Below are positions 1-64,000 of a stretch of DNA of 64,000 nt, piece after piece; within the stretch, counting starts at the first letter, position 1; every line of letters begins with the position of its first letter. The notes beneath the pieces were generated by a model. The model did no database searches, had not been told where the DNA came from, and was given only the letters and a program-made list of their open reading frames with translations. Origin of the DNA: Candidatus Tenebribacter davisii (GTDB taxonomy: Bacteria; Cloacimonadota; Cloacimonadia; Cloacimonadales; TCS61); contig JAVCCH010000166.1 of the NCBI GenBank assembly GCA_030765535.1, forward strand, positions 1 through 64,000. The letters are read 5' to 3'. A program made the position numbers and the translations under genes.

Positions 1-495
1 AGGTCGAAGATACGAGAGTGTTTTGTTTTTTCTAACTTCTGCTAATCTTTGTGAAAGTTTGTGAGCAAAAGCAATCGTCATCGGCATTAATTCAGGGGTT
101 TCATCGCAGGCATAACCAAACATCATACCCTGATCACCAGCTCCTTGTTCGTGATCTTTATGCTTATCAACTCCCAGAGCAATATCTGTTGACTGCTTAT
201 CTATTGATGTGAGTACAGCACAAGTTTTATAACCAATTCCATAATCCACATTGGTATAACCTATATCTTTAATTGTATTCCGTACAATACTGGGAATATC
301 AACATAACAATCAGTTGTAATCTCACCGGCGATCACAGCCATTCCGGTTGTGAGAAAAGTTTCACAAGCAACTCTACCATCAGGATCTTTTTCTAAAATG
401 GCATCTAAGATAGCATCTGAGATCTGATCAGCCATTTTATCTGGATGACCTTCTGTTACAGATTCAGATGTAAATAAATGTTTCTCGTTTTTCAT
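1..495 (-). CDS. metK: S-adenosylmethionine synthetase, N-terminal part (truncated by window edge)
   Basis: Reverse translation from ATG at 495: [34 protein letters not shown]...; MetK N-terminal signature SVTEGHPDK and [12 protein letters not shown]. Absent from the ORF track because it runs off the edge. Confidence 0.95.
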
Positions 496-504
496 ATTTT
501 ATCC

Positions 505-2205
505 CTATTTTATTAATTTATCAACTTCTTCCGAAGTTTTACAAGCAAGAATTTTATCTAATTTTGGTTTAATTTTACTAATATCGCAATTAATAATTTC
601 TTTTTTAATCGCTAATAATCTTCCCGGGCTTACACTAAGCTCATCTACACCAAGAGCCAGCAATAATTTAATATATTTATTTTCAGAAGCCATCTCACCA
701 CAAACTGCAACTTTCTTTCCCAGTTGATGCGCATTATCTACAGTTAATTTTATTAATTTTAACACAGCCGGATGAGTCGGTTTATAGTAATCTGATATAG
801 CTTGGTTATTCCTGTCAACAGCTAAAGTATATTGTATAAGGTCATTAGTTCCAATGCTTAAGAAGTCACAAACTTCAGCTATAGAATCTGAAATAACTGC
901 AGCAGATGGAATCTCAATCATAGCGCCAAGTTCAATCTCAGAATTATATGGAATTCCAGCTTTACTGAGCTCTTCACTACATGTTTTAATAATTTTCTTA
1001 CATTCAATGATCTCATTTACTCCTGATATCATTGGGAACATGATCTTTATATTTCCCTGCATGTTTGCTCGTAAGATAGCGCGAATTTGCTGTTTAAATA
1101 TCGGGATATTCTTCAGTGATATTCTAATCCCGCGACATCCAAGATTAGGATTATCTTCTGAGGCGATATTCAAAATCCGTGAAAGCTTATCACCTCCCAC
1201 ATCAATCGTTCTTATCACAACTGAATTGGGATTTGATTGTTCTGCTATACTTTTATATATTTCATACTGTTCCTCTTCAGATGGCAGATCTTCGAAATCT
1301 ATGAATAGAAATTCAGTGCGGAAAAGTCCAATTCCAGCACTATGAAATTTTACGACTTGATCTATCTCCTGTGGGATTTCAATATTACTCATCAACTTAA
1401 TTATTTTGCCATCAATTGTGACAGGCTCAACATCAATCAATTTCAGTAATTTTGTTCTTACGTTTTGCTCTTTTGAGTATATTGTTTTATATTTTTCTAA
1501 TATTTTTTTGGTAGGATCTATTATTAAATAACCATTGTTACCATCAACAATAATATCTCCGCCATCTTTAATATTTCCCATCAAACCCATGGTGTTAACC
1601 AGCATTGGAAGATTCATAGATCTTGCAATTATACTGCTATGAGAATTTTTACTTCCTCGTTCAGTACATAATCCATGAATGTTTTTCTTAAAAACTTTAG
1701 TTACGAAAGATGGTGTTATATTTTCCATGATCAAGATCGAATTTTCTTCGATATCTTCCAAGACATCCTTTTTAACACCGAGAATATGACTCAGCAATCT
1801 ATAAGATACATCTTCCAGATCGTTCACCCGATGAGAAAGATACATATCATTCATGCTGTTAAAAACTTCAACTGCTTCGGAGAAATATGAACTTACAGCA
1901 TGTTCTAAACTATTTAGATCCTTAGTAATTAATTTTGATACTTTCTTATCAAATTCAGGATCCTGTAAGATCATTTTGTGGGATTCTAGAATATCTCTGT
2001 TTTCCTGTGAATAGGAGAAATCCTGTATAAGTTTATCTAATTCATTACTTACAAATTTTACGTCTTTTTTGAATCTGGAAAGTTCAACTTTTACTTCATC
2101 TTTATGGATCTTCCTGCGTTCGATATACAGATCTCTCTTTCTTATGATCTTTGCTTTACCGATCGCAACTCCTGATGAAACCGAATTACCTTGTATTTTT
2201 TTCAC
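505..2205 (-). CDS. ptsI: Phosphoenolpyruvate-protein phosphotransferase (PTS enzyme I)
   Basis: GSKNSHSSIIARSMNLPMLV (phospho-His region), GIGLFRTEFLF, SIGTNDLIQYTLAVDR, VCGEMAS. Confidence 0.96.
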   Translation of the reverse strand: MKKIQGNSVSSGVAIGKAKIIRKRDLYIERRKIHKDEVKVELSRFKKDVKFVSNELDKLIQDFSYSQENRDILESHKMILQDPEFDKKVSKLITKDLNSLEHAVSSYFSEAVEVFNSMNDMYLSHRVNDLEDVSYRLLSHILGVKKDVLEDIEENSILIMENITPSFVTKVFKKNIHGLCTERGSKNSHSSIIARSMNLPMLVNTMGLMGNIKDGGDIIVDGNNGYLIIDPTKKILEKYKTIYSKEQNVRTKLLKLIDVEPVTIDGKIIKLMSNIEIPQEIDQVVKFHSAGIGLFRTEFLFIDFEDLPSEEEQYEIYKSIAEQSNPNSVVIRTIDVGGDKLSRILNIASEDNPNLGCRGIRISLKNIPIFKQQIRAILRANMQGNIKIMFPMISGVNEIIECKKIIKTCSEELSKAGIPYNSEIELGAMIEIPSAAVISDSIAEVCDFLSIGTNDLIQYTLAVDRNNQAISDYYKPTHPAVLKLIKLTVDNAHQLGKKVAVCGEMASENKYIKLLLALGVDELSVSPGRLLAIKKEIINCDISKIKPKLDKILACKTSEEVDKLIK

Positions 2206-2209
2206 TTAT

Positions 2210-2476
2210 CTAATCTTCTCCAAATTTAGCAGCAAATAATTCAGTGATCTCTTTTATTAAAAATTTTTCGTCAACACCATCAGCTACTAACTCTAATTCT
2301 GAACCAAATTCTGCTGCTAATGTCATTACTCCCATTATACTTTTACCGTTTATTTCCATATCAGATTTTATTATCTTGAATTCTGATCTGAACTTCGTTG
2401 CAGTTTTTACGATCAAAGTAGCAGGACGTGCATGCATTCCAAGTTTATTAACGATCTTTATTTTTTTTCTTATCAT
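2210..2476 (-). CDS. ptsH: Phosphocarrier protein HPr
   Basis: GMHARPA (His15 site) and GKSIMGVMTLAA (Ser46 site). Confidence 0.96.
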   Translation of the reverse strand: MIRKKIKIVNKLGMHARPATLIVKTATKFRSEFKIIKSDMEINGKSIMGVMTLAAEFGSELELVADGVDEKFLIKEITELFAAKFGED

Positions 2477-2487
2477 ATAATTACATT

Positions 2488-3453
2488 TTATCCTTTATCA
2501 GCAATATGCTTTTCGCGTATTTTTGCTTTTCTCTTCAGGTCTTCCTGCAATTTATCAGTATACTCTTTTGCTGCATCATAGCCAAATAATTTTGATATAT
2601 GATTCATTGCCACGACCTCGACTATTACAGCGATATTTTTCCCAGGTGAAATAGGAAGGTAAATTATCGGGATACTATTTCCCAGGATCTCTACATTGTT
2701 ATTACTTAGCCCAATCCTCTCATAATCCATATTATCTTTCCATGGCATCAGTTCGATCTGGACATCGATCCTTTTTTTAATTCGTACTGCCTGTATCCCA
2801 AACATCTTTGCCACATCAATAAGACCGATCCCTCTAACTTCCATAAAATGACCATAATTATTTGTAGCGCTGCCAACTAAAATATCTTCTTTTGAAGTAA
2901 TTTTAACAACATCATCAGTTATTAGTCTCTGACCACGTTCAACCAATTCCAATGCACATTCACTTTTACCTATACCACTTTTACCGGTAAGAAGAATTCC
3001 AACTCCGAAAACATCAATTAGAGTACCATGAATTGTTTTCGATTGTGCAAAGAAACTTTGTAAAAAGATCCTGAGAGAATTAAATAACTTATCTGTAGAT
3101 AATCGGGAAGAAAATATTGGGATCTTCATTTCATTAGCCAAGAATTCGATCTGCTTGGGAATAGTTAATCCTTTAGTAATAATAATAGCCGGAATATCAT
3201 AGACAAGGGTTTCTTTGACGTTATTATAAAGGTCTTCCTCTTTTAATGATTGTAAATAACTAATCTCAGTTTCACCGAGAATTTGAATACGATTATAATC
3301 AAATCTCTCAAAATACCCGGTTAAAGCAAGTCCTGGTCTATTTAAAAATGAAGTAGTGATCTCACCTTGCATTGTATCGGGATTTGTTATCAACGTAAGT
3401 GAAAGATCCTTTTTCTTTAGTTCGTATAACACTTTTACACTAATTTTTTTCAT
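2488..3453 (-). CDS. hprK: HPr kinase/phosphorylase
   Basis: Walker A GKSGIGKSECALELVERG, LITDDVV, MEVRGIGLIDV. Confidence 0.96.
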   Translation of the reverse strand: MKKISVKVLYELKKKDLSLTLITNPDTMQGEITTSFLNRPGLALTGYFERFDYNRIQILGETEISYLQSLKEEDLYNNVKETLVYDIPAIIITKGLTIPKQIEFLANEMKIPIFSSRLSTDKLFNSLRIFLQSFFAQSKTIHGTLIDVFGVGILLTGKSGIGKSECALELVERGQRLITDDVVKITSKEDILVGSATNNYGHFMEVRGIGLIDVAKMFGIQAVRIKKRIDVQIELMPWKDNMDYERIGLSNNNVEILGNSIPIIYLPISPGKNIAVIVEVVAMNHISKLFGYDAAKEYTDKLQEDLKRKAKIREKHIADKG

Positions 3454-3471
3454 ATTCCCTACTTTTTATTG

Positions 3472-3503
3472 TGAACCCGTTCCCGTCAAGAGGAACGGGT
3501 TCA
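3472..3503. other. Perfect 12-bp inverted repeat (TGAACCCGTTCC-cgtcaaga-GGAACGGGTTCA) between hpf and hprK
   Basis: Arms 3472-3483 and 3492-3503 are exact reverse complements with an 8-nt loop. No U-tract in the transcribed (minus) direction. Confidence 0.85.
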
Positions 3504-3515
3504 TTACAACTTCTT

Positions 3516-4040
3516 TTATGCTTCAATTAACTTATAATGTTCCTCATCTTTTCTTACTAAAACATTAACTTTATCAGTCTCTAAATTCTTGAATACCAAA
3601 TACATATCGTTTATATTATCGAATTTTTCCAGTGCTTCTTCAACTGTCAAATTCTCTGCTAAAATTCTTTTAATTTTAACTCTCTTTTTGCCTTCATTTC
3701 TTTCAATTAGGTCGGCATAAACAAAATGAAGGTTTTCTTTTAAACTTTTCTTATTATGATCAGACCATTTATCCTTCATTTTCTTGATTTGCTGCTCCAT
3801 TTTATCTACAGCATTATCAATTGCCAAATACATATCTTTTTCAACAGTTTCACATTTCAAGTTATGCTTTGGCGCATGAACAATAAGTTCAACCTTATTC
3901 CCATTTTTTTCAAATGAAAGAATAAAATTTGCTGTGATAATATTTTCAAAATACCTCTCTAATTTTGAACATGATCCATAGATATGATCTCTGATCGCGT
4001 TCGTCAAATCAAAATGACGAGCAGTAATTGTAATTTGCAT
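3516..4040 (-). CDS. hpf: Ribosome hibernation promoting factor, long form (HPF/RaiA family)
   Basis: MQITITARHFDLTNAIRDHIYGSCSKLERYF; C-terminal domain KIKRILAENLTVEEALEKFDN..YLVFKNLETDKVNVLVRK. Confidence 0.9.
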   Translation of the reverse strand: MQITITARHFDLTNAIRDHIYGSCSKLERYFENIITANFILSFEKNGNKVELIVHAPKHNLKCETVEKDMYLAIDNAVDKMEQQIKKMKDKWSDHNKKSLKENLHFVYADLIERNEGKKRVKIKRILAENLTVEEALEKFDNINDMYLVFKNLETDKVNVLVRKDEEHYKLIEA

Positions 4041-4077
4041 AATTATCTCCTTTTAATACCATAGGATTAAAAACATC

Positions 4078-4956
4078 CTATGGCTTCTTGTTTAAGATTT
4101 TTTTTGCCTTTTCTGCATGATATGAACTGCGAACAAGAGGGGCAGATTCCACTAATTTAAAGCCCATTCTTTCTCCCTCTTTTTTATAAAATTCAAAAGT
4201 GTCTGGATGTACATATTCTACAACTGGAAAATGCGTTTTTGAAGGAGCTATATATTGTCCAATTGTAATTATATCCACATCTATCTTACGTAATTCGGCC
4301 AGCAGATCAAGCACTTCATCTTTAGTTTCTCCAAGTCCAACCATGAAACCACTTTTTGTAAGTATGGAACTATCAACTTTTTTGGCTGTTTGAAGAACTT
4401 TTAACGACCGTTCAAAGTCTGCCATTGGGCGTACTAAATGGTAGAGACGAGGAATGGTCTCGACATTATGATTCAAAACATCCGGACTAGCATTAACAAT
4501 TTTCTTCACCTGTTCCAGATCACCATTAAGATCCGAAATTAATAATTCAATTGATATATCAGGATCACAAATTGACCTGATCTGTTTTATAACTTCAATA
4601 AATTGAGAAGCACCCCCATCAGAGAGATCATCTCTTGTTACGGTAGTGACAACAACATATTTCAATCCAAGTTCTTTTGATAATTCTGCAATAGCTTTTG
4701 GTTCATTTTTATCAGGTGGATCAAGTTTTTTTCTGGTTTTATCTATTGCACAAAACGTGCAGTTCCTGGTACAAGTTTCTCCCAGGATCATAAAAGTAGC
4801 AGTACCATTTTCAAAGCACTCACCCTGATTCGGACATTTTGCACTTTCACATACAGTATGCAAATTGTATTTTCTTAACTTATTAATTATCTCACGTGCT
4901 TTTCTAGCACCTAACTTTTTTGATTTTAACCAATTCGGCTTTCTTATTACTTCCAT
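4078..4956 (-). CDS. lipA: Lipoyl synthase (radical SAM)
   Basis: CESAKCPNQGECF, CTRNCTFCAI, NHNVETIPRLY, GLGETKDEV, QYIAPSKTHFPV. Confidence 0.96.
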   Translation of the reverse strand: MEVIRKPNWLKSKKLGARKAREIINKLRKYNLHTVCESAKCPNQGECFENGTATFMILGETCTRNCTFCAIDKTRKKLDPPDKNEPKAIAELSKELGLKYVVVTTVTRDDLSDGGASQFIEVIKQIRSICDPDISIELLISDLNGDLEQVKKIVNASPDVLNHNVETIPRLYHLVRPMADFERSLKVLQTAKKVDSSILTKSGFMVGLGETKDEVLDLLAELRKIDVDIITIGQYIAPSKTHFPVVEYVHPDTFEFYKKEGERMGFKLVESAPLVRSSYHAEKAKKILNKKP

Positions 4957-4982
4957 ATTTCCCTAAAATTTATTTTTACACT

Positions 4983-6380
4983 TTATATTTTGTGGATAGC
5001 AAGTTTCTCAAGATCCTCAACTGCTTCCATTACAATTTCCGATAAAGTCGGATGAGCAAAAATTACTTTTTTTACATCATCAACTGTTGCTTCTAAACCA
5101 ATTAATACTCCTGCTTGTGCTATTAATTCCGTCGCTTGCTGTCCAATAATATGAACACCCAGTATTTTCTTGGATATCTCAGAAGCAATTACTTTTACAA
5201 ATCCGAAAGTTGCTCCCATTCCCAATGCTTTCCCATTTGCTGAGTAGGGAAATTTCCCGACAATTATCTCTCCAAATCTTTCTTCAGCTTCTTTTTGTGA
5301 ATAGCCTACTGAAGCTATCTCAGGATTTGTAAAAGTACAGGCAGGTATTTTTTTATAATCAAGCTCAATTACATCTATATCCTTCTCATTTAATTCATTC
5401 TGAATAATATCTGCTACGATCAATCCCTGCTTACTTGCAGTGTGAGCCAGCATAAGTTTGCCAGTTACATCTCCAATGGCAAATACATTTTCCAGATTCG
5501 TTCTCATAAAATTATCAATATTCACAAATCCTTTTTCAATATTAAGTTCACAATTTTCAAAAGTAATATTCATTACAGGTTCTCTTCCAATGCTTACAAG
5601 CACTTTTTCTGCTTCAATTTCTTTTCCACTTGATAATTTCAGAATTATTCCCTTAGAAATTTCCTGATAATCTTCAACAGCTGTTTTGAGATGTAATTTT
5701 ATTCCACTTCGCTTTAGCGACATTCCCAATCTTTTTGATATTTCAGAATCTTCCTGATTTATCAATGACGGTAAAAATTCAACAATTTCTACATCCACGC
5801 CAAGTTGATTATAAATCGAAGCAAATTCACAACCTATTACTCCACCACCAATAACAACCAGTTTTTTGGGAAGTTCTTCCATTTTTAAGATCTCTTTCGA
5901 AGATAGAATATTGCTGTTGTTAAATTGAATAAATGGTAACTCTTTGGGTTTTGAACCGGTTGCAAGAATTACATAATCAGCAAAATACTCTTCATTGTTC
6001 ACAATTATCTTATATCCTGAATTAATTTTCTCAATTTTTGTAACAACTTCTTTAAAAACTTGGATCTTCCTTTTTTGGAACATAAACTCAACACCGGATA
6101 CCAGTTTTTCTACAACTTTATTCTTTCTTTGCCAGATTTCTTTATAATTAATATTTACATTTTCTACTAAGATTCCAAAATTTTCTGATTCCTTGATCTC
6201 TGAATATAGTTCAGCAACCTTAACAAGAGATTTCGTTGGTATACATCCATGATTTAGACATACACCTCCCAATCTTTCTTTTTCAAATACTGCAACTTCA
6301 ATACCATATTGCTGAAGCCGGATCGCTGAAACATATCCACCCGGACCACCACCAATAATTACAACTTTGAACCTATTCAC
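4983..6380 (-). CDS. lpdA: Dihydrolipoamide dehydrogenase
   Basis: GGGPGGYVSAIR, redox pair GGVCLNHGCIPTKSL, C-terminal AHPTLSEIVMEAVEDL. Confidence 0.94.
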   Translation of the reverse strand: MNRFKVVIIGGGPGGYVSAIRLQQYGIEVAVFEKERLGGVCLNHGCIPTKSLVKVAELYSEIKESENFGILVENVNINYKEIWQRKNKVVEKLVSGVEFMFQKRKIQVFKEVVTKIEKINSGYKIIVNNEEYFADYVILATGSKPKELPFIQFNNSNILSSKEILKMEELPKKLVVIGGGVIGCEFASIYNQLGVDVEIVEFLPSLINQEDSEISKRLGMSLKRSGIKLHLKTAVEDYQEISKGIILKLSSGKEIEAEKVLVSIGREPVMNITFENCELNIEKGFVNIDNFMRTNLENVFAIGDVTGKLMLAHTASKQGLIVADIIQNELNEKDIDVIELDYKKIPACTFTNPEIASVGYSQKEAEERFGEIIVGKFPYSANGKALGMGATFGFVKVIASEISKKILGVHIIGQQATELIAQAGVLIGLEATVDDVKKVIFAHPTLSEIVMEAVEDLEKLAIHKI

Positions 6381-7834
6381 TCTTTTCTCCTCAATCTACT
6401 ATTAAGAATGCCCTTTGCTTTTCTATATTTTGCTATTACCCGGCGTGAAACATTAATATTCATCCCTACAAGTTTTTCTGCAATATCCTGATCACTAAGT
6501 GGATTCGTAGTATCTTCTTTATCAATCATTTGGGTTATTTTCTGTTCCACATTATGCCTGGAAATGGAATTATAATTATTATCCTTACCGGCTTTACTGG
6601 TAAAGAAGTCTTTCAGACACATAACACCAAAAGGTGTATCGGCATATTTTATACGAACAACACGAGAAATCGTAGACTCATTAACCTGAAGTTCCTGAGC
6701 GATCTCTGAATATGTGAGTGGTCTCAGAACTCTATTCTCTCCATAAAAGAAATCCGGTTGATGATGCAAAATAGATTTTGTTACGCGTTCAAGCGTCCTT
6801 CCTCTTAAATAAATGGATTTTATTAGAAATTTTGCAGAGTTTATCTTACTTCTAACGTAATCTAGAGCTTCTTTATCTGTCTTAACCTGTTGAAGGATTT
6901 TATTATATCTTCTACTTAGTCTTATTCTAGGGAATGAATAGTCGTTTATCACAACTTCGTATTCATTTCCTATCCTCTTAATAATCACATCAGGGATAAT
7001 ATAGTTAGAATGATTTGTTAGTAGACGTAATCCAGGTTTTGGATCTAATTTTGCTATTTGTTTCTTCCAATTTAAAATAGTTGTAATAGAAGTACCAAAT
7101 TGTGATGCTATGATTTTATACCTTTTATGAATAAGATCAACAAAATGATCTGAAACAAGGTTTAAGATATTTTCATTACAATTTTCGGGATTGAGTTGAG
7201 CTAATAAGCACTCCTGAATATTCCTGGCAGTGATACCACATGGCTCTAAATGAAGGATCATTAGATGAATCTCTTCAGCTCTGAGAATATCAATATCAAA
7301 TTCATCTGTAACTTTTTCCATGCTAAAATCTTTTGGTAAAAACCCGTGTGCATCTATGCTATCAAATAATTCGTTTGCAAATTCCAGTTCTTCTTCAGTA
7401 AGGTCTAACTTCTCAATTTTGAATACAAATTCATCCTTCTTATTATGTGATTCTTTTGCTACTTGATCGAAGTTTATTCCTTCAGGTGCACTTGATAAGC
7501 CAGAACTTCCCTGATAGTACTCTGAATATGAATCTAATATTTCACTTAACTCTTTCGTCTCTTCCAGAGTTTTCTTAAGTTCTTCATTTTCAGCTTCCTT
7601 TTTGATCTCATCTTCAATTTTTTCTTTAACTTCTTCATTTTTTAAAACTGGTAATTCATCATCTTCGTGGAGTTCAGCAAGTTCCAGCATTGGATTACTT
7701 ATCATCTCTTGTTTTAAATGTGTTTCTAATTGCATTAATGGCATAGCAAGCATTTCCAAAGATTGAAGCATTTTAGGCTTCAATAATAAATTTTGCGTTT
7801 GTTTTTGAACTAATATTTGCTTAAATTTAGCCAT
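6377..7834 (-). CDS. rpoN: RNA polymerase sigma-54 factor
   Basis: N-terminal Q/L-rich region LLLKPKMLQSLEMLAMPLMQLETHL; HTH; RpoN box SRRVIAKYRKAKGI. Confidence 0.96.
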   Translation of the reverse strand: MAKFKQILVQKQTQNLLLKPKMLQSLEMLAMPLMQLETHLKQEMISNPMLELAELHEDDELPVLKNEEVKEKIEDEIKKEAENEELKKTLEETKELSEILDSYSEYYQGSSGLSSAPEGINFDQVAKESHNKKDEFVFKIEKLDLTEEELEFANELFDSIDAHGFLPKDFSMEKVTDEFDIDILRAEEIHLMILHLEPCGITARNIQECLLAQLNPENCNENILNLVSDHFVDLIHKRYKIIASQFGTSITTILNWKKQIAKLDPKPGLRLLTNHSNYIIPDVIIKRIGNEYEVVINDYSFPRIRLSRRYNKILQQVKTDKEALDYVRSKINSAKFLIKSIYLRGRTLERVTKSILHHQPDFFYGENRVLRPLTYSEIAQELQVNESTISRVVRIKYADTPFGVMCLKDFFTSKAGKDNNYNSISRHNVEQKITQMIDKEDTTNPLSDQDIAEKLVGMNINVSRRVIAKYRKAKGILNSRLRRKE

Positions 7835-7850
7835 TATTAACTCTTAGTAA

Positions 7851-8588
7851 TTATTCATTAATAAAAGGATTTGTAAATCTATCACCAAGATATACTTCAC
7901 GCGCTTTATCATCTTTAACAAGTTCTCTTGAAGTTCCACTGAATAAAATTTCTCCTTCAAAAATAATATAAGCTCTTTCAGTGATTTTCAAAGTTTCAAG
8001 TACATTATGATCGGTAATTAAAATTCCTATACTCTTCTTTTTTAGTTTCCTGATGATATCCTGAATGTCTGCAACTGCAAGAGGATCAACTCCGGCAAAC
8101 GGTTCATCCATTAACAAAAAAGAGGGAGAAGTTACAAGTGAACGTGTTATTTCAAGTTTTCTACGTTCTCCTCCAGATAATGTATAAGCTTTCTGCTTTG
8201 CTAATTTTGTCAGATTAAGTTCTTCAAGATGTTCTTCTAACCTTATTTTTCTCTCTTTTTTGGATATATTCAATGTTTCCAGGATTGCCATTATATTCTG
8301 TTCAACAGTTAATTTATGGAATATAGATGGTTCTTGAGCCAGATAACCAATCCCCAGTTGTGCACGTTTGTACATGGGTAAATTTGTGATTTGTTTTTCA
8401 TCAAAATAAACATTCCCACTGTTAACTTTTATTAATCCCAGGATCATGTAGAAAGTTGTTGATTTCCCGGCTCCATTGGGTCCAAGAATCCCAACAACTT
8501 CACCTTGCTGCAAATTAATACTAACATTATTTACAACTTTTCTCTTACCATAAATTTTTGTTAAATTCTCAGTTTTTATGCTCTTCAT
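7851..8588 (-). CDS. lptB: LPS export ABC transporter ATP-binding protein
   Basis: GPNGAGKSTTFYMILG, LSGGERRKLEITRSL, LLMDEPFAGVDPLAVADIQ, GILITDHNVLETL. Confidence 0.96.
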   Translation of the reverse strand: MKSIKTENLTKIYGKRKVVNNVSINLQQGEVVGILGPNGAGKSTTFYMILGLIKVNSGNVYFDEKQITNLPMYKRAQLGIGYLAQEPSIFHKLTVEQNIMAILETLNISKKERKIRLEEHLEELNLTKLAKQKAYTLSGGERRKLEITRSLVTSPSFLLMDEPFAGVDPLAVADIQDIIRKLKKKSIGILITDHNVLETLKITERAYIIFEGEILFSGTSRELVKDDKAREVYLGDRFTNPFINE

Positions 8589-8594
8589 ATTAAA

Positions 8595-8625
8595 TAAATT
8601 TAATTAATTCTATTTTATTGTCAAG
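8595..8625 (-). promoter_or_regulatory. Candidate -33/-7 promoter CTTG-N19-TAAATTTA upstream of lptB
   Basis: Reverse strand reads cTTG-N19-TAaaTTTa against the Bacteroidetes-type TTTG-N19-TAnnTTTG. Confidence 0.35.
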
Positions 8626-8712
8626 CGAATACTACAATTAATTTTCATCTTTGGAATAGAATATGCAATCCAGTGAATCTAACTTGTTTTTGTTTATTTA
8701 ATTATATAATTA

Positions 8713-9819
8713 TTACCAATTCTTATGCATAAATTTATAAATCCCATGTGCATTTTCTTTTAGTGATATTCTTTTTATCTTATTTTTCTCACCCATCTTT
8801 AATATAAGATATTCACCTACTGAATTATTTGCTGAAGAATCTTCTATTTCTTCACCATCATTTTCAAAATAGGATCTAACATTTCCAAATGCTTCGCAAG
8901 AAGTAATATCTCCCATAATAAAATCAAATTCCATTTGATCACCAACAGCCCAATTCTTTTTAATGCCATTTTTGGAATCGGAAAATTGTACATAACATGA
9001 ATCTTGCAGTATTGCTTTTTTTATTTTTTGTTCTTCAAAGAAAATACGAAATTCTAAGGCAGAAGCATCTGAAAAATCGGAAGTAAATTCAGGCTCTCCC
9101 AGGTAAACAGCTTTTTCTTCATCTGCAAAATATAAGAGAAAGTCACTCGACATAACAAAGTCTTTTGAAAAAGTTCTCACATTGAATGTAGCAACAACCT
9201 TTTTATAATTTTTAAAATACTCAATCTTTTCGGCAGAAATGGAAAGTGTATCCTTATTCGAAACAGATAGCATAGGCTCTTTCATCAAGTAACCATAACC
9301 ATCATTTAAAAAATAAGTTAATTCACCACATGTACCGTGCATATTTTCTCGTTCATCATAAGTTATGACATCCTTTTTTGCAAAAAACTCTCGCGAATTC
9401 CTAAGATATTCTACTTCTTCCGCTTCAAATGTTCTTATGGTAGAATCAATATGAGCCTCTGTTGCCAGGACATTCCCATACAGAAACAGACGTTCTTTCT
9501 TTCTGAAATAATCTACATTATCAGCAAGTAAACTTAAGGTATCTTCATAAACTTTCACATTCCCCTGCATCCGAACTATTTTCTGTAATTCAAATATATC
9601 CGCTCTATCACTAAAGAACTCAGTCTCACCGTAAAAAAAATGTACGTTTCCATACAAATTTGTTATATATTCATTATTAATTTTGTTAATGATCAATTTA
9701 TCTGCATTTATCAATTTGTAAGGACGTAATTCTTCTTCAGCATAGAGATTTGAAAGTAATGTAATAGCAAAATATAAGAACAATATGGTAAATGGGTTAC
9801 CAGTTAATTTCTTCTTCAT
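8713..9819 (-). CDS. OstA/LptA-like protein (long, about 368 aa)
   Basis: Signal peptide; repeated OstA-like segments (LYGNVHFFYGETEFFSDRADIF, MQGNVKVYEDTLSLLADNVDYF); adjacent to lptC and lptB. Confidence 0.8.
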   Translation of the reverse strand: MKKKLTGNPFTILFLYFAITLLSNLYAEEELRPYKLINADKLIINKINNEYITNLYGNVHFFYGETEFFSDRADIFELQKIVRMQGNVKVYEDTLSLLADNVDYFRKKERLFLYGNVLATEAHIDSTIRTFEAEEVEYLRNSREFFAKKDVITYDERENMHGTCGELTYFLNDGYGYLMKEPMLSVSNKDTLSISAEKIEYFKNYKKVVATFNVRTFSKDFVMSSDFLLYFADEEKAVYLGEPEFTSDFSDASALEFRIFFEEQKIKKAILQDSCYVQFSDSKNGIKKNWAVGDQMEFDFIMGDITSCEAFGNVRSYFENDGEEIEDSSANNSVGEYLILKMGEKNKIKRISLKENAHGIYKFMHKNW

Positions 9820-10351
9820 TTAGCTTTCCTTCTGCTGACACTTTTGTAATTTCCACTCTATCAAGATCTAAATTAGATTTCATCTCTTCACCAACTATAG
9901 TATTACTCTCTCGTTGCAAGATTACACCATTTTTCGCATATAAGGTATTTGAGTTTCTATCCAAGATCATGATCGGAGCTCTCATTGTACCTTTATCGCT
10001 TACAACTACTACATCACCAATCCCGGTTAATGTATTCTTAACATCATCTACTTCTGCTTTATTACATTTTAAAGTTGATTTTATGGAGCCATCAGCATTA
10101 AAAAAAGTTACAAATACCGTATCGGCAAAGGTTTGTTTTGTACTATAATACTTATAAAAATGTACGGCTGTTAATTCATATTCTATTATATTTTTGTTAG
10201 TAGAAATAACTCTGACCGAATCAGCCATTTCATCCGGTATTTTCCCGCTGATAGGTAAATCGGATGTTTCTTCTTTTTCATTACATGAAATTAGGAGAAA
10301 TAAACTAATGAGACTTAAGATAATCAAGAAGCTTTTGCAAACTCTCTTCAT
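9797..10351 (-). CDS. lptC: LPS export protein LptC-like lipoprotein
   Basis: Lipobox LISLFLLISC; SIKSTLKCNKAEVDDVKNTLTGIGDVVVVSDKGT; position between kdsC and lptA-like. Confidence 0.8.
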   Translation of the reverse strand: MKRVCKSFLIILSLISLFLLISCNEKEETSDLPISGKIPDEMADSVRVISTNKNIIEYELTAVHFYKYYSTKQTFADTVFVTFFNADGSIKSTLKCNKAEVDDVKNTLTGIGDVVVVSDKGTMRAPIMILDRNSNTLYAKNGVILQRESNTIVGEEMKSNLDLDRVEITKVSAEGKLNEEEINW

Positions 10352-10829
10352 ACTTTCCCTGTTTTTTTAAGATAAGTTCGATCAATTCTCTAACTGCACC
10401 CTCTCCGCCCTTTCGGTTTGTTACAAGATCTACTCTACTCTTGATATCATCAAACGCATCTGCAGGAACTGCTGAAAGATTACATTTTTCCATAACAGGG
10501 AAATCATTCCAATCATCTCCCAGGTAAGCTACATTATCCCATTGTAAATTCAGTTCTTCCAATAATTCAGAAGTCTTTTTTAGCTTATTCCTAACTCCTT
10601 GAAATAGCAGTTTTATCTGAAGATCATCACATCTTTTTTCTACAATATCAGAAACTCGCCCAGTAATGATCGCAAGCTTAATATCGCTGAACTGGAGGAG
10701 CTTAATACCTAAACCATCCTTCGCATTAAAATTTTTTGATTCTAATTTATTGTTGTCATAAATTATTTTCCCATCACTAAGGACTCCATCATTATCAAGA
10801 ATTAATAATTTGATCTTACTAAAATCCAT
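10305..10829 (-). CDS. kdsC: 3-deoxy-D-manno-octulosonate 8-phosphate phosphatase (HAD)
   Basis: LLILDNDGVLSDGKIIYDNN, AIITGRVSDIVEKR, AYLGDDWNDFPVM. Confidence 0.93.
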   Translation of the reverse strand: MDFSKIKLLILDNDGVLSDGKIIYDNNKLESKNFNAKDGLGIKLLQFSDIKLAIITGRVSDIVEKRCDDLQIKLLFQGVRNKLKKTSELLEELNLQWDNVAYLGDDWNDFPVMEKCNLSAVPADAFDDIKSRVDLVTNRKGGEGAVRELIELILKKQGKYEESLQKLLDYLKSH

Positions 10830-10836
10830 TTCTCCC

Positions 10837-11634
10837 TCATTTTCCCTTAATTTTTATACAGGCATCAAGCAGTTCAGGAAGTTTATTAAGTGCAAGCATT
10901 GAACTTGCGTCACTGAGTGCTTTAGCAGGATTCGGATGTGTTTCAATAAAGAGACCATCTACTTTACCTGTGGCTAAAGCTGCATTCGCCATCATATTTG
11001 CATATTGTGGTGAGCCTCCAGAAGTATTTTGCACAGATGGTTTTTGCAAACTATGGGTCACATCATAAATCACAGGAAAGCCAAGATCCTTCATGATCGC
11101 AAAACTACGGAAATCCACTACTAAATCATGATAACCAAAGCTTGTTCCACGCTCTGTAAGTAAAATATTATCATTTCCTGCCGTTAAAACTTTTTCAGCT
11201 GCTTTCTTCATATCTTCCGGGGCCATGAATTGCCCTTTTTTAATATTTACAATTCTACCCGTCTTTGCAGCCGCAAATATGAGATCTGATTGTCGCGATA
11301 AAAAAGCCGGGATTTGCAATATGTCAGCAACTTCAGCAACTTCATGAACTTCAGCAACTTCATGAACATCCGTAATAATAGGAATATTGAACTCATTTTT
11401 AATTTTCAATAATATTTCAAGACCTTTCTTTATTCCTGGACCAATCGGTGATTCAATCGAGGTTCTATTTGCCTTTTTATAAGATGACTTAAAAATGAAT
11501 TGTATCCCTCGTTCACTGGTCATTTCTATTAGATCACTGGCAATCTGCATCATCAATTTCTCATCTTCTACAACACAAGGACCTGCAATAAGAAAGAACT
11601 TATTACTTTCCAATATCTTTTTATACAGTTTCAT
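10837..11634 (-). CDS. kdsA: 3-deoxy-8-phosphooctulonate synthase
   Basis: FLIAGPCVVE, FKSSYKKANRTS, ITDVHE, ILQIPAFLSRQSDL, RGTSFGYHDLVVDFR, DVTHSLQ. Confidence 0.96.
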   Translation of the reverse strand: MKLYKKILESNKFFLIAGPCVVEDEKLMMQIASDLIEMTSERGIQFIFKSSYKKANRTSIESPIGPGIKKGLEILLKIKNEFNIPIITDVHEVAEVHEVAEVADILQIPAFLSRQSDLIFAAAKTGRIVNIKKGQFMAPEDMKKAAEKVLTAGNDNILLTERGTSFGYHDLVVDFRSFAIMKDLGFPVIYDVTHSLQKPSVQNTSGGSPQYANMMANAALATGKVDGLFIETHPNPAKALSDASSMLALNKLPELLDACIKIKGK

Positions 11635-11793
11635 TATTACTCCATTTGTAGATCACAAAAGATCATTTCAATTAAACTTATATAACATAACTAATTAAAC
11701 AATAATGACATCTGAAAGTCACAAAATATTGTGTCCAGATTTTTTTTGCTTGCTTTATTTATCAACCTAAAATTTATCACTTTTATATAAATT

Positions 11794-12444
11794 ATGAAGA
11801 AAATTTTAATATTAATTGTTTTATGTAATTGCTGCTTCTTAAATGCAGTTGAAAATGAACATCAAATTGCCCGGCTGCATTACAAAGGTGGTGGTGATTG
11901 GTATAATGACCAGGATATTATACCGAATATTGTCACATTCCTAAATAGTTCTTTACAGACAAATTTCTCAATAATTGAAGCTACAGTAACTCCTGATGAT
12001 CAAAAACTTTTTGATTATCCATTTATATTTATGACAGGGCATGGGACAATGCATTTTAACCAGACAGAAGCTGATAATATCCGAACCTATTTGGATCGGG
12101 GTGGATTTCTCTATGTGGACGATGATTATGGATTAGATAATTCATTTCAGAACGAAATTAAAAAGGTGTTCCCACAAAAAGAAATGATTGAGTTACCAGC
12201 TAGCCACGAAATATTTCATTGTTTTTACGATTTTCCGGAAGGTTTGCCAAAGATACATAAACATGACGACAAGAGACCCCAGGCATTCGGGATATTCGAT
12301 GATAATGGACGTCTGCTCCTACTCTATACTTATGAATCCAATATTTCTGACGGATGGAGTAATGTTCATGAAGATCCGGAAAACATAAAAGAACTTGCCT
12401 TTAAATTTGGGGTAAATTTATTTTATTATATTATGACACAATAA
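11794..12444 (+). CDS. Secreted DUF4159-like protein
   Basis: Signal peptide; LHYKGGGDWYND, FMTGHGTMHFNQTEADNIRTYLDRGGFLYVDDDYGLDNSF, SHEIFHCFYDFPEGLPKIH. Confidence 0.8.
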   Translation: MKKILILIVLCNCCFLNAVENEHQIARLHYKGGGDWYNDQDIIPNIVTFLNSSLQTNFSIIEATVTPDDQKLFDYPFIFMTGHGTMHFNQTEADNIRTYLDRGGFLYVDDDYGLDNSFQNEIKKVFPQKEMIELPASHEIFHCFYDFPEGLPKIHKHDDKRPQAFGIFDDNGRLLLLYTYESNISDGWSNVHEDPENIKELAFKFGVNLFYYIMTQ

Positions 12445-12456
12445 AAAGGAAAAAAT

Positions 12457-13191
12457 ATGAATGTATATATCGTATCTGATTTTCACTTAAAATTTGTAGA
12501 AAATTCAGAAGAGATAAAACGCAGAGAAAAAGTGTTAGATTTTTTAGACAGCATCAAAAATGATGCTGATCTATTGATCTTAAATGGTGACATATTTGAT
12601 CTCTGGTATGTTTGGAAAAAATTTATAATTAAGGGTTACTTTCCATTATTATTAAAACTTCATCAACTTAGAGAAATGGGAGTAAGAATTGTATTCACAG
12701 CCGGGAATCATGATTTTTGGTTCAAAGATTTTCTTACAGGAACATTAGGAATTGAAGTTTATGAAGATTATTTTTTCGAAACGATCGATGGAGTGAGAAC
12801 ATTTGTTTCTCATGGTGACAGATACACTACAAATGATCTACGCTACCAGCTTTTTAGAAAATTGATCCGCAATAAATTTGTCATGTGGGTATTTGGAAGT
12901 CTGCACCCTAACTTAGCTTTAAGTATCGGATCAAATATGAGTAGATCAAGCCGCAAACAACAGGTAGCAGATAACAAACTGAATAGACGTGAACAAGGTC
13001 TTATCCAATTTGCCAAAGATAAATTGAAGGATACAGATTTAGTTATTCTGGGGCATTCTCATCTTCCCAAAATAGAAAAATTTGAAAATGGCATTTACGC
13101 CAATGCAGGAGATTGGATCAATAATTATACCTATTTACAAATGAAAGATGGAAAGATAAAATTACATAAATATAATAAGGAGAATGTTTAA
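12457..13191 (+). CDS. lpxH: UDP-2,3-diacylglucosamine diphosphatase (LpxH-like metallophosphoesterase)
   Basis: SDFHLKF, LNGDIFDLWYVW, TAGNHDFWF, VSHGDRY, LGHSHLP. Confidence 0.85.
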   Translation: MNVYIVSDFHLKFVENSEEIKRREKVLDFLDSIKNDADLLILNGDIFDLWYVWKKFIIKGYFPLLLKLHQLREMGVRIVFTAGNHDFWFKDFLTGTLGIEVYEDYFFETIDGVRTFVSHGDRYTTNDLRYQLFRKLIRNKFVMWVFGSLHPNLALSIGSNMSRSSRKQQVADNKLNRREQGLIQFAKDKLKDTDLVILGHSHLPKIEKFENGIYANAGDWINNYTYLQMKDGKIKLHKYNKENV

Positions 13192-13192
13192 A

Positions 13193-13777
13193 ATGGAAAA
13201 GAAACTATTTGTGATTATCACAATAATACTAATTGGAGTGTGTACAATGAGTAATTTATTAGCAGAGGAAAATTTACTGGTAAAAATGGTAACGAGCAAG
13301 GGTACTATCGAAATAGAACTTTATGCAGAGAAAGCACCTGCAACCGTTGAAAACTTTGTAAAATATGTTGAGGACGGTTTTTTCAGTGGGACTGTATTTC
13401 ATAGAGTAATTAATAGTTTTATGATACAGGCTGGCGGATTTGATATTGAGGGAAACCAGAAATCTTCTACCTACGATCAAATTCAAAACGAAGCAGATAA
13501 TATGCTTTCTAACGAGATCGGAACGATAGCAATGGCAAGAACTAATTATCCGCATTCTGCTACAAGTCAGTTCTTTATTAATGTAAAAGATAATAAGTTT
13601 CTTGATCATAAGGACAAAAAACAAGGCTGGGGTTATTGTGTATTTGGCAAAGTAACTAAAGGGATGGATGTAGTAACTGCGATTAAAGCAGTTCCTACAC
13701 AAGTTAACCCAAAAACTGGAATGCAGGACTGGCCTGTTGAAAATATTATTATCGAATCTGTTGAAGTACTAAAATAG
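13193..13777 (+). CDS. Secreted peptidyl-prolyl cis-trans isomerase, cyclophilin type (start refined to ATG 13193)
   Basis: FSGTVFHRVINSFMIQAGG, GTIAMARTNYPHSATSQFFIN, GYCVFGKVTKGMDVV; AAGGAG upstream of ATG 13193. Confidence 0.93.
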   Translation: MEKKLFVIITIILIGVCTMSNLLAEENLLVKMVTSKGTIEIELYAEKAPATVENFVKYVEDGFFSGTVFHRVINSFMIQAGGFDIEGNQKSSTYDQIQNEADNMLSNEIGTIAMARTNYPHSATSQFFINVKDNKFLDHKDKKQGWGYCVFGKVTKGMDVVTAIKAVPTQVNPKTGMQDWPVENIIIESVEVLK

Positions 13778-13798
13778 TTAGATATTAAAAAGTTAATT

Positions 13799-13831
13799 AT
13801 GCCTACATGATCTAATAAATTTTGTAGGCAT
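13799..13831 (+). terminator. Hairpin terminator between convergent cyclophilin and xer genes
   Basis: ATGCCTACA (13799-13807) and TGTAGGCAT (13823-13831), followed by a T-rich stretch tgttaattctctttttt. Confidence 0.7.
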
Positions 13832-13833
13832 TG

Positions 13834-14736
13834 TTAATTCTCTTTTTTACCTCTTGGATGGGTTCGTTCATATACTTTTTTTAGATCTTTTAATGTGAGA
13901 TGAGTATAGATCTCTGTAGTAGATAAATTGCTGTGTCCCAACATTTCCTGAACCGCTCGTAAATCTGCTCCCCGTGCCAATAAATGAGTTGCAAAAGAAT
14001 GCCTGATAGAATGCGGTGAATAACCTTTGGTTTTTGCTACCAGGTTCAGATAGCGGGATAATATTTCTCTTACCTCATTTGGAGATAGTGGTCTTCCACT
14101 TTTGGATAAGAAGTAGCTCTCACCACTAAATCTTGAAGTAAATTTATCGCGTATATTCTCATAATTTCTTAGAGATATCTTTGCTTTAGAACTTATTGGA
14201 ACAATACGTTCCTTGTTCCCTTTTCCAATAATTTTAATTATCTTCTCATCCAGATCAATCTGCCCCATTTTGCAAGTAGATATTTCACTTATTCTTAAAC
14301 CGCTTGAATAGATCAATTCTAATATAGCTCGATTACGAATACCAAATTTACTGGAAAGGTCAGGAATATTCAATAATTCTTCCATCTCTTTCTCTGAAAA
14401 GTATTTTGGTAATTTTTTCTCAAATTTAGGAATATGAAGATTTTTGGCAGGATTTTTTTCTAGTAATTTATTCTTTTCACAGAATTGAAAAAAATTCTTC
14501 ATTGTTGTCGCCTTACGGGCAAGAGTACGGTTGTTACGATCATTATCACTTAAGTAACGCATAAAATCCCGAAGAAATAAACGCGTGATCTGAACTAATT
14601 TGACCTTTTCATCTTCAAAATATTTTTTTAAGAATTCCTGCAGTTGTAACAAATCTTTTTTATAAGCAGTTATTGTGTTCTCTGAAAGTCCTCTAGAGAT
14701 CAGGATATTAATATACTCATCTATTGCTTTTTGCAT
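13834..14736 (-). CDS. Tyrosine recombinase XerC/XerD family
   Basis: SGLRISEISTCKMGQID, HSIRHSFATHLLARGADLRAVQEMLGHSNLSTTEIYTHL; size and full integrase signature. Confidence 0.92.
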   Translation of the reverse strand: MQKAIDEYINILISRGLSENTITAYKKDLLQLQEFLKKYFEDEKVKLVQITRLFLRDFMRYLSDNDRNNRTLARKATTMKNFFQFCEKNKLLEKNPAKNLHIPKFEKKLPKYFSEKEMEELLNIPDLSSKFGIRNRAILELIYSSGLRISEISTCKMGQIDLDEKIIKIIGKGNKERIVPISSKAKISLRNYENIRDKFTSRFSGESYFLSKSGRPLSPNEVREILSRYLNLVAKTKGYSPHSIRHSFATHLLARGADLRAVQEMLGHSNLSTTEIYTHLTLKDLKKVYERTHPRGKKEN

Positions 14737-14744
14737 ATCAAAGC

Positions 14745-15497
14745 CTAATTTGAACCAGGAATATTAAAATTAACCTTTTCCCATCTTTCTCGGATTTTCC
14801 CGTTTTGATATTTAAGATGTAATTTCCCATAACTTCCATCCCCGGTAAGAATACTATAAAATTTCGTTATCAAATTAGATAAAGATTCATTCTTTTTTTT
14901 CTGATAATCAAAACTTACAACTGCATCTACATCAAGGTTCTTAACAATATCATTATCAATATATTTTGATAAGTTTGAAAGCATAATAATATAATCTGTT
15001 TTTGGTGCTAAAAATAAAACTTGTTCTTTAGCTATTCCGAAAACGTCAGTGTAAAGTTTTGCATGTTCAGCAGTATTATTCTTAACTGTAAAATCGGGTG
15101 TATAAATAGAGAATATTCCAACCTTAAAGGAATCACATACTATTATTTTATTTTTAATGATGTGAATAGAATCACTTTCAATATTGGAAATCAGCAGATC
15201 ATTATCAATGGTCTTATCAAAGAAATAGTAATCTTCCGGAGAAACTATTTCCGGTTTCAATGTGTTGATAAAATATACTGTTAAACTATCTGATTGAGGT
15301 TCTTTTAATAACCTTCCTGCAAACGCATTTACTTGCCTGACAGTGTCATTCCTTATATTCTTAACTAAAAAGTTTATCATATTCACCTGAGAATGTTCAA
15401 ACTGAGGATCTATAAAGAAGTTGATATCAAGATAATCCTCTGCAGCGAGAGAACTCAATATTATTAATAAAAATACAAATAAAATTACTTTTTTCAA
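14745..15497 (-). CDS. Secreted protein resembling a degenerate 5'-nucleotidase/metallophosphoesterase domain
   Basis: Signal peptide; NTLKPEIVSPEDYYFF..NDLLISNIES...SFKVGIFSIYTPDFTVK resembles UshA-type N-domains but lacks clear metal-binding motifs. Confidence 0.45.
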   Translation of the reverse strand: MKKVILFVFLLIILSSLAAEDYLDINFFIDPQFEHSQVNMINFLVKNIRNDTVRQVNAFAGRLLKEPQSDSLTVYFINTLKPEIVSPEDYYFFDKTIDNDLLISNIESDSIHIIKNKIIVCDSFKVGIFSIYTPDFTVKNNTAEHAKLYTDVFGIAKEQVLFLAPKTDYIIMLSNLSKYIDNDIVKNLDVDAVVSFDYQKKKNESLSNLITKFYSILTGDGSYGKLHLKYQNGKIRERWEKVNFNIPGSN

Positions 15498-15543
15498 ATT
15501 AATTCCTACCTTATTTATTACTTTCTTAAATTTATGCTTATAT

Positions 15544-15564
15544 TGTCAAAAAGATTTTTTGACA
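15544..15564. promoter_or_regulatory. 21-bp palindrome TGTCAAAAA-GAT-TTTTTGACA in a divergent intergenic region
   Basis: Perfect 9-bp arms 15544-15552 and 15556-15564, between divergent genes 15497(-) and 15617(+). Confidence 0.5.
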
Positions 15565-15588
15565 TTTATTGTTATTAAGAGAAATTTG
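15558..15588 (+). promoter_or_regulatory. Candidate -33/-7 promoter TTTG-N19-GAAATTTG
   Basis: TTTG 15558-15561, N19, gAaaTTTG 15581-15588; 28 nt before ATG 15617. Confidence 0.4.
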
Positions 15589-15616
15589 TCGAAAATAATA
15601 TTAAGATTGAGGAAAT

Positions 15617-16315
15617 ATGAAAAATAAACTTATCATTGTAATTGGAGCTTTTGGTAGTGGTAAAAGCGAATATTCAATAAACCTAGCCAGAGAATATTCT
15701 AAACAGGGAGAAAAAGTTACATTAGTAGATCTGGATGTAGTTAATCCATATTTCCGAAGTAGAGATGTGAGAGACATATTTGCAGAAGAAGGTATTATTG
15801 TTATTGCACCGGAGGGAGAATTCCAATATGCTGATCTGCCAATGCTTTCACCCAGGATCATGGGAGCAGTTCAAAATTTTGAGAGTACTGTTATCCTCGA
15901 TGTTGGAGGAGATCCGGCAGGATGCAGAACATTAGCCAGATACGTTCAGAATATTAATAAACGTGGATACGAAATGCATCTGGTAATCAATACAAAACGA
16001 CCATTTACTGCTGATGAAACAGGAATTACAGAAATGCTGAATATGTTAAGGACAGCATCAAAACTTGAAGTAACAGAGTTCATCTGCAACACAAATTTAA
16101 TGGAACATACAACTCCTGATATTATTGCTGAAGGTATAAATATTATCGATAATGTTGCAAAAAAAGAAAATATAAAATTTGAAAAATATACAGTTCTTGA
16201 TAAGTATGCCAATGATGTACCACTCAATTTCAAGGGAAAGACCAGAATTAGCTTGAACTATTTTCTTTCAAAACCCTGGGAGATGAATAACAAAGTTCAT
16301 CATCCGGGTATTTAA
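15617..16315 (+). CDS. P-loop NTPase (SIMIBI/MinD-like ATPase), function unassigned
   Basis: IVIGAFGSGKSEYSINLAREYSKQGEKVTLVDLDVVNPYFRSRD, VILDVGGDPAG. Confidence 0.75.
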   Translation: MKNKLIIVIGAFGSGKSEYSINLAREYSKQGEKVTLVDLDVVNPYFRSRDVRDIFAEEGIIVIAPEGEFQYADLPMLSPRIMGAVQNFESTVILDVGGDPAGCRTLARYVQNINKRGYEMHLVINTKRPFTADETGITEMLNMLRTASKLEVTEFICNTNLMEHTTPDIIAEGINIIDNVAKKENIKFEKYTVLDKYANDVPLNFKGKTRISLNYFLSKPWEMNNKVHHPGI

Positions 16316-16372
16316 TATAATTATTATTTTTTATTAGTATCTAATTAATATCTATATTGATAAACTTTTTCC

Positions 16373-16404
16373 TTTGACACAGATAAATCGAATCTGCAAG
16401 TTTG
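16373..16404 (+). promoter_or_regulatory. Candidate -33/-7 promoter TTTG-N20-CAAGTTTG
   Basis: TTTG 16373-16376 and CAagTTTG 16397-16404, upstream of ATG 16476. Confidence 0.35.
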
Positions 16405-16475
16405 ATCTATTGTTTTATAAATAGTAGAATTGTGTTATTTTAGATAACATAATTATTTTCTAAAGAAGGTAAAAA

Positions 16476-19370
16476 ATGAAAATTAGAAATAGAATAACAT
16501 ATACTTTTTTATCCATTCTATTTATTTCCCTCTTAGTGCTAAGTGTTATTTCTTATGTTATCGTAAAAGATTTAGTTATTACTAGTACATTGAAAAATAT
16601 AGAATCTATTTCAGACGAACAACTTTATAAATTAAATAATATAAATGAGCAGAATCGGGAAAGACTAAAATTAGTAAGCAGCAGAACTCAGTTACGTAAG
16701 ATCTTGAAAAATTATAACCTTAATCACAAAAAATCTTCCCAGGTTACAATGAATAAAATATTAAATGATGCTCTTATAACTATACCGGATTTCGAAGATT
16801 TAACTGTTATAACTCTAAATGGCATTGTTGTTGCTTCTACAAATAATGCTGCTATTGGCAAAGATTACCCTGATAAATCCTGTTTTATTAAAGGGCAAAA
16901 TGATGAGATAACAAATCATTTCTTTTTTGATGACCAGATGGCTTTGAAATTTCACCTTACTGGTCCATTAATAATTGATAATGAACTTCTTGGAGTACTT
17001 GTAATAACTGTCTCTGAAGATAAGATCACAAATTTAACTACTGATTACTCATTATTTGGAGAAACCGGATACATACTTCTCGTAATAAAAACTCATGAAG
17101 ATAATAAATATATAATTTCTACAAGAAGAGATGCGAATGAATCAACAAACTATATCTATGCTTCCTATGATGAACTTGGACAAATTTCAAAAAAAGTCAT
17201 TGCAAAAGAGAAGAATACATATAGCAAAATTCATGACTATAGAAACAAACTGATGTTTGCTGCAGTAAATTATTGTGAGAAACTTGATATTGGATTTTCT
17301 GTTAGAATAGATCGAGAAGAGATTCTAAAGCCAGTAGTTAAACATAGAAATTTATCTTTAATTATATTATTTTCGTCAACTTTGGTAATGTTATTGTTTA
17401 TAAGAACAGGATCGAGATTAATAACAAAACCCATAGAAAAGCTTATATTATACACACAGAAGATCAGTCAGGGTGATCTAGATCAAAAAATAGAAACTAC
17501 ATCTAAGGATGAAATTGGATTACTGAGTAAATCCTTTAATTCAATGGCAGAAAATCTTAGAGATGATATAACAAAACGAGAACAAATCGAAAGTGATCTT
17601 AGGGAAAGTGAGAAGAAATATAGAATTATTTTCGAAAACACCGGAACAGCTACAATAATTGTTGAAGAAAATAATATAATTTCTTTAGCTAATACAAAAT
17701 TTTCTGAACTTTCCGGTTATTCAAAAGAGGAAATTGAAGGTAAAAAGAATTGGAGTGAATTTATTTTACCTACAGATTTGAAAAAAATGCAGAAACAGCA
17801 TAAACTCAGAATTGAAAACAAATCTGCTCTAAATAGCTATGAATTCGGTTTAATAAATAGAAATAACCAGGTTAGAAATATAATATTAACAATTGATATG
17901 ATCCCTGGAACAAAGAAAAGTGTCGCCTCTTTACTTGATATAACAGAACATAATCTAACAAAAAAGAAAATAGATCACTTAAATCGTGTGCTACGTTCAA
18001 TTAGCGATATCAACCAGCTAATCATCAAAGTAAAAGATCCTAAAAAATTAATTGAGGGTGCTTGCCGGAATTTTGTGAAAAACCAGAGCTATTACAATGC
18101 CTGGATTGCACTATTAGATGAATCATATCATTGCACGATATTTGCTGAAATGGGACTAGGAGAAAAATCCATAATTCTTAAAAAAATGCTGAGAGACGGA
18201 AAACTTACCGAATGTGGAAAAGAGGTCTTAGAAACAGATATAATCATCAGAAAAAATCCAATCAGTGAATGTAAGGATTGTCCTTTGTCCAAAGAGTATA
18301 AAGATAGGGCTGCAATGGTATTACGTCTTGAATACGGAGGAGTTATCTATGGCATAATATCGGTTTCTGTGGCAAGAGAGATCGTAGAAAATGATGAAGA
18401 AATAACTTTATTCAAAGAGGTTGCAGCAGATATCGCCTTTGCCATGTATAGTATTAATCTGGAACATCAGCAAAAGAAGGCTGAAGAAGCTTTAAAGCAT
18501 AGTGAATTGAGATTCCGTAGTTTCTATGATAACTCGGTTATGGGATTATATCGGACAAATCCAGCTGGAGATATCTTAGATGTCAATCCCACTTTATTGA
18601 GTATGCTAAGTTTTACTTCTTTAAAAGATTTACAAAGCAGAAATTTGGAGCAGGAAGGATATGTAGATGATTATGGTCGCGAGCTCTTCAAACAGAGATT
18701 AAAGAAAGACGGAAAAGTAATTGGGTTAGAATCTGCCTGGACCCGGAAAGATGGATCAGTCATTTATTTAAGAGAAAATGCAATTGCTATTAAAAATAAA
18801 GAAAACAAAGTATTGTCCTATGAAGGTTCTGTAGAGAATATAACTGAAACTAAAATAGCGGAAAAAGCACTGAGAGAAAGTGAGGAACGTTTCAAGAAAC
18901 TTTCCAATCTTACCTTTGAAGGGATATTGATCCATGATAAAGGAATTATTATTGATACAAATGAATCTCTATTAGAAATGTTTGAATTTAGCCGAGAAGA
19001 AGTCGTTGGCAAAAATATCATTAAGTTAGGTTTATTGCCAGAGTATCTTAAAATAGTACAGGAAAATATAATAAAAAACAAAGTGGAACCTTACGAAGTA
19101 ATGGCTAAGAAAAAGGATGGTACTATTATTTCAATAGAGATTGAATCTCGAAACGTTGAATATGATGAGGAAGAAACCCGTGTTACAGCGATAAGAGATA
19201 TTACGATGCGAGTGAAAACTGAAAATGAGCTAAAACAGAAAATGAACGAACTTGAGATCTTTAATGATTCTGCTGTAGATAGAGAATTAATAATAAATCA
19301 ATTGAGAACAGAAATTAATGAATTACTTATAAAATTAGATAAAAACCCACGATATGATATTATTGAGTAA
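16476..19370 (+). CDS. Membrane sensor protein: Cache-like sensor - HAMP - PAS - GAF - PAS - PAS, no histidine-kinase domain
   Basis: Two TM segments flanking a periplasmic region; HAMP TKPIEKLILYTQKISQGDLDQKIE; PAS YRIIFENTGTATIIVEEN; GAF with CKDCPLSKEYKDRAAMVLRLEYGGVIYG; ends in the coiled coil ELIINQLRTEINELLIKLDKNPRYDIIE with no H-box or HATPase. Confidence 0.85.
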   Translation: MKIRNRITYTFLSILFISLLVLSVISYVIVKDLVITSTLKNIESISDEQLYKLNNINEQNRERLKLVSSRTQLRKILKNYNLNHKKSSQVTMNKILNDALITIPDFEDLTVITLNGIVVASTNNAAIGKDYPDKSCFIKGQNDEITNHFFFDDQMALKFHLTGPLIIDNELLGVLVITVSEDKITNLTTDYSLFGETGYILLVIKTHEDNKYIISTRRDANESTNYIYASYDELGQISKKVIAKEKNTYSKIHDYRNKLMFAAVNYCEKLDIGFSVRIDREEILKPVVKHRNLSLIILFSSTLVMLLFIRTGSRLITKPIEKLILYTQKISQGDLDQKIETTSKDEIGLLSKSFNSMAENLRDDITKREQIESDLRESEKKYRIIFENTGTATIIVEENNIISLANTKFSELSGYSKEEIEGKKNWSEFILPTDLKKMQKQHKLRIENKSALNSYEFGLINRNNQVRNIILTIDMIPGTKKSVASLLDITEHNLTKKKIDHLNRVLRSISDINQLIIKVKDPKKLIEGACRNFVKNQSYYNAWIALLDESYHCTIFAEMGLGEKSIILKKMLRDGKLTECGKEVLETDIIIRKNPISECKDCPLSKEYKDRAAMVLRLEYGGVIYGIISVSVAREIVENDEEITLFKEVAADIAFAMYSINLEHQQKKAEEALKHSELRFRSFYDNSVMGLYRTNPAGDILDVNPTLLSMLSFTSLKDLQSRNLEQEGYVDDYGRELFKQRLKKDGKVIGLESAWTRKDGSVIYLRENAIAIKNKENKVLSYEGSVENITETKIAEKALRESEERFKKLSNLTFEGILIHDKGIIIDTNESLLEMFEFSREEVVGKNIIKLGLLPEYLKIVQENIIKNKVEPYEVMAKKKDGTIISIEIESRNVEYDEEETRVTAIRDITMRVKTENELKQKMNELEIFNDSAVDRELIINQLRTEINELLIKLDKNPRYDIIE

Positions 19371-19432
19371 TTATTTAATGTATATAAGTTTAATAAATTT
19401 GCATGTATTTATATAAAAAAGGAAAAAAAATA

Positions 19433-22400
19433 ATGAAGAAAAAACTGTTTATTTTTATTTTCATAATATTATCTTTTATGTTATTTGCAGCAGAAGAGCT
19501 TACAACTGAGGAGATAGAATGGCTTTCTAATCATAAAACCATCAGAATTGCACCTGATCCGGATTTCCATCCTATAGAGTTTATTAATGATAATGGAATT
19601 TACGGAGGAATCTCCTCTGAGTTTATGAATTTAGTTTCTAAAGAACTAGATATTGAATTTGAAGTTGTTCCTTGTAAAAACTGGGAAGATGTACTGCAAA
19701 AAGCCAGAAATCGAGAAGTGGATATGCTGCCTGCAGCTGCCCAAACGTCTTTAAGAGCTGAATATATGGATTTTTCTTCACCATATCTGGTCTTTCCTGG
19801 AGTTATCATTACAAAAAACAACCAGCAAGATATAATGACCACAGATCAATTATATGGTAAAGAAGTTGTAGTTGTATCTGGATATGTTTGGCACGAGATG
19901 ATATCACTTAATCATCCTGATATAGATATTGTTCCCGTAAATTCTCTTATAGCTGGACTTCGTGATGTTTCTATGGGCTTTCATGATGTTTTAATTGCCA
20001 CATTACCAATTGCTCTATATTATATTGATAAAGAAGGTATTACAAATCTACGCGTTACAGGAGAAACAGGTTATTATACTAAATTATCTATACTTACCCG
20101 TAATGATTGGCCAATACTGGGATCTATAATGCAGAAAACCTTATCTAATATTCCGGCTCATAAAAAGACTTCAATTACCAAGAAATGGATCACGATTAGA
20201 GGAAATACAATCTTTCACAGCAGGTATTTTCAGATTATTGCCCTAACAATTATAAGTTTAGGCAGTATTGTAATCCTTGTAATATATATCTGGAATATGA
20301 CACTGAGACGAATTGTTGATAAAAGAACCTTTGAATTAGAAGAGGATATTGAGCAACGCAAAAAGGCAGAAATTGCACTTGGTAAAAGTGAACAAAAATT
20401 TCGTGAGATCTTCAACTCTACTAATGAAGCTATTTTCATTGACGATGTAATAAGCGGTAAGATTATCGAGTGTAATAATCGAGCTTTTGAGATGTTCGGA
20501 TATGAATCTAAAGAGGAGTTTTTACAAAGTAATTATAGTAAATTTACCGTTGATAGTGTTACATATAATAAGGAAACTGGCCGGCAACTGGTAACTAAAA
20601 CATTGAAAGAAGGACCTCAAATATTTGATTGGTTGGCCCAAAAGAAAAATGGAGAAGATTTCTGGGCTGAAGTCAGTATGAGAAGCTTTGGGCTCGGAGA
20701 TAAAAACAAAGTATTAGCAGTGGTTAGAGATATCTCAGAGCGTAAGCAGGCAGAGAACATTCTGCAAAATAATGAAAATAATTTTCATGATCTGGTAGAC
20801 AACCTTTTAGATGGAGTGGTTATTGTAGGTGACAATGATAAGCATCTCTACGTTAATCAAAGATTCGTAGAGATGACAGGATTCAGCAGGGAAGAATTAC
20901 TTAACATGACAGAATGGGATTTCACCCGCACGGAGGATATTCCCAAGCTTAAACAAAGAATAAAAAAACGGAAAGAAAGTAAAAAAGTTAAAGAGCATTA
21001 TGAACGTAATATTACCAAGAAGGATGGTATAGAAATATCTGTAGAGTTATCTACAACAACTACGATCTGGCAAGGAATAACTAGGCAAATGGTAAATTTT
21101 CACGATATTACCGAACGTAAGAAAACTGAAAAAGCTTTAGAGGAATCAGAACTTAATTTACGATCACTTTTTAATGCTATGTCTGATGTGATATTTGAAA
21201 TTGATACGACTGGTAAGTACCTTTATGTTGCACCGACTTCACCGAAACTATTGTATAAACCCGCTTCAGAAATTATTGGAAAAACATTAAAAGAAATATA
21301 CCCCAAACAAAAAGCTGATGAGTTCCTTTCTGCAATTCATAAAGTGCTCAAGGAAAAGCATACTGTCAAGTTACAATATACTCTAAAGATTGGTGAAACA
21401 GAGCTCTGGTTTGATGCCAATATAACTCCCAAGACTAAGAATTCTGTTATCTTTGTGGCTCGTGATATTACAGAACGTAAACGAATTGAGGAGAGCATCA
21501 AAGCTTCAGAATCAAAATTCAGAGCAATTTTTGAAGGTATAAATGATGCAGTGTTCATTCATCCCTTAAAAACAGAGGGATATAATAATTTTATTGAAGT
21601 TAATGATATTGCTTGTAAACGTCTTGGGTACAATAGAGAAGAGCTGCTTAAATTATCACCTCTTGATATTAGCAAATCCAAAGATACTGAAATTAATGGC
21701 AGTAAAAAAAACAGAGCAAAACTTGAGATAAATAAATGGTCAGTATTTGAAGGTATCCAAATAACTAAAAAAGGAAAACTAATACCTGTTGAAATAAGTT
21801 CCAATATTTTCCAATTAGGCAATGAAAAACTAATTATGTCTCTAGCAAGAGATATTACCAAACGGAAAAGAGCTGAAGAAGAGATAAAGAAAAGATCTAT
21901 TGAGCTAAAAGGACATCTTGAAAAAAGTGAAAAACAGAGAAGAGCCAGCTTAGTGATCTTAAATGATCTTAATAAAACGACAAAAAAACTTAAGTCCGAA
22001 ATCAATGAACGGAAAAGAGCAGAGAAAATCCAAAGAACCTTGTATAATATATCCAATGCATTAAATCTCACGGATAATATGCTAGAACTTTATTCTCAAA
22101 TCAGAAAATACCTGGGTGAGATCATTGATGTTACTAATTTCTATGTTGCCTTATATGATGAAGAAAAAGATATAATAACTCTTCCATATCACGTCGATGA
22201 AAAAGGTCTTATAGAGGAATTCCCTGCTGGTAAAACTCTTACTAAATATGTTCTTAATACTGGTAAACCTTTATTTGCAACAAACGAAATTGTTGATAAT
22301 TTAAGAAAAAAGGGAGAGGTTGAAACCTTTGGTCACGATTCAGCTGTCTGGATCGGTGTTCCCTTGAAAACAAACAATAAAGTTATTGGAATTATATCGT

Positions 22401-24037
22401 TACAGAGCTATGATGATCCGGATCTTTATACAGAAAAAGATATTGATATCCTTACATTTATCTCAGAAGAAATTGCTCAAGCTATCCAGAAAAAGCAAGC
22501 TGAGAAAGATTTGATCGACAGCGAACAATTATCAATGGCCGTTATAGAAGATTCACCATTGGGCATTTCAGTACGTGATAAACATGGAACTCTTATTCTT
22601 CACAACAAGGCCTGGGAACAAATCTGGAACTATACTGAGAAGAAGCTTAAATTAAGTCAAATTAGACGAAATAAATTGAACATGAATGAAAAAGATAATT
22701 ATTTAGGTGAACATATTGATAAAGTAAAAGAAATATATACTAAGGGTGGTACATATCTCATTCCTGAGGTAGAAATAATAACAGGTGAAAACAAAAATAT
22801 TAAATGGATCAGGCAAAGATTCTATGCTATTCAAAATGAAAATAATGAAGTAGAAAGAGTAGTGATCCTAACTTCTGATATCAGTGATTGGAAAAAATCT
22901 GTTTTAGTACAAGATGTTTTATATAGCATTACACACCAGGTAAATAAATCTATCGGTCTTGACCAATTATACAAAGTAACCCAAAGAGAATTAAGTAAAA
23001 TAATTAGTACTCAAAACTTTATTATTGCCTTGAAGTATGGAGATTCAAATCAAGTTCATGTTGTATATTATAAAGATGAGATGGATGGAGACAAAAAAGG
23101 AATTATCTCTGAAAAAACGTTAAGTTCTTATGTTATTAATACAGGTAAACCATTATTAGTAACAGAAAAAGATATTGCTGTGATGCAGGCAAAAGGGATG
23201 ATTGACAGTGTGGGTACTGATTGCAAGATATGGCTTGGTGTTCCACTGATACTAAGCAATAAGCCTATTGGAGTTATAGCTCTTCAGAGCTACACAAATC
23301 CTGATCTTTTTAATGAAAGCGATATGGAGATATTATCTTTTGTTTCTAATGAAATTGCTCTTGCCATTGACAATAAACAAGCAGAAGAGCAAATTAGAAA
23401 AAACCTAAGAGAGAAGGAAACATTATTACAGGAAGTTTATCATCGAACAAAAAATAACATGGCAATGGTTTCAGCAATGCTCTCAATGCAATCCAGACGT
23501 TCTGACAATGAATATGTACATACCACATTCAAAGAGATCAGAAATAAGATAAGAACTATGTCATTAGTCCACCAAAAATTGTATCAGTCAAAAGATCTCT
23601 CCAGTATAAATCTCAAAGATTATATTAAAGATCTTGTTAATCTGTTAATGGCAAGTTATGGAATTAAAAAAGAAAAAGTTGCCCTTACTTTTGAGCTGAA
23701 AGACGTATTTGTTCTTATTGATGTTGCTATCCCATTGGGTCTTGTCTTGAATGAACTTATCTCAAATATATTTAAGCATGCCTTCCCACATAGTAAAAAT
23801 GATGAGATCAGTCTAAAACTGTTTAGAGATAAAGATAATGATATACATGTTTTACTCAGTGATAATGGAAAGGGAGTTCCGCAAGGTCTTGATCTGGAAA
23901 AATCTCAATCCATGGGTCTGCAAACTGTATTTGCCCTGATCAAGGATCAAATGAATGGTACAGTGTCATATCAAACCAAAAACGGATTACATTGGAACTT
24001 CAGTATAAAAGATGATATGTATAAAGAGAGAATCTAA
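19433..24037 (+). CDS. Hybrid sensor histidine kinase: periplasmic SBP_bac_3-like domain - TM - multiple PAS - GAF - PAS - GAF - HisKA_2/HATPase (start refined to 19433)
   Basis: Signal peptide; WLSNHKTIRIAPDPDFHPIEF...VSGYVWHEM (BvgS/SBP-like); repeated PAS; LLQEVYHRTKNNMAMVSAMLSMQSRR (HisKA_2); NELISNIFKHAFP and DNGKGVP (HATPase). Confidence 0.9.
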   Translation: MKKKLFIFIFIILSFMLFAAEELTTEEIEWLSNHKTIRIAPDPDFHPIEFINDNGIYGGISSEFMNLVSKELDIEFEVVPCKNWEDVLQKARNREVDMLPAAAQTSLRAEYMDFSSPYLVFPGVIITKNNQQDIMTTDQLYGKEVVVVSGYVWHEMISLNHPDIDIVPVNSLIAGLRDVSMGFHDVLIATLPIALYYIDKEGITNLRVTGETGYYTKLSILTRNDWPILGSIMQKTLSNIPAHKKTSITKKWITIRGNTIFHSRYFQIIALTIISLGSIVILVIYIWNMTLRRIVDKRTFELEEDIEQRKKAEIALGKSEQKFREIFNSTNEAIFIDDVISGKIIECNNRAFEMFGYESKEEFLQSNYSKFTVDSVTYNKETGRQLVTKTLKEGPQIFDWLAQKKNGEDFWAEVSMRSFGLGDKNKVLAVVRDISERKQAENILQNNENNFHDLVDNLLDGVVIVGDNDKHLYVNQRFVEMTGFSREELLNMTEWDFTRTEDIPKLKQRIKKRKESKKVKEHYERNITKKDGIEISVELSTTTTIWQGITRQMVNFHDITERKKTEKALEESELNLRSLFNAMSDVIFEIDTTGKYLYVAPTSPKLLYKPASEIIGKTLKEIYPKQKADEFLSAIHKVLKEKHTVKLQYTLKIGETELWFDANITPKTKNSVIFVARDITERKRIEESIKASESKFRAIFEGINDAVFIHPLKTEGYNNFIEVNDIACKRLGYNREELLKLSPLDISKSKDTEINGSKKNRAKLEINKWSVFEGIQITKKGKLIPVEISSNIFQLGNEKLIMSLARDITKRKRAEEEIKKRSIELKGHLEKSEKQRRASLVILNDLNKTTKKLKSEINERKRAEKIQRTLYNISNALNLTDNMLELYSQIRKYLGEIIDVTNFYVALYDEEKDIITLPYHVDEKGLIEEFPAGKTLTKYVLNTGKPLFATNEIVDNLRKKGEVETFGHDSAVWIGVPLKTNNKVIGIISLQSYDDPDLYTEKDIDILTFISEEIAQAIQKKQAEKDLIDSEQLSMAVIEDSPLGISVRDKHGTLILHNKAWEQIWNYTEKKLKLSQIRRNKLNMNEKDNYLGEHIDKVKEIYTKGGTYLIPEVEIITGENKNIKWIRQRFYAIQNENNEVERVVILTSDISDWKKSVLVQDVLYSITHQVNKSIGLDQLYKVTQRELSKIISTQNFIIALKYGDSNQVHVVYYKDEMDGDKKGIISEKTLSSYVINTGKPLLVTEKDIAVMQAKGMIDSVGTDCKIWLGVPLILSNKPIGVIALQSYTNPDLFNESDMEILSFVSNEIALAIDNKQAEEQIRKNLREKETLLQEVYHRTKNNMAMVSAMLSMQSRRSDNEYVHTTFKEIRNKIRTMSLVHQKLYQSKDLSSINLKDYIKDLVNLLMASYGIKKEKVALTFELKDVFVLIDVAIPLGLVLNELISNIFKHAFPHSKNDEISLKLFRDKDNDIHVLLSDNGKGVPQGLDLEKSQSMGLQTVFALIKDQMNGTVSYQTKNGLHWNFSIKDDMYKERI

Positions 24038-24092
24038 TAATGTTAATAATTATAATTACATCATTAAGCCGCATAACATGGAGGATTGATTT

Positions 24093-24467
24093 ATGAAAAA
24101 AAAGATCAAGATTCTTCTTGCTGAAGATGAATTACTAATAGCCCAATGCTTAAAGATGGAATTAGAAATGGCTGGCTATGAAGTATGCAATTATGCTTCA
24201 AGCGGTGAAGAAGCAATATCATTGGCACAAGAAGAAGATCCTGATATTGTATTGATGGATATTCATCTTTCTGGTGATATGGATGGTATAAAGGCAGCGC
24301 AAAAGATCATAGAACATAAAAAAATTCCAATAGTATTCATGACAGGTTATAATGATATAAATATCCATAACCGGGCTGAAATTATCAAGCCTATCGCTAT
24401 TCTTGAGAAACCTGTAGAATTATATGATTTAGAGCCAATTATTGATTCTATTTTTAACAAAAAATAA
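24093..24467 (+). CDS. Single-domain response regulator (REC only)
   Basis: ILLAEDELLIAQCLKMEL, DIVLMDIHLSGDMDG, VFMTGYND, LEKPVELYDLEPII. Confidence 0.93.
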   Translation: MKKKIKILLAEDELLIAQCLKMELEMAGYEVCNYASSGEEAISLAQEEDPDIVLMDIHLSGDMDGIKAAQKIIEHKKIPIVFMTGYNDINIHNRAEIIKPIAILEKPVELYDLEPIIDSIFNKK

Positions 24468-24479
24468 TAAGAGAAAAAA

Positions 24480-26492
24480 ATGAATAATAAACAAAGTAAA
24501 ATAACCAACCAGGACTTGAAAGACAGGATCACAAAACTGAAAGAAGAGAAAAAAGAGTTAAAAGCAAGAATTGCAGCATTTAAAAAATCAAATACAGTTT
24601 GCAAATTAACTGAGGAATCTCTAAAAGAAAGTAAGGAAAAATTGCGCTTGATTATAGATAATTCCCGTATCGGTATTTGTGTTACAGATCTAAAAGGTAA
24701 TTTCATCGATGTTAATAATGCTTTGACCAAAATGCTGGGTTATTCAAAAAAAGAAATGCTGGGAAAACATTTCAACCATTTCACACTTCCCGATGATAGA
24801 GTAGAAAATGATACCCTCTTTAAATCTTTAATAGATGGCAAGATATCATATTTCGATCTTGAGAAAAGGTACCTCCACAAAAATGGAAAAATCATTTATA
24901 TATATCTTAGATCACAACTTGTTCGCAATGAAGATGGTAAACCAATTTCTGAAATTGCTGTAATGCAAGACATAACAGAGCGCATACAAGCAGAAAAGAT
25001 CCGATTAGTTCAATATAATATTTCAAATGCTGTAAATACAACAAAGAATCTAGAAGAACTATATAAAATAATTCATCAAGAACTTGGAAAAATTATAGAT
25101 ACTACGAATTTCTATATTGCCTTGTATAATGAAAAAACAGATATGGTATATTCTCCATATTTTATATCAAAGAAAACTAACATTAATCAACCTGCAGAAA
25201 TGCGTAAAAATGGTGTTTCAAAATATATTATTAATAATGCAAGATCTCTCTTCTTAACAGAAGATCTGCGTAAAGAGCTGATAAAAGAGGGAAAGATCTC
25301 GAATTATGATTGGTCCAGTAAGACATTACTGGGTGTCCCTCTGAGAATTGGAGAAAAAGTAGTTGGTTGCATTGTGGTTCGCAGTTCAAAAGAAGAGTCT
25401 GATTATTCTGTAAAAGATCTTAATTTATTAGAGTTCATTTCTAACCAGGTTGCTATAGCAATTTCACGCAAACAGTCAGAACATGAGTTACAGAAGACAA
25501 AGAATTTATTGGAAAGTACACTTAATAGTATCTCTGATGTAATTGGTATTCAGAACCAAAATTATGAGATGATCCGTTATAATAATGCAGGTTATGCTTT
25601 ACTTAACATGACTCCAGATGAAATATCTGGTAAAAAATGTTATGAACTTATAGGAAGAGACAAACCCTGTGAGATTTGTGCAACATCAAATTGTTATAAA
25701 TCAAAAAAACCAGAAAAAATTGAAATCTATTCAAATGAATTCGGAGGTTGGTTTGATATCCGTGCTTATCCTATTTTAGATAGCAATGGTAAATTAATTA
25801 ATGTTGTTATATATCTACGTAATATCACTCAACAAAAAAATACAGATAAACAAATTCAAAAAAGTAGAGAACTTTTAAAATCTGTGACATCCATTTTACG
25901 TCATGATATCGCAAATGATTTAGCAGTTATTAAAAGTGCATTAAAATTGTATAGAAAAACTGCTGACGAGAAAATGTTAGATGAAATCAATAATAGAGTA
26001 ACAAAAGGAATAAACACAATAGATACGCAGCGTAAGCAGGAATCTTTCATCGATCTTCATCAAAATCTAACTGAATTCAATATTAAAGATGTTATAATGG
26101 ATTATTCCAGAAATTACCCGAATATAGAAATTAATGTTAGTGGAGACGCTTCCGTTTATGCTGATGATCAACTCTATTTAGCCATTGATAATCTGATCTC
26201 CAATTCCATAATACATGGAAAAGCTACCAAACTGAATGTAAACATTGAATCAAAAAAAGATATGTGTGAAATAAAGTTCAGTGATAATGGTTCTGGAATA
26301 CCCGAGAATATTAAGAGTCTTATTTTTGATGAAGAGTTCTCTTATGGAAAAATGAATCATAATGGGATGGGGTTACATATTGTAAAAAATATTATTAAAG
26401 ATTACAGTGGGAATATACTGGTTAGTGATAATAAACCTAGAGGTACAGTTTTTACAATTCAGTTAAAAAATGTGATCAAAGATAACAGATAA
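24480..26492 (+). CDS. PAS-GAF-PAS sensor histidine kinase
   Basis: PAS LRLIIDNSRIGICVTDLKGNFIDVNNAL; Cys-containing PAS CYELIGRDKPCEICATSNCYKSKKP; H-box LRHDIANDLAVIK; HATPase DNLISNSIIHG, DNGSGIP, GMGLHIVKNI. Confidence 0.9.
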   Translation: MNNKQSKITNQDLKDRITKLKEEKKELKARIAAFKKSNTVCKLTEESLKESKEKLRLIIDNSRIGICVTDLKGNFIDVNNALTKMLGYSKKEMLGKHFNHFTLPDDRVENDTLFKSLIDGKISYFDLEKRYLHKNGKIIYIYLRSQLVRNEDGKPISEIAVMQDITERIQAEKIRLVQYNISNAVNTTKNLEELYKIIHQELGKIIDTTNFYIALYNEKTDMVYSPYFISKKTNINQPAEMRKNGVSKYIINNARSLFLTEDLRKELIKEGKISNYDWSSKTLLGVPLRIGEKVVGCIVVRSSKEESDYSVKDLNLLEFISNQVAIAISRKQSEHELQKTKNLLESTLNSISDVIGIQNQNYEMIRYNNAGYALLNMTPDEISGKKCYELIGRDKPCEICATSNCYKSKKPEKIEIYSNEFGGWFDIRAYPILDSNGKLINVVIYLRNITQQKNTDKQIQKSRELLKSVTSILRHDIANDLAVIKSALKLYRKTADEKMLDEINNRVTKGINTIDTQRKQESFIDLHQNLTEFNIKDVIMDYSRNYPNIEINVSGDASVYADDQLYLAIDNLISNSIIHGKATKLNVNIESKKDMCEIKFSDNGSGIPENIKSLIFDEEFSYGKMNHNGMGLHIVKNIIKDYSGNILVSDNKPRGTVFTIQLKNVIKDNR

Positions 26493-26521
26493 TAATAAGG
26501 AAAAAAGAATAATAGTTTTCT

Positions 26522-29500
26522 CTAGAATCTAAATGACCTTTCTAACATTATTTCTTGTGAATGTTCTTCTTCAAAAGGCATGATCTTATATTTGTAAATA
26601 ATTCTAAATTTATATGGTAATTGATACCTTAATGATAATTCATGAAAGATCCCCATCTCAGAGTTTATTGCAACATCATTTGACCTTTCAAACCTGGTCT
26701 CATAATCAAGGAATAGATCACGAGTTACATACCTGCCCATGCTTACAGACAAGTTGTTCAAGAACAATTCAGATGAGAATTTTGCAATCTCATTAGTTTC
26801 ATCGTAAACTTCATATTCTAATTTATCTTCGGATGAATAGCTGGCAAAAAGATTCTGAACAAGGTCTGTTTGCAGATGAAAATAATCTAATTTCAGAAAC
26901 ATTCTCAACCAATTTTCCACTGGAGATAATAGTGGATCCATAACTGCACTTTCCAATCCTATACCTGCTATTTGCAGCACTTCATCCTGCAACAGTGTTT
27001 TCTTTTGATCGGGAGAGATATTCTCCATGGATCTATTGTATCTCAATTTTGCCAGTATATCGGTTATCCTGTCATTCGGGTTATCACTGTTCAAAGAGAA
27101 TTTTAAAGTTCCCATATCATCAGTTCCGGTAATTTCATTATAAACATTTAATGTGATCAACGAACCATCGGCAGTCTTTTTGTAAAATGTTCCGGAAATA
27201 TTTGCGCCTTCAATAAATCTGCTTAACTGTACCTGCATATAATCCAAAGTCATCTCTGTACCAAAGATATCAACCGAACCTTCTTCCGCAATAAATAGAG
27301 CATCAGGAATTGAAAATTCCTCATTTTTATATACAATATTTAAATATCCACCTGAGTTTACTTTTACATCTACAGGATATGTAACATATTTTACATTCTC
27401 GCCAATGTTTATCATCAAATCAAAACTAAGTGGTAAAGAGGAAACCTCAACTTCCTTTTTCTCTCGAACTGTATTAAATAGTTTTAATAGATTTTCGGTA
27501 TTTGGTGGATAGATGGCTCCCCCATTAGATACATTTAAATCTCCGATCATCATGATATCCTCAAAGGGACCTCTAACTTCAAAATACTCACTATCCCTTC
27601 CATTTATTACTACTTTAGCCACATTATTTTTTGGAATATAACCAGGCATATTGAATAGAATACCACCGTGATCAGTTTTTACTAACAACTTCCCCAGATT
27701 AAGTGTACCCAAGACAAAATCTTCACTGTTATTATTTATAACATTAGATATATAGCATCTGCCCTCACCCATACGAAATTTGAATTTATCAATAATAAAT
27801 ATGTTATTCTCAATCCCGAATTGAATTGTTATCTTATCAATATGCTCAGGTTGTCCTTTGATCTTCATAGTACCTTGAGTCAAAGCTAAATTACCTTGTT
27901 TAACAAATATCTTATTATCTTTTGTCCCAACTTTAAATTTGAAATCAGCTTCTGAACCAGCCACAGTTATTACCTTTGTTTGATCGGCCAATAGTTTTAA
28001 TAAATCTCCATTAAATTTTATTGAAATGTTATTCGTGTCGGAAAAAACTTTACTATTAATGATATTGTAACCAATTACACCATTCGATCTTAAGCTGAAT
28101 TCATTTTTCTTATAACATCTGATATCATTTACATATAATAGACTATCTTTTTGCAAAACATCGCATTTAATTAGATCAGCTTTGAAACTGTTAAATTTTA
28201 ATTTGTCAATTTCCAGGTCTAGATGTAATTCATTATTATTCTGTTCTCTGGAAAACTCTAATCCGCCCTTAACGATCCCTTTTAAATTTCCTTCTGGAAG
28301 AATTTCGTCAATTAGGAGTGAATCAATTCTTCCATTTGCTGTAATTAACATTTCTGGTTCTAGTATCAAGGCACCTTGCAGATCAATTATTTTATGTTCA
28401 TTTGTATTTATATAACCATCATGTAAACTAACCATGGTTTTATTGCCTGCAAAATTTAATTTGGCATCCAGTTTATTCATATCACCAATTCTAAAATCTT
28501 CACAGGTTATATTACCTATAATCAATCCATCTTCTAAATTATTTACTGTTGCATCAATACTTAAACTGCCATCCATTTGGTTAGAAGTATTATAATCTAC
28601 AAAATATTTAGACAGCTGCCTGATCTTAATATCTTTCCCCAGTAATGATATCCCATATTTAAAATTTGGTTCTCTCTTGATCCATCCATTAATCTGGAGC
28701 ATTTTATTTAACTGGCAATGTTTAATATAAAGACTATCTAATGATCCTTCCGCAAGAAGATCGATATTAAAGGGTTCATAATTATATTTAGCGTTATATG
28801 AACGCATATTTATTAATGACCGTTCATTTGAAAGATCTAATACAATATCGGTCTTTAATCTTCCACCTAACTTACCATAATTCATATCATATACCATAAT
28901 ATTAGAATTAGTTACAATACTATATGGATTAGCATTGATCTCAACATCACCAGTTATGATCGGGTAAGATTTTTTATTAAAAACAGTATTCAAATCTAAG
29001 CCGCGTAGTTTAATTTTGGCTATCATCTCTTTTGATGAGATATTCCCAATACTGGATAATCCAATATCATGTTCAGGGTGTGTAAGGTCTATAGTGAGAT
29101 CATCTCCAAGCAGTTTCGCCTTGAGATCCAGGTTATTGATACCCATTTCATCTGCAATAATATCAATATCATTAAGATCAACATCAATTTCAGGTTTGTC
29201 TAGATAATTAATCGTAGAAGTAAAGTCTCCTGAAATTCTGATATTTCCCTTTTGCCAGTTAATATTGTTAGAATTAAGTTCAAGATGGAGATCTTTACCA
29301 AGCTTATAATACCCATCTCCAATTAATTGATTATCTTCCCACAAAGAATTATCCAAGCTAAATTCAATATTGTCATCTATCATTTTAGCTGAGACACTAA
29401 TATCTGTAAATTCCTGATTTGCAGCAGTTAGCTTATTTGAGGATAATTCAGCTGTAATAACAGGTTTTGCTAACTTACCGTTAATATTTATTTTTGCCCT

Positions 29501-30466
29501 CATATTTCCAGTAATCTGATCAATATATTTCTCAAATGATACATCAGAAGTTGTTAATTCAGACTTAATGGTAGGATTATTAGAAAGCAATTTATTAATG
29601 ACAGCATTCCCATATATTTTGTTATCATCTAGTATGGCATTATGAAGTGTAATATAAGATTTTTTATTATTTCCGGAAATTGATATGGAATCAATTGATG
29701 CTTTTTTATCAGCATATTGAGTATTAATATTTTTGATTGCAGCAGAATATCTTAATATATCATCTTCATAGATCAGATCAGCATCAAGCAGAAAATCTAA
29801 AGAAGTCAGTTGTGATATCTCAAATTTAGAAAGCTTAAGATCTTTTAATTTAAAATCAACCTTCTCTATTACACCCTTATTTAATTTACCTGATGCGAAC
29901 AAACTAGATTCGGCTTGTGAAGTTGCGGTAAGGAGGATATCAGAGCTTGCTGTGTTTTTTATTGAGAGATCAATATTCTGCCAGCTGTTTTCCACTTCAA
30001 CAATACTATTTTTATATTTTATATTAAATTTACCACTATAGATATTGAGCATTCTAAAGTATTCGGCAATATCAGGAATAGCAAATTCATTATTTTCCTT
30101 TTTCTTTTCATCTGTTTTTATAATTAAAGAAAACTCCGGCTCATAAATCTTAATATGTTTAATAGCTTTAAAATTCTTAAATTTTGAATATATCAGTTTT
30201 ATTAAGTCATATTCGATATAAAGTTGGTTTATTTTTAGATCATAATTCCCACTGTTAACAATTCTTATCCCTGAAATATTCATCTGTGTATCATTGAAGG
30301 TGAATTGTTCCATTGTAATATCTGCATTAAGTGTTTTGGAAAGCTGATCGGTTATTCTGGTTTGAACAATTTTATCAACTTTGGCCATTCTTACCAATAC
30401 AAAGAACGAAATATTGATAACAAGAACAACAAGGACGATGATAAATAACCAGGTTTTCTTTTTCAT
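26522..30466 (-). CDS. tamB: TamB/DUF490-like translocation and assembly module protein
   Basis: Single N-terminal TM, very long beta-rich protein, C-terminal DUF490-type region (VSNGGAIYPPNTENLLKLF..., SGTFYKKTADGSLITLNVYNEITG..., LSLRYQLPYKFRIIYKYKI). Confidence 0.8.
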   Translation of the reverse strand: MKKKTWLFIIVLVVLVINISFFVLVRMAKVDKIVQTRITDQLSKTLNADITMEQFTFNDTQMNISGIRIVNSGNYDLKINQLYIEYDLIKLIYSKFKNFKAIKHIKIYEPEFSLIIKTDEKKKENNEFAIPDIAEYFRMLNIYSGKFNIKYKNSIVEVENSWQNIDLSIKNTASSDILLTATSQAESSLFASGKLNKGVIEKVDFKLKDLKLSKFEISQLTSLDFLLDADLIYEDDILRYSAAIKNINTQYADKKASIDSISISGNNKKSYITLHNAILDDNKIYGNAVINKLLSNNPTIKSELTTSDVSFEKYIDQITGNMRAKININGKLAKPVITAELSSNKLTAANQEFTDISVSAKMIDDNIEFSLDNSLWEDNQLIGDGYYKLGKDLHLELNSNNINWQKGNIRISGDFTSTINYLDKPEIDVDLNDIDIIADEMGINNLDLKAKLLGDDLTIDLTHPEHDIGLSSIGNISSKEMIAKIKLRGLDLNTVFNKKSYPIITGDVEINANPYSIVTNSNIMVYDMNYGKLGGRLKTDIVLDLSNERSLINMRSYNAKYNYEPFNIDLLAEGSLDSLYIKHCQLNKMLQINGWIKREPNFKYGISLLGKDIKIRQLSKYFVDYNTSNQMDGSLSIDATVNNLEDGLIIGNITCEDFRIGDMNKLDAKLNFAGNKTMVSLHDGYINTNEHKIIDLQGALILEPEMLITANGRIDSLLIDEILPEGNLKGIVKGGLEFSREQNNNELHLDLEIDKLKFNSFKADLIKCDVLQKDSLLYVNDIRCYKKNEFSLRSNGVIGYNIINSKVFSDTNNISIKFNGDLLKLLADQTKVITVAGSEADFKFKVGTKDNKIFVKQGNLALTQGTMKIKGQPEHIDKITIQFGIENNIFIIDKFKFRMGEGRCYISNVINNNSEDFVLGTLNLGKLLVKTDHGGILFNMPGYIPKNNVAKVVINGRDSEYFEVRGPFEDIMMIGDLNVSNGGAIYPPNTENLLKLFNTVREKKEVEVSSLPLSFDLMINIGENVKYVTYPVDVKVNSGGYLNIVYKNEEFSIPDALFIAEEGSVDIFGTEMTLDYMQVQLSRFIEGANISGTFYKKTADGSLITLNVYNEITGTDDMGTLKFSLNSDNPNDRITDILAKLRYNRSMENISPDQKKTLLQDEVLQIAGIGLESAVMDPLLSPVENWLRMFLKLDYFHLQTDLVQNLFASYSSEDKLEYEVYDETNEIAKFSSELFLNNLSVSMGRYVTRDLFLDYETRFERSNDVAINSEMGIFHELSLRYQLPYKFRIIYKYKIMPFEEEHSQEIMLERSFRF

Positions 30467-30482
30467 TTTTAAGTAATTAATA

Positions 30483-31160
30483 CTATTTTGAGGTTTCTTT
30501 TATAATTCCATTTTCCAGAATAAAACATCTATCCATTTTACTGGCTATCTCTTTACTGTGTGTGGCAATTACAAATGTCTGTCCCTGTTTTTTATTCAAT
30601 TCCATCAATAGATTTATCAATTCATCACTATGTTTCGAATCCAGATTACCAGTTGGTTCATCAGCAAAAATAATTTCCGGAGAATTTATCAGAGACCGTG
30701 CAACCGCAACTCTTTGCTGTTCACCTCCACTTAATTGACTTGGATAATGACTACGTCTATCTTCCATATCAAGAGCTTTCAGTAATTGTCTGGAGTCAAG
30801 CACACTTTTCTTAAAATCTTTTGTAGCTATAAATTTTGGCATAGCAACATTTTCTTCAGCAGTGAAATCTTCTAACAGATAATGAGATTGGAATACAAAG
30901 CCGATCTTTTTATTTCTGAATTCACTAAGCTCACTATCCTTTAGATTAATTTGTTCACCGGAAAAGAATATTTTACCTGAGTCATAACTGTCCAGCATAC
31001 CCATCATATGAAGTAAGGTACTCTTGCCACTACCAGATTCACCAGTTATAGCAATCATTTCTCCAGGATGGATCTCCAGGTCTACTCCTCTTAATACTTC
31101 AAGTTTACCTGATGCTTCATTGTAACTTTTCTTTAGTTTTTCAATTTTGATCAAACTCAA
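30483..31160 (-). CDS. lolD: ABC transporter ATP-binding protein, LolD/MacB type
   Basis: [71 protein letters not shown]. Confidence 0.88.
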
Positions 31161-31181
31161 TTTTCTACTCCTAATAATTTA

Positions 31182-32411
31182 TTATACTTTCCTGATTATA
31201 TTTGTAATATTCAATTTTGATATACTCTTTAAAGGGATAAGTGATGCTGTGAATACTATCAACATGGAAACCGCTAAAATAATGATCCAGCTTGTAATTC
31301 CAAACTGAACATTTATCTTATCTAAAAAATAAACATCTCCCTTTAGTACAAAAAACTTCTGCCAACTCAAAAATTTTGCAATTAGAATTCCTAATAATTG
31401 ACCAAAAGTAACAGTGAATAGAGCCAGTAACATTGTCTTGCCAATAAATATTTTCTGTAAAATTTTATTAGAAGTACCATAAGCTTTTAATATCCCAAGT
31501 TCTGTACGCTTTTCTATTATAGATGTCGATACAGAACTAACTACATTAAATGAAGCAATAAGGATAAGAAAGCTTAAAATAATAAAAATTACCCATTTTT
31601 CCATTTTTAAAAGTGAAAATAAATTACTATTAAAATCTATCCAGGAAGAGATCTGATATTTATAATCAAATTCATGCTCCCAGACATATGCAAGATAATC
31701 TGCTTTCTCGATCCAGTCAGATTTCAATTTAACTTCAACCATTGTATACTCGTTCTGCAAAGAGAGAAAATTACTCAATTTTTCTCTATCAACAAAAATG
31801 AATTTGCTGTCATATTCATACATTCCAGATCTGTAAAGTCCGGTAAGTATAAATATCTCTTCCTTTGGTTTTATTCCCATTGGTGTAACTGTAGAATTCA
31901 TTGGACTGATAAGTTTAAAACTATCACCAACTTGCAAATCTAATTCTTCAGCTAATTTATAACCAATTACTGCTGAATTCTCGGAATCAAGTTGCCAGTT
32001 ACCCTCAAAAACATTTTTCTTATATTTACTGGGAAGCTGTTGTTGTTCCCAATCAATTCCACGTACAATTGAGCCCTTTATCCTATTATCATTTGAGACC
32101 ATGGCTTGTGTGATTATAAACGCAGATGTGTTATCTACACAATCTTTCTGCTGTAATGCTTCTTCTATTTGTTTTACATCATCTGATATCAAATTCCCAT
32201 TTGTAGCATTAAAAATATAGATATGGGAATTCGTACCAAGAATTGTATCTTTCAATACCGATTCATAGCCTTCAAATATCGATAATGCAACCGTAAGAGT
32301 TGCAACAGATATTATTATGCCAATGACCATGAAAACAGAGTCAAAGCGTAACCATTCCTTTTTTGGAGATGTTATATATTTTTTTAAGAAAAATAATACT
32401 ATTTTATTCAT
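31182..32411 (-). CDS. ABC transporter permease, LolC/LolE family
   Basis: N-terminal TM plus three C-terminal TMs with FtsX motif SSVSTSIIEKRTELGILKAYGTSNKIL; large periplasmic domain. Confidence 0.88.
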   Translation of the reverse strand: MNKIVLFFLKKYITSPKKEWLRFDSVFMVIGIIISVATLTVALSIFEGYESVLKDTILGTNSHIYIFNATNGNLISDDVKQIEEALQQKDCVDNTSAFIITQAMVSNDNRIKGSIVRGIDWEQQQLPSKYKKNVFEGNWQLDSENSAVIGYKLAEELDLQVGDSFKLISPMNSTVTPMGIKPKEEIFILTGLYRSGMYEYDSKFIFVDREKLSNFLSLQNEYTMVEVKLKSDWIEKADYLAYVWEHEFDYKYQISSWIDFNSNLFSLLKMEKWVIFIILSFLILIASFNVVSSVSTSIIEKRTELGILKAYGTSNKILQKIFIGKTMLLALFTVTFGQLLGILIAKFLSWQKFFVLKGDVYFLDKINVQFGITSWIIILAVSMLIVFTASLIPLKSISKLNITNIIRKV

Positions 32412-32537
32412 TTAATGGTATCTTTTAATTATCAATTTTTCTGTCAATAGTTGAATGTTTATCCATTATAGATAAAACCTTGTCAAAATCTATCTTAATT
32501 AATTTTTTGAAAAGTAGTTGTTAGAATGGAGTTGAAA

Positions 32538-35500
32538 ATGAAAAACAAAATTATTTTAATATTAATTTTTTTAGTTTTATCCTACTCACTATGTTTAACA
32601 ATAACCCGTGAAATTCAAATTGAGAACTTTGAAAGTGGAGAAGTATCCCTTACTTCTTACCCTGATGAGGATTTTCAACCAGGCGCCTGGGAAGTAACTA
32701 CTGAGAACCCATCATCTCCGTCTTCACAATATGTTCTAAAACTTTATGGCAACACCTGGAAAGTTGAAGCGATTGAACCAGTAATAATAGATTCAAATGA
32801 TGTGTGGGAAGTTTCCTGTTTTATAGAAAATAAAGGTGAAATCCAGGGATTTGGGGTAAGTGACGGTACGAATGAATTACTCTATTCTTTTGATGGTTTG
32901 GAAGAAATGAACATTGAAGAATGGATCCCGGTATATCAAGGTGCTTTTAGTGAAAATGAATGGCATATATATCAACTTCCTATAGCTGATGACTGGCTTG
33001 CCTGGTTTGAATATCTTCCCGAGATCTCGGAAATAATATTTATAAATGATAATGATGCCGGCAGCGGAATTGTATATTTTGATAATATTTTTGATATTTC
33101 AGATGATCTGCCGATATCACCAGAAGTTGAAATAACATTCGAAATTGGAACTGTTTATTTAAATGAGGATGATCTGCGCAGTGTAAATGTCCAATTTTAT
33201 AGTGAAGTTACTGATCCTGATAGTGATGAACATGAGTTTCTCTGGTATTTTGGTGATGATTCTATCAGTATCCAGCAAAATCCAGTGCATACCTTTATTG
33301 TCGAAGATGATCATTTATACACAATTCAGCTTCAAGTTACAGATGATTCCTTCCATGAAGGTTATGCTACCTGTCAGGTTGAAGTTGATGAAGGACCTTC
33401 ATCTTTTCCGCTAACTATAAATTTTGTGGGTGATATTATGCTGGCACGAGGATATGAAAATAGTATAATCCCTAATCTGGGTGTTGAAGCTATTTTTGAA
33501 CCAACCTTACCTATCCTGGGAGAAGATGCCGATATTACCGATGCAAACTTGGAATGTCCGCTTACGACCTATAATATTCATCATCCGACGAAAACGATCT
33601 TTTTCAAGGGAAACCCGGCAAATGCTGCAGGACTGGCTTTTGCAGGTATAGATCTGGTTTGCCTGGCAAATAATCATACAAATGACTATATGCTGGAAGG
33701 TATGCAGGAGACGCAAAATACTCTCGATCAATATGGTATCCGATATTCTGGAGCTGGTGCTGATTCTTATGAAGCGTATAAACCATTATTCTATTCCAAA
33801 AAAGGAGTGAATCTTGCTTTCTTGCGCTCTAGTGATAGAACAGGGCAATATAATAATTATCAGCCATATCTTCAAGCTGGTTTTAATAAATTCGGATTCG
33901 CCTATATGACACCCTATTATATTACAGAACAAATTAATGCAGTACAGGATAATGCAGATCTGATCATTGTGGAAACTCATTCGGGAAGTGAATACTCTAC
34001 TACTCCTGGAGCTAACTATGACTATACCGATGTTTTTAACGGTTGGAATGAAAAAGATTTTGCTGAAGATGAAGATTATACTCCAAGAATTGATATCCCC
34101 CATATGTGGGATATTGAAATCAGACATCATATGATAGATTCCGGTGCTGACCTGGTAATTTGTCATCATCCCCATGTGATACAGGCTGTTGAAGTATATA
34201 ATGGTAAGCTTATTGCTCATTCACTGGGCAATTTCGCCTTTGATCTTAACTATTTTGAAACTTTCCCATCTATGATCTTAAAAGCTTCAATTGATGAGGA
34301 TGGATTTAACTCCTTTTGTTTAAAACCGGTTTTTATAGATGATTATATCCCGCAAATTGCTACTGGTGAATTAGGTAAACACATTTTAAACTACATAAAA
34401 ATGAAATCTAAAGAGGTGAACACATATTTAAGTATTGATCCTGTAGAAATGCAGGCTAATATCATTCTTGATACTTTGAGTATGCTTATAGAGAATGAGC
34501 AATACAGTGAAAACCTTGAATTTACTTTTAATGGAAATGAATATATTTCTCAAGTTATCAAATTACCGGAATGGGGTGATATTTCCAGTATAGATGAGAT
34601 AACAAATGGAAATGATTTTGATTTCAGAGTTGGAAGAGAACTCGTCTGGTTTGGCAATTACGAAGATGAGGGAGCCTCAGTTTGGAACATTAACAGCAAC
34701 GATGAATGGCTTGATGATAGTGAGTTCTATGAAGGCGAACTTGCTTTATGTATTCATCAAAATGCAGCCAATGGCTACAATATTATCACAAACCTGGAAA
34801 ATCGGATGAAAAGAAGATCTGATGGTGAATATTCAATTCATGGATATGTAAAAACCGAAAACTGTGAAGGTGCATTGGTTCAGGCGAGATTTTATAATGC
34901 CAGAACAGGTGGCAGTTTGTTAGGATCGGATAATTTTGAAGCAGTTAGCGGCGAAACTGATTGGACCTATTATGCTTCAGAAATAGAAGTACCTGGTAAT
35001 ACAACTTACTTTGATATTGTAACAAATAATGATCCCCCGATTTCAGGAGATTCTTATGCCTGGTTCGATAATGTCGGTTTGATCGAATGGGAAGACTGGC
35101 AACCAAAAACCAGCATGCCGGATCCAGTAGTAAATCCTAACGATTATTATTATTTGCAAATACGAATTGATAATATGCCACTTAATTCTGTCGCTCATTT
35201 TACTCATACTTCTTACGAAACTAACCCTGTTTCAATTGAAAACAATGAAGTTCCAACTACTAAAAATGCAATATTGCATTCTAATTATCCCAACCCATTT
35301 AATCCTGACACAAATATCAGATTTACACTAAAAGAAACTGGAAAGACAAAAATAACAATGTTCAATATTAAAGGGCAAAAGGTTAAAACTCTTATTAATG
35401 AAGAACTATTAGCAGGTTCTTATATCATTGATTGGAATGGAACAAATTCACAGAATAAAAAAGTATCTTCTGGAATTTACTTTTATAAAATGGAATACAA

Positions 35501-35543
35501 AGAAAAATTAATAGATGCAAAAAAATGTCTTTTATTAAAATAA
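32538..35543 (+). CDS. Secreted CapA-family metallophosphoesterase-like protein with PKD domain and T9SS-type C-terminal domain (start refined to 32538)
   Basis: Signal peptide; PKD ...FLWYFGDDSISIQQNPVHTF; CapA core LTINFVGDIMLARGYE, ANLECPLTT, LANNHTNDYM, DLVICHHPHVIQAVEVYNGKLIAHSLGNFAFD; NYPNPFNPDTNIRFTL...GIYFYKM. Confidence 0.9.
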   Translation: MKNKIILILIFLVLSYSLCLTITREIQIENFESGEVSLTSYPDEDFQPGAWEVTTENPSSPSSQYVLKLYGNTWKVEAIEPVIIDSNDVWEVSCFIENKGEIQGFGVSDGTNELLYSFDGLEEMNIEEWIPVYQGAFSENEWHIYQLPIADDWLAWFEYLPEISEIIFINDNDAGSGIVYFDNIFDISDDLPISPEVEITFEIGTVYLNEDDLRSVNVQFYSEVTDPDSDEHEFLWYFGDDSISIQQNPVHTFIVEDDHLYTIQLQVTDDSFHEGYATCQVEVDEGPSSFPLTINFVGDIMLARGYENSIIPNLGVEAIFEPTLPILGEDADITDANLECPLTTYNIHHPTKTIFFKGNPANAAGLAFAGIDLVCLANNHTNDYMLEGMQETQNTLDQYGIRYSGAGADSYEAYKPLFYSKKGVNLAFLRSSDRTGQYNNYQPYLQAGFNKFGFAYMTPYYITEQINAVQDNADLIIVETHSGSEYSTTPGANYDYTDVFNGWNEKDFAEDEDYTPRIDIPHMWDIEIRHHMIDSGADLVICHHPHVIQAVEVYNGKLIAHSLGNFAFDLNYFETFPSMILKASIDEDGFNSFCLKPVFIDDYIPQIATGELGKHILNYIKMKSKEVNTYLSIDPVEMQANIILDTLSMLIENEQYSENLEFTFNGNEYISQVIKLPEWGDISSIDEITNGNDFDFRVGRELVWFGNYEDEGASVWNINSNDEWLDDSEFYEGELALCIHQNAANGYNIITNLENRMKRRSDGEYSIHGYVKTENCEGALVQARFYNARTGGSLLGSDNFEAVSGETDWTYYASEIEVPGNTTYFDIVTNNDPPISGDSYAWFDNVGLIEWEDWQPKTSMPDPVVNPNDYYYLQIRIDNMPLNSVAHFTHTSYETNPVSIENNEVPTTKNAILHSNYPNPFNPDTNIRFTLKETGKTKITMFNIKGQKVKTLINEELLAGSYIIDWNGTNSQNKKVSSGIYFYKMEYKEKLIDAKKCLLLK

Positions 35544-35589
35544 AACAAATATTGTAATATTAGATAACAATTAATTTTACTGGTATATC

Positions 35590-35605
35590 TGGCTCATTTT
35601 TTGCA
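35590..35605 (+). promoter_or_regulatory. Candidate sigma-54 (-24/-12) promoter TGGCTCATTTTTTGCA
   Basis: Matches TGGCACGnnnnTTGCW with correct spacing and 2 mismatches; ATG 34 nt downstream; rpoN present at 6377-7834. Confidence 0.55.
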
Positions 35606-35638
35606 TTAAAATATCATATTAAAATAAAAGGATTAAAA

Positions 35639-38600
35639 ATGAAATTATTTATTACATTGATATTGTTATCATTTATCATATTTAGTACTGCAATTGATCT
35701 TGATTTTTCAGGAGATCAGATCATTATTTCAGGAGATTTTGATAAAATTGAATTTACTGAAAAATTAACACAGAATATCACATTTACACAATTAAATCTT
35801 AGAAACTGCAGACCAACCGGAAAAATCGGTGAACCTGAATTACCGATTTTCTCACAACTTATCGAACTACCAAACACTGGAAATTATAAACTAGATAATA
35901 TCTCATATAATGAAGAAATTATTGAACTTGGAAATTCAGTTTTGCCTTGCGGTCTGCTTGATGATCATGATATTAATTTATCTGAATATCAAAGTGATAA
36001 ATGGATCCCTGAAGAGATAGTTACAATAAGTGATCCAAATATTATGGGTGCGTATCGATTCACACAAATTGCTGTATCACCCATACAATATAATCCAGTC
36101 CAAAATAAATTAAAGATTCTAAAAGACATTGATATTAATTTATCTTTAGATACCAATATATTAAAAAATCCAAAATTGAAAGAAAATAAGATCAATTCAT
36201 TTTCAAGCTTATCCGCAACAATAATTCCAGGCAGCAGACCCAGGATTTCAGACCAGAAAGGGCAATATCTTTTTATTATACAAGATGATACAGCACCTAT
36301 GTTAGAGCCACTTCTTCGCTGGAAGGAAAAACTTGGTTATACAACCAGAGTTGCAACTTTATCAGAAACAGGATCTGATTCCGGCGCTATTAAAAACTTC
36401 ATTCAAAATGCCTATGATAATTGGGAAACTCCTCCAGAATATGTTGTTTTAGTAGGCGATGTTGATGGTCCTATTTCTGTCCCTTCATTTTATGTTGAAG
36501 GCTATTTAACTCCCTGGGTTGTAAGTGATCACAAATATTCAATCCTCGAAGGTGAGGATTATTTCCCTGATGTGCTTGTTGGACGCTTATCTGTACGTTC
36601 ACAATTGCAGTTAAATACAATCATCAGCAAAATCATAAACTATGAAAGTAATCCGTTTATTGAAAATAACTGGCAGAAAAAAGCACTAATGATGGCTTAT
36701 GTCGATACCTGGTCGGAGTTCTATTCCGCTAGAGAAACAGTCATGGAAGTTCGCACTAAATTACTGGATTTTGAATTTACGGTTGTAGATACATTTATCT
36801 CACCCTACCAAAGTGGAATATCAAATTTAAAAAATATGATAAATGATGGTTACACTTTCTTGAATTATCGTGGTTTTGGAGGTCCCAGTTATTGGTCGGG
36901 TCATTATGGTGCAATGTTTGATATCAATGCAATTGGAAGTTTAAATAATGGTTTTAAGTTGCCAATGGTAACAAGCATTGTTTGCGGTGGAGGAGATTTT
37001 GGCAGCACAAATTACCCTACCTGTTTTGGAGAAACTTGGCTTACTGCAGGTTCACCCTCTAATCCAAAAGGAGCAATTGGCTTTATCGGACCAAGTGAAC
37101 ACGATACAAAAACTCCTTTTAATAACACAAATGATATGGGAATCTACCAGGGAATTACACAAGAGGGAGTAACCAGATGCGGTGAAATGATGCTGCGTGG
37201 TAAGATGGAACTTTATAATAACTATCCAAATTGTCATAATTGGGGAAATGCACTGAATTCAGATCAATTCTATTTTTTTGTTTACAATCTCTTAGGAGAT
37301 CCAGGTCTGCAGATCCTTACTGACACTCCTAAAGATTTTGATATATATATTCCTGATGAAATTCCTTCCGGTTCTAACTTCCTGGAAATTCAAATCGAAC
37401 TAAATGATGAGGATAGATCAGGTTTTACAATTGCAATTACTAATTCTGACAGTTTAATAACAACAGGTATCACCGATGTTTCGGGAATTGCAGCTATTCC
37501 AATTGATCTTACAGCAGGTGCTTATGAAGTTACAGCTTCAAAATATCTGTTTATCCCAGTAACATACGTATTATCGGTTGTAGAAGCAGAAATTGTACGG
37601 GTTGATGAATATAGTTGTTCTGGAATAATTCCGGGTGAGGCTGTAAGTATTATCGTCAGTATCCATAATTCCAGTAATACCCAAGCTAATAACTTGGAAA
37701 TTGAGCTATCAACAGAAGAAGATTTTATTGAAATTGTTACTGGTTCTTCGGCCATCGCATCTCTTGATGCAAATGAATACACAACCTGTAATTTTGAAAT
37801 TGAATTAGATCATTCCTGGCAAGATGGAATTAATGGTGGTCTCTTCTTAAATATTTCTTCTGATCTAGGCGAAAATGATTTCTTTATGCCCATAGAAATT
37901 ATATCTCCACAATTTACAATTTCAGATTTCATAATTGATGAACCTAATGGAAACTTGCTGCAGAATTCAAATTCTACTTTCAATCTGGAAATTCTAAATA
38001 GTGGGAACTTTGATGCTGACGAAACTATAATTGAGATGATCGCTATGTCAGATAATTTTGAAGTCATTAATGCCGAAACAATTTGTCCAACAATTCAAAC
38101 TGGACAAACTGGACTAATTGAATCATTTTTTGAGATCGCAATAGATGACGCGATCTCCGGTGAATTAGCCAAATTTAAATTTATAATTACTAATAGCGGA
38201 AACGTATTGCAGGAAATTACTTATTCCTATCCAATTGGTGAAATATCGGAGGAAAGTCCTACTTTTTGTGATCAGGATTATATTGCAATAGAATCATCTG
38301 ACATCGGTAACTTCACTGCCCCAATTTATGATTGGATAGAGATCAATCCTTCTGCCGGCGGACAAGGCAGCATTATTCAAGGTGGAAGTGTTAATGGCTC
38401 TGACGGTTTTACCAAAACAATAGATCTGCCTTTTGATTTTCAATATTTTGGAATGATTTATGATGAGATTTCTGTTTGTTCTAATGGTTGGATTTCAATG
38501 GGAGATACTGACCGTGTGTTTTTCAGGAATAAAAATATTCCTTCAGGAGTAGGTGCAAAAGCCATGATCGCACCTTTCTGGGATAATCTAATTAATGGTT

Positions 38601-39244
38601 CTGTTTATTCCTATTATGATGATTCTCAAAATATTTTTATCATAGAATGGTCAAACTGCAGGAACTATCACAGCTATTCTTATGAGACTTTCCAGGTTGT
38701 TTTCTATGATCTGATTTACTATCCATCAATAAACGGCAATGGTGATATCCTATTCCAATATAACCAAGTACAAAATAATGATAGTTCCGATAATTATGCA
38801 ACAATTGGTATAGAAAACGAAACACAAACAAATGGATTACTAATAACTTTTGCTAATATTTATGCCCCAACAGCCCATGAACTAGAATCAGAAACTGCAA
38901 TTTTATTCACAGCAAATGGTGATTCACAGGTTAATGTTGATCAAGAACTTACTATGAACATTCCTACTCTTTATCAGAATTATCCAAATCCCTTTAATCC
39001 AACAACAACGATATCATTTTCATTAACTTCTCAAAATTCTGAAAAAGTAGAATTAACAGTTTATAATCTAAAAGGGCAGAAAGTGAAACAACTTATTAGC
39101 AATCAACTACCAGTTGGTCAGTATTCTATTGTTTGGAACGGTACAGATTTGAATGATCAACCTGTATCTTCAGGAGTATATTTCTATAAATTGGCAGCTG
39201 ATGGTAAAACAATAGCCACTAGAAAATGTTTATTATTAAAATAA
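35639..39244 (+). CDS. Gingipain-like (peptidase C25) secreted protein with T9SS-type C-terminal domain
   Basis: YLFIIQDDTAPMLEPLLRWKEKLGYTTRVATL..., YVVLVGDVDG, DYFPDVLVGRLSV, FLNYRGFGGPSYW, TSIVCGGGDFGSTNYPTCFGETWL; NYPNPFNPTTTISFSL C-terminus. Confidence 0.9.
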   Translation: MKLFITLILLSFIIFSTAIDLDFSGDQIIISGDFDKIEFTEKLTQNITFTQLNLRNCRPTGKIGEPELPIFSQLIELPNTGNYKLDNISYNEEIIELGNSVLPCGLLDDHDINLSEYQSDKWIPEEIVTISDPNIMGAYRFTQIAVSPIQYNPVQNKLKILKDIDINLSLDTNILKNPKLKENKINSFSSLSATIIPGSRPRISDQKGQYLFIIQDDTAPMLEPLLRWKEKLGYTTRVATLSETGSDSGAIKNFIQNAYDNWETPPEYVVLVGDVDGPISVPSFYVEGYLTPWVVSDHKYSILEGEDYFPDVLVGRLSVRSQLQLNTIISKIINYESNPFIENNWQKKALMMAYVDTWSEFYSARETVMEVRTKLLDFEFTVVDTFISPYQSGISNLKNMINDGYTFLNYRGFGGPSYWSGHYGAMFDINAIGSLNNGFKLPMVTSIVCGGGDFGSTNYPTCFGETWLTAGSPSNPKGAIGFIGPSEHDTKTPFNNTNDMGIYQGITQEGVTRCGEMMLRGKMELYNNYPNCHNWGNALNSDQFYFFVYNLLGDPGLQILTDTPKDFDIYIPDEIPSGSNFLEIQIELNDEDRSGFTIAITNSDSLITTGITDVSGIAAIPIDLTAGAYEVTASKYLFIPVTYVLSVVEAEIVRVDEYSCSGIIPGEAVSIIVSIHNSSNTQANNLEIELSTEEDFIEIVTGSSAIASLDANEYTTCNFEIELDHSWQDGINGGLFLNISSDLGENDFFMPIEIISPQFTISDFIIDEPNGNLLQNSNSTFNLEILNSGNFDADETIIEMIAMSDNFEVINAETICPTIQTGQTGLIESFFEIAIDDAISGELAKFKFIITNSGNVLQEITYSYPIGEISEESPTFCDQDYIAIESSDIGNFTAPIYDWIEINPSAGGQGSIIQGGSVNGSDGFTKTIDLPFDFQYFGMIYDEISVCSNGWISMGDTDRVFFRNKNIPSGVGAKAMIAPFWDNLINGSVYSYYDDSQNIFIIEWSNCRNYHSYSYETFQVVFYDLIYYPSINGNGDILFQYNQVQNNDSSDNYATIGIENETQTNGLLITFANIYAPTAHELESETAILFTANGDSQVNVDQELTMNIPTLYQNYPNPFNPTTTISFSLTSQNSEKVELTVYNLKGQKVKQLISNQLPVGQYSIVWNGTDLNDQPVSSGVYFYKLAADGKTIATRKCLLLK

Positions 39245-39260
39245 TTTGCGGGGTGTTTTT

Positions 39261-42200
39261 TTGAAGAAGATTATACTTATACTTAGTTTATTGATAATAT
39301 TTTTGCAACTTGTTGGATTGGAATTTTCAGAAATTGGTAACTCATTTCAGGTCAGCGGAAGTTTTGAAATTGAACAGATCAAAACTATTCAATCTAAAGA
39401 TAAAACTTATAACAGTATCATTATTTCTGAATGTAAAAGTAGTATGGTCTCAAATTATTTTGAACTACCAATATATTCAAAATTAGTTTCTCTCCCAAGT
39501 ACTGGAAATTATAAGTGTTCTCAGCTTGAATATGATTATGATGAAATTGTGCTTTCCAATAAAATTGCACATGTAAATGATTCTGAACAGGAACTTTTTA
39601 CTCTCAATAAATGGATCCCAGAGAATATTGTTTCCATTGGAAAACCAGTAATAATGCGTGGAAACAGATTTTCTCAAATTTCTATTTCCCCTATTCAATA
39701 CAATCCAAAACTGAATGCGATTAGACTTATCAAAGACGTTCAACTAGAATTTGAAATTGATCAATCTGACTTCAGAAATCCTCTAACAAAAATTATTACA
39801 TCAACTTCATTCAATAAGATTGCATCGGAAAGGATTCTCGGTGCGAAGAACATTACACGTTCAACCGGAGGAAAATATCTTTTTATTGCACCAAGTAGTG
39901 TTGAGAACATTTTACAACCACTTCTTCGCTGGAAGGAAAAGCTTGGTTTTAAAGCAAAATTAGCTTTTCTTGAAGATATTGGTAATACAGCTGAAGATGT
40001 AAAAGCATATCTACAAAATGCCTATGATAACTGGGAGTTCCCACCGGAATTTGTTGTTTTGGTTGGAGACGTAACAGGTGCAATTCAATGTCCTGCTTTT
40101 TATGTGGAAGGATCCTGGATGCCTTGGAATGTAAGTGATCATAATTATACATTACTTGATGGAGAGGATTATTTCCCTGACATTTTTATCGGAAGACTGT
40201 CTGTTCAAAGTCAAATGGAATTAAGGACTATTGTTTCAAAAATAAAAAACTATGAACGGAATCCATTTATGGAGATCCCCTGGCAAAAACGTGCTTTAAT
40301 GGTTGGACTTGTCGAAGCATGGAATGGGTACTCCCAACGTGAAACTTTGATGGGAATCCGAAACAAACTTCTGGATTTTGAATATGCTGTAGTGGATACA
40401 TTTATAAATCCGTGGCAGCAAGGACAAACCATGCTGGCAAACTCTATAAGTGAAGGTGAATCATTTATCTGTTATCGTGGAGCTGGATCTCCTTCCTATT
40501 GGAGTGGTTCCCCGGGTGTTATGTTCACAAGTGATAACATTGAACTATTGACGAATGGTTTCATGCTGCCAATGGTTACCAGTATGACATGCGCCGGTGG
40601 TGATTTTGCTAGTGAGCAATACTCAACCTGCTTTGGTGAAAAATGGCTTGTAAGTGGAAGTCCAGCAGTTCCTAAGGGCGCAATCGGATTCATCGGGCCA
40701 AGTGAATATGATACAAAAACCTGGTTCAATAATGCAAATGCGATGGGTATTTATCAGGGAGTTACCCAGGAAGGATTATTCCGTTGCGGTGAAATACTGC
40801 TGCGAGGTAAGATGGAACTTTATATTAATTACCCGCAAAGTCATGCCTGGGGTAATGCCTCAAATTCAGATCAGTTCTATTTTTATGTTTATAATCTATT
40901 GGGTGATCCCGGATTACAAATCCTTACTGATATTCCAAAAGAATTGGAACTCAACTTTACTGCATCTATTCCCTCTTCTGCTAATTTTATTGAAGCGCAA
41001 ATTGATATTGAGGAAGACGATCTTTCAGGATTCACAATTGCGATAACTTCTGAAGATAGCCTAATAACAACAGGAATCACAAATGCCAGCGGAATTGCTG
41101 ATATACCTCTAGATCTCCCTGCTGGAAACTATGAGATTACGGCTTCTAAATATTGTTATATCCCCAAGACAAGTGAGCTTGAAGTAAATTCAGATATAGA
41201 TATTATCTTGGAAAATTATTCGTTTCCAAATCAATTAATATCCGGGCAAAACGGTTCTTTAGAATTTACAATTTCAAATCCTGGAACGTCTAATATTGAA
41301 GATATTACAATAACACCAATCTGTGACAATGAGCATATTTCTTTCATCTCTGAACCAATTTTACTGGATATCCTTGAAGTCGGTCAAAATTATTCTGATC
41401 TATTTGAAATTGAAGTCTCTGAAAGTTGGGTTAACGGAGATGATATCCAGATATTTTTAAATATCACTTCTAATAATGAAGATTATGTATTTTTGGTCTC
41501 CACAATTATTTCATCACCTGAACTCGTTATTTCTGAATTCTTGGTTCAAAATTCAACTCAGTGTTTATTGCAAAATCAAACAGTAGATGTTATTATCGAA
41601 CTTCTAAATTGCAGTGAGTATGAAACAGGAGTTTTTCAAACTGAATTAACCTGTATAAATGAAAATGCTATCGTTGAAGATGCTGTATTCAATTTCAGCA
41701 GCATACTGCAAAATGAAACAGGATCCGGTAATTTTACCATAACACCAGAAAACGTGAACTCAGGTGAAATTGCCCAATTTAATTTAATAATAACTGGGAA
41801 TGATAATGCGCTTCAGAGCATCAACTTTAATTTCCCGATCGGGATTATTGATTCTACCAGTATCACATTTTGTGAAAATGGTTATTTTGCAATTGAATCG
41901 AGTGATATTGGTAACTTTAGTGCCCCTGAATATGATTGGATAGAGATCGATCCAACCCATGGTGGAGACGGCTCGTTACTTGATCCCGATCATACAACAA
42001 TGAACGGATTTGCAAAATTTATTCCTCTTCCATTCCAAATTAATTATTTCGGAATCTTTTATGATAATATCTCAATTTGTTCCAATGGATATATTTCCAT
42101 GGAAACAACTCCTCTCATTTTTCAAAGAAATCGCAATATCCCTTCTGGAGTTGGAACCTCCGGTATGATCGCTCCTTTCTGGGATAATCTTTATGATGGA

Positions 42201-44135
42201 CGAATTTATGTGAAATATGATGAAGAGAATAATTATTTTATAATTGAATGGTCAGATTTTAAAAATGAATTTGATGAAAGCAATGAGATATTCCAGCTTA
42301 TTCTTTATGATCCTGAATTTTATTACACAAATGATGTAAATAAATTAATGAAGTTCCAATATAAAGAAGTTAATAATACCGATCAGGATGAGAATTATGC
42401 AACTGTGGGCTTAGAAAATTACCAACAAACTGAAGGGTTATTATTAACTTTTTCAAATATCTATCCAAATACTGTTCATGAAATACAAGATGAAACAGCA
42501 ATATTATTTAGCAATGACATTGAGAATAATTTCCCATATATAAGTGTTGCTCCTGAAAGTTTCAGTTTTTCTGTACCTGCTGATTCTACTTTTACTGCTG
42601 ATCTTACTCTTTCTAATCTAGAAGGGACATCCGATGTTTCCTATAATATCTCGTTTGCACATTTTGCCAGAATACCAGATAATGAAATCAATAACTTCAA
42701 TGAAGATTTTTCTCGAAATATTGAAAATGATTATATTTTTAATATGACAAATTCCTATATACCGATCGAACCAATGAGTTTTCTTTTCTATCTTATTCAC
42801 AATAATATTGATGGAGAAGGAATTCATGGAGTTACCATTGATTTCCCACCCGGGTTTTATGTTAATAGCGCCAATGATATTGATGACCTGAGCTATAATG
42901 GTGAAACCGGTTATGGCGTTGAAGTTAGCTGGGGTTTTAACTCAGGTAACAGCATTTCACCAACAACTGCAACTCCTATTAATGTTAATGTAACAATAGA
43001 TGAAGATCAAATTTCTCCAGTAAATATTGACTGGTATTTAGAAGGTGATGGATCGGGCACTGATCCTCACCAGATAAGTGGTACATTTATTGTGAATCCG
43101 ACAACAGACAATTACTTTTGGATATCATATCCAAACGGTGGAGAGACTGTTGTTCCCTCAATTCAGGATACACTTAAATGGGATAAATACGGCGAAGCAG
43201 AATATGTGAAGATCATGCTGAGTAGAGACAATGCACAAAGCTGGCTTGTAATTGAAGATATGGCAGAGAATTCAGGTAGTTATCCATTTGTATTTGATGG
43301 GCCACTAAGTGATGAATGCTGGTTAAAAGTAGTAACTCTGGATGAAAGCAGTTATGATATCTCCGATAGTACCTTCAGTATCTCGGCATTTAATATTACA
43401 TATCCTGAAGAAGGCTCAATTTTATCTTACGGAGAACCTGTTACCTTAATCTGGGAAGATACGGGGAATTATGATAATGTAATGATCGAGATATCTACAA
43501 ATAATGGTTATACCTGGGAGACTATCGCTGAATCTACAGAAAATACAGGTTCTTTCAGTTTTAATGTTCCCGGACCACCTTCCGAATATACTCTAATTAG
43601 AATTAGTAATATAAACTGTAGTATTCAAAATACTTCTCGGCTTTTTACAATAGTAGATTCACCTGTCAACTGGCTCTCAGTTGAAAATACTACTGGTACC
43701 ATACCGGCTGGAGAGATCGAAAATAATTTGATAACTATATCCACCAATGATCTAGCTCCAGCAACCTATGTTGCTATCATAAAAATGGTTTCCGATATCG
43801 GGCAGATCTTGAATATCCCCATAACTTTAGAAGTTTATTCTACAACTCCTCCAGTAGTACGATATGTTCTTAAACAGAATTATCCGAATCCTTTCAATCC
43901 ATTCACTAAAATTGATTATGACGTTCCAGAAACAGGTAAAATTACAATTAAGGTTTATAACATTCGAGGACAGTATATAAAAACCTTGATCAATGAAAAA
44001 AAGGATAGAGGAAGTTATTATACATACTGGGATGGAACAGATGATAAAAATAATAAAGTCAGTTCAGGGATCTATTTTTATCAGCTTAATTCTGTTAGAT
44101 CTACTAAAACAAAAAAGATGATCCTTGTGAAATAA
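39261..44135 (+). CDS. Second gingipain-like (C25) paralog with extra C-terminal domains and T9SS-type CTD (TTG start 39261 preferred)
   Basis: Same architecture as the upstream gene; FICYRGAGSPSYW, TSMTCAGGDFASEQYSTCFGEKWL; extra segments ISVAPESFSFSVPADSTF... and BACON-like NWLSVENTTGTIPAGE; NYPNPFNPFTKIDYDV; GGGGTG precedes TTG 39261 followed by a signal peptide. Confidence 0.9.
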   Translation: MKKIILILSLLIIFLQLVGLEFSEIGNSFQVSGSFEIEQIKTIQSKDKTYNSIIISECKSSMVSNYFELPIYSKLVSLPSTGNYKCSQLEYDYDEIVLSNKIAHVNDSEQELFTLNKWIPENIVSIGKPVIMRGNRFSQISISPIQYNPKLNAIRLIKDVQLEFEIDQSDFRNPLTKIITSTSFNKIASERILGAKNITRSTGGKYLFIAPSSVENILQPLLRWKEKLGFKAKLAFLEDIGNTAEDVKAYLQNAYDNWEFPPEFVVLVGDVTGAIQCPAFYVEGSWMPWNVSDHNYTLLDGEDYFPDIFIGRLSVQSQMELRTIVSKIKNYERNPFMEIPWQKRALMVGLVEAWNGYSQRETLMGIRNKLLDFEYAVVDTFINPWQQGQTMLANSISEGESFICYRGAGSPSYWSGSPGVMFTSDNIELLTNGFMLPMVTSMTCAGGDFASEQYSTCFGEKWLVSGSPAVPKGAIGFIGPSEYDTKTWFNNANAMGIYQGVTQEGLFRCGEILLRGKMELYINYPQSHAWGNASNSDQFYFYVYNLLGDPGLQILTDIPKELELNFTASIPSSANFIEAQIDIEEDDLSGFTIAITSEDSLITTGITNASGIADIPLDLPAGNYEITASKYCYIPKTSELEVNSDIDIILENYSFPNQLISGQNGSLEFTISNPGTSNIEDITITPICDNEHISFISEPILLDILEVGQNYSDLFEIEVSESWVNGDDIQIFLNITSNNEDYVFLVSTIISSPELVISEFLVQNSTQCLLQNQTVDVIIELLNCSEYETGVFQTELTCINENAIVEDAVFNFSSILQNETGSGNFTITPENVNSGEIAQFNLIITGNDNALQSINFNFPIGIIDSTSITFCENGYFAIESSDIGNFSAPEYDWIEIDPTHGGDGSLLDPDHTTMNGFAKFIPLPFQINYFGIFYDNISICSNGYISMETTPLIFQRNRNIPSGVGTSGMIAPFWDNLYDGRIYVKYDEENNYFIIEWSDFKNEFDESNEIFQLILYDPEFYYTNDVNKLMKFQYKEVNNTDQDENYATVGLENYQQTEGLLLTFSNIYPNTVHEIQDETAILFSNDIENNFPYISVAPESFSFSVPADSTFTADLTLSNLEGTSDVSYNISFAHFARIPDNEINNFNEDFSRNIENDYIFNMTNSYIPIEPMSFLFYLIHNNIDGEGIHGVTIDFPPGFYVNSANDIDDLSYNGETGYGVEVSWGFNSGNSISPTTATPINVNVTIDEDQISPVNIDWYLEGDGSGTDPHQISGTFIVNPTTDNYFWISYPNGGETVVPSIQDTLKWDKYGEAEYVKIMLSRDNAQSWLVIEDMAENSGSYPFVFDGPLSDECWLKVVTLDESSYDISDSTFSISAFNITYPEEGSILSYGEPVTLIWEDTGNYDNVMIEISTNNGYTWETIAESTENTGSFSFNVPGPPSEYTLIRISNINCSIQNTSRLFTIVDSPVNWLSVENTTGTIPAGEIENNLITISTNDLAPATYVAIIKMVSDIGQILNIPITLEVYSTTPPVVRYVLKQNYPNPFNPFTKIDYDVPETGKITIKVYNIRGQYIKTLINEKKDRGSYYTYWDGTDDKNNKVSSGIYFYQLNSVRSTKTKKMILVK

Positions 44136-44281
44136 TTTTCTGTATTCACATAATATCCACTAAATGGATGGATTATGTTACATCAGTTTGCAGATCTTGA
44201 AATTTACAAGCAGATAAATTTCTTGTCATGAATTTCGAAACTTAAACTTTTGTCTTAAAAAATGTATTAGGAGAATAAATT

Positions 44282-45283
44282 ATGGCTTATAATCTTCGTA
44301 ACAGAAACTTTTTGAAATTATTGGATTTCACTCCTAAAGAGATCAATTTTCTACTTGATCTTTCTTTAGATCTCAAAAAAGCAAAATATGCAGGAACAGA
44401 GCAGCCAACTCTTACAGGTAAAAACATTGCACTCATCTTTGAAAAATCTTCAACTCGTACAAGATGTGCTTTTGAAGTAGCTGCACTTGATCAAGGTGCT
44501 CATGTCACTTATCTCGGACCCAGCGGTAGCCAGATCGGCAATAAGGAAACCATGAAAGATACAGCTCGAGTACTTGGCAGAATGTATGATGGTATCGAAT
44601 ACCGTGGTTTTGGACAGGATATTGTAGAAGAATTAGGGGAATATGCTGGAGTTCCAGTTTGGAATGGACTTACAACTGAATTCCATCCAACCCAGATCCT
44701 GGCTGATTTCCTCACAGCTAAAGAGCACCTGAAAAAACCTTTTGATCAAATGGTTTTCACTTACGTTGGAGATGGAAGGAATAACATGGGTAATTCACTT
44801 ATGGTTGGCGGTGCTAAGCTGGGAATGGATTTTAGGATCGTAGCACCTGAAGAGGTTCAACCTGATGACAAGCTCATTGATAAATGTAAGGCAATTGCCT
44901 TAGAGACCGGAGCTAAGATAACTGTTACTGATAATATTGAGGAAGGTGTTAAGAACTCTGATGTGATCTACACAGATGTTTGGGTTTCAATGGGAGAACC
45001 GGAAGAAACTTGGAAAAAGAGAATTGATCTGCTTAAAGCATACCAGGTTAATAAAGCAATGATGAATCTGACAGGGAAATCACATACTATCTTTATGCAC
45101 TGTTTACCGTCATTCCATAATACTGATACTAAAATTGGAAAAGATGTCTTCGAAAAATTTGGTCTCCCGGAAATGGAAGTTTCCGATGAAGTATTTGAGA
45201 GTGAAGCTTCTGTTATTTTTGACGAAGCTGAGAACAGAATGCACACCATAAAAGCTATAATGGTAGCAACCTTGGGTAAATAA
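44282..45283 (+). CDS. argF: Ornithine carbamoyltransferase
   Basis: [66 protein letters not shown]. Confidence 0.95.
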
Positions 45284-45290
45284 TATAACT

Positions 45291-45330
45291 GTCCCTGCTG
45301 AATTAACTTTTCGCAGGGACATATTTTTTA
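45291..45330 (+). terminator. Rho-independent terminator after argF
   Basis: GTCCCTGC (45291-45298) and GCAGGGAC (45313-45320), then atatttttta. Confidence 0.88.
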
Positions 45331-45331
45331 A

Positions 45332-46093
45332 ATGAATAGAATCCATCTAATTTTATTAATTCTTCTAATTCCACTACTTTTAAATTCATATATTTTTGAG
45401 ATTGATACGACTGAATCATTGATCTTTCTCACTACAGCTCTAACGCTTGACCTGAGCAATAACTATTTTGACCGTCAACTCATTGAATCACCAACCGAAC
45501 TGGAATTGAATGCACTGAATAAAGATGATGTTCCATCCTTTGATAAAATTGGTTTACAATCCTATTCTGCAGTTTTAAAAGATTTTAGCGATTATTCAGC
45601 TTTTCTGACAATTGGTTCAACCTTGTACTGCCTATATGAAAACGACAAAAAGGTAATATTTAATAACCTGATGGTTTTCAGTGAAATTATGCTGGCACAA
45701 AGCACAATTTGTAAATGGACAAAAACTTTTTCACACCGTTTTAGACCGTTTGTTTATGATGATGCTATCTCATTAACAAAGAAAGTACAAAGAAACAGTC
45801 AACACTCATTTTACTCTATGCACTCCTCAACTGTTTTCAGTGCAGCTACTTGCGGATATTTTTATTATTACCAGAATTATGGACACAACATCCTAGCAGG
45901 CTCACTTTTATTTGGATCGGCAAGTGCTACGGCAATCTTACGAGTTGCATCTGCTCAGCACTTTCCATCAGATGTTATTGTTGGTGCTGTTGTTGGAAGC
46001 AGTATAAGTTATTTGATCTGCAAGTACCATCACAATAAAAAGCTAAAGTTATCATTCGGTTTTAATTCTGTAGATATCAGTTATAAATTCTAG
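45332..46093 (+). CDS. PAP2-family phosphatase (membrane)
   Basis: KTFSHRFRPF, NSQHSFYSMHSSTVFSAA, RVASAQHFPSDVIVGAVVG, i.e. KxxxxxxRP / SxHS / SxxxxHxxxD-type motifs. Confidence 0.85.
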   Translation: MNRIHLILLILLIPLLLNSYIFEIDTTESLIFLTTALTLDLSNNYFDRQLIESPTELELNALNKDDVPSFDKIGLQSYSAVLKDFSDYSAFLTIGSTLYCLYENDKKVIFNNLMVFSEIMLAQSTICKWTKTFSHRFRPFVYDDAISLTKKVQRNSQHSFYSMHSSTVFSAATCGYFYYYQNYGHNILAGSLLFGSASATAILRVASAQHFPSDVIVGAVVGSSISYLICKYHHNKKLKLSFGFNSVDISYKF

Positions 46094-46114
46094 ATTAACA
46101 ATTTCTAACTATAT

Positions 46115-46147
46115 AAAAAACCCACAACTAAAGTCATGGGCTTTTTT
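46115..46147. terminator. A-tract/T-tract flanked palindrome (bidirectional terminator; REP-like core CCCACAACTAAAGTCATGGG)
   Basis: aaaaaaCCCAcaACTaaAGTcaTGGGctttttt between convergent genes 46093(+) and 46195(-). Confidence 0.65.
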
Positions 46148-46194
46148 ATTAACTTATTCTCTTTCTCTTTTTTCTAATTTTTAACTTCTAACTT

Positions 46195-47730
46195 CTAATT
46201 TTTCTTCTTTCCGTTTTCCTGTCTTTCTCTACAAATTCTTTCCACTTCACGGAAAGCAACTTTTCCGCTACCCATCATAGGAATATCTTCTATTACATAG
46301 AATTCTTTCGGAACTGCAATGGCAGGTAGTTCTTTAGCCATTTTTTTAAGGATCTTCTTCCTGTCAAATTCACCTGTAGCAACTGCAGCTACAACATCCG
46401 CACCTTTTTTGGGATTTGGCACATCAACAACGCAACAGGTAACTCCCTCAGGTAATAAATGAGAAAGAACCTCTTCAACTTTAACCAGCGAGACCATTTC
46501 ACCACCAACTTTTACAAATCTTTTCAATCTACCACGATGCCACAGAAAACCATCTTCATCAATAATTCCCATATCACCAGTATCATACCAGCCGCCGTGC
46601 ATATGCATGGAGGTCTCTTCTACATCACCCAGATAGCCCTTCATTACAAGATCACCTTTTACCAGTATCTTACCTTCTTTATTGGTAGCACAAATCTCAT
46701 CTGACTCTCTATCCAATATTTTAACTTGGACTCCAGGTAATGGTTTTCCTATACTTCCTGGTTTATTGGTACCCGGAACATTAACCGATATTACGGGGCT
46801 TGTTTCAGTTGCACCATAACCTTCCAAGATCTCAATCCCATGTTCTTTTTGGAAAGAAAGACGCAATTTTTCTGTAAGTTTATCGGCACCTGCTATGGCA
46901 TATCTAATTGATGAAAGATCTCCCGGTTCTGCTTTTCGCTGATAACCATGGAAGAAAGTAGGAGTTCCAATGAGAATTGTAATTTTATAATCTACAATAG
47001 ATTTTACTATTGCACTATAATCAAGAGGATTTGCATGAGTAATTATTGATGATCCAAGTGAAAGTGGAAGCCAGAAATTCGTTGTCAATCCAAATACGTG
47101 AAATAGCGGCAGTGTACCGGCAAAAATATCATCGCCTGTTACATCTATTATTTTAGGTATTGTACTTATATTATGGAAGATATTTTTATGTGAGAGTTGC
47201 ACTGCTTTCGGTTCTTTTTCACTACCACTGGTAAACAGGATAACAGAGGTAGATTCATCGTCACCATATTTAACTTTTGACTGCAAAATTTTAGACGGGA
47301 GCTTAGAAGTAAGTGCAGCTTTAAGTTTTTCTGCAGTTGTAAGGGAACTCATAATATCTTCCAGAAAAACCATACCAGGCACAGGATCTACTTTTATCTT
47401 ATCCAGTAGCGCTTTACTTGTTATTATGGTTTTAAAACTACATTTTTCCTGAGCATAAATGGAATTTTCTGCAGCTCCAGTTGAATAGTTTATCATAACC
47501 GGGATCTTACCAGCCATAAGAGTTCCAAGTGTCGAGAGTAAACATCCTGCAGAAGTAGGTACCATGATCCCTAAATATTTACTCTTATATTTTTTAAATC
47601 TTCCCGCAAATATAAATGCAGCAATCAACATTCTTTCATAACTAAGATCTTTACCTGTTGCCTGATCATAAACTGCAATTTTCTTAGAATTTTTCTTAGC
47701 AACTTCGACAAATTTCTGATGTAATTGCAT
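46195..47730 (-). CDS. AMP-binding acyl-CoA/acyl-ACP synthetase (start refined to 47730)
   Basis: VILFTSGSEKEPKAVQLSHKN, LEGYGATETSPVISVN, GWYDTGDMGIIDEDGFLWHRGRLKRFVKVGGEMVSL; GGGAGAAATT before ATG 47730. Confidence 0.92.
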   Translation of the reverse strand: MQLHQKFVEVAKKNSKKIAVYDQATGKDLSYERMLIAAFIFAGRFKKYKSKYLGIMVPTSAGCLLSTLGTLMAGKIPVMINYSTGAAENSIYAQEKCSFKTIITSKALLDKIKVDPVPGMVFLEDIMSSLTTAEKLKAALTSKLPSKILQSKVKYGDDESTSVILFTSGSEKEPKAVQLSHKNIFHNISTIPKIIDVTGDDIFAGTLPLFHVFGLTTNFWLPLSLGSSIITHANPLDYSAIVKSIVDYKITILIGTPTFFHGYQRKAEPGDLSSIRYAIAGADKLTEKLRLSFQKEHGIEILEGYGATETSPVISVNVPGTNKPGSIGKPLPGVQVKILDRESDEICATNKEGKILVKGDLVMKGYLGDVEETSMHMHGGWYDTGDMGIIDEDGFLWHRGRLKRFVKVGGEMVSLVKVEEVLSHLLPEGVTCCVVDVPNPKKGADVVAAVATGEFDRKKILKKMAKELPAIAVPKEFYVIEDIPMMGSGKVAFREVERICRERQENGKKKN

Positions 47731-47985
47731 AATTTCTCCCAATTTTTTTTTCCTGCTTAATTCTACTTGTTTCAAAACTCTACGATCACAATATGTCAAT
47801 AGATAATTTCTTTTAGAGTAATCTTTTAAAATCCTATTCCCTACATCTTATTAAAAGATATAATGTTACATGAATGAGATTCATTTTTAAAATAATTTAC
47901 TATGAAAATCGATTTTGCTGCAATTAATATTCAGTATTTGACAAATAAACTGTCAAAATAATGGTGTTTTACCTGTGAGGTAATA

Positions 47986-49863
47986 TTGAGTAAAAATTTA
48001 ATTTCAATTGAAGATCTGAAAAAGTCATTTGCCGAAAAAGTGATTTGCGGGAACAGTTCTTTTGGGATATTTGAAAATGAGAAGATCGGCATTGTAGGAA
48101 TAAACGGCTGTGGTAAATCTACTCTTTTAAAACTACTTGTCGGCATTGAACCTGCAGATTCAGGTAATATTACATTACGAAAAAATATAAGAATCGGATA
48201 TCTATCTCAAATTCCAAGCTTAAATCCTGAAAATTCAATTTATGAAGAGATCTATTTTAGTGATAATCCTCAATTTGATCTTTTACGAAAATATTATAAT
48301 GTATTAAATAAACTAGAAAATGATCAGACGCAAAATTTAGAGGATGAACACAATCTTTTGGTTAAAAATATCGAATCACAAGATGCCTGGAAGATTGAGA
48401 TCAAAGCAAAAAGCATTTTAAACAAACTTGGTTTTAAAGATATTAACCAGAAAATCTCTGAACTTTCCGGAGGTCAGAAAAGACGTATTGATCTAGCCAG
48501 AGCATTAATGGATGAGCCGGAAATATTACTGCTGGATGAGCCGACAAATCATCTTGATCTTGATACGATAGAATGGTTTCAGGACTACCTTTTCAATTAC
48601 CAGGGTACAGTTCTTTTTGTAACTCATGATCGTTACTTTCTGGATGCGGTTTCTAATAAAATTTTGGAAATGGATAATGGAAAGATAAACTTTTTTAAAG
48701 GTAATTATTCTTATTATCTACGTAAAAAAGAGCAACAGGATATTGATATTCTCAGAAAGGAAACCAGACGGAAAGCTCAATTGAAGAAGGAACTTAAATG
48801 GCTTCATAGACAAGCTAAAGCTAGAACTTCCAAGCCAAAAGATCATCTTGATAGAGTAAAAGAACTTATAGACAAATCCTATCTGTCGGAAAACATGGAT
48901 CTTGATATTTCCTTTAAGACAAAACGAATGGGAAAAACTATTTTAGAGATCAGGAATATTTCAAAACAATATGATGATAAAATTCTATTTAAGAATTTTA
49001 ACCATAACTTCCAGAAACTGGAGCGCATTGGGATAATCGGACCTAATGGATGTGGCAAAACTACTCTACTTAAATGCGTAATGGAAGAAATTGATCCGGA
49101 GAATGGTTCGATAAAGATTGGTGTAAACACTTCTTTCTCATATTTCCAACAGAATATTGATGAATTTGATAATAACCAGACAGTGTTAGACTATATTCAG
49201 GATCTCGCTCATAATATCCGTACGGCAGATGGAGTGCTTCATCCAGCTTCTGAAATGCTGCAACGATTTCTCTTTGATGGTAAAATGCAGCAATGTAAAT
49301 TAGCAAATTTATCCGGAGGCGAAAAAAAAAGACTTTATCTGCTCCGATCTTTAATGTTTGGTTCCAATTTCATTATTCTCGATGAACCAACAAATGACCT
49401 TGATATACGCACTTTAGAAATTTTAGAAGACTATCTTGATGCATTTAAAGGGTGCATTATTGTTGTTTCACATGATAGATATTTCCTTGATAGAGTAACT
49501 GATCACCTTTTTATTTTCGATGATAATAGAATAATTAAATTCCCCGGAAATTATTCAGATTACCTGCTTGTAAAAAAATACCGGGATGAAGAAAAAATTG
49601 AGCAAAAGAAGAAATCATCTAAAGCAAGAAGTAAAAGAGTTTCCACAAAACTAAGTTTTAATGAAAAACGTGAAATAGATATGATCGAAAAAGAAATTCC
49701 TGAAATAGAAAAACAGATATCATTATTGAATAGAAAAATTGAAGAAGAAGCCTCAACCCTCTCTCCTGATGACTTTAAAGAAATTACTGAAAAACTGGAA
49801 AAGCTTCAAATTAAACTTGATGAATTGGAATCTCGCTGGCTGGAACTGGATGAGAGAAATTAA
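47986..49863 (+). CDS. ABC-F family ATPase (Uup/EttA-like), TTG start
   Basis: Two Walker A (GINGCGKSTLLKLL, GPNGCGKTTLLKCV), two signature motifs (LSGGQKRR, LSGGEKKR), C-terminal coiled coil. Confidence 0.93.
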   Translation: MSKNLISIEDLKKSFAEKVICGNSSFGIFENEKIGIVGINGCGKSTLLKLLVGIEPADSGNITLRKNIRIGYLSQIPSLNPENSIYEEIYFSDNPQFDLLRKYYNVLNKLENDQTQNLEDEHNLLVKNIESQDAWKIEIKAKSILNKLGFKDINQKISELSGGQKRRIDLARALMDEPEILLLDEPTNHLDLDTIEWFQDYLFNYQGTVLFVTHDRYFLDAVSNKILEMDNGKINFFKGNYSYYLRKKEQQDIDILRKETRRKAQLKKELKWLHRQAKARTSKPKDHLDRVKELIDKSYLSENMDLDISFKTKRMGKTILEIRNISKQYDDKILFKNFNHNFQKLERIGIIGPNGCGKTTLLKCVMEEIDPENGSIKIGVNTSFSYFQQNIDEFDNNQTVLDYIQDLAHNIRTADGVLHPASEMLQRFLFDGKMQQCKLANLSGGEKKRLYLLRSLMFGSNFIILDEPTNDLDIRTLEILEDYLDAFKGCIIVVSHDRYFLDRVTDHLFIFDDNRIIKFPGNYSDYLLVKKYRDEEKIEQKKKSSKARSKRVSTKLSFNEKREIDMIEKEIPEIEKQISLLNRKIEEEASTLSPDDFKEITEKLEKLQIKLDELESRWLELDERN

Positions 49864-49901
49864 ATGATTATCTCACCTTATTGAGAATCAAAGTTTATTA
49901 T

Positions 49902-50771
49902 CTATTTCTTCAAGAAGTCGCCCAATTCTTCAATATCCTTAATTTTATTTTTAAGGTTTTTACTAATTTTCTGAATTTTCATGCTTAAATTCAATTTTTC
50001 ATGAATTTCTTTTCTAAACTGTGCCACATCATCATCCACGCTCTCAAGGATCATATTCGCTTTTTCAAAATCAAGAATTTTAACATCAAGTAATTGAGGT
50101 TTAATGTAAATATCAGGTTTAGAGATCTTCATCTGAAATTCAACAATTGACGCTTGCAAGATCTCGTAAGAATTCATCATATTATCAAACCATGTGGGAG
50201 CTTTCATAACGTCAGGGATAGATTTACTGCCCGATACATCAATAGCGATAAGGACATCACACTCTTTACGAATTATATCAAATGGAAGATTATTGGTAAC
50301 ACCTCCATCTATTAATATCATATTATTGTAATTTACTGGTTCAAAAAGGGCAGGAATTGAGATGCTTGCCCGTATGGCAGGTAATAGTTTACCTGAATCA
50401 AAAACGACATCATCAGCTTTCCAGTAATCTGTAGCTACTATCTTTAACGGGATTTGGAGATCTTCAAAATATTTTACCGGGATATGTTTACTGAGAAATT
50501 CTTCAACTTTTTTTCCTTTGATCAAACTAGCTCTGGAGAGAAAAGAAAAATCAACCATTTTAAGTAGGATCTTAAAATCTATATCCTGTAAGATGTTTTC
50601 AATTTCCTGTCCGTTCATGCCTGAGGCATACATAGCCCCAATAATTGCACCCATACTGGTTCCTGAAATTATTGAAGGTTTAATTTCCAATTCATCCAGG
50701 ACTTTTAGAAATTCAATATGACAAAGTCCTCTTGCGCCACCTCCGCCAAGGGTTAATCCAATTTTTTTCAT
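49902..50771 (-). CDS. Patatin-like phospholipase (RssA-type)
   Basis: GLTLGGGGARGLCHIEFL, GTSMGAIIGAMYASG, IDGGVTNNLPFDI. Confidence 0.93.
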   Translation of the reverse strand: MKKIGLTLGGGGARGLCHIEFLKVLDELEIKPSIISGTSMGAIIGAMYASGMNGQEIENILQDIDFKILLKMVDFSFLSRASLIKGKKVEEFLSKHIPVKYFEDLQIPLKIVATDYWKADDVVFDSGKLLPAIRASISIPALFEPVNYNNMILIDGGVTNNLPFDIIRKECDVLIAIDVSGSKSIPDVMKAPTWFDNMMNSYEILQASIVEFQMKISKPDIYIKPQLLDVKILDFEKANMILESVDDDVAQFRKEIHEKLNLSMKIQKISKNLKNKIKDIEELGDFLKK

Positions 50772-50832
50772 AACTTAGTTCCACCTGTTATATATTTTAA
50801 TTTTCAGTTCTCAAATAATTATTTAATGCCAG

Positions 50833-50862
50833 CTTGACAACTATTTTCTAATCTCAATTTTG
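50833..50862 (+). promoter_or_regulatory. Candidate -33/-7 promoter CTTG-N18-CAATTTTG upstream of murI
   Basis: CTTG 50833-50836 and CAatTTTG 50855-50862. Confidence 0.35.
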
Positions 50863-50895
50863 GATTCGAGCATATTATGGAAAGGAGAAAATATT

Positions 50896-51702
50896 TTGGC
50901 TAAAAAACCAATAGGGATATTTGATTCAGGAGTTGGTGGATTAACTGTTTACAAAGAGATCCGCAAACGATTTCCATACGAAGATATTGTCTATTTTGGC
51001 GATACAGCTCGTGTTCCTTACGGACCAAAATCAAAAAATACTGTTATTGATTATTCTATCCAAAATGCCCGTTTCCTGATGCAACAAGGTGCAAAGTTAA
51101 TAGTAATCGCCTGCAATACATCTTCTGCGACTGCTCTCAATAAGTTGCAACAAATTCTCCCGATACCTGTTCTCGGTGTAATAGATCCCGGTGCAAGATC
51201 TGCAGTAAACGCTTCTCACAATAAACGGATCGGTGTAATTGGAACTGAAGGCACCATCCGTAGTAAAGCATATTCAACTGCAATTTCCAAACTAGACAGT
51301 AGCTGTAGTGTATTCAGCAAAGCATGCCCGATATTTGTTCCTCTGGCAGAAGAAGGCTGGGAAGATCATGAAGTTACTAAACTTACAATTAAAGAGTATC
51401 TAACACCTCTTTTACAAAATAATATTGATACTCTGGTTTTAGGATGTACACACTATCCAATTTTGAAAGAATCCATTCAGCAATTTGCGGGAAATGAGAT
51501 AACACTTGTTGATAGTGCTGAAGCTGTAACGGAAAAACTTGATGCGATCTTACCGGATAGAGAATTAACCGGAATTGGTGAAGATCGTTTTTATGTGAGT
51601 GATAACGAAGATAAATTCATGTCTATAGCTTCAAAGATACTCGACATGGAAATTAATAAATTGATAAAAGTAAACTTGGGTGAAGGCTGGTTCTTGAACT
51701 AA
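50896..51702 (+). CDS. murI: Glutamate racemase (TTG start 50896 preferred)
   Basis: IGIFDSGVGGLTVYKEI, YFGDTARVPYG, VIACNTSSATAL, LVLGCTHYPIL; AAGGAG upstream of TTG 50896. Confidence 0.95.
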   Translation: MAKKPIGIFDSGVGGLTVYKEIRKRFPYEDIVYFGDTARVPYGPKSKNTVIDYSIQNARFLMQQGAKLIVIACNTSSATALNKLQQILPIPVLGVIDPGARSAVNASHNKRIGVIGTEGTIRSKAYSTAISKLDSSCSVFSKACPIFVPLAEEGWEDHEVTKLTIKEYLTPLLQNNIDTLVLGCTHYPILKESIQQFAGNEITLVDSAEAVTEKLDAILPDRELTGIGEDRFYVSDNEDKFMSIASKILDMEINKLIKVNLGEGWFLN

Positions 51703-52745
51703 TGGAAAGATTATCTGAACTTGCCTTTAATATAATAAATAATCTATTAAAAATTCAAAAGAACGACGTTATCTCCATCTCTGGTGAAATTCACAATGGC
51801 AAAAATGCAAATGAACCACTTATAGAGTTACCACTGATAGAAGAATTAGCTGTTGCCATAAGAAAACGTAAAGCATTTCCCGTGTTGGAAATGTCTACTG
51901 AAAAACTTAAAAAACGTTTCTTTGCTGAAATGCCTGATGAAATATTTTCAGTACCACCTAATTACTATAAAAATTGGATCAATGCAATTGATAAATTCAT
52001 AGAGATCAGCTGGGAAAGTTATTCAAGCGATTTTCATGAAACGTCTGATAAACAGTTAAAACAATTCAAAGATTCCACTAATTCTATAATGCAGCATCTT
52101 TTTGAGCAAAAGAAAAAGATCATATTCCTAAATTTTCCCACTCAACAACTGGCTGAATATATATCTACAGATTATTCTAAACTTTTAGAAACTTACATAA
52201 GTGGAGTAAATTGCAATTATAATTTACTTAAGATCAATGGTGAAGAGTACCGTGAACAATATTTCTCCTTTTCCAATTATCGAATCACTACACATAATGA
52301 AACGCTGGCTCTAAAAATAAATAGAGATAAACCAGTTTTATTCTCCGGAGATATAAATGAGCATCAGATCATTGTTTTACCAACTGGTATTATTGAATTT
52401 CCAGTTGTGCGTGAAAGTATGAATGGAATTTACTTTGCTGAAAAAATATATTATAAAGAACGTAACTATAGTAATGTTAAGATCAAGTTTGAAGAGGGAT
52501 CAATTAGATATGTTGCTTTTAAAGAAGATAAAAAAGGAAACTTCCATCTGCAAAATGAACTTATAAATAGTGATAAACAGTGTTTTTTAACACTCGGGTT
52601 CAATCGAGACATCAAAGAATACACTAACTATTTTTCTTATGACCGTTGCATTGATGGAAATATCTCAATGAAATTCTTTGATAAAGATTCAAAACCTATC
52701 TTTCTATCTAACATAACCAGTAGAATTGATAAAGAACATAAATAA
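51702..52745 (+). CDS. Divergent/degenerate peptidase M29 (aminopeptidase T)-like protein
   Basis: ELAFNIINNLLKIQKNDVISISGEIHN; IIVLPTGIIEFPVVRESMNGIYFAEKIYYKERNYSNVKIKFEEGSIRYV resembles the M29 core, but the His/Asp-rich C-terminal motif is absent. Confidence 0.55.
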   Translation: MERLSELAFNIINNLLKIQKNDVISISGEIHNGKNANEPLIELPLIEELAVAIRKRKAFPVLEMSTEKLKKRFFAEMPDEIFSVPPNYYKNWINAIDKFIEISWESYSSDFHETSDKQLKQFKDSTNSIMQHLFEQKKKIIFLNFPTQQLAEYISTDYSKLLETYISGVNCNYNLLKINGEEYREQYFSFSNYRITTHNETLALKINRDKPVLFSGDINEHQIIVLPTGIIEFPVVRESMNGIYFAEKIYYKERNYSNVKIKFEEGSIRYVAFKEDKKGNFHLQNELINSDKQCFLTLGFNRDIKEYTNYFSYDRCIDGNISMKFFDKDSKPIFLSNITSRIDKEHK

Positions 52746-52760
52746 ATTCAGGAGAAAAAA

Positions 52761-54272
52761 ATGAAAGTCGGTTTTGATAATGCAAAATATTTAGAAGAAC
52801 AAACTGCTTCAATTTTAGAACGAGTAGAAAAATTCGATAACAAACTTTATCTTGAATTTGGCGGAAAAATTATATTTGATTACCATGCTTCACGTGTCCT
52901 GCCTGGTTTCAATCCAAACGTTAAAATGGAACTGCTGCAAAAACTTAAAGATCGGGCTGACTTAATTCTATGTATTTATGCCGGTGATATTGAACGAAAA
53001 AAAATAAGAGCTGATTTCGGTATCACCTATGATGTTGATGCTTTGAAATTAATTGATGACATAAGGGAACACGGTATTCATGTTGCTGCTGTTGTAATTA
53101 CAAGATTTGAAGAACAACCGGCTGCCATAATTTTTAAGAACAAACTTGAACGTAGAAATGTAAAAGTATATACTCATAAATTCACTAAAGGTTATCCCAC
53201 AAATGTTGATACTATCGTAAGTGATGAAGGCTACGGAGCAAATGACTACATTGAAACTACAAAACCACTTGTTATTGTGACGGGACCAGGTCCCGGAAGC
53301 GGTAAACTGGCAACCTGCCTTTCTCAGATGTACCATGAACATGTAAGAGGGATAAAAGCCGGATATGCTAAATTTGAAACTTTTCCCATTTGGAATATTC
53401 CTCTAAAACATCCTGTGAATATTGCTTATGAATCTGCTACAGCTGATCTGAAAGATTATAATCTTGTAGATCCATTTCATTTAGAAGCTTATGGTGAAGC
53501 AACTATAAATTATAACCGGGATGTAGAAGCATTTCCTGTGCTTAAACGAATCCTGGAAAAGATCACTGATGGAAAAGCAATGTATCAATCTCCAACAGAT
53601 ATGGGAGTGAATCGTGCCGGTTTTGGAATCATTGATGATGAAGTTGTTAAAGAAGCTGCACGTCAGGAAATAATTCGTAGATACTTCCGCTATAAATGCG
53701 AATATGCCATGGGATTCGTTAATAAGGATACCGTTGATCGAGCTGAACTTATAATGAATGAGGTCGGTTCAAAACCAGAAGACAGAAAAGTTGTAACTCC
53801 TGCACGCCTTGCTTCAAAAGAAGCGAAAACTTGTGGAAAGGGTAATGAAGGCATATACTGCGGATCAGCAATTGAATTACAAAATGGTAAAATTGTAACC
53901 GGAAAGAATTCTACACTAACGCATTCGGCCTCAAGTTTAATACTAAATGCGATAAAAGTAATGGCTGGAATTCCGGATGAGATACATCTTCTTTCTCCAA
54001 AAGTGATTGAATCCATCTTTAAACTTGAGAAAGACATTTTAGGAGAGAAATCTGTAAGTCTGGATTTGGAAGAAACCCTGATCGCTCTCAGTATAAGTGC
54101 CACAACAAATCCAACAGCTCAAGCAGCAATGGGAAAATTAACAGAGTTAAGAGGTTGTGAAGTTCATATGACACATATCCCTACTCCAGGTGATGAAGCT
54201 GGTTTGCGTAGAATAGGCGTGAATCTTACAAGTGATCCAAATTTTTCAACAAATAGTTTATTTACTTCATAA
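52761..54272 (+). CDS. DUF1846/UPF0371 family protein
   Basis: [93 protein letters not shown]. Confidence 0.93.
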
Positions 54273-54292
54273 AATAGATAAGGAGAATTAAT

Positions 54293-54385
54293 TTGGCTAA
54301 GCATATATTTGTGATTGGTGGAGTTTTATCTTCCTTAGGAAATATGAAGCCAAATTACAAATTAGGAATTAGAAACATAGATTAA
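54293..54385 (+). pseudogene. pyrG: 5' stub of CTP synthase gene (30 codons, then stop)
   Basis: aaggagaattaatTTG GCT AAG CAT ATA TTT GTG ATT GGT GGA GTT TTA TCT TCC TTA GGA -> MAKHIFVIGGVLSSLG, close to the PyrG N-terminus (K-YIFVTGGVVSSLGKG); then unrelated NMKPNYKLGIRNID*. Confidence 0.75.
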
Positions 54386-54497
54386 TTTAACATTAATACT
54401 AATCAAAAATTATAAATCGCAAATCATTAATCACAAATCAATAGGCTCTTCGTTAAGAATTTCAGCAAGAAGACTCCTCAGAGTGACGGGTAAAATT

Positions 54498-55403
54498 TTA
54501 TTCGTCTTTATTTTTATAGAATCTTGTAGTCGGATAAGCAAGCTCAATATCAGTGTGCCTGGCAAATTCCAATAAAATATCTTCCCAGATAGCTTCAGTG
54601 TAACCTCTCCGCATACGTGTTTCGCATAAATGACGAATAGTAAGCCTGACACCCTGATCTATAACACTTGTATATACTATCGGTGTTAATTTTTTATAAT
54701 AGATCATATATTTTTTAGCAGCTCTTTTAATTTGAGTTTCCATGCTCTTGGATATATTAGTACCTTTATTATCAGCAATTTTCATTAATATTTTTTTTGC
54801 TTTCTGCCAATTGCTTTCAAATGTGACTACAACTTCAATTTCATTCCAGAGATATTTAAATCCTTTATCATAATTTGCCAGATCTTGCGAGAATATTTTC
54901 CCATTTGGTATATGAATTATTCTGCCTGTACTTTGATCAGCATGAACCCAGTTCCCGATCTCTAATAGAGTAAATTCAAAAAAACTCTGATCAATTACAT
55001 CACCAGCACACTCACCAATTTGAATCCTATCCCCCACAATGAAAGGTCGACTTGAGATAATGAACAGCCAACCGGCAAGATTTGTCAGAACATCTTTCAG
55101 GGCAATGGCTATACCTGCTGAAAGTAAACCTAAATAGGTTACTAGTGATTGTGCTCCCCGAAACCAGATCCTGCCCACAAGAATAACTAAAATAATTAAT
55201 ATCGTTGAGTTAATTATTTTACGCCAATGATACTGAGTTTTCACATCATTGATATTTTTATTTATCACTTTAACAATTATTTTTCTTATCAGCCAAATAA
55301 TAATTATTAGAACAATTGATTCTAGAAGCTTTAATACGAGCGGGGAATTCAGATATGGTATACTTGTAATAAATGAATTGATATGATCAAAAAACTCTTT
55401 CAT
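54498..55403 (-). CDS. MscS-family mechanosensitive channel
   Basis: LLSAGIAIALKDVLTNLAGWLFIISSRPFIVGDRIQIGECAGDVIDQSFFEFTLLE, IHIPNGKIFSQDLANY. Confidence 0.92.
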   Translation of the reverse strand: MKEFFDHINSFITSIPYLNSPLVLKLLESIVLIIIIWLIRKIIVKVINKNINDVKTQYHWRKIINSTILIILVILVGRIWFRGAQSLVTYLGLLSAGIAIALKDVLTNLAGWLFIISSRPFIVGDRIQIGECAGDVIDQSFFEFTLLEIGNWVHADQSTGRIIHIPNGKIFSQDLANYDKGFKYLWNEIEVVVTFESNWQKAKKILMKIADNKGTNISKSMETQIKRAAKKYMIYYKKLTPIVYTSVIDQGVRLTIRHLCETRMRRGYTEAIWEDILLEFARHTDIELAYPTTRFYKNKDE

Positions 55404-56062
55404 TAATAATTCTTGAAGTTCTTTATCAACCGGATCTCAACTCTTCTGTTTTTTTTGCGGTTAACTGGATTATTATTATGAACAATCGGCTTATATTCAC
55501 CATATCCCATTGCCTGCATTTGTTCAGGTGGGAAAAAATTATTATCCATAAAAAATCTTACTACATTCAATGCTCTAGATGATGAAAGCTCCCAATTTGA
55601 AGCATAAGTACCGCTTAATATCGGCAGATTATCAGTATGACCTTCCACCCTGATTTGCCATCCAGGCTCACCATTTATTCTGTTTTGAATATTTCTGGCA
55701 ACTTGAGCTAATGTTCGTAAAGATTCCCATTTCAAAAGGGCTTCACCTGTATTAAATAATACTTCTCCCGGTATGGTAATTACCTGTTCATTTACATCTA
55801 AAAGTGAGTCTAATTTTGCCAGCTCCATCAACCGTTCATTCTGTTCAACGATCTGTTTATTTTGCTCGATCAGCATTTTGTTCTTCTGGTAATCTGTAGT
55901 AATATAAAAGAAAACAAAGAAGACTAAGAGTAGAGTCATCAGATCAGCATATGGGATCATCACATCTAAAAGATTTTGATTCTCATTATTTTCGTCGCTA
56001 AGATCCTGGATCCTACTTTGCTTTACAATATTTTTTTCAGCTAGTATGTCTTCTGTTATCAA
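55403..56062 (-). CDS. MotB-like stator protein (TM plus OmpA/peptidoglycan-binding domain)
   Basis: MIPYADLMTLLLVFFVFFY (stator TM with conserved Asp), VEGHTDNLPI...NWELSSSRALNVVRFF...GYGEYKPI..NRRVEIRL. Confidence 0.92.
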   Translation of the reverse strand: MITEDILAEKNIVKQSRIQDLSDENNENQNLLDVMIPYADLMTLLLVFFVFFYITTDYQKNKMLIEQNKQIVEQNERLMELAKLDSLLDVNEQVITIPGEVLFNTGEALLKWESLRTLAQVARNIQNRINGEPGWQIRVEGHTDNLPILSGTYASNWELSSSRALNVVRFFMDNNFFPPEQMQAMGYGEYKPIVHNNNPVNRKKNRRVEIRLIKNFKNY

Positions 56063-56796
56063 TGCAAATATCCTAATAATTTTTCTTTGATCTTATGAGT
56101 ATTTTCATTATTTTTTATAGAAATTACACCTGCAATAATTATTTCCCTGACTCTTGTATCTGTATTATTCTTATCTCTTATTTTTCCTGAAAGCGGTTTA
56201 AAGATCAGAGCTGCCAGCACAAGACCGTAAAATGTTGTAACGAGGGCTAATCCCATTGCGGCAGGGATTGCAGCAGGATCTTTTACACGATATAACATAG
56301 CTATAAGACCTATTACCGTTCCCATCATCCCGAACATAGGTGCAAAACTACCCGCTATCCTGAATACTCTTTCAGCAATGATATTTTTTTCAGTACAAGA
56401 TCTGCTATCGCGAGATAGTACCTCTTCTATATGCTTGATATCTTCTCCATCGGCGACGAGGTTCATACCCTTTGCCAAAAATGGGATCTCCTTTACAGAT
56501 TCATTCTCGATCATACTTTTAAAACTTGTTCCCTTAGATTGTTTGCTGATATCTAAGATCATTCCGATTAAATCTATTTCGCGATATTGCTTATCTTTGA
56601 ATATCCCAATTAATGATTTCCAGGCATTCTTTAATGCTTGCGGAGAAAAATAGATTATGACAGCAGATATTGTGCCGCCCAGAGTAATTGCTAAAGCTGC
56701 CCAATTGAGATATAATGAAGGTTCCTGTTTAAAAAAAATGACTGATATGATTATTCCAAAACCTAATAAAAATCCAATTATTACTGATGTTCTCAT
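56059..56796 (-). CDS. MotA/TolQ/ExbB-type proton channel (MotA-like)
   Basis: NWAALAITLGGTISAVII, AGSFAPMFGMMGTVIGLIAML, ALVTTFYGLVLAALIFKPLSGKI (conserved channel prolines). Confidence 0.93.
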   Translation of the reverse strand: MRTSVIIGFLLGFGIIISVIFFKQEPSLYLNWAALAITLGGTISAVIIYFSPQALKNAWKSLIGIFKDKQYREIDLIGMILDISKQSKGTSFKSMIENESVKEIPFLAKGMNLVADGEDIKHIEEVLSRDSRSCTEKNIIAERVFRIAGSFAPMFGMMGTVIGLIAMLYRVKDPAAIPAAMGLALVTTFYGLVLAALIFKPLSGKIRDKNNTDTRVREIIIAGVISIKNNENTHKIKEKLLGYLH

Positions 56797-56798
56797 AA

Positions 56799-58205
56799 TT
56801 ATTCCTTTATAAAATTAAGAATCTTTCTAATATTAATGAGCATTTGCTGTTTGATATTTTCCTCTTCATCTTGATCAATTTCTGCAAGATAATCCATATC
56901 TTCATGTAAAATAGAAGATGCTCTTGGAGTTAGGTTATTAAAGAATTTTCTTTGTATATCGCTATCAACACTCTTAATAAATTCTACTAATAAATCATGA
57001 TCTGTTGATAGAACTATATTCTCAATTTCCTGTTCATCTAATTTTAATATATCTGAGAACAGGAAAATTCTATTTCTTATCTCCTGCCCAGCCTGTTCAT
57101 CAAATTGATTAATTTGATCCATGTATTTCTTAGTCCTGTCCAGATCAAGCTGATTAAGTACATTAATTAGTGCTTCTTTACTATTAGTATTTAGTTTTTC
57201 ATCATCAATCATTTGTTCAAATTTCTTTTTTAAACTGTTTCTCAGTTCTAAAATATCTTTTTTCGATTTATTGATATTTTTTACCATCGATTTCATGATC
57301 TCTTCTGTTTCACCAATATATGAATTTAAAAATTTACTTACAAATTTTGAGCTCAAATTAGTGAGTATATAAGCAATATTACTTGCATCTTCATTCTCAA
57401 GTAATTTTGATAGACTTGCTATGGAAAGATCTTCCAGGAAATTAAAATCAAATATATCAATCTCTTTTTTATCATCGACAAGTCTAATCGGAATAGGCTT
57501 ATTCGACACAGTTAGATTGGATATCCCAATACCGGTATTACTGATTTTCTGTGTTTCCAATCCTCCTTTTATTTGTAATGCTTTCTCAAATCCTTTTACA
57601 TTGATACTTTGCATAGAAGTAGTTAATTTTGTGAATCCTGAACGGAGGATAAAAACAGAAACCAGAATTATTATTATTAGAACCAAACCCATATATAAGA
57701 AAAAGAAATTATTTACTTCTTTTTTTTCTTGTTCCTCTGCAACACCATTGCGGAAATCCAGAATACTTTTTATTTGCAACATATCACCTTTTTCTGGATT
57801 AATGTTCATCCAAAGAGCAACATTCTGTTTAATAAATTGCAATATCTCAGGGCTGACATCTTCCTTCAGGTAAATGGTTATCTCTTTTTTTGCTACTATA
57901 GTTGGATATGTTTCCTGATCATCAATTACAGTAGGCATTACAGATTTTGATTTTGCAATTGGAAGCCCGGGTAAACTCTTTTCCTTATCCAACATTGAGC
58001 CGTAAACCTGTAATCTGCTGGCTGGATAATCAAGTGTAAGATTTGCAATTACTATTGTTTCTCCAGCAATAGGTAATAACATTCTTTCAATCCATTCAGC
58101 CAATTCACGTTCAGATTGGATTTCCTTAACAGTTTCAATGTCAAAATCTTGTGAAAAGAGCTGTACAGCAAGCAATAAAATTAAAATAATTAACAGTTTC
58201 TTCAT
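56799..58205 (-). CDS. Membrane-anchored FliF/FliG-like fusion protein
   Basis: Signal peptide; FliF-like periplasmic segment ELAEWIERMLLPIAGETIVIANLTLDYP...ITIYLKEDVSPEILQFIKQNVALWMNINPEKGDMLQI; TM FFFLYMGLVLIIIILVSVFIL; FliG-like C-terminus ILKLDEQEIENIVLSTDHDLLVEFIKSVDSDIQRKFFNNLTPRASSILHEDMDYLAEIDQDEEENIKQQMLINIRKI. Confidence 0.8.
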   Translation of the reverse strand: MKKLLIILILLLAVQLFSQDFDIETVKEIQSERELAEWIERMLLPIAGETIVIANLTLDYPASRLQVYGSMLDKEKSLPGLPIAKSKSVMPTVIDDQETYPTIVAKKEITIYLKEDVSPEILQFIKQNVALWMNINPEKGDMLQIKSILDFRNGVAEEQEKKEVNNFFFLYMGLVLIIIILVSVFILRSGFTKLTTSMQSINVKGFEKALQIKGGLETQKISNTGIGISNLTVSNKPIPIRLVDDKKEIDIFDFNFLEDLSIASLSKLLENEDASNIAYILTNLSSKFVSKFLNSYIGETEEIMKSMVKNINKSKKDILELRNSLKKKFEQMIDDEKLNTNSKEALINVLNQLDLDRTKKYMDQINQFDEQAGQEIRNRIFLFSDILKLDEQEIENIVLSTDHDLLVEFIKSVDSDIQRKFFNNLTPRASSILHEDMDYLAEIDQDEEENIKQQMLINIRKILNFIKE

Positions 58206-58214
58206 ATAATTTCC

Positions 58215-59666
58215 TTATTGTTCATTGGTAAGTAGTCGCATCATTTTCCTTATTTCCACATTATTGGGATCCATTCTTTCTGCTTTTTTTAATTGATACA
58301 TTGCTTCTTCTATATCGCCAAGACGATAATAGATTGAGGCAAGCCTGATATATGATAACGACAGATTCGGTGCAAGAGAGATAGCTTGATTACATTCATC
58401 TATCGCTTTATGATAATCTTCCGAATAATAGAATTCCAGAGCAGCTATCAAATGTACAGTAGCCTTATTTATTTTCTGGATATCCGACTTTCTAATTTTT
58501 GCTGTTTCATCTTGAACTTTTTTCTGAACTTCTCTTTCATCCATTACGCGTTCAACTATTCTTATTGTGTCATGTATTGTTCTGGTTTTAATAACGGTAT
58601 CTACTACTACTTTTTCTACATATACTGTATCAATGCCTGCATCAGGATCAATCCCAAATTGAGATGGGTATAAGGAAGCAAGGTTCTTTTCTGTATCTCT
58701 TGTTTTTACAAAATTAATTTTTATGCCAAAGAAATGCTCTCCAAAGTCAGATTCCAAACTATTCCCCGTTGAAAAAGTTCCTCCATCTTTTGCAGCACCA
58801 AAGGGATATTGGAAAGCATAATCCATACTGATCTGCAGGAAGCTGAAATCTAATTTTTCATTTTCATTACCAGAGTTTGGATTAAACCACTTTTTAGAAT
58901 AGAACTGCACGCCAAATCCGCCAGTTACGTCATTATTATTTAATCCAAGTCTAAGTTGCAGATTCTTTGCCAATATATATTCAGTACCAACTCCAAAACC
59001 AAGCTCATTACTATTCTGATATTTACGGAATAAAAGATCTCCTGAGATGTTAAATCTTTTCCATGTTACTCCAGTACCTAACCCTAATCTCATGGGAAGT
59101 TTATCTTTATTATTGCTGTCAATAGCCATATCTGCCTGCAGTATATTACCAGCCAGAATTCCAATGTTTGCATATTGATTTATTCTATAGGAAAATCCCA
59201 AGTCTAGATCAAATGCATTTTTACTCTCACCTATTTCAGAGAAATTTGTATAATGATCATAAAGACTTACTCCTGCAGAAAGTTTATCAGTAAGCTTCTC
59301 CGGGAAAATCCTGGCTCCATAATGCAAACCGAATCTCCCCTCCGTATAAGAATCCGAATTAAATGATCCACCTGTAAGTGCAAACGCACCTGGAACTTTA
59401 TTTAACGGGAATGAAAAATAAATAAAATTCTGGGCAATATCATCATTATCCAATTGTATCATATACGGCCTTGAATCTGTGATCAACTGAAAAGATGGAT
59501 AGTTTGCCAAACCTGATGGATTCCAAACGGCTGACGAGATATCTTTGGAAGATGCTATCCCTGTCTCTCCTAAAGCTGCATTTCTAACACCGCCATTTTC
59601 AAAATCATAGCCAAAACATACTATAGGGATTATTATTAATGCAATTACAAATAACTTATATTTCAT
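58215..59666 (-). CDS. PorV/PorQ-like outer-membrane beta-barrel protein with C-terminal TPR domain
   Basis: GGVRNAALGETGIASSKDISSAVWNPSGLANYPSFQL; beta-barrel strands; coiled linker DTVIKTRTIHDTIRIVERVMDEREVQKKV; TPR HLIAALEFYYSEDYHKAIDECNQAISLAPNLSLSYIRLASIYYRLGDIEEAMYQLKKAERMDPNN. Confidence 0.8.
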   Translation of the reverse strand: MKYKLFVIALIIIPIVCFGYDFENGGVRNAALGETGIASSKDISSAVWNPSGLANYPSFQLITDSRPYMIQLDNDDIAQNFIYFSFPLNKVPGAFALTGGSFNSDSYTEGRFGLHYGARIFPEKLTDKLSAGVSLYDHYTNFSEIGESKNAFDLDLGFSYRINQYANIGILAGNILQADMAIDSNNKDKLPMRLGLGTGVTWKRFNISGDLLFRKYQNSNELGFGVGTEYILAKNLQLRLGLNNNDVTGGFGVQFYSKKWFNPNSGNENEKLDFSFLQISMDYAFQYPFGAAKDGGTFSTGNSLESDFGEHFFGIKINFVKTRDTEKNLASLYPSQFGIDPDAGIDTVYVEKVVVDTVIKTRTIHDTIRIVERVMDEREVQKKVQDETAKIRKSDIQKINKATVHLIAALEFYYSEDYHKAIDECNQAISLAPNLSLSYIRLASIYYRLGDIEEAMYQLKKAERMDPNNVEIRKMMRLLTNEQ

Positions 59667-59670
59667 TATC

Positions 59671-62541
59671 TTACCTTGCTATAATTATGCTGCCTTGATA
59701 AATTCTATTATTAATTTTAATTTGATAGATATAAAATCCACCACTTACTAAATTATTTTGTGTATCTGTTTTATCCCAGATGGCTTGTTTGTTCTCACCA
59801 TACTGTCCGATATTTAATTTTTTTATCAATTTCCCACTTCTATTTAATATTTTTCCTGATATCTTGTTTTGTTCCACCAAACTGTAAATAGTGATTGTAC
59901 AAATTTCATCCTGCTTAACTGTATGTGGTTCAATACAGATCTTTTCGTCTGGATTCTCGGGTGTAACATTAACTACAAGTTCTTCTGTTGCAATGGCACG
60001 TGTTACATTATCATCAAGAATAAGGGATAAAACTTCAGATCCTGTCCAATTTGCAGGTGCTGAGAAGGTTACTTCAAAACCATTGATCTCAATTATGATA
60101 TTGTTATTTCCGGTTATTGTTAAAGTTAATTCTTCCAATGTCTGTTCCGGATCGATAATTACCGGTGAGAAATCAAACACCTTATCTGTATTCTCAGTAA
60201 AAGTTATCACTCCGGAGAATTCTTCCATATCAAATGATGGTGCATCATTAACACTATTTACAATAATATCAATATTATCAGTTGCGAGGACATTGCCAAT
60301 TTCATCTTTAATAATAAAACTTACATTTTCCGTACCGAACCAGTTAGTATTTGGTTCAATTGTAACCATATAGACATTAATAGATATAGTTAAATTGTTA
60401 CTTACAGTTGCTTCCAGGATCGGCTCATCGTTTTCAGGATCAATAATAAAAGGACTGAAATTTTCTATTATCAAGCCATCTTCTTCACAAACCAGATTAT
60501 CTGGAAGTAACAGGACAGGTGGCTGATTTTCCTCACAAACAAAAGAAAAAGCAGCATCAACTAAAACATTGGGAACAACAGCCAGATCGGCTGCTGAGAT
60601 ATTAACAGTAACCATTTCACTATTATTAAATGGTTGTGGAGGTTGATAAGAAATTATATAACCTGCACTTCCCATGATGGATATTTCTTCAAGTTCAAAA
60701 TCTTCAATGACTATATCGTTTATGCTCATCTCGATCGAAGTAGAATCTACATCATTTTCATTATCTAATATATAACAACTTATTTGTGTTGATACAGAAA
60801 CATTAGTCGCTCCATTTGCAGGATCTGACTGCCAGATAAAAGGAGGATTTACATCTACTAGAGCACACTCAAAGGAATAGCCGAAAGTTCCCATCTCATT
60901 TGCTGGTATAACAAGGTCTGAGGCATTAATTGAAACATAAACCGTATCACCTGAATTGAAGTTTTCTACAGGATCAATTATGATCAAATAATCATTTACT
61001 GCACCACTATAAAATAAATTGTTTAATGCTATTGAATATTCAATAAATTGGACATTTACAACGACGCTATTGATATCTACACCATAACCATCATCAACTA
61101 GATGAAATGTTACATTGGTATCTACAGGATTATCTGTGGAATATGCCTGCGGATCGAGTTCTGTAACATAGGGTGAATCTGCATCACTTATGCATTGAAA
61201 AGTATAGGAAAATCCACTGAGTTGGTTAGCAGGTATTGAAAGATCCGCTACATCTATCTCTACTGATACCAATTGCGAAAAATCGAAATTTTCAGTGGGA
61301 TTTATACTTATCGAATAATTTGCCGAATTACCACTATACGATAAGTTGCCAATAGACGCTGAATATTGCTCACTATCTATTTCAACGATTAATGTATTAA
61401 TATCAACACCCAGATCATCATCATAAACATGGAAATTTATATTAGTATCTATTGGAACGTTTTGTTGACCTGGAAGAGGATCATAGTCCCCTGTATAGGG
61501 AGGGTTATTGTCCAGTTCACACTGGAAATTATAAAAATAAGTTGCCATTACATTGGCAGGTTGTGAAAGATCCGCAGCATCAATCTGAACTGTTACTACT
61601 TCACCATAATCAAAATTATTTGCGAGATCAATTGTTACTGTATATCCATTTGGAATCGTCTGATAAGTGAATGATGTATTCAGGGATGTATACTGGAATC
61701 CTTGAATATCAACCACAACAGAAATTATATCTACACCCTCAATATTATCGTAAATATTAAAAATTATATTTGTATCAATAGGAACATTATTTTCACCTGG
61801 TACAGGATCCCACTCACCAGTATATGGCGGTTGAATATCATCAATTATCTGAAAAGAGTATTCAAAAGATGACATTGATATCCCATTCAAATCAGAGGCA
61901 TCAATTATTACATTAACAACTTCTGCCAGATCAAAATTAACAGGTACATTAATAACTATATGGTAGGCATTTGCATTCCCAGTGTAATAAAAAGCTCCAT
62001 TATTGTGGGTATAAGTAACACCTTGTATCTCTACTATAACTGAAGTTAAATTAACGCCAATCCCACTGTCATAAACGACAAATTCAATATCTGTCTCCTG
62101 GGGAACATTAACAGATCCTTCTCCCGGATCTAATCCCCCAATATAAGGTGGCTGCAAATCCTCAACAGTTTGGAATGAATATGAATAAGTAGGCATTACA
62201 TTGGCTGGTTCCTCAAGATCAGATGCGTCTACCTGTAAATTAATTGTTTCATCAAACTGAAAATCCATGGGCGGATTTACTGTTATAATATAGCTGAAGG
62301 GTGTCCCACTATAGAAAAATGAAGCATCTGTACTAGTATAGATCACACCGTTAATATTTACTTGCACAGTACTAATGTCAACTCCATCTGCTCCATCGAT
62401 CACATAAAAAGTAATATCAGAATCTACCGGGATTCCTATCGCCCCTGCTGTTGGATACAATGGTGTTACATCAGGTGGGATAGCATCCGCATATAAAAAA
62501 CAACCAAATATTAGCATTAGAATAATTAGAACATTTTTCAT
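59671..62541 (-). CDS. Secreted/surface protein: six tandem Ig-like repeats, two cadherin-like repeats, FlgD-like/T9SS-type C-terminal domain
   Basis: Signal peptide; repeats PPYxGxxDPxPGxxNVPIDTNIxFxVYD..GVDI..V.V.I...; C-term ISGKILNRSGKLIKKLNIGQYGENKQAIWDKTDTQNNLVSGGFYIYQIKINNRIYQGSIIIAR. Confidence 0.88.
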   Translation of the reverse strand: MKNVLIILMLIFGCFLYADAIPPDVTPLYPTAGAIGIPVDSDITFYVIDGADGVDISTVQVNINGVIYTSTDASFFYSGTPFSYIITVNPPMDFQFDETINLQVDASDLEEPANVMPTYSYSFQTVEDLQPPYIGGLDPGEGSVNVPQETDIEFVVYDSGIGVNLTSVIVEIQGVTYTHNNGAFYYTGNANAYHIVINVPVNFDLAEVVNVIIDASDLNGISMSSFEYSFQIIDDIQPPYTGEWDPVPGENNVPIDTNIIFNIYDNIEGVDIISVVVDIQGFQYTSLNTSFTYQTIPNGYTVTIDLANNFDYGEVVTVQIDAADLSQPANVMATYFYNFQCELDNNPPYTGDYDPLPGQQNVPIDTNINFHVYDDDLGVDINTLIVEIDSEQYSASIGNLSYSGNSANYSISINPTENFDFSQLVSVEIDVADLSIPANQLSGFSYTFQCISDADSPYVTELDPQAYSTDNPVDTNVTFHLVDDGYGVDINSVVVNVQFIEYSIALNNLFYSGAVNDYLIIIDPVENFNSGDTVYVSINASDLVIPANEMGTFGYSFECALVDVNPPFIWQSDPANGATNVSVSTQISCYILDNENDVDSTSIEMSINDIVIEDFELEEISIMGSAGYIISYQPPQPFNNSEMVTVNISAADLAVVPNVLVDAAFSFVCEENQPPVLLLPDNLVCEEDGLIIENFSPFIIDPENDEPILEATVSNNLTISINVYMVTIEPNTNWFGTENVSFIIKDEIGNVLATDNIDIIVNSVNDAPSFDMEEFSGVITFTENTDKVFDFSPVIIDPEQTLEELTLTITGNNNIIIEINGFEVTFSAPANWTGSEVLSLILDDNVTRAIATEELVVNVTPENPDEKICIEPHTVKQDEICTITIYSLVEQNKISGKILNRSGKLIKKLNIGQYGENKQAIWDKTDTQNNLVSGGFYIYQIKINNRIYQGSIIIAR
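60526..62478 (-). repeat. Six tandem protein repeats of about 109 aa (Ig-like), diverged at DNA level
   Basis: Repeat starts near residues 22, 131, 238, 347, 456 and 566 of the 956-aa protein (PPxxxxxxP...NVP...DT...D..GVDI...). Confidence 0.88.
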
Positions 62542-62568
62542 TTAGGCTCCATCTCTTGATTAAATTAA

Positions 62569-62598
62569 TAAATGTAAATTTATAATAATTATGTCAAT
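62569..62598 (-). promoter_or_regulatory. Candidate -33/-7 promoter ATTG-N18-TACATTTA for the motor operon
   Basis: Reverse strand gtATTGacat...TAcaTTTa; GGAG Shine-Dalgarno before ATG 62541. Confidence 0.35.
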
Positions 62599-62620
62599 AC
62601 ATTATTAAACTGAATCTAAT

Positions 62621-63436
62621 TTATTTTCCGCTGAGTGATTTGATCTCAGTTATATCATTATAAACTGCAAGAATTTCCGCTGTAATGGCAATTGCTATTT
62701 CCTGCGTTGTAGTTTTACCAATATTCAATCCAATCGGTGCATGCACTTTATCTATTAATGCACCTGGATATCTTTTTTCTTTAATTCTATTGATGGCATC
62801 AGCAGCTTTAATTTTTGAACCGATCATTCCTATATATTTAAGTTGAACATTTTTCTCACATAACTTATCTAAAATATCAAAATCATATGTATGACCATGT
62901 GTAAAGATCACAATTGAATCATTTTCCTCAGGATTAAATTTCTTTAAGAACTCAATATAATCTACTGCATAGACCTCTTTTGCAAGCGGAATTCTGTCTT
63001 TATTGCCATACTCTTCTCTGTTATCTAGCACAATACAATAGAGTCCAATAGAATTAAAGATGGGAACAATACTTCGACAAAGGTGACCTGCCCCGAAAAT
63101 ATATACTTTTTTTGTAGGAGGAAAGTATTCCAAATAAACTTTTGCATTACCACCGCACATCATTCCTATCCCTTCTGATGTCTCGGTAAGTTCAAATTCA
63201 AGGAAAGCATTTTCTTTTGTTATAAAGATCTCTTCACATTTATCCAAGACCATTCTTTCTAATTTACCACCTCCAACAGTTCCCTCTGAAGTTTTATCTT
63301 CATACGCAATAAGCTTAAATCCAGAACGGCCTGGTGTTTTTTCCACCCCTTCTACTATAGTTGCTAACACAAATGTTATTCCTTGTTTCTGATTATCTAC
63401 TACTTTTTGTAATATATCAAATACTGCTGTTTCCAT
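62621..63436 (-). CDS. XdhC/CoxI family protein
   Basis: GTVGGGKLERMV, MMCGGNAKVYLEYF, VYIFGAGHLCRSIVPI, THGHTYDFDILDKL, YIGMIGSKIKAADA, HAPIGLNIGKTTTQEIAIAITAEI. Confidence 0.93.
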   Translation of the reverse strand: METAVFDILQKVVDNQKQGITFVLATIVEGVEKTPGRSGFKLIAYEDKTSEGTVGGGKLERMVLDKCEEIFITKENAFLEFELTETSEGIGMMCGGNAKVYLEYFPPTKKVYIFGAGHLCRSIVPIFNSIGLYCIVLDNREEYGNKDRIPLAKEVYAVDYIEFLKKFNPEENDSIVIFTHGHTYDFDILDKLCEKNVQLKYIGMIGSKIKAADAINRIKEKRYPGALIDKVHAPIGLNIGKTTTQEIAIAITAEILAVYNDITEIKSLSGK

Positions 63437-63442
63437 AATTAT

Positions 63443-64000
63443 TTATCCTATATTTTTTTTATCGAATTCTTTTTTTGTATTTATGTTATGCAGAATAGAT
63501 TCATCATCAATTTCAATAAATTTTCTGCCTTCATTATGATCATTTATTATTTTATTCAACTTGGAATCAAGCGGATAGGCGAGTACAATATTTTTAAATT
63601 CAGGAGCAAAAATAAGTGGATGTCCACCCCGCTTGATTTTACCGGAAACAAAAGACGGTTGCAATATCAGAGAATCATATTTATATTCTGAGACCAACTT
63701 TTTATATACCTCTGCTGAAATAAAGGGCTGATCGATAAGTTGAAAGATCACAGCATTATTCCCGGTAACATTAGCAAATCCTTTCTGCACAGATGAGAAC
63801 ATACCTTTTTTATGCAATTCATTGTGAACAAGAATAATTTTTTCAGAAGTTCCAAAATGTTTTTGTAGAGCCATTTTTACATTTTCCAAATTATCTCCAA
63901 GTACTATGATCACACGTTCGGAGAGTGGTAATATCTTATTTAATATAAAAACAATCGCAGGAACACCTTTAATGTTCAGTAAGGCTTTGTCACTTCCCAT
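63443..64000 (-). CDS. MobA/MocA-like NTP transferase, N-terminus truncated at window edge
   Basis: MGSDKALLNIKGVPAIVFILNK (internal to the usual LAAGxSxRMGxxKxLL), FQLIDQPFI, RGGHPLIFAPEF; adjacent to xdhC. Confidence 0.85.
   Translation of the reverse strand: MGSDKALLNIKGVPAIVFILNKILPLSERVIIVLGDNLENVKMALQKHFGTSEKIILVHNELHKKGMFSSVQKGFANVTGNNAVIFQLIDQPFISAEVYKKLVSEYKYDSLILQPSFVSGKIKRGGHPLIFAPEFKNIVLAYPLDSKLNKIINDHNEGRKFIEIDDESILHNINTKKEFDKKNIG

Follow-up and report, generated by a model that had tools for sequence, protein, structure and literature searches.

Introduction

FliG rotors are commonly regarded as flagellar. The locus described here raises the question of what such a rotor may do when it is encoded with its stator, an outer-membrane (OM) barrel and a surface protein. 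A review names three known proton-driven biological rotary motors, which are Fo, the flagellum and the type IX secretion system (T9SS) (PMC9127263). In a 2025 survey, 11% of the non-motile species had rotor proteins, for which no explanation was given (PMC12199754). The window, meaning the whole 64-kb stretch of DNA that was analysed, comes from a Candidatus Cloacimonadota MAG that is 95% complete. The original prediction had read six of its genes as a possible minimal rotor and stator that would power surface-protein secretion or movement instead of a flagellum.

Results

Gene order and conservation of the cluster

All of the six genes were found as open reading frames on the minus strand, to which all coordinates below refer, with the predicted gaps of 4, 9, 2, -4 and -1 nt from the Ig-repeat gene to the MscS gene. 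The window gave no match when scanned for Rfam families and tRNAs. A promoter scan gave fewer hits than the shuffled expectation, and a terminator scan was near it. Two C25-peptidase proteins with sorting domains are also encoded in the window.

The distribution of the cluster was determined in 125 Candidatus Cloacimonadota genomes, 71 of them high-quality. The fusion was found in 24 of the 125, and the order Ig protein, PorV/TPR protein, fusion, MotA and MotB is repeated in at least 13 further genomes with fusion identities of 34-74%. Therefore, the linkage of the five core genes is not due to chance. Only in two genera, the nearest ones, does the MscS gene (54498..55403; MS_channel_2nd 1e-12) at the operon end adjoin the module, and it is thus accessory rather than core. 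Of the six-gene linkage originally proposed, five genes are accordingly conserved across the phylum and the sixth is merely local. Full-length PorV/TPR protein and fusion occur together in 21 genomes, each one alone in 3 and 3, and neither in 98, figures that are inflated by kinship among the genomes. All of the six genes are under purifying selection (dN/dS 0.05-0.11). The module itself is accessory, since a congener of the host that is 98% complete (G094) has none. A second, paralogous module type carries a separate TPR protein after MotB and has no PorV or Ig neighbours, which suggests that TPR is a recurring partner. In a contig scan of 85,462 species, 18/18 relatives were from Cloacimonadota; the single peptide pattern used misses some known members, and confinement to this phylum is therefore unproven. 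Viral contigs gave no relative, and a plasmid collection gave ordinary FliGs only, which matched the FliG part.

The FliF/FliG fusion

The fusion gene (56799..58205) encodes an N-terminal signal peptide, an RBM3-like domain (57756-58133), one TM helix (57606-57710), FliG_M (57210-57449) and FliG_C (56820-57116). The FliG part was recognised by Pfam (FliG_C 2.3e-18, FliG_M 9e-4) and NCBIfam (TIGR00207 FliG, 5.6e-23). The FliF part had no Pfam match, and a profile search against PDB sequences gave the FliF entries 9yh6 (E=0.0016) and 12dr (E=0.007). On sequence alone, the RBM3 identity is weak. Foldseek with the predicted structure (shallow alignment of 15 sequences, mean pLDDT 71) returned FliF S-ring/RBM3 entries from 5.5e-4 with a probability of 1.00, and the insert between RBM strands 1 and 2 resembles that of FliF/SpoIIIAG (compared with PMC4768692). 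As judged by sequence and model together, the protein is a single polypeptide consisting of the FliF ring-building motif RBM3, one TM helix and the middle and torque domains of FliG. The fusion that had been predicted is thus genuine by sequence, profile and fold evidence.

The stator-facing R281 and the acidic positions 288/289 are retained in 22/22 fusions. On the FliM side, the EHPQ motif and R160 are invariant in seven canonical FliGs of the phylum and gone from the fusions. The K264 position is mostly unconserved in fusions beyond the host genus, and E98 of MotA is unconserved in the module. Therefore, the torque interface is only partly preserved. The module FliG groups apart from the flagellar FliG of the phylum.

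MotA and MotB

Pfam domains bore out the assignment of MotA, MotB and MscS. MotA (56059..56796) is a flagellar (PomA/MotP-like) stator subunit (MotA_ExbB 1.1e-22; NCBIfam MotP 8e-45 versus ExbB 2e-4) that retains prolines 173 and 222. It has no second close MotA homologue in the host genome, which encodes three further MotA/ExbB-family proteins. In the tree, the module MotAs form one clade distinct from the flagellar MotA of the phylum (support 98/100). MotB (55403..56062, TTG start) carries MotB_plug (1.6e-7) and an OmpA peptidoglycan-binding domain (1e-17). Its proton-site Asp (residue 40, PYADLM, 55943-55945) is retained in 18/19 aligned module sequences, and in G056 Asn replaces it. The MotBs of G116 and G117 are without the OmpA domain; a LysM-like end of the latter was suspected by eye and dismissed after Pfam gave no match.

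The barrel, the Ig-repeat protein and type IX secretion

The PorV/TPR gene (58215..59666) encodes a PorV/FadL-type OM barrel (approximately residues 20-320), a flexible linker and a C-terminal TPR domain (approximately residues 393-482, 58221-58490). NCBIfam PorV_fam matched the barrel at 2.4e-14 (53.7 of 90 bits, under the curated cut-off), with TPR matches in addition. The best Foldseek match of the barrel was chain F of 8gl6, a T9SS substrate complex (1.9e-9), and the runners-up include FadL and chain F of 6h3i. The modelled fold places the protein among the PorV-type OM proteins of type IX secretion, in agreement with the PorV-like barrel that had been proposed.

The Ig-repeat (Big_5, 4.8e-15) secreted surface protein (59671..62541, 956 aa) ends in a divergent T9SS-type sorting domain of about 90 aa (59674-59940). 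Taken alone, it gave only non-significant Pfam values (FlgD_ig 0.046, CHU_C 0.057). Its G052 orthologue matched CHU_C above the cut-off (3.8e-6), and its G107 orthologue matched TIGR04131 just under the curated cut-off (8.2e-8). A module-specific profile of the C-terminal domain (CTD) scored 3e-39 and in each genome also matched dozens of CTD proteins more weakly, and the family is continuous with CTDs in 125/125 genomes. From these profiles, the C-terminus is assigned to the T9SS sorting-domain family; the T9SS-like end in the original prediction is clear in divergent orthologues and weak in the window protein by itself. The search for the T9SS core found SprA in the host (PF14349; TIGR04189 1e-154, above the cut-off), together with at least 41 CTD matches, and SprA was present in 71/71 high-quality genomes. 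GldM (TIGR03517) had no match in the 125 genomes, a search that was also silent in control genomes.

Flagellar genes

The lack of flagellar genes first noticed in the window has a parallel in the whole host genome, in which profile searches with FlhA and FliM/N as the flagellar markers found neither, and in which ordinary FliG is also missing. FlhA (PF00771), whose search was positive in control genomes, occurs in 12/125 genomes, and FliM/N (PF01052) in the same 12 only. Both are absent from 23/24 fusion genomes. G056 has flagellar genes with their own MotAB alongside the module.

Discussion

We lean towards reading the cluster as a non-flagellar rotor that MotAB would drive and that would be coupled, through the envelope, to an adhesin at the cell surface. 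The rotor-stator part of the original prediction is supported, in that a membrane-anchored FliF/FliG rotor protein with its own MotAB and PorV/T9SS-type partners is encoded in a genome without a flagellum. In the proposed machine, the RBM3 domains would oligomerise into an inner-membrane ring with a FliG ring below. Ion flow through peptidoglycan-anchored MotAB would push on FliG_C and turn the ring. With the FliM-binding motif gone and FliM/N missing, the module would work without a CheY-type switch. Torque would cross the periplasm and reach the PorV-type barrel, probably by way of the TPR domain, a coupling suggested by gene linkage and co-occurrence only. The barrel would hold the Ig-repeat adhesin, exported via SprA, and the adhesin may be dragged or rotated at the surface for gliding, attachment or pulling on the envelope. 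Movement of the adhesin, the other alternative of the original prediction, is an inference, as are coupling, rotation and function in general. More tentatively, with our judgement close to balanced but on the doubtful side, the module could represent a class of its own among proton-driven rotary machines, in which a FliF-RBM3/FliG ring without an export apparatus is turned by MotAB and drives an OM barrel and adhesin.

The motor could instead energise a type IX branch in place of GldL/GldM and move no adhesin. The operon does hold a PorV-type protein and a CTD-bearing cargo, SprA is in the genome, and the silence of the GldM search, shared by the controls, leaves room for this. However, SprA is found almost throughout the phylum, unlike the module. 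General T9SS export is therefore independent of the module, and the powering of surface-protein secretion in general is not supported. The three other MotA/ExbB-family proteins of the host also count against a secretion motor, which we regard as rather unlikely. A non-rotary use of MotAB and the FliG fusion, in which they would tether the envelope or sense force, to detect surfaces or act in OM-peptidoglycan tension and with MscS in some genera, is unlikely as well. The MscS of the nearest genera and the MotBs without OmpA domain or Asp would suit it, but MscS lies outside the core, and nearly all members retain the Asp of the proton site and the FliG charges that face the stator.

Decaying remnants of a lost flagellum would account for the homology of the parts in a phylum with flagellated members. 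This explanation was rejected as very improbable considering the purifying selection, the conserved order, the distinct fusion architecture and the separate MotA and FliG groups; moreover, one genome keeps the module beside flagellar genes with their own MotAB. Membership in a Zorya-like anti-phage system, whose ZorAB is MotAB-like, has a negligible chance and was also rejected. MotB matches ZorB models through the shared MotB/OmpA regions, but this is the only such match among the six proteins. ZorA models did not match MotA, there was no match to ZorC, ZorD or ZorE among the six, and a FliG rotor and PorV are foreign to Zorya.

Under the favoured reading, an adhesin-coupled rotor, the module offers a concrete and testable case: most torque residues are retained, the interface for the switch has disappeared, and an OM/adhesin pair is the output. 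If true, a flagellar motor ring and stator can act as a detachable engine, with a bearing on flagellar evolution and on the dealings of Cloacimonadota with surfaces. No account of the module was found in the open-access papers searched, in agreement with the initial failure to recognise a described system. The module looks like an undescribed rotary machine that moves or pulls on the cell surface.

Comparison with known systems

With the flagellar motor, the module shares a FliF RBM3-type domain, a TM helix, the M and C domains of FliG, and flagellar-type MotA/MotB with the Asp, the OmpA domain and the stator-facing FliG charges. In contrast, RBM1 and RBM2 of FliF, FliG_N, FliM/N and FlhA are missing. 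Full FliF has RBM1-RBM2-RBM3 and two TMs, whereas in the fusion a signal peptide is followed by only an RBM3-like domain and a single TM. The module has also lost the FliM-binding motif, and its genetic partners are instead an OM barrel and a surface protein. The gliding/T9SS motor of Bacteroidota (GldL/GldM, SprB adhesin; PMC8986121) likewise has a PMF-type motor pair, and the T9SS-type adhesin, the PorV-type OM partner and the SprA of the host are further likenesses. However, the motor of the module is MotAB with a FliG rotor rather than GldLM, and its OM partner has TPR repeats. The Chlamydiaceae also have a natural fusion of FliF-type and FliG-type parts in a non-flagellated bacterium. The chlamydial protein is without the SpoIIIAG-like (RBM3) domain, has a FliG_M-like part only and occurs with FlhA (PMC4768692), whereas the fusion described here retains RBM3 and the FliG_C torque domain and has its own MotAB and no FlhA. 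The AglRQS gliding motor of Myxococcus and Bdellovibrio is likewise a MotAB-family motor without a flagellum. AglRS belong to the generic stator group and are not known to have a FliG rotor. AglRS have been classed with non-flagellar stators (PMC12505986), whereas the module MotA is flagellar-type and accompanied by FliG.

Results

The six open reading frames of the minus-strand operon and their spacing, as first read from the sequence, were in exact agreement on re-check. Pfam and NCBIfam confirmed MscS, MotB, MotA, FliG_M/FliG_C, a PorV-family domain plus TPRs, and Big_5 repeats in the operon proteins. Pfam left the first half of the FliG protein unmatched; residues 253–461 of the whole protein could be aligned to solved FliG structures (1lkv, 1e-21). 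A profile of 20 full-length relatives was matched against the PDB. Its N-terminal region matched FliF (9yh6, 0.0016, profile 28–145), and a second FliF match was obtained with 12dr (0.007, profile 117–187). In a profile-profile comparison with the FliF proteins of flagellated Cloacimonadota, the alignment spanned the last RBM3 segment and the next TM helix (probability 63%, single-pair E 7e-5). A structure model of the fusion (mean pLDDT 71) runs helix-strand, disordered insert, strand-helix-strand, TM helix (166–200) and then the FliG domains. By Foldseek, the model matched FliG C-ring structures (1.3e-9) and FliF S-ring/RBM3 structures (8z5v, 5.5e-4; 6sd1, 2.6e-3; probability 1.00), and SpoIIIAG more weakly. 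An insert at this position, separating strands one and two, has been described as characteristic of FliF RBM3 and of SpoIIIAG (PMC4768692). From the profile, fold and insert evidence, the fusion protein is therefore FliF RBM3 and one TM helix joined to FliG M and C, and RBM1/2 and FliG_N are absent. Since the PDB titles among the Foldseek matches include ring structures of the RBM3 region (8ftf, 6sd1), a ring of fusion RBM3 domains is plausible.

The window belongs to contig C164 of a MAG of 3.0 Mb that is 95% complete. All named relatives are Candidatus Cloacimonadota, among them Candidatus Tenebribacter mawsonii. The fusion is present in 24 of the 125 genomes of the phylum. It is accessory, because it was not found in a 98% complete congener (G094). 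FlhA occurs in 12 of the 125 genomes and FliM/N in the same 12, the control genomes being matched for both; ordinary FliG is confined to FlhA-positive genomes. The original prediction of a motor without a flagellum agrees with the search of the 24 fusion genomes, 23 of which gave neither FlhA nor FliM/N. The only exception, G056, has FlhA as well as the module, and its flagellar MotAB shares a contig with FliM/N. Extra weak FliG_C-like matches, apart from canonical FliG, were seen in three flagellated genomes (L062:6814-7587 in G051, G059:C85 and G060:C6).

The expected linkage of the fusion with motAB and the PorV/TPR-Ig pair was borne out. As far as their contigs extend, at least 13 more genomes show the gene order Ig, PorV/TPR, fusion, MotA, MotB, and their fusion proteins share 34–74% identity with that of the window. 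In G052, Ig-PorV is divergent from fusion-MotA-MotB; in G107 the two parts are on separate contigs, and in G068 the order is fusion-MotA-MotB-Ig-PorV. MscS follows the module only in the two genera nearest the host, g1 and g7. PorV/TPR, counted as full-length matches including those judged to be cut by contig ends, and the fusion are both found in 21 genomes, one alone in 3 and 3, and neither in 98 (Fisher 1e-17, relatedness ignored). PorV/TPR stands without the fusion in G091 (contig ending inside the gene), G053 (short fragment) and G054 (72% complete bin). A paralogous second type (G078, G101, partial copies elsewhere; loci L049, L052, L053) combines a fusion of ~490–515 aa and MotA and MotB with a secreted TPR protein encoded by its own gene; PorV and Ig genes are absent. 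Upstream of the operon on the same strand (62621–64000) are two genes, one encoding 271 aa and one cut by the window edge, which we take to be XdhC-like and MobA-like; a pair of similar sizes likewise precedes the module in several relatives.

In the MotA tree, the module sequences are split from the others by a branch with 98/100 support, and their stem is long. Fusion FliG is apart from canonical FliG, including that of E. coli, at 100/100, and the branches are long. The dN/dS among related operons is 0.05–0.11 for all six genes.

The FliG residues of 7 canonical Cloacimonadota proteins and 22 fusions were compared. The EHPQ motif of FliG binds FliM. This motif and R160 are invariant in the canonical FliGs but gone in the fusions, whereas both groups share an invariant R281 and, throughout, acidic residues at 288/289; K264 varies among fusions. 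In E. coli, MotA R90 contacts FliG D288-D289 and MotA E98 contacts FliG R281 (PMC12505986). In module MotA, position 90 is still basic and both prolines are present, but E98 is not conserved; the flagellar MotA of the phylum mostly keeps the ARREG..ALE motif. Thus, judged from these residue patterns, the FliM side is gone, and the stator side is retained in part. The proton-site Asp of MotB is kept in 18 of 19 aligned module sequences, and is Asn in G056 (L046:216-797). The OmpA peptidoglycan-binding domain is missing from module MotB of G116 (L040:1338-1877) and G117 (L044:9579-10001). By eye the G117 C-terminus is LysM-like, with no Pfam match.

The closest PDB match to the PorV/TPR model (mean pLDDT 63) was chain F of 8gl6, a substrate-bound T9SS complex (1.9e-9), followed by FadL and 6h3i chain F. 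The CTD of the Ig protein belongs to a strong family (below 1e-21) almost entirely limited to module genomes; weaker matches grade out into all 125 genomes, with dozens in most. CHU_C/type B motifs are kept in divergent Ig-protein orthologues.

Discussion

The motor identity of the module is well supported. Judging from architecture, linkage and co-occurrence, ion flow would turn the RBM3/FliG ring, and the torque may be passed on to the PorV/TPR-Ig pair. A broader role, in which the module energises the T9SS in general, was also considered. The host possesses the translocon SprA (G000:C60, L105:8076-14138), flanked by what are presumably a pantothenate kinase-like gene on one side and MlaD/permease/ATPase-like genes on the other. 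Three further window proteins carry T9SS sorting domains: two tandem C25-peptidase (gingipain/PorU family) proteins (35639–44135) and an adjoining PGA_cap protein (32526–35543). SprA is in every high-quality genome and the module is not. General T9SS energisation is therefore disfavoured, and with it the general form of the proposal that the module powers surface-protein secretion. GldM, of the Bacteroidota T9SS motor, had no match in the 125 genomes, in a search that gave none in the control genomes either. The parts of the module are each already known, and on present evidence their joint function is putative.

Follow-up and report, generated by a model that had tools for sequence, protein, structure and literature searches.

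A FliF-FliG fusion encoded beside MotA and MotB in Cloacimonadota: a candidate rotor outside the flagellum

MotA turns the flagellar rotor protein FliG via residues Arg-281, Asp-288, and Asp-289 (Escherichia coli numbering), and the RBM3 domain of FliF makes the S-ring. A natural fusion of these two rotor proteins has been described in Chlamydia (Bergeron 2016, PMC4768692): it comprises ∼330 amino acids and contains a signal sequence, two transmembrane segments, RBM2 together with another RBM-like region, and homology to FliG_M only. Artificial fusions of the full-length flagellar proteins have been engineered as well; the Vibrio FliF-FliG fusion (PDB ID 8z4d, PMC11481574) still makes an S-ring, and Salmonella fusions (cited in PMC4768692) form rings and working motors. 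Chlamydia provides the only natural FliF-FliG fusion that we found described, and we could not find a paper on a FliF/FliG/MotAB operon outside flagella in the open-licence literature searched; a report that escaped us is possible. We regard the fusion from Cloacimonadota presented here as a variant form of flagellar rotor that had not been described; viewed as a system, it may be categorically new.

The window (the whole stretch of 64,000 nucleotides of Candidatus Tenebribacter davisii DNA that was analyzed) encodes this fusion, hereafter FFG, in an operon that runs from position 62541 to 54498 in the order surface protein, PorV-like barrel with TPR, fusion, MotA, MotB, and MscS; neighboring genes overlap slightly or lie no more than 9 bases apart (Table 1). 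The original prediction, made from sequence alone and confined to this one gene, had proposed a 468-amino acid FliF-FliG fusion in which the N-terminal transmembrane segment and RBM1/RBM2 of FliF are missing and a signal peptide is present instead. Both claims hold: profile, fold, and comparative tests agree on the fusion, the quoted motifs are present in the open reading frame, and the truncation of the FliF part is supported by hydropathy and by the lack of any match to PF01514 (FliF RBM1/RBM2) in the organism's own genome. The stronger evidence comes from the operon and from an unfused version in another phylum. FFG almost certainly consists of a signal peptide, a FliF RBM3-like domain, one transmembrane helix, and the middle and C-terminal domains of FliG; our confidence in the homologies is very high.

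Table 1. Positions of the operon genes and of the FFG domains in the window.
Feature	Positions	Strand	Details
Ig-like (Big_5) surface protein	59671..62541	minus	956 aa
T9SS sorting-like C-terminal domain of surface protein	59674..59958	minus	type B/CHU_C-like
PorV/FadL-type outer-membrane barrel with C-terminal TPR	58215..59666	minus	barrel ~59-324; TPR ~393-482
FliF-FliG fusion (FFG)	56799..58205	minus	468 aa, ATG start
FFG N-terminal signal-peptide-like segment	58152..58205	minus	residues 1-18; alignment and hydropathy
FFG FliF RBM3-like periplasmic domain	57765..58130	minus	residues 26-147
FFG single transmembrane helix	57645..57701	minus	residues 169-187; AlphaFold model and hydropathy
FFG FliG middle domain	57210..57416	minus	residues 264-332; without FliM-binding EHPQ
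FFG FliG C-terminal domain	56820..57116	minus	residues 364-462
FFG torque-helix stretch	56898..56924	minus	Arg-428, Glu-435, Asp-436
MotA	56059..56796	minus	245 aa; equivalents of E. coli Pro-173 and Pro-222 conserved
MotB	55403..56062	minus	219 aa; plug/TM and OmpA peptidoglycan-binding domain; Asp-32 equivalent conserved
MscS-type mechanosensitive channel	54498..55403	minus	301 aa

FFG shares with the flagellar rotor and stator (FliF, FliG, MotA, and MotB) the RBM3 fold, a single C-terminal transmembrane helix, the FliG middle and C-terminal domains, the three torque residues, and dedicated MotA and MotB proteins. It differs in that the N-terminal transmembrane segment, RBM1, RBM2, and the C-terminal FliG-binding helix of FliF are missing, that a Pfam search detects no FliG_N (the FliF-binding domain), and that the FliM-binding EHPQ motif is lost; in addition, its operon contains a PorV-like barrel and a protein with a T9SS signal. 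As both FliG_N and the C-terminal FliF helix are absent, the covalent link stands in for the interface that they form. A signal-peptide-like N terminus followed by one hydrophobic transmembrane segment is found in 12/12 family members examined, and in an alignment of FFG relatives the signal-peptide-like segment mostly ends in Ala or Ser before a Gln.

The FliG part is recognized directly, and its identity is certain. The C-terminal domain matches Pfam FliG_C (E = 2.3e-18, 66.9 bits versus a cut-off of 23.3), the middle domain matches FliG_M below the Pfam cut-off (E = 9e-4, 19.8 versus 25 bits), and the NCBI model TIGR00207 (fliG) aligns with residues 253–462 (E = 5.6e-23, below the equivalog cut-off). 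A profile of the FFG family finds FliG in the PDB with an E-value of 5e-33. FFG is the sole FliG_C protein over cut-off in its own genome (3.0 Mb, 95% complete).

We compared 18 fusions with E. coli FliG and found that Arg-428, Glu-435, and Asp-436 of FFG correspond to Arg-281, Asp-288, and Asp-289, respectively. Position 281 is Arg in 18/18 fusions, and positions 288 and 289 are each acidic in all 18, so that the charges of the torque helix, whose conservation had been put forward as a check, are retained throughout. Lys-264 is kept as Lys in 6/18. The predicted retention of the acidic pair as Glu-Asp is confirmed and concerns Asp-288/Asp-289; the predicted replacement of a distal Arg by an acidic residue holds for the window sequence (Asp), whereas across the family there is a general loss of Arg-297, mostly to Ser, Asp, or Thr (commonest letters: S7, D4, T2, E1, K1). 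The EHPQ motif is present in 0/18 fusions, as opposed to 23/23 flagellar FliG proteins.

For the FliF half, the single FFG sequence has no Pfam match to a FliF domain. A profile built from 13 family members, however, matches a solved FliF RBM3 chain (PDB ID 9yh6, 144 amino acids) over residues 28–145 (E = 4.5e-4). We calculated an AlphaFold model of FFG from 33 sequences (mean pLDDT 71, pTM 0.33); with this pTM, the relative placement of the domains carries no meaning. The N-terminal domain is modeled as a helix (residues 26–47), a strand (50–59), an insert, a second strand (103–113), a helix (119–132), and a third strand (142–147), followed by the long transmembrane helix. This α-β-[insert]-β-α-β order is that of an RBM, and the insert lies between strands 1 and 2 as reported for FliF RBM3 (PMC4768692). 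The insert (residues 60–102) is of low confidence and contains an SLPGLPIAKS motif. A Foldseek search of the PDB with the FFG model returned FliG entries at the top and many FliF S-ring/RBM3 entries directly beneath, with probability 1.00 (7bk0, 7e-4; 8z4d, 1.4e-3; 6sd1, annotated “RBM3/collar region,” 3.6e-3). When the fusions are combined with their unfused relatives, the joint N-domain profile aligns end-to-end with flagellar FliF RBM3 (hhalign probability 96%, E = 4.5e-9). The N-domain of the fusion alone yields only 4–12% against six or seven flagellar FliF proteins of both phyla; we do not count this as a refutation, because these profiles are shallow and the value rises to 96% once the Neomarinimicrobiota FliF-like sequences are added.

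To define the genetic context, we surveyed 25 fusion loci in Cloacimonadota. Wherever the sequence continues past the fusion, the next gene is MotA (23/23 loci), and MotB follows in 22/22 with room for it. Immediately upstream of the fusion is a PorV-TPR gene in 18/25 loci (nearby in 2 more), and a surface protein is encoded near the fusion in 21/25. The MscS gene follows MotB in the complete loci of the same genus and in genome G021. MotA retains the Pro-173 and Pro-222 equivalents in all operons, and MotB retains the equivalent of Asp-32, the essential residue of the proton site, with one exception, an Asn in G035 (L040:216–797/L094). MotA Glu-98 is not conserved in the fusion operons and is kept in those of Neomarinimicrobiota (see below); the MotA-FliG contact must therefore differ in detail. 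Genomes G007 (L043:7635–10633) and G098 (L100) each have an additional fusion gene that has diverged from the first and is accompanied by a separate MotA and MotB. We found no PorV or surface protein gene adjoining these paralogous operons or the G107 operon, and the link to an adhesin is thus not obligatory.

Since the rotor components are conserved and MotAB is adjacent in every case, a ring driven by MotAB is the most probable reading of the locus, and we consider it likely that FFG forms such a rotor; ring assembly, rotation, and ion coupling are inferred. The same applies to the original proposal of a minimal MS-ring and rotor in one chain, in which the architecture is confirmed, and assembly and rotation remain inferences. 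A static membrane scaffold that does not rotate has a precedent in the unexplained Chlamydia protein, likewise a FliF-FliG fusion of natural origin, whose host is believed not to be flagellated (PMC4768692). However, that paper lists only FliF, FliL, and FlhA as flagellar genes of Chlamydia, and neither MotA nor MotB, whereas FFG has RBM3 as its only RBM, one transmembrane helix, both FliG domains with conserved torque residues, and MotAB invariably following. A static scaffold hence appears very unlikely.

Our surveys were restricted to 125 Cloacimonadota and 245 Neomarinimicrobiota genomes, and absence of a flagellum was judged by FliF (PF01514) and FlhA (PF00771) over cut-off, not by FliC or FliM. 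The fusion is present in 24/125 Cloacimonadota genomes, and 11 contain an ordinary FliG, in which only the FliG part matches. Relatives carry labels that include Candidatus Tenebribacter mawsonii, and one is labeled Neomarinimicrobiota. Genome G006, from the same genus and 98% complete, has no fusion gene that we could find, although most of the genus has one; loss and an assembly gap are both possible. FliF and FlhA occur in 8 of the 40 nearest genomes, each from another family, and are absent over cut-off from 24/24 genomes of the same family, including that of the organism itself. They are also absent from 14/15 fusion-bearing genomes tested, which sets FFG apart from the flagellar rotor; G035, the genome with the Asn substitution in MotB, is the only one tested to combine the fusion operon with flagellar FliF and FlhA. 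The occurrence of flagellar genes in same-order genomes of other families could suggest that FFG is a degenerating relic of a flagellum since lost. This explanation is rejected, since 24 genomes retain the fusion, most of them with an intact frame and operon, its functional residues are invariant, and it forms a clade well apart from the flagellar FliG of the phylum (100/99); we regard it as all but excluded.

Neomarinimicrobiota contain an unfused form of the system. In eight complete loci (L130–L135, L140, and L141) the gene order is PorV-TPR, MotA, MotB, FliF-like, and FliG-like, and a ninth (L126) is consistent as far as the end of its contig. The FliG-like protein matches FliG_N, FliG_M, and FliG_C, all over cut-off. 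In L134, the FliF-like protein matches YscJ_FliF_C over cut-off (5.6e-7), the FliF-like profile matches several solved FliF chains (1.7e-6 to 1e-3), and the C terminus (SVGQPDTASRVINEWL) is similar to the FliG-binding end of flagellar FliF (NPETAVRLFKSWML). These operons are preceded by coiled-coil/TPR proteins and lack the surface protein. The FliF-like gene is found in 162/245 genomes and FlhA in 42; comparison of both lists leaves 129 genomes with the FliF-like gene and without FlhA. We did not find the unfused form in Cloacimonadota, where our search with the FliF-like profile returned three weak matches, the best being the N-domain of the window's own fusion (E = 9.8e-5). Given a two-gene rotor in Neomarinimicrobiota, the fusion in Cloacimonadota has the appearance of a reduced form in which both genes have been joined. 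Three other Neomarinimicrobiota loci (L127:4531–6132, L128:7098–8654, and L129:8782–10311) encode fused FliF/FliG-like proteins of 509–533 amino acids beside two TPR genes; there is no MotAB nearby and the torque residues are not conserved, and they are possibly a non-rotating derivative.

A maximum-likelihood tree of the FliG middle and C-terminal domains, which has several long branches, contains separate clades for the fusions (100/99), for the flagellar FliG proteins from the two phyla (100/97), and for the Neomarinimicrobiota FliG proteins that are not flagellar (100/100). An origin of the fusion as a recent offshoot of the phylum's own flagellar FliG is rejected by this tree. When sequences from E. 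coli, Aquifex, Thermotoga, and Vibrio are included, all flagellar FliG proteins form one clade in 42% of bootstraps, and the placement of the non-flagellar FliG proteins relative to all flagella is unresolved.

The outer-membrane partners show similarity to the type 9 secretion system (T9SS). In its model, the PorV-TPR protein has a barrel of ∼14 strands with TPR helices behind it (pLDDT 73.5), and the closest folds in the PDB are those of the T9SS translocon protein PorV (8gl6 and 6h3i) and of FadL; 14/23 members match PorV_fam and 2/23 match PorP/SprF. At the C terminus of the surface protein, 8/8 members match the CHU_C T9SS signal (best 1.8e-10) and 6/8 match TIGR04131, the type B sorting domain (best 5.7e-7); in the window protein the signal reaches ∼1e-3, under the curated cut-offs. 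The locus thereby resembles the gliding/T9SS machinery of Bacteroidota (GldLM, SprB, SprF, and PorV), with which it would share an ion-driven motor, a surface protein whose putative T9SS signal is type B-like, and a barrel similar to PorV/PorP-SprF. It differs in having FliF/FliG/MotAB in place of GldLM, and the connection between motor and adhesin, which in Bacteroidota would be SprB, is inferred. SprA_N of the T9SS translocon is present in 34/40 relatives, and GldM over cut-off in 0/40, although a divergent GldLM may escape the profile. Together with the PorV fold and the T9SS-like signal in the operon, this could mean that the FFG motor energizes the T9SS. The fusion is, however, missing from many SprA-positive genomes (e.g. 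G006, G012, G015, and G028) and therefore cannot be a general T9SS energizer; we consider this explanation unlikely.

Elsewhere, the window encodes two peptidase C25 (gingipain-like) proteins (35639–39244 and 39246–44135) and one PGA_cap protein (32526–35543), all three bearing a T9SS Por_Secre_tail over cut-off, and a 1544-amino acid sensor (19403–24037) with SBP_bac_3, several PAS and GAF domains, and a HisKA_2 histidine kinase.

We propose the following mechanism for a MotAB-driven rotor. The signal peptide would take FFG through the inner membrane, and RBM3 would oligomerize into a periplasmic S-ring-like ring, with the transmembrane helices bearing the FliG middle and C-terminal domains as a crown on the cytoplasmic side. 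The two genes that follow would supply MotA5B2 stators, which, with MotB held on peptidoglycan, would turn against the conserved Arg-281/Asp-288/Asp-289 face. Without a FliM-binding site and an export gate, rotation is probably one-directional and not switched by chemotaxis. The rotating periplasmic ring would most likely work on the TPR of the PorV-like barrel, a contact that is inferred, and via the barrel the Ig-like surface protein may be driven, such that an adhesin is moved along the cell, much as SprB is in the gliding of Bacteroidota, though by a FliG-type motor instead of GldLM. We lean toward this proposal as a whole, that is, a flagellum-independent MotAB rotor working on the barrel and surface protein. 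The adhesin or gliding role taken by itself is inferred and fits the operon, and we offer it as tentative, just short of favoring it: no motility record was found for these uncultured bacteria, and the Neomarinimicrobiota operon has no surface protein.

Alternatively, the MotAB-driven FliF/FliG ring could transmit force across the envelope in the manner of Tol-Pal/TonB and would then pull on the barrel-TPR protein for envelope upkeep or transport without any locomotion. In support, the PorV-TPR protein, unlike the surface protein, is a constant element in both phyla, coiled-coil/TPR proteins precede the Neomarinimicrobiota operons, and an MscS channel is part of the operon in the organism's genus. 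Known Tol/Exb systems, however, have no FliG or FliF rotor, the conserved FliG torque residues indicate rotation of the ring, and the Cloacimonadota operon encodes a large surface protein with a T9SS signal. We thus view a force transducer as unlikely and retain the rotor working on barrel and surface protein. A bolder reading is that FliF/FliG/MotAB motors make up a separate class of rotary machine, in which no flagellum is ever assembled and the motor acts on an outer-membrane barrel and a surface adhesin instead. Such motors would be widespread in both Neomarinimicrobiota (SAR406) and Cloacimonadota and would differ in ancestry from the flagellar motors found there, with the rotor/stator core as a free-standing module; this goes further than we would presently back, if not by much.

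FliG and FliF have so far been known as parts of the flagellum or, in Chlamydia, as vestigial parts. If our interpretation is correct, the conservation of a FliF/FliG/MotAB module together with dedicated outer-membrane partners, in genomes that lack FliF and FlhA over cut-off, would mean that a flagellum is not required for the flagellar rotor to work, and one could ask whether such motors existed before flagella or branched from them. FFG would define the smallest rotor turned by MotAB, made of one RBM, one transmembrane helix, and the FliG middle and C-terminal domains. It would also provide a candidate motility or envelope machine for two large uncultured phyla, one of which is abundant in the oceans.
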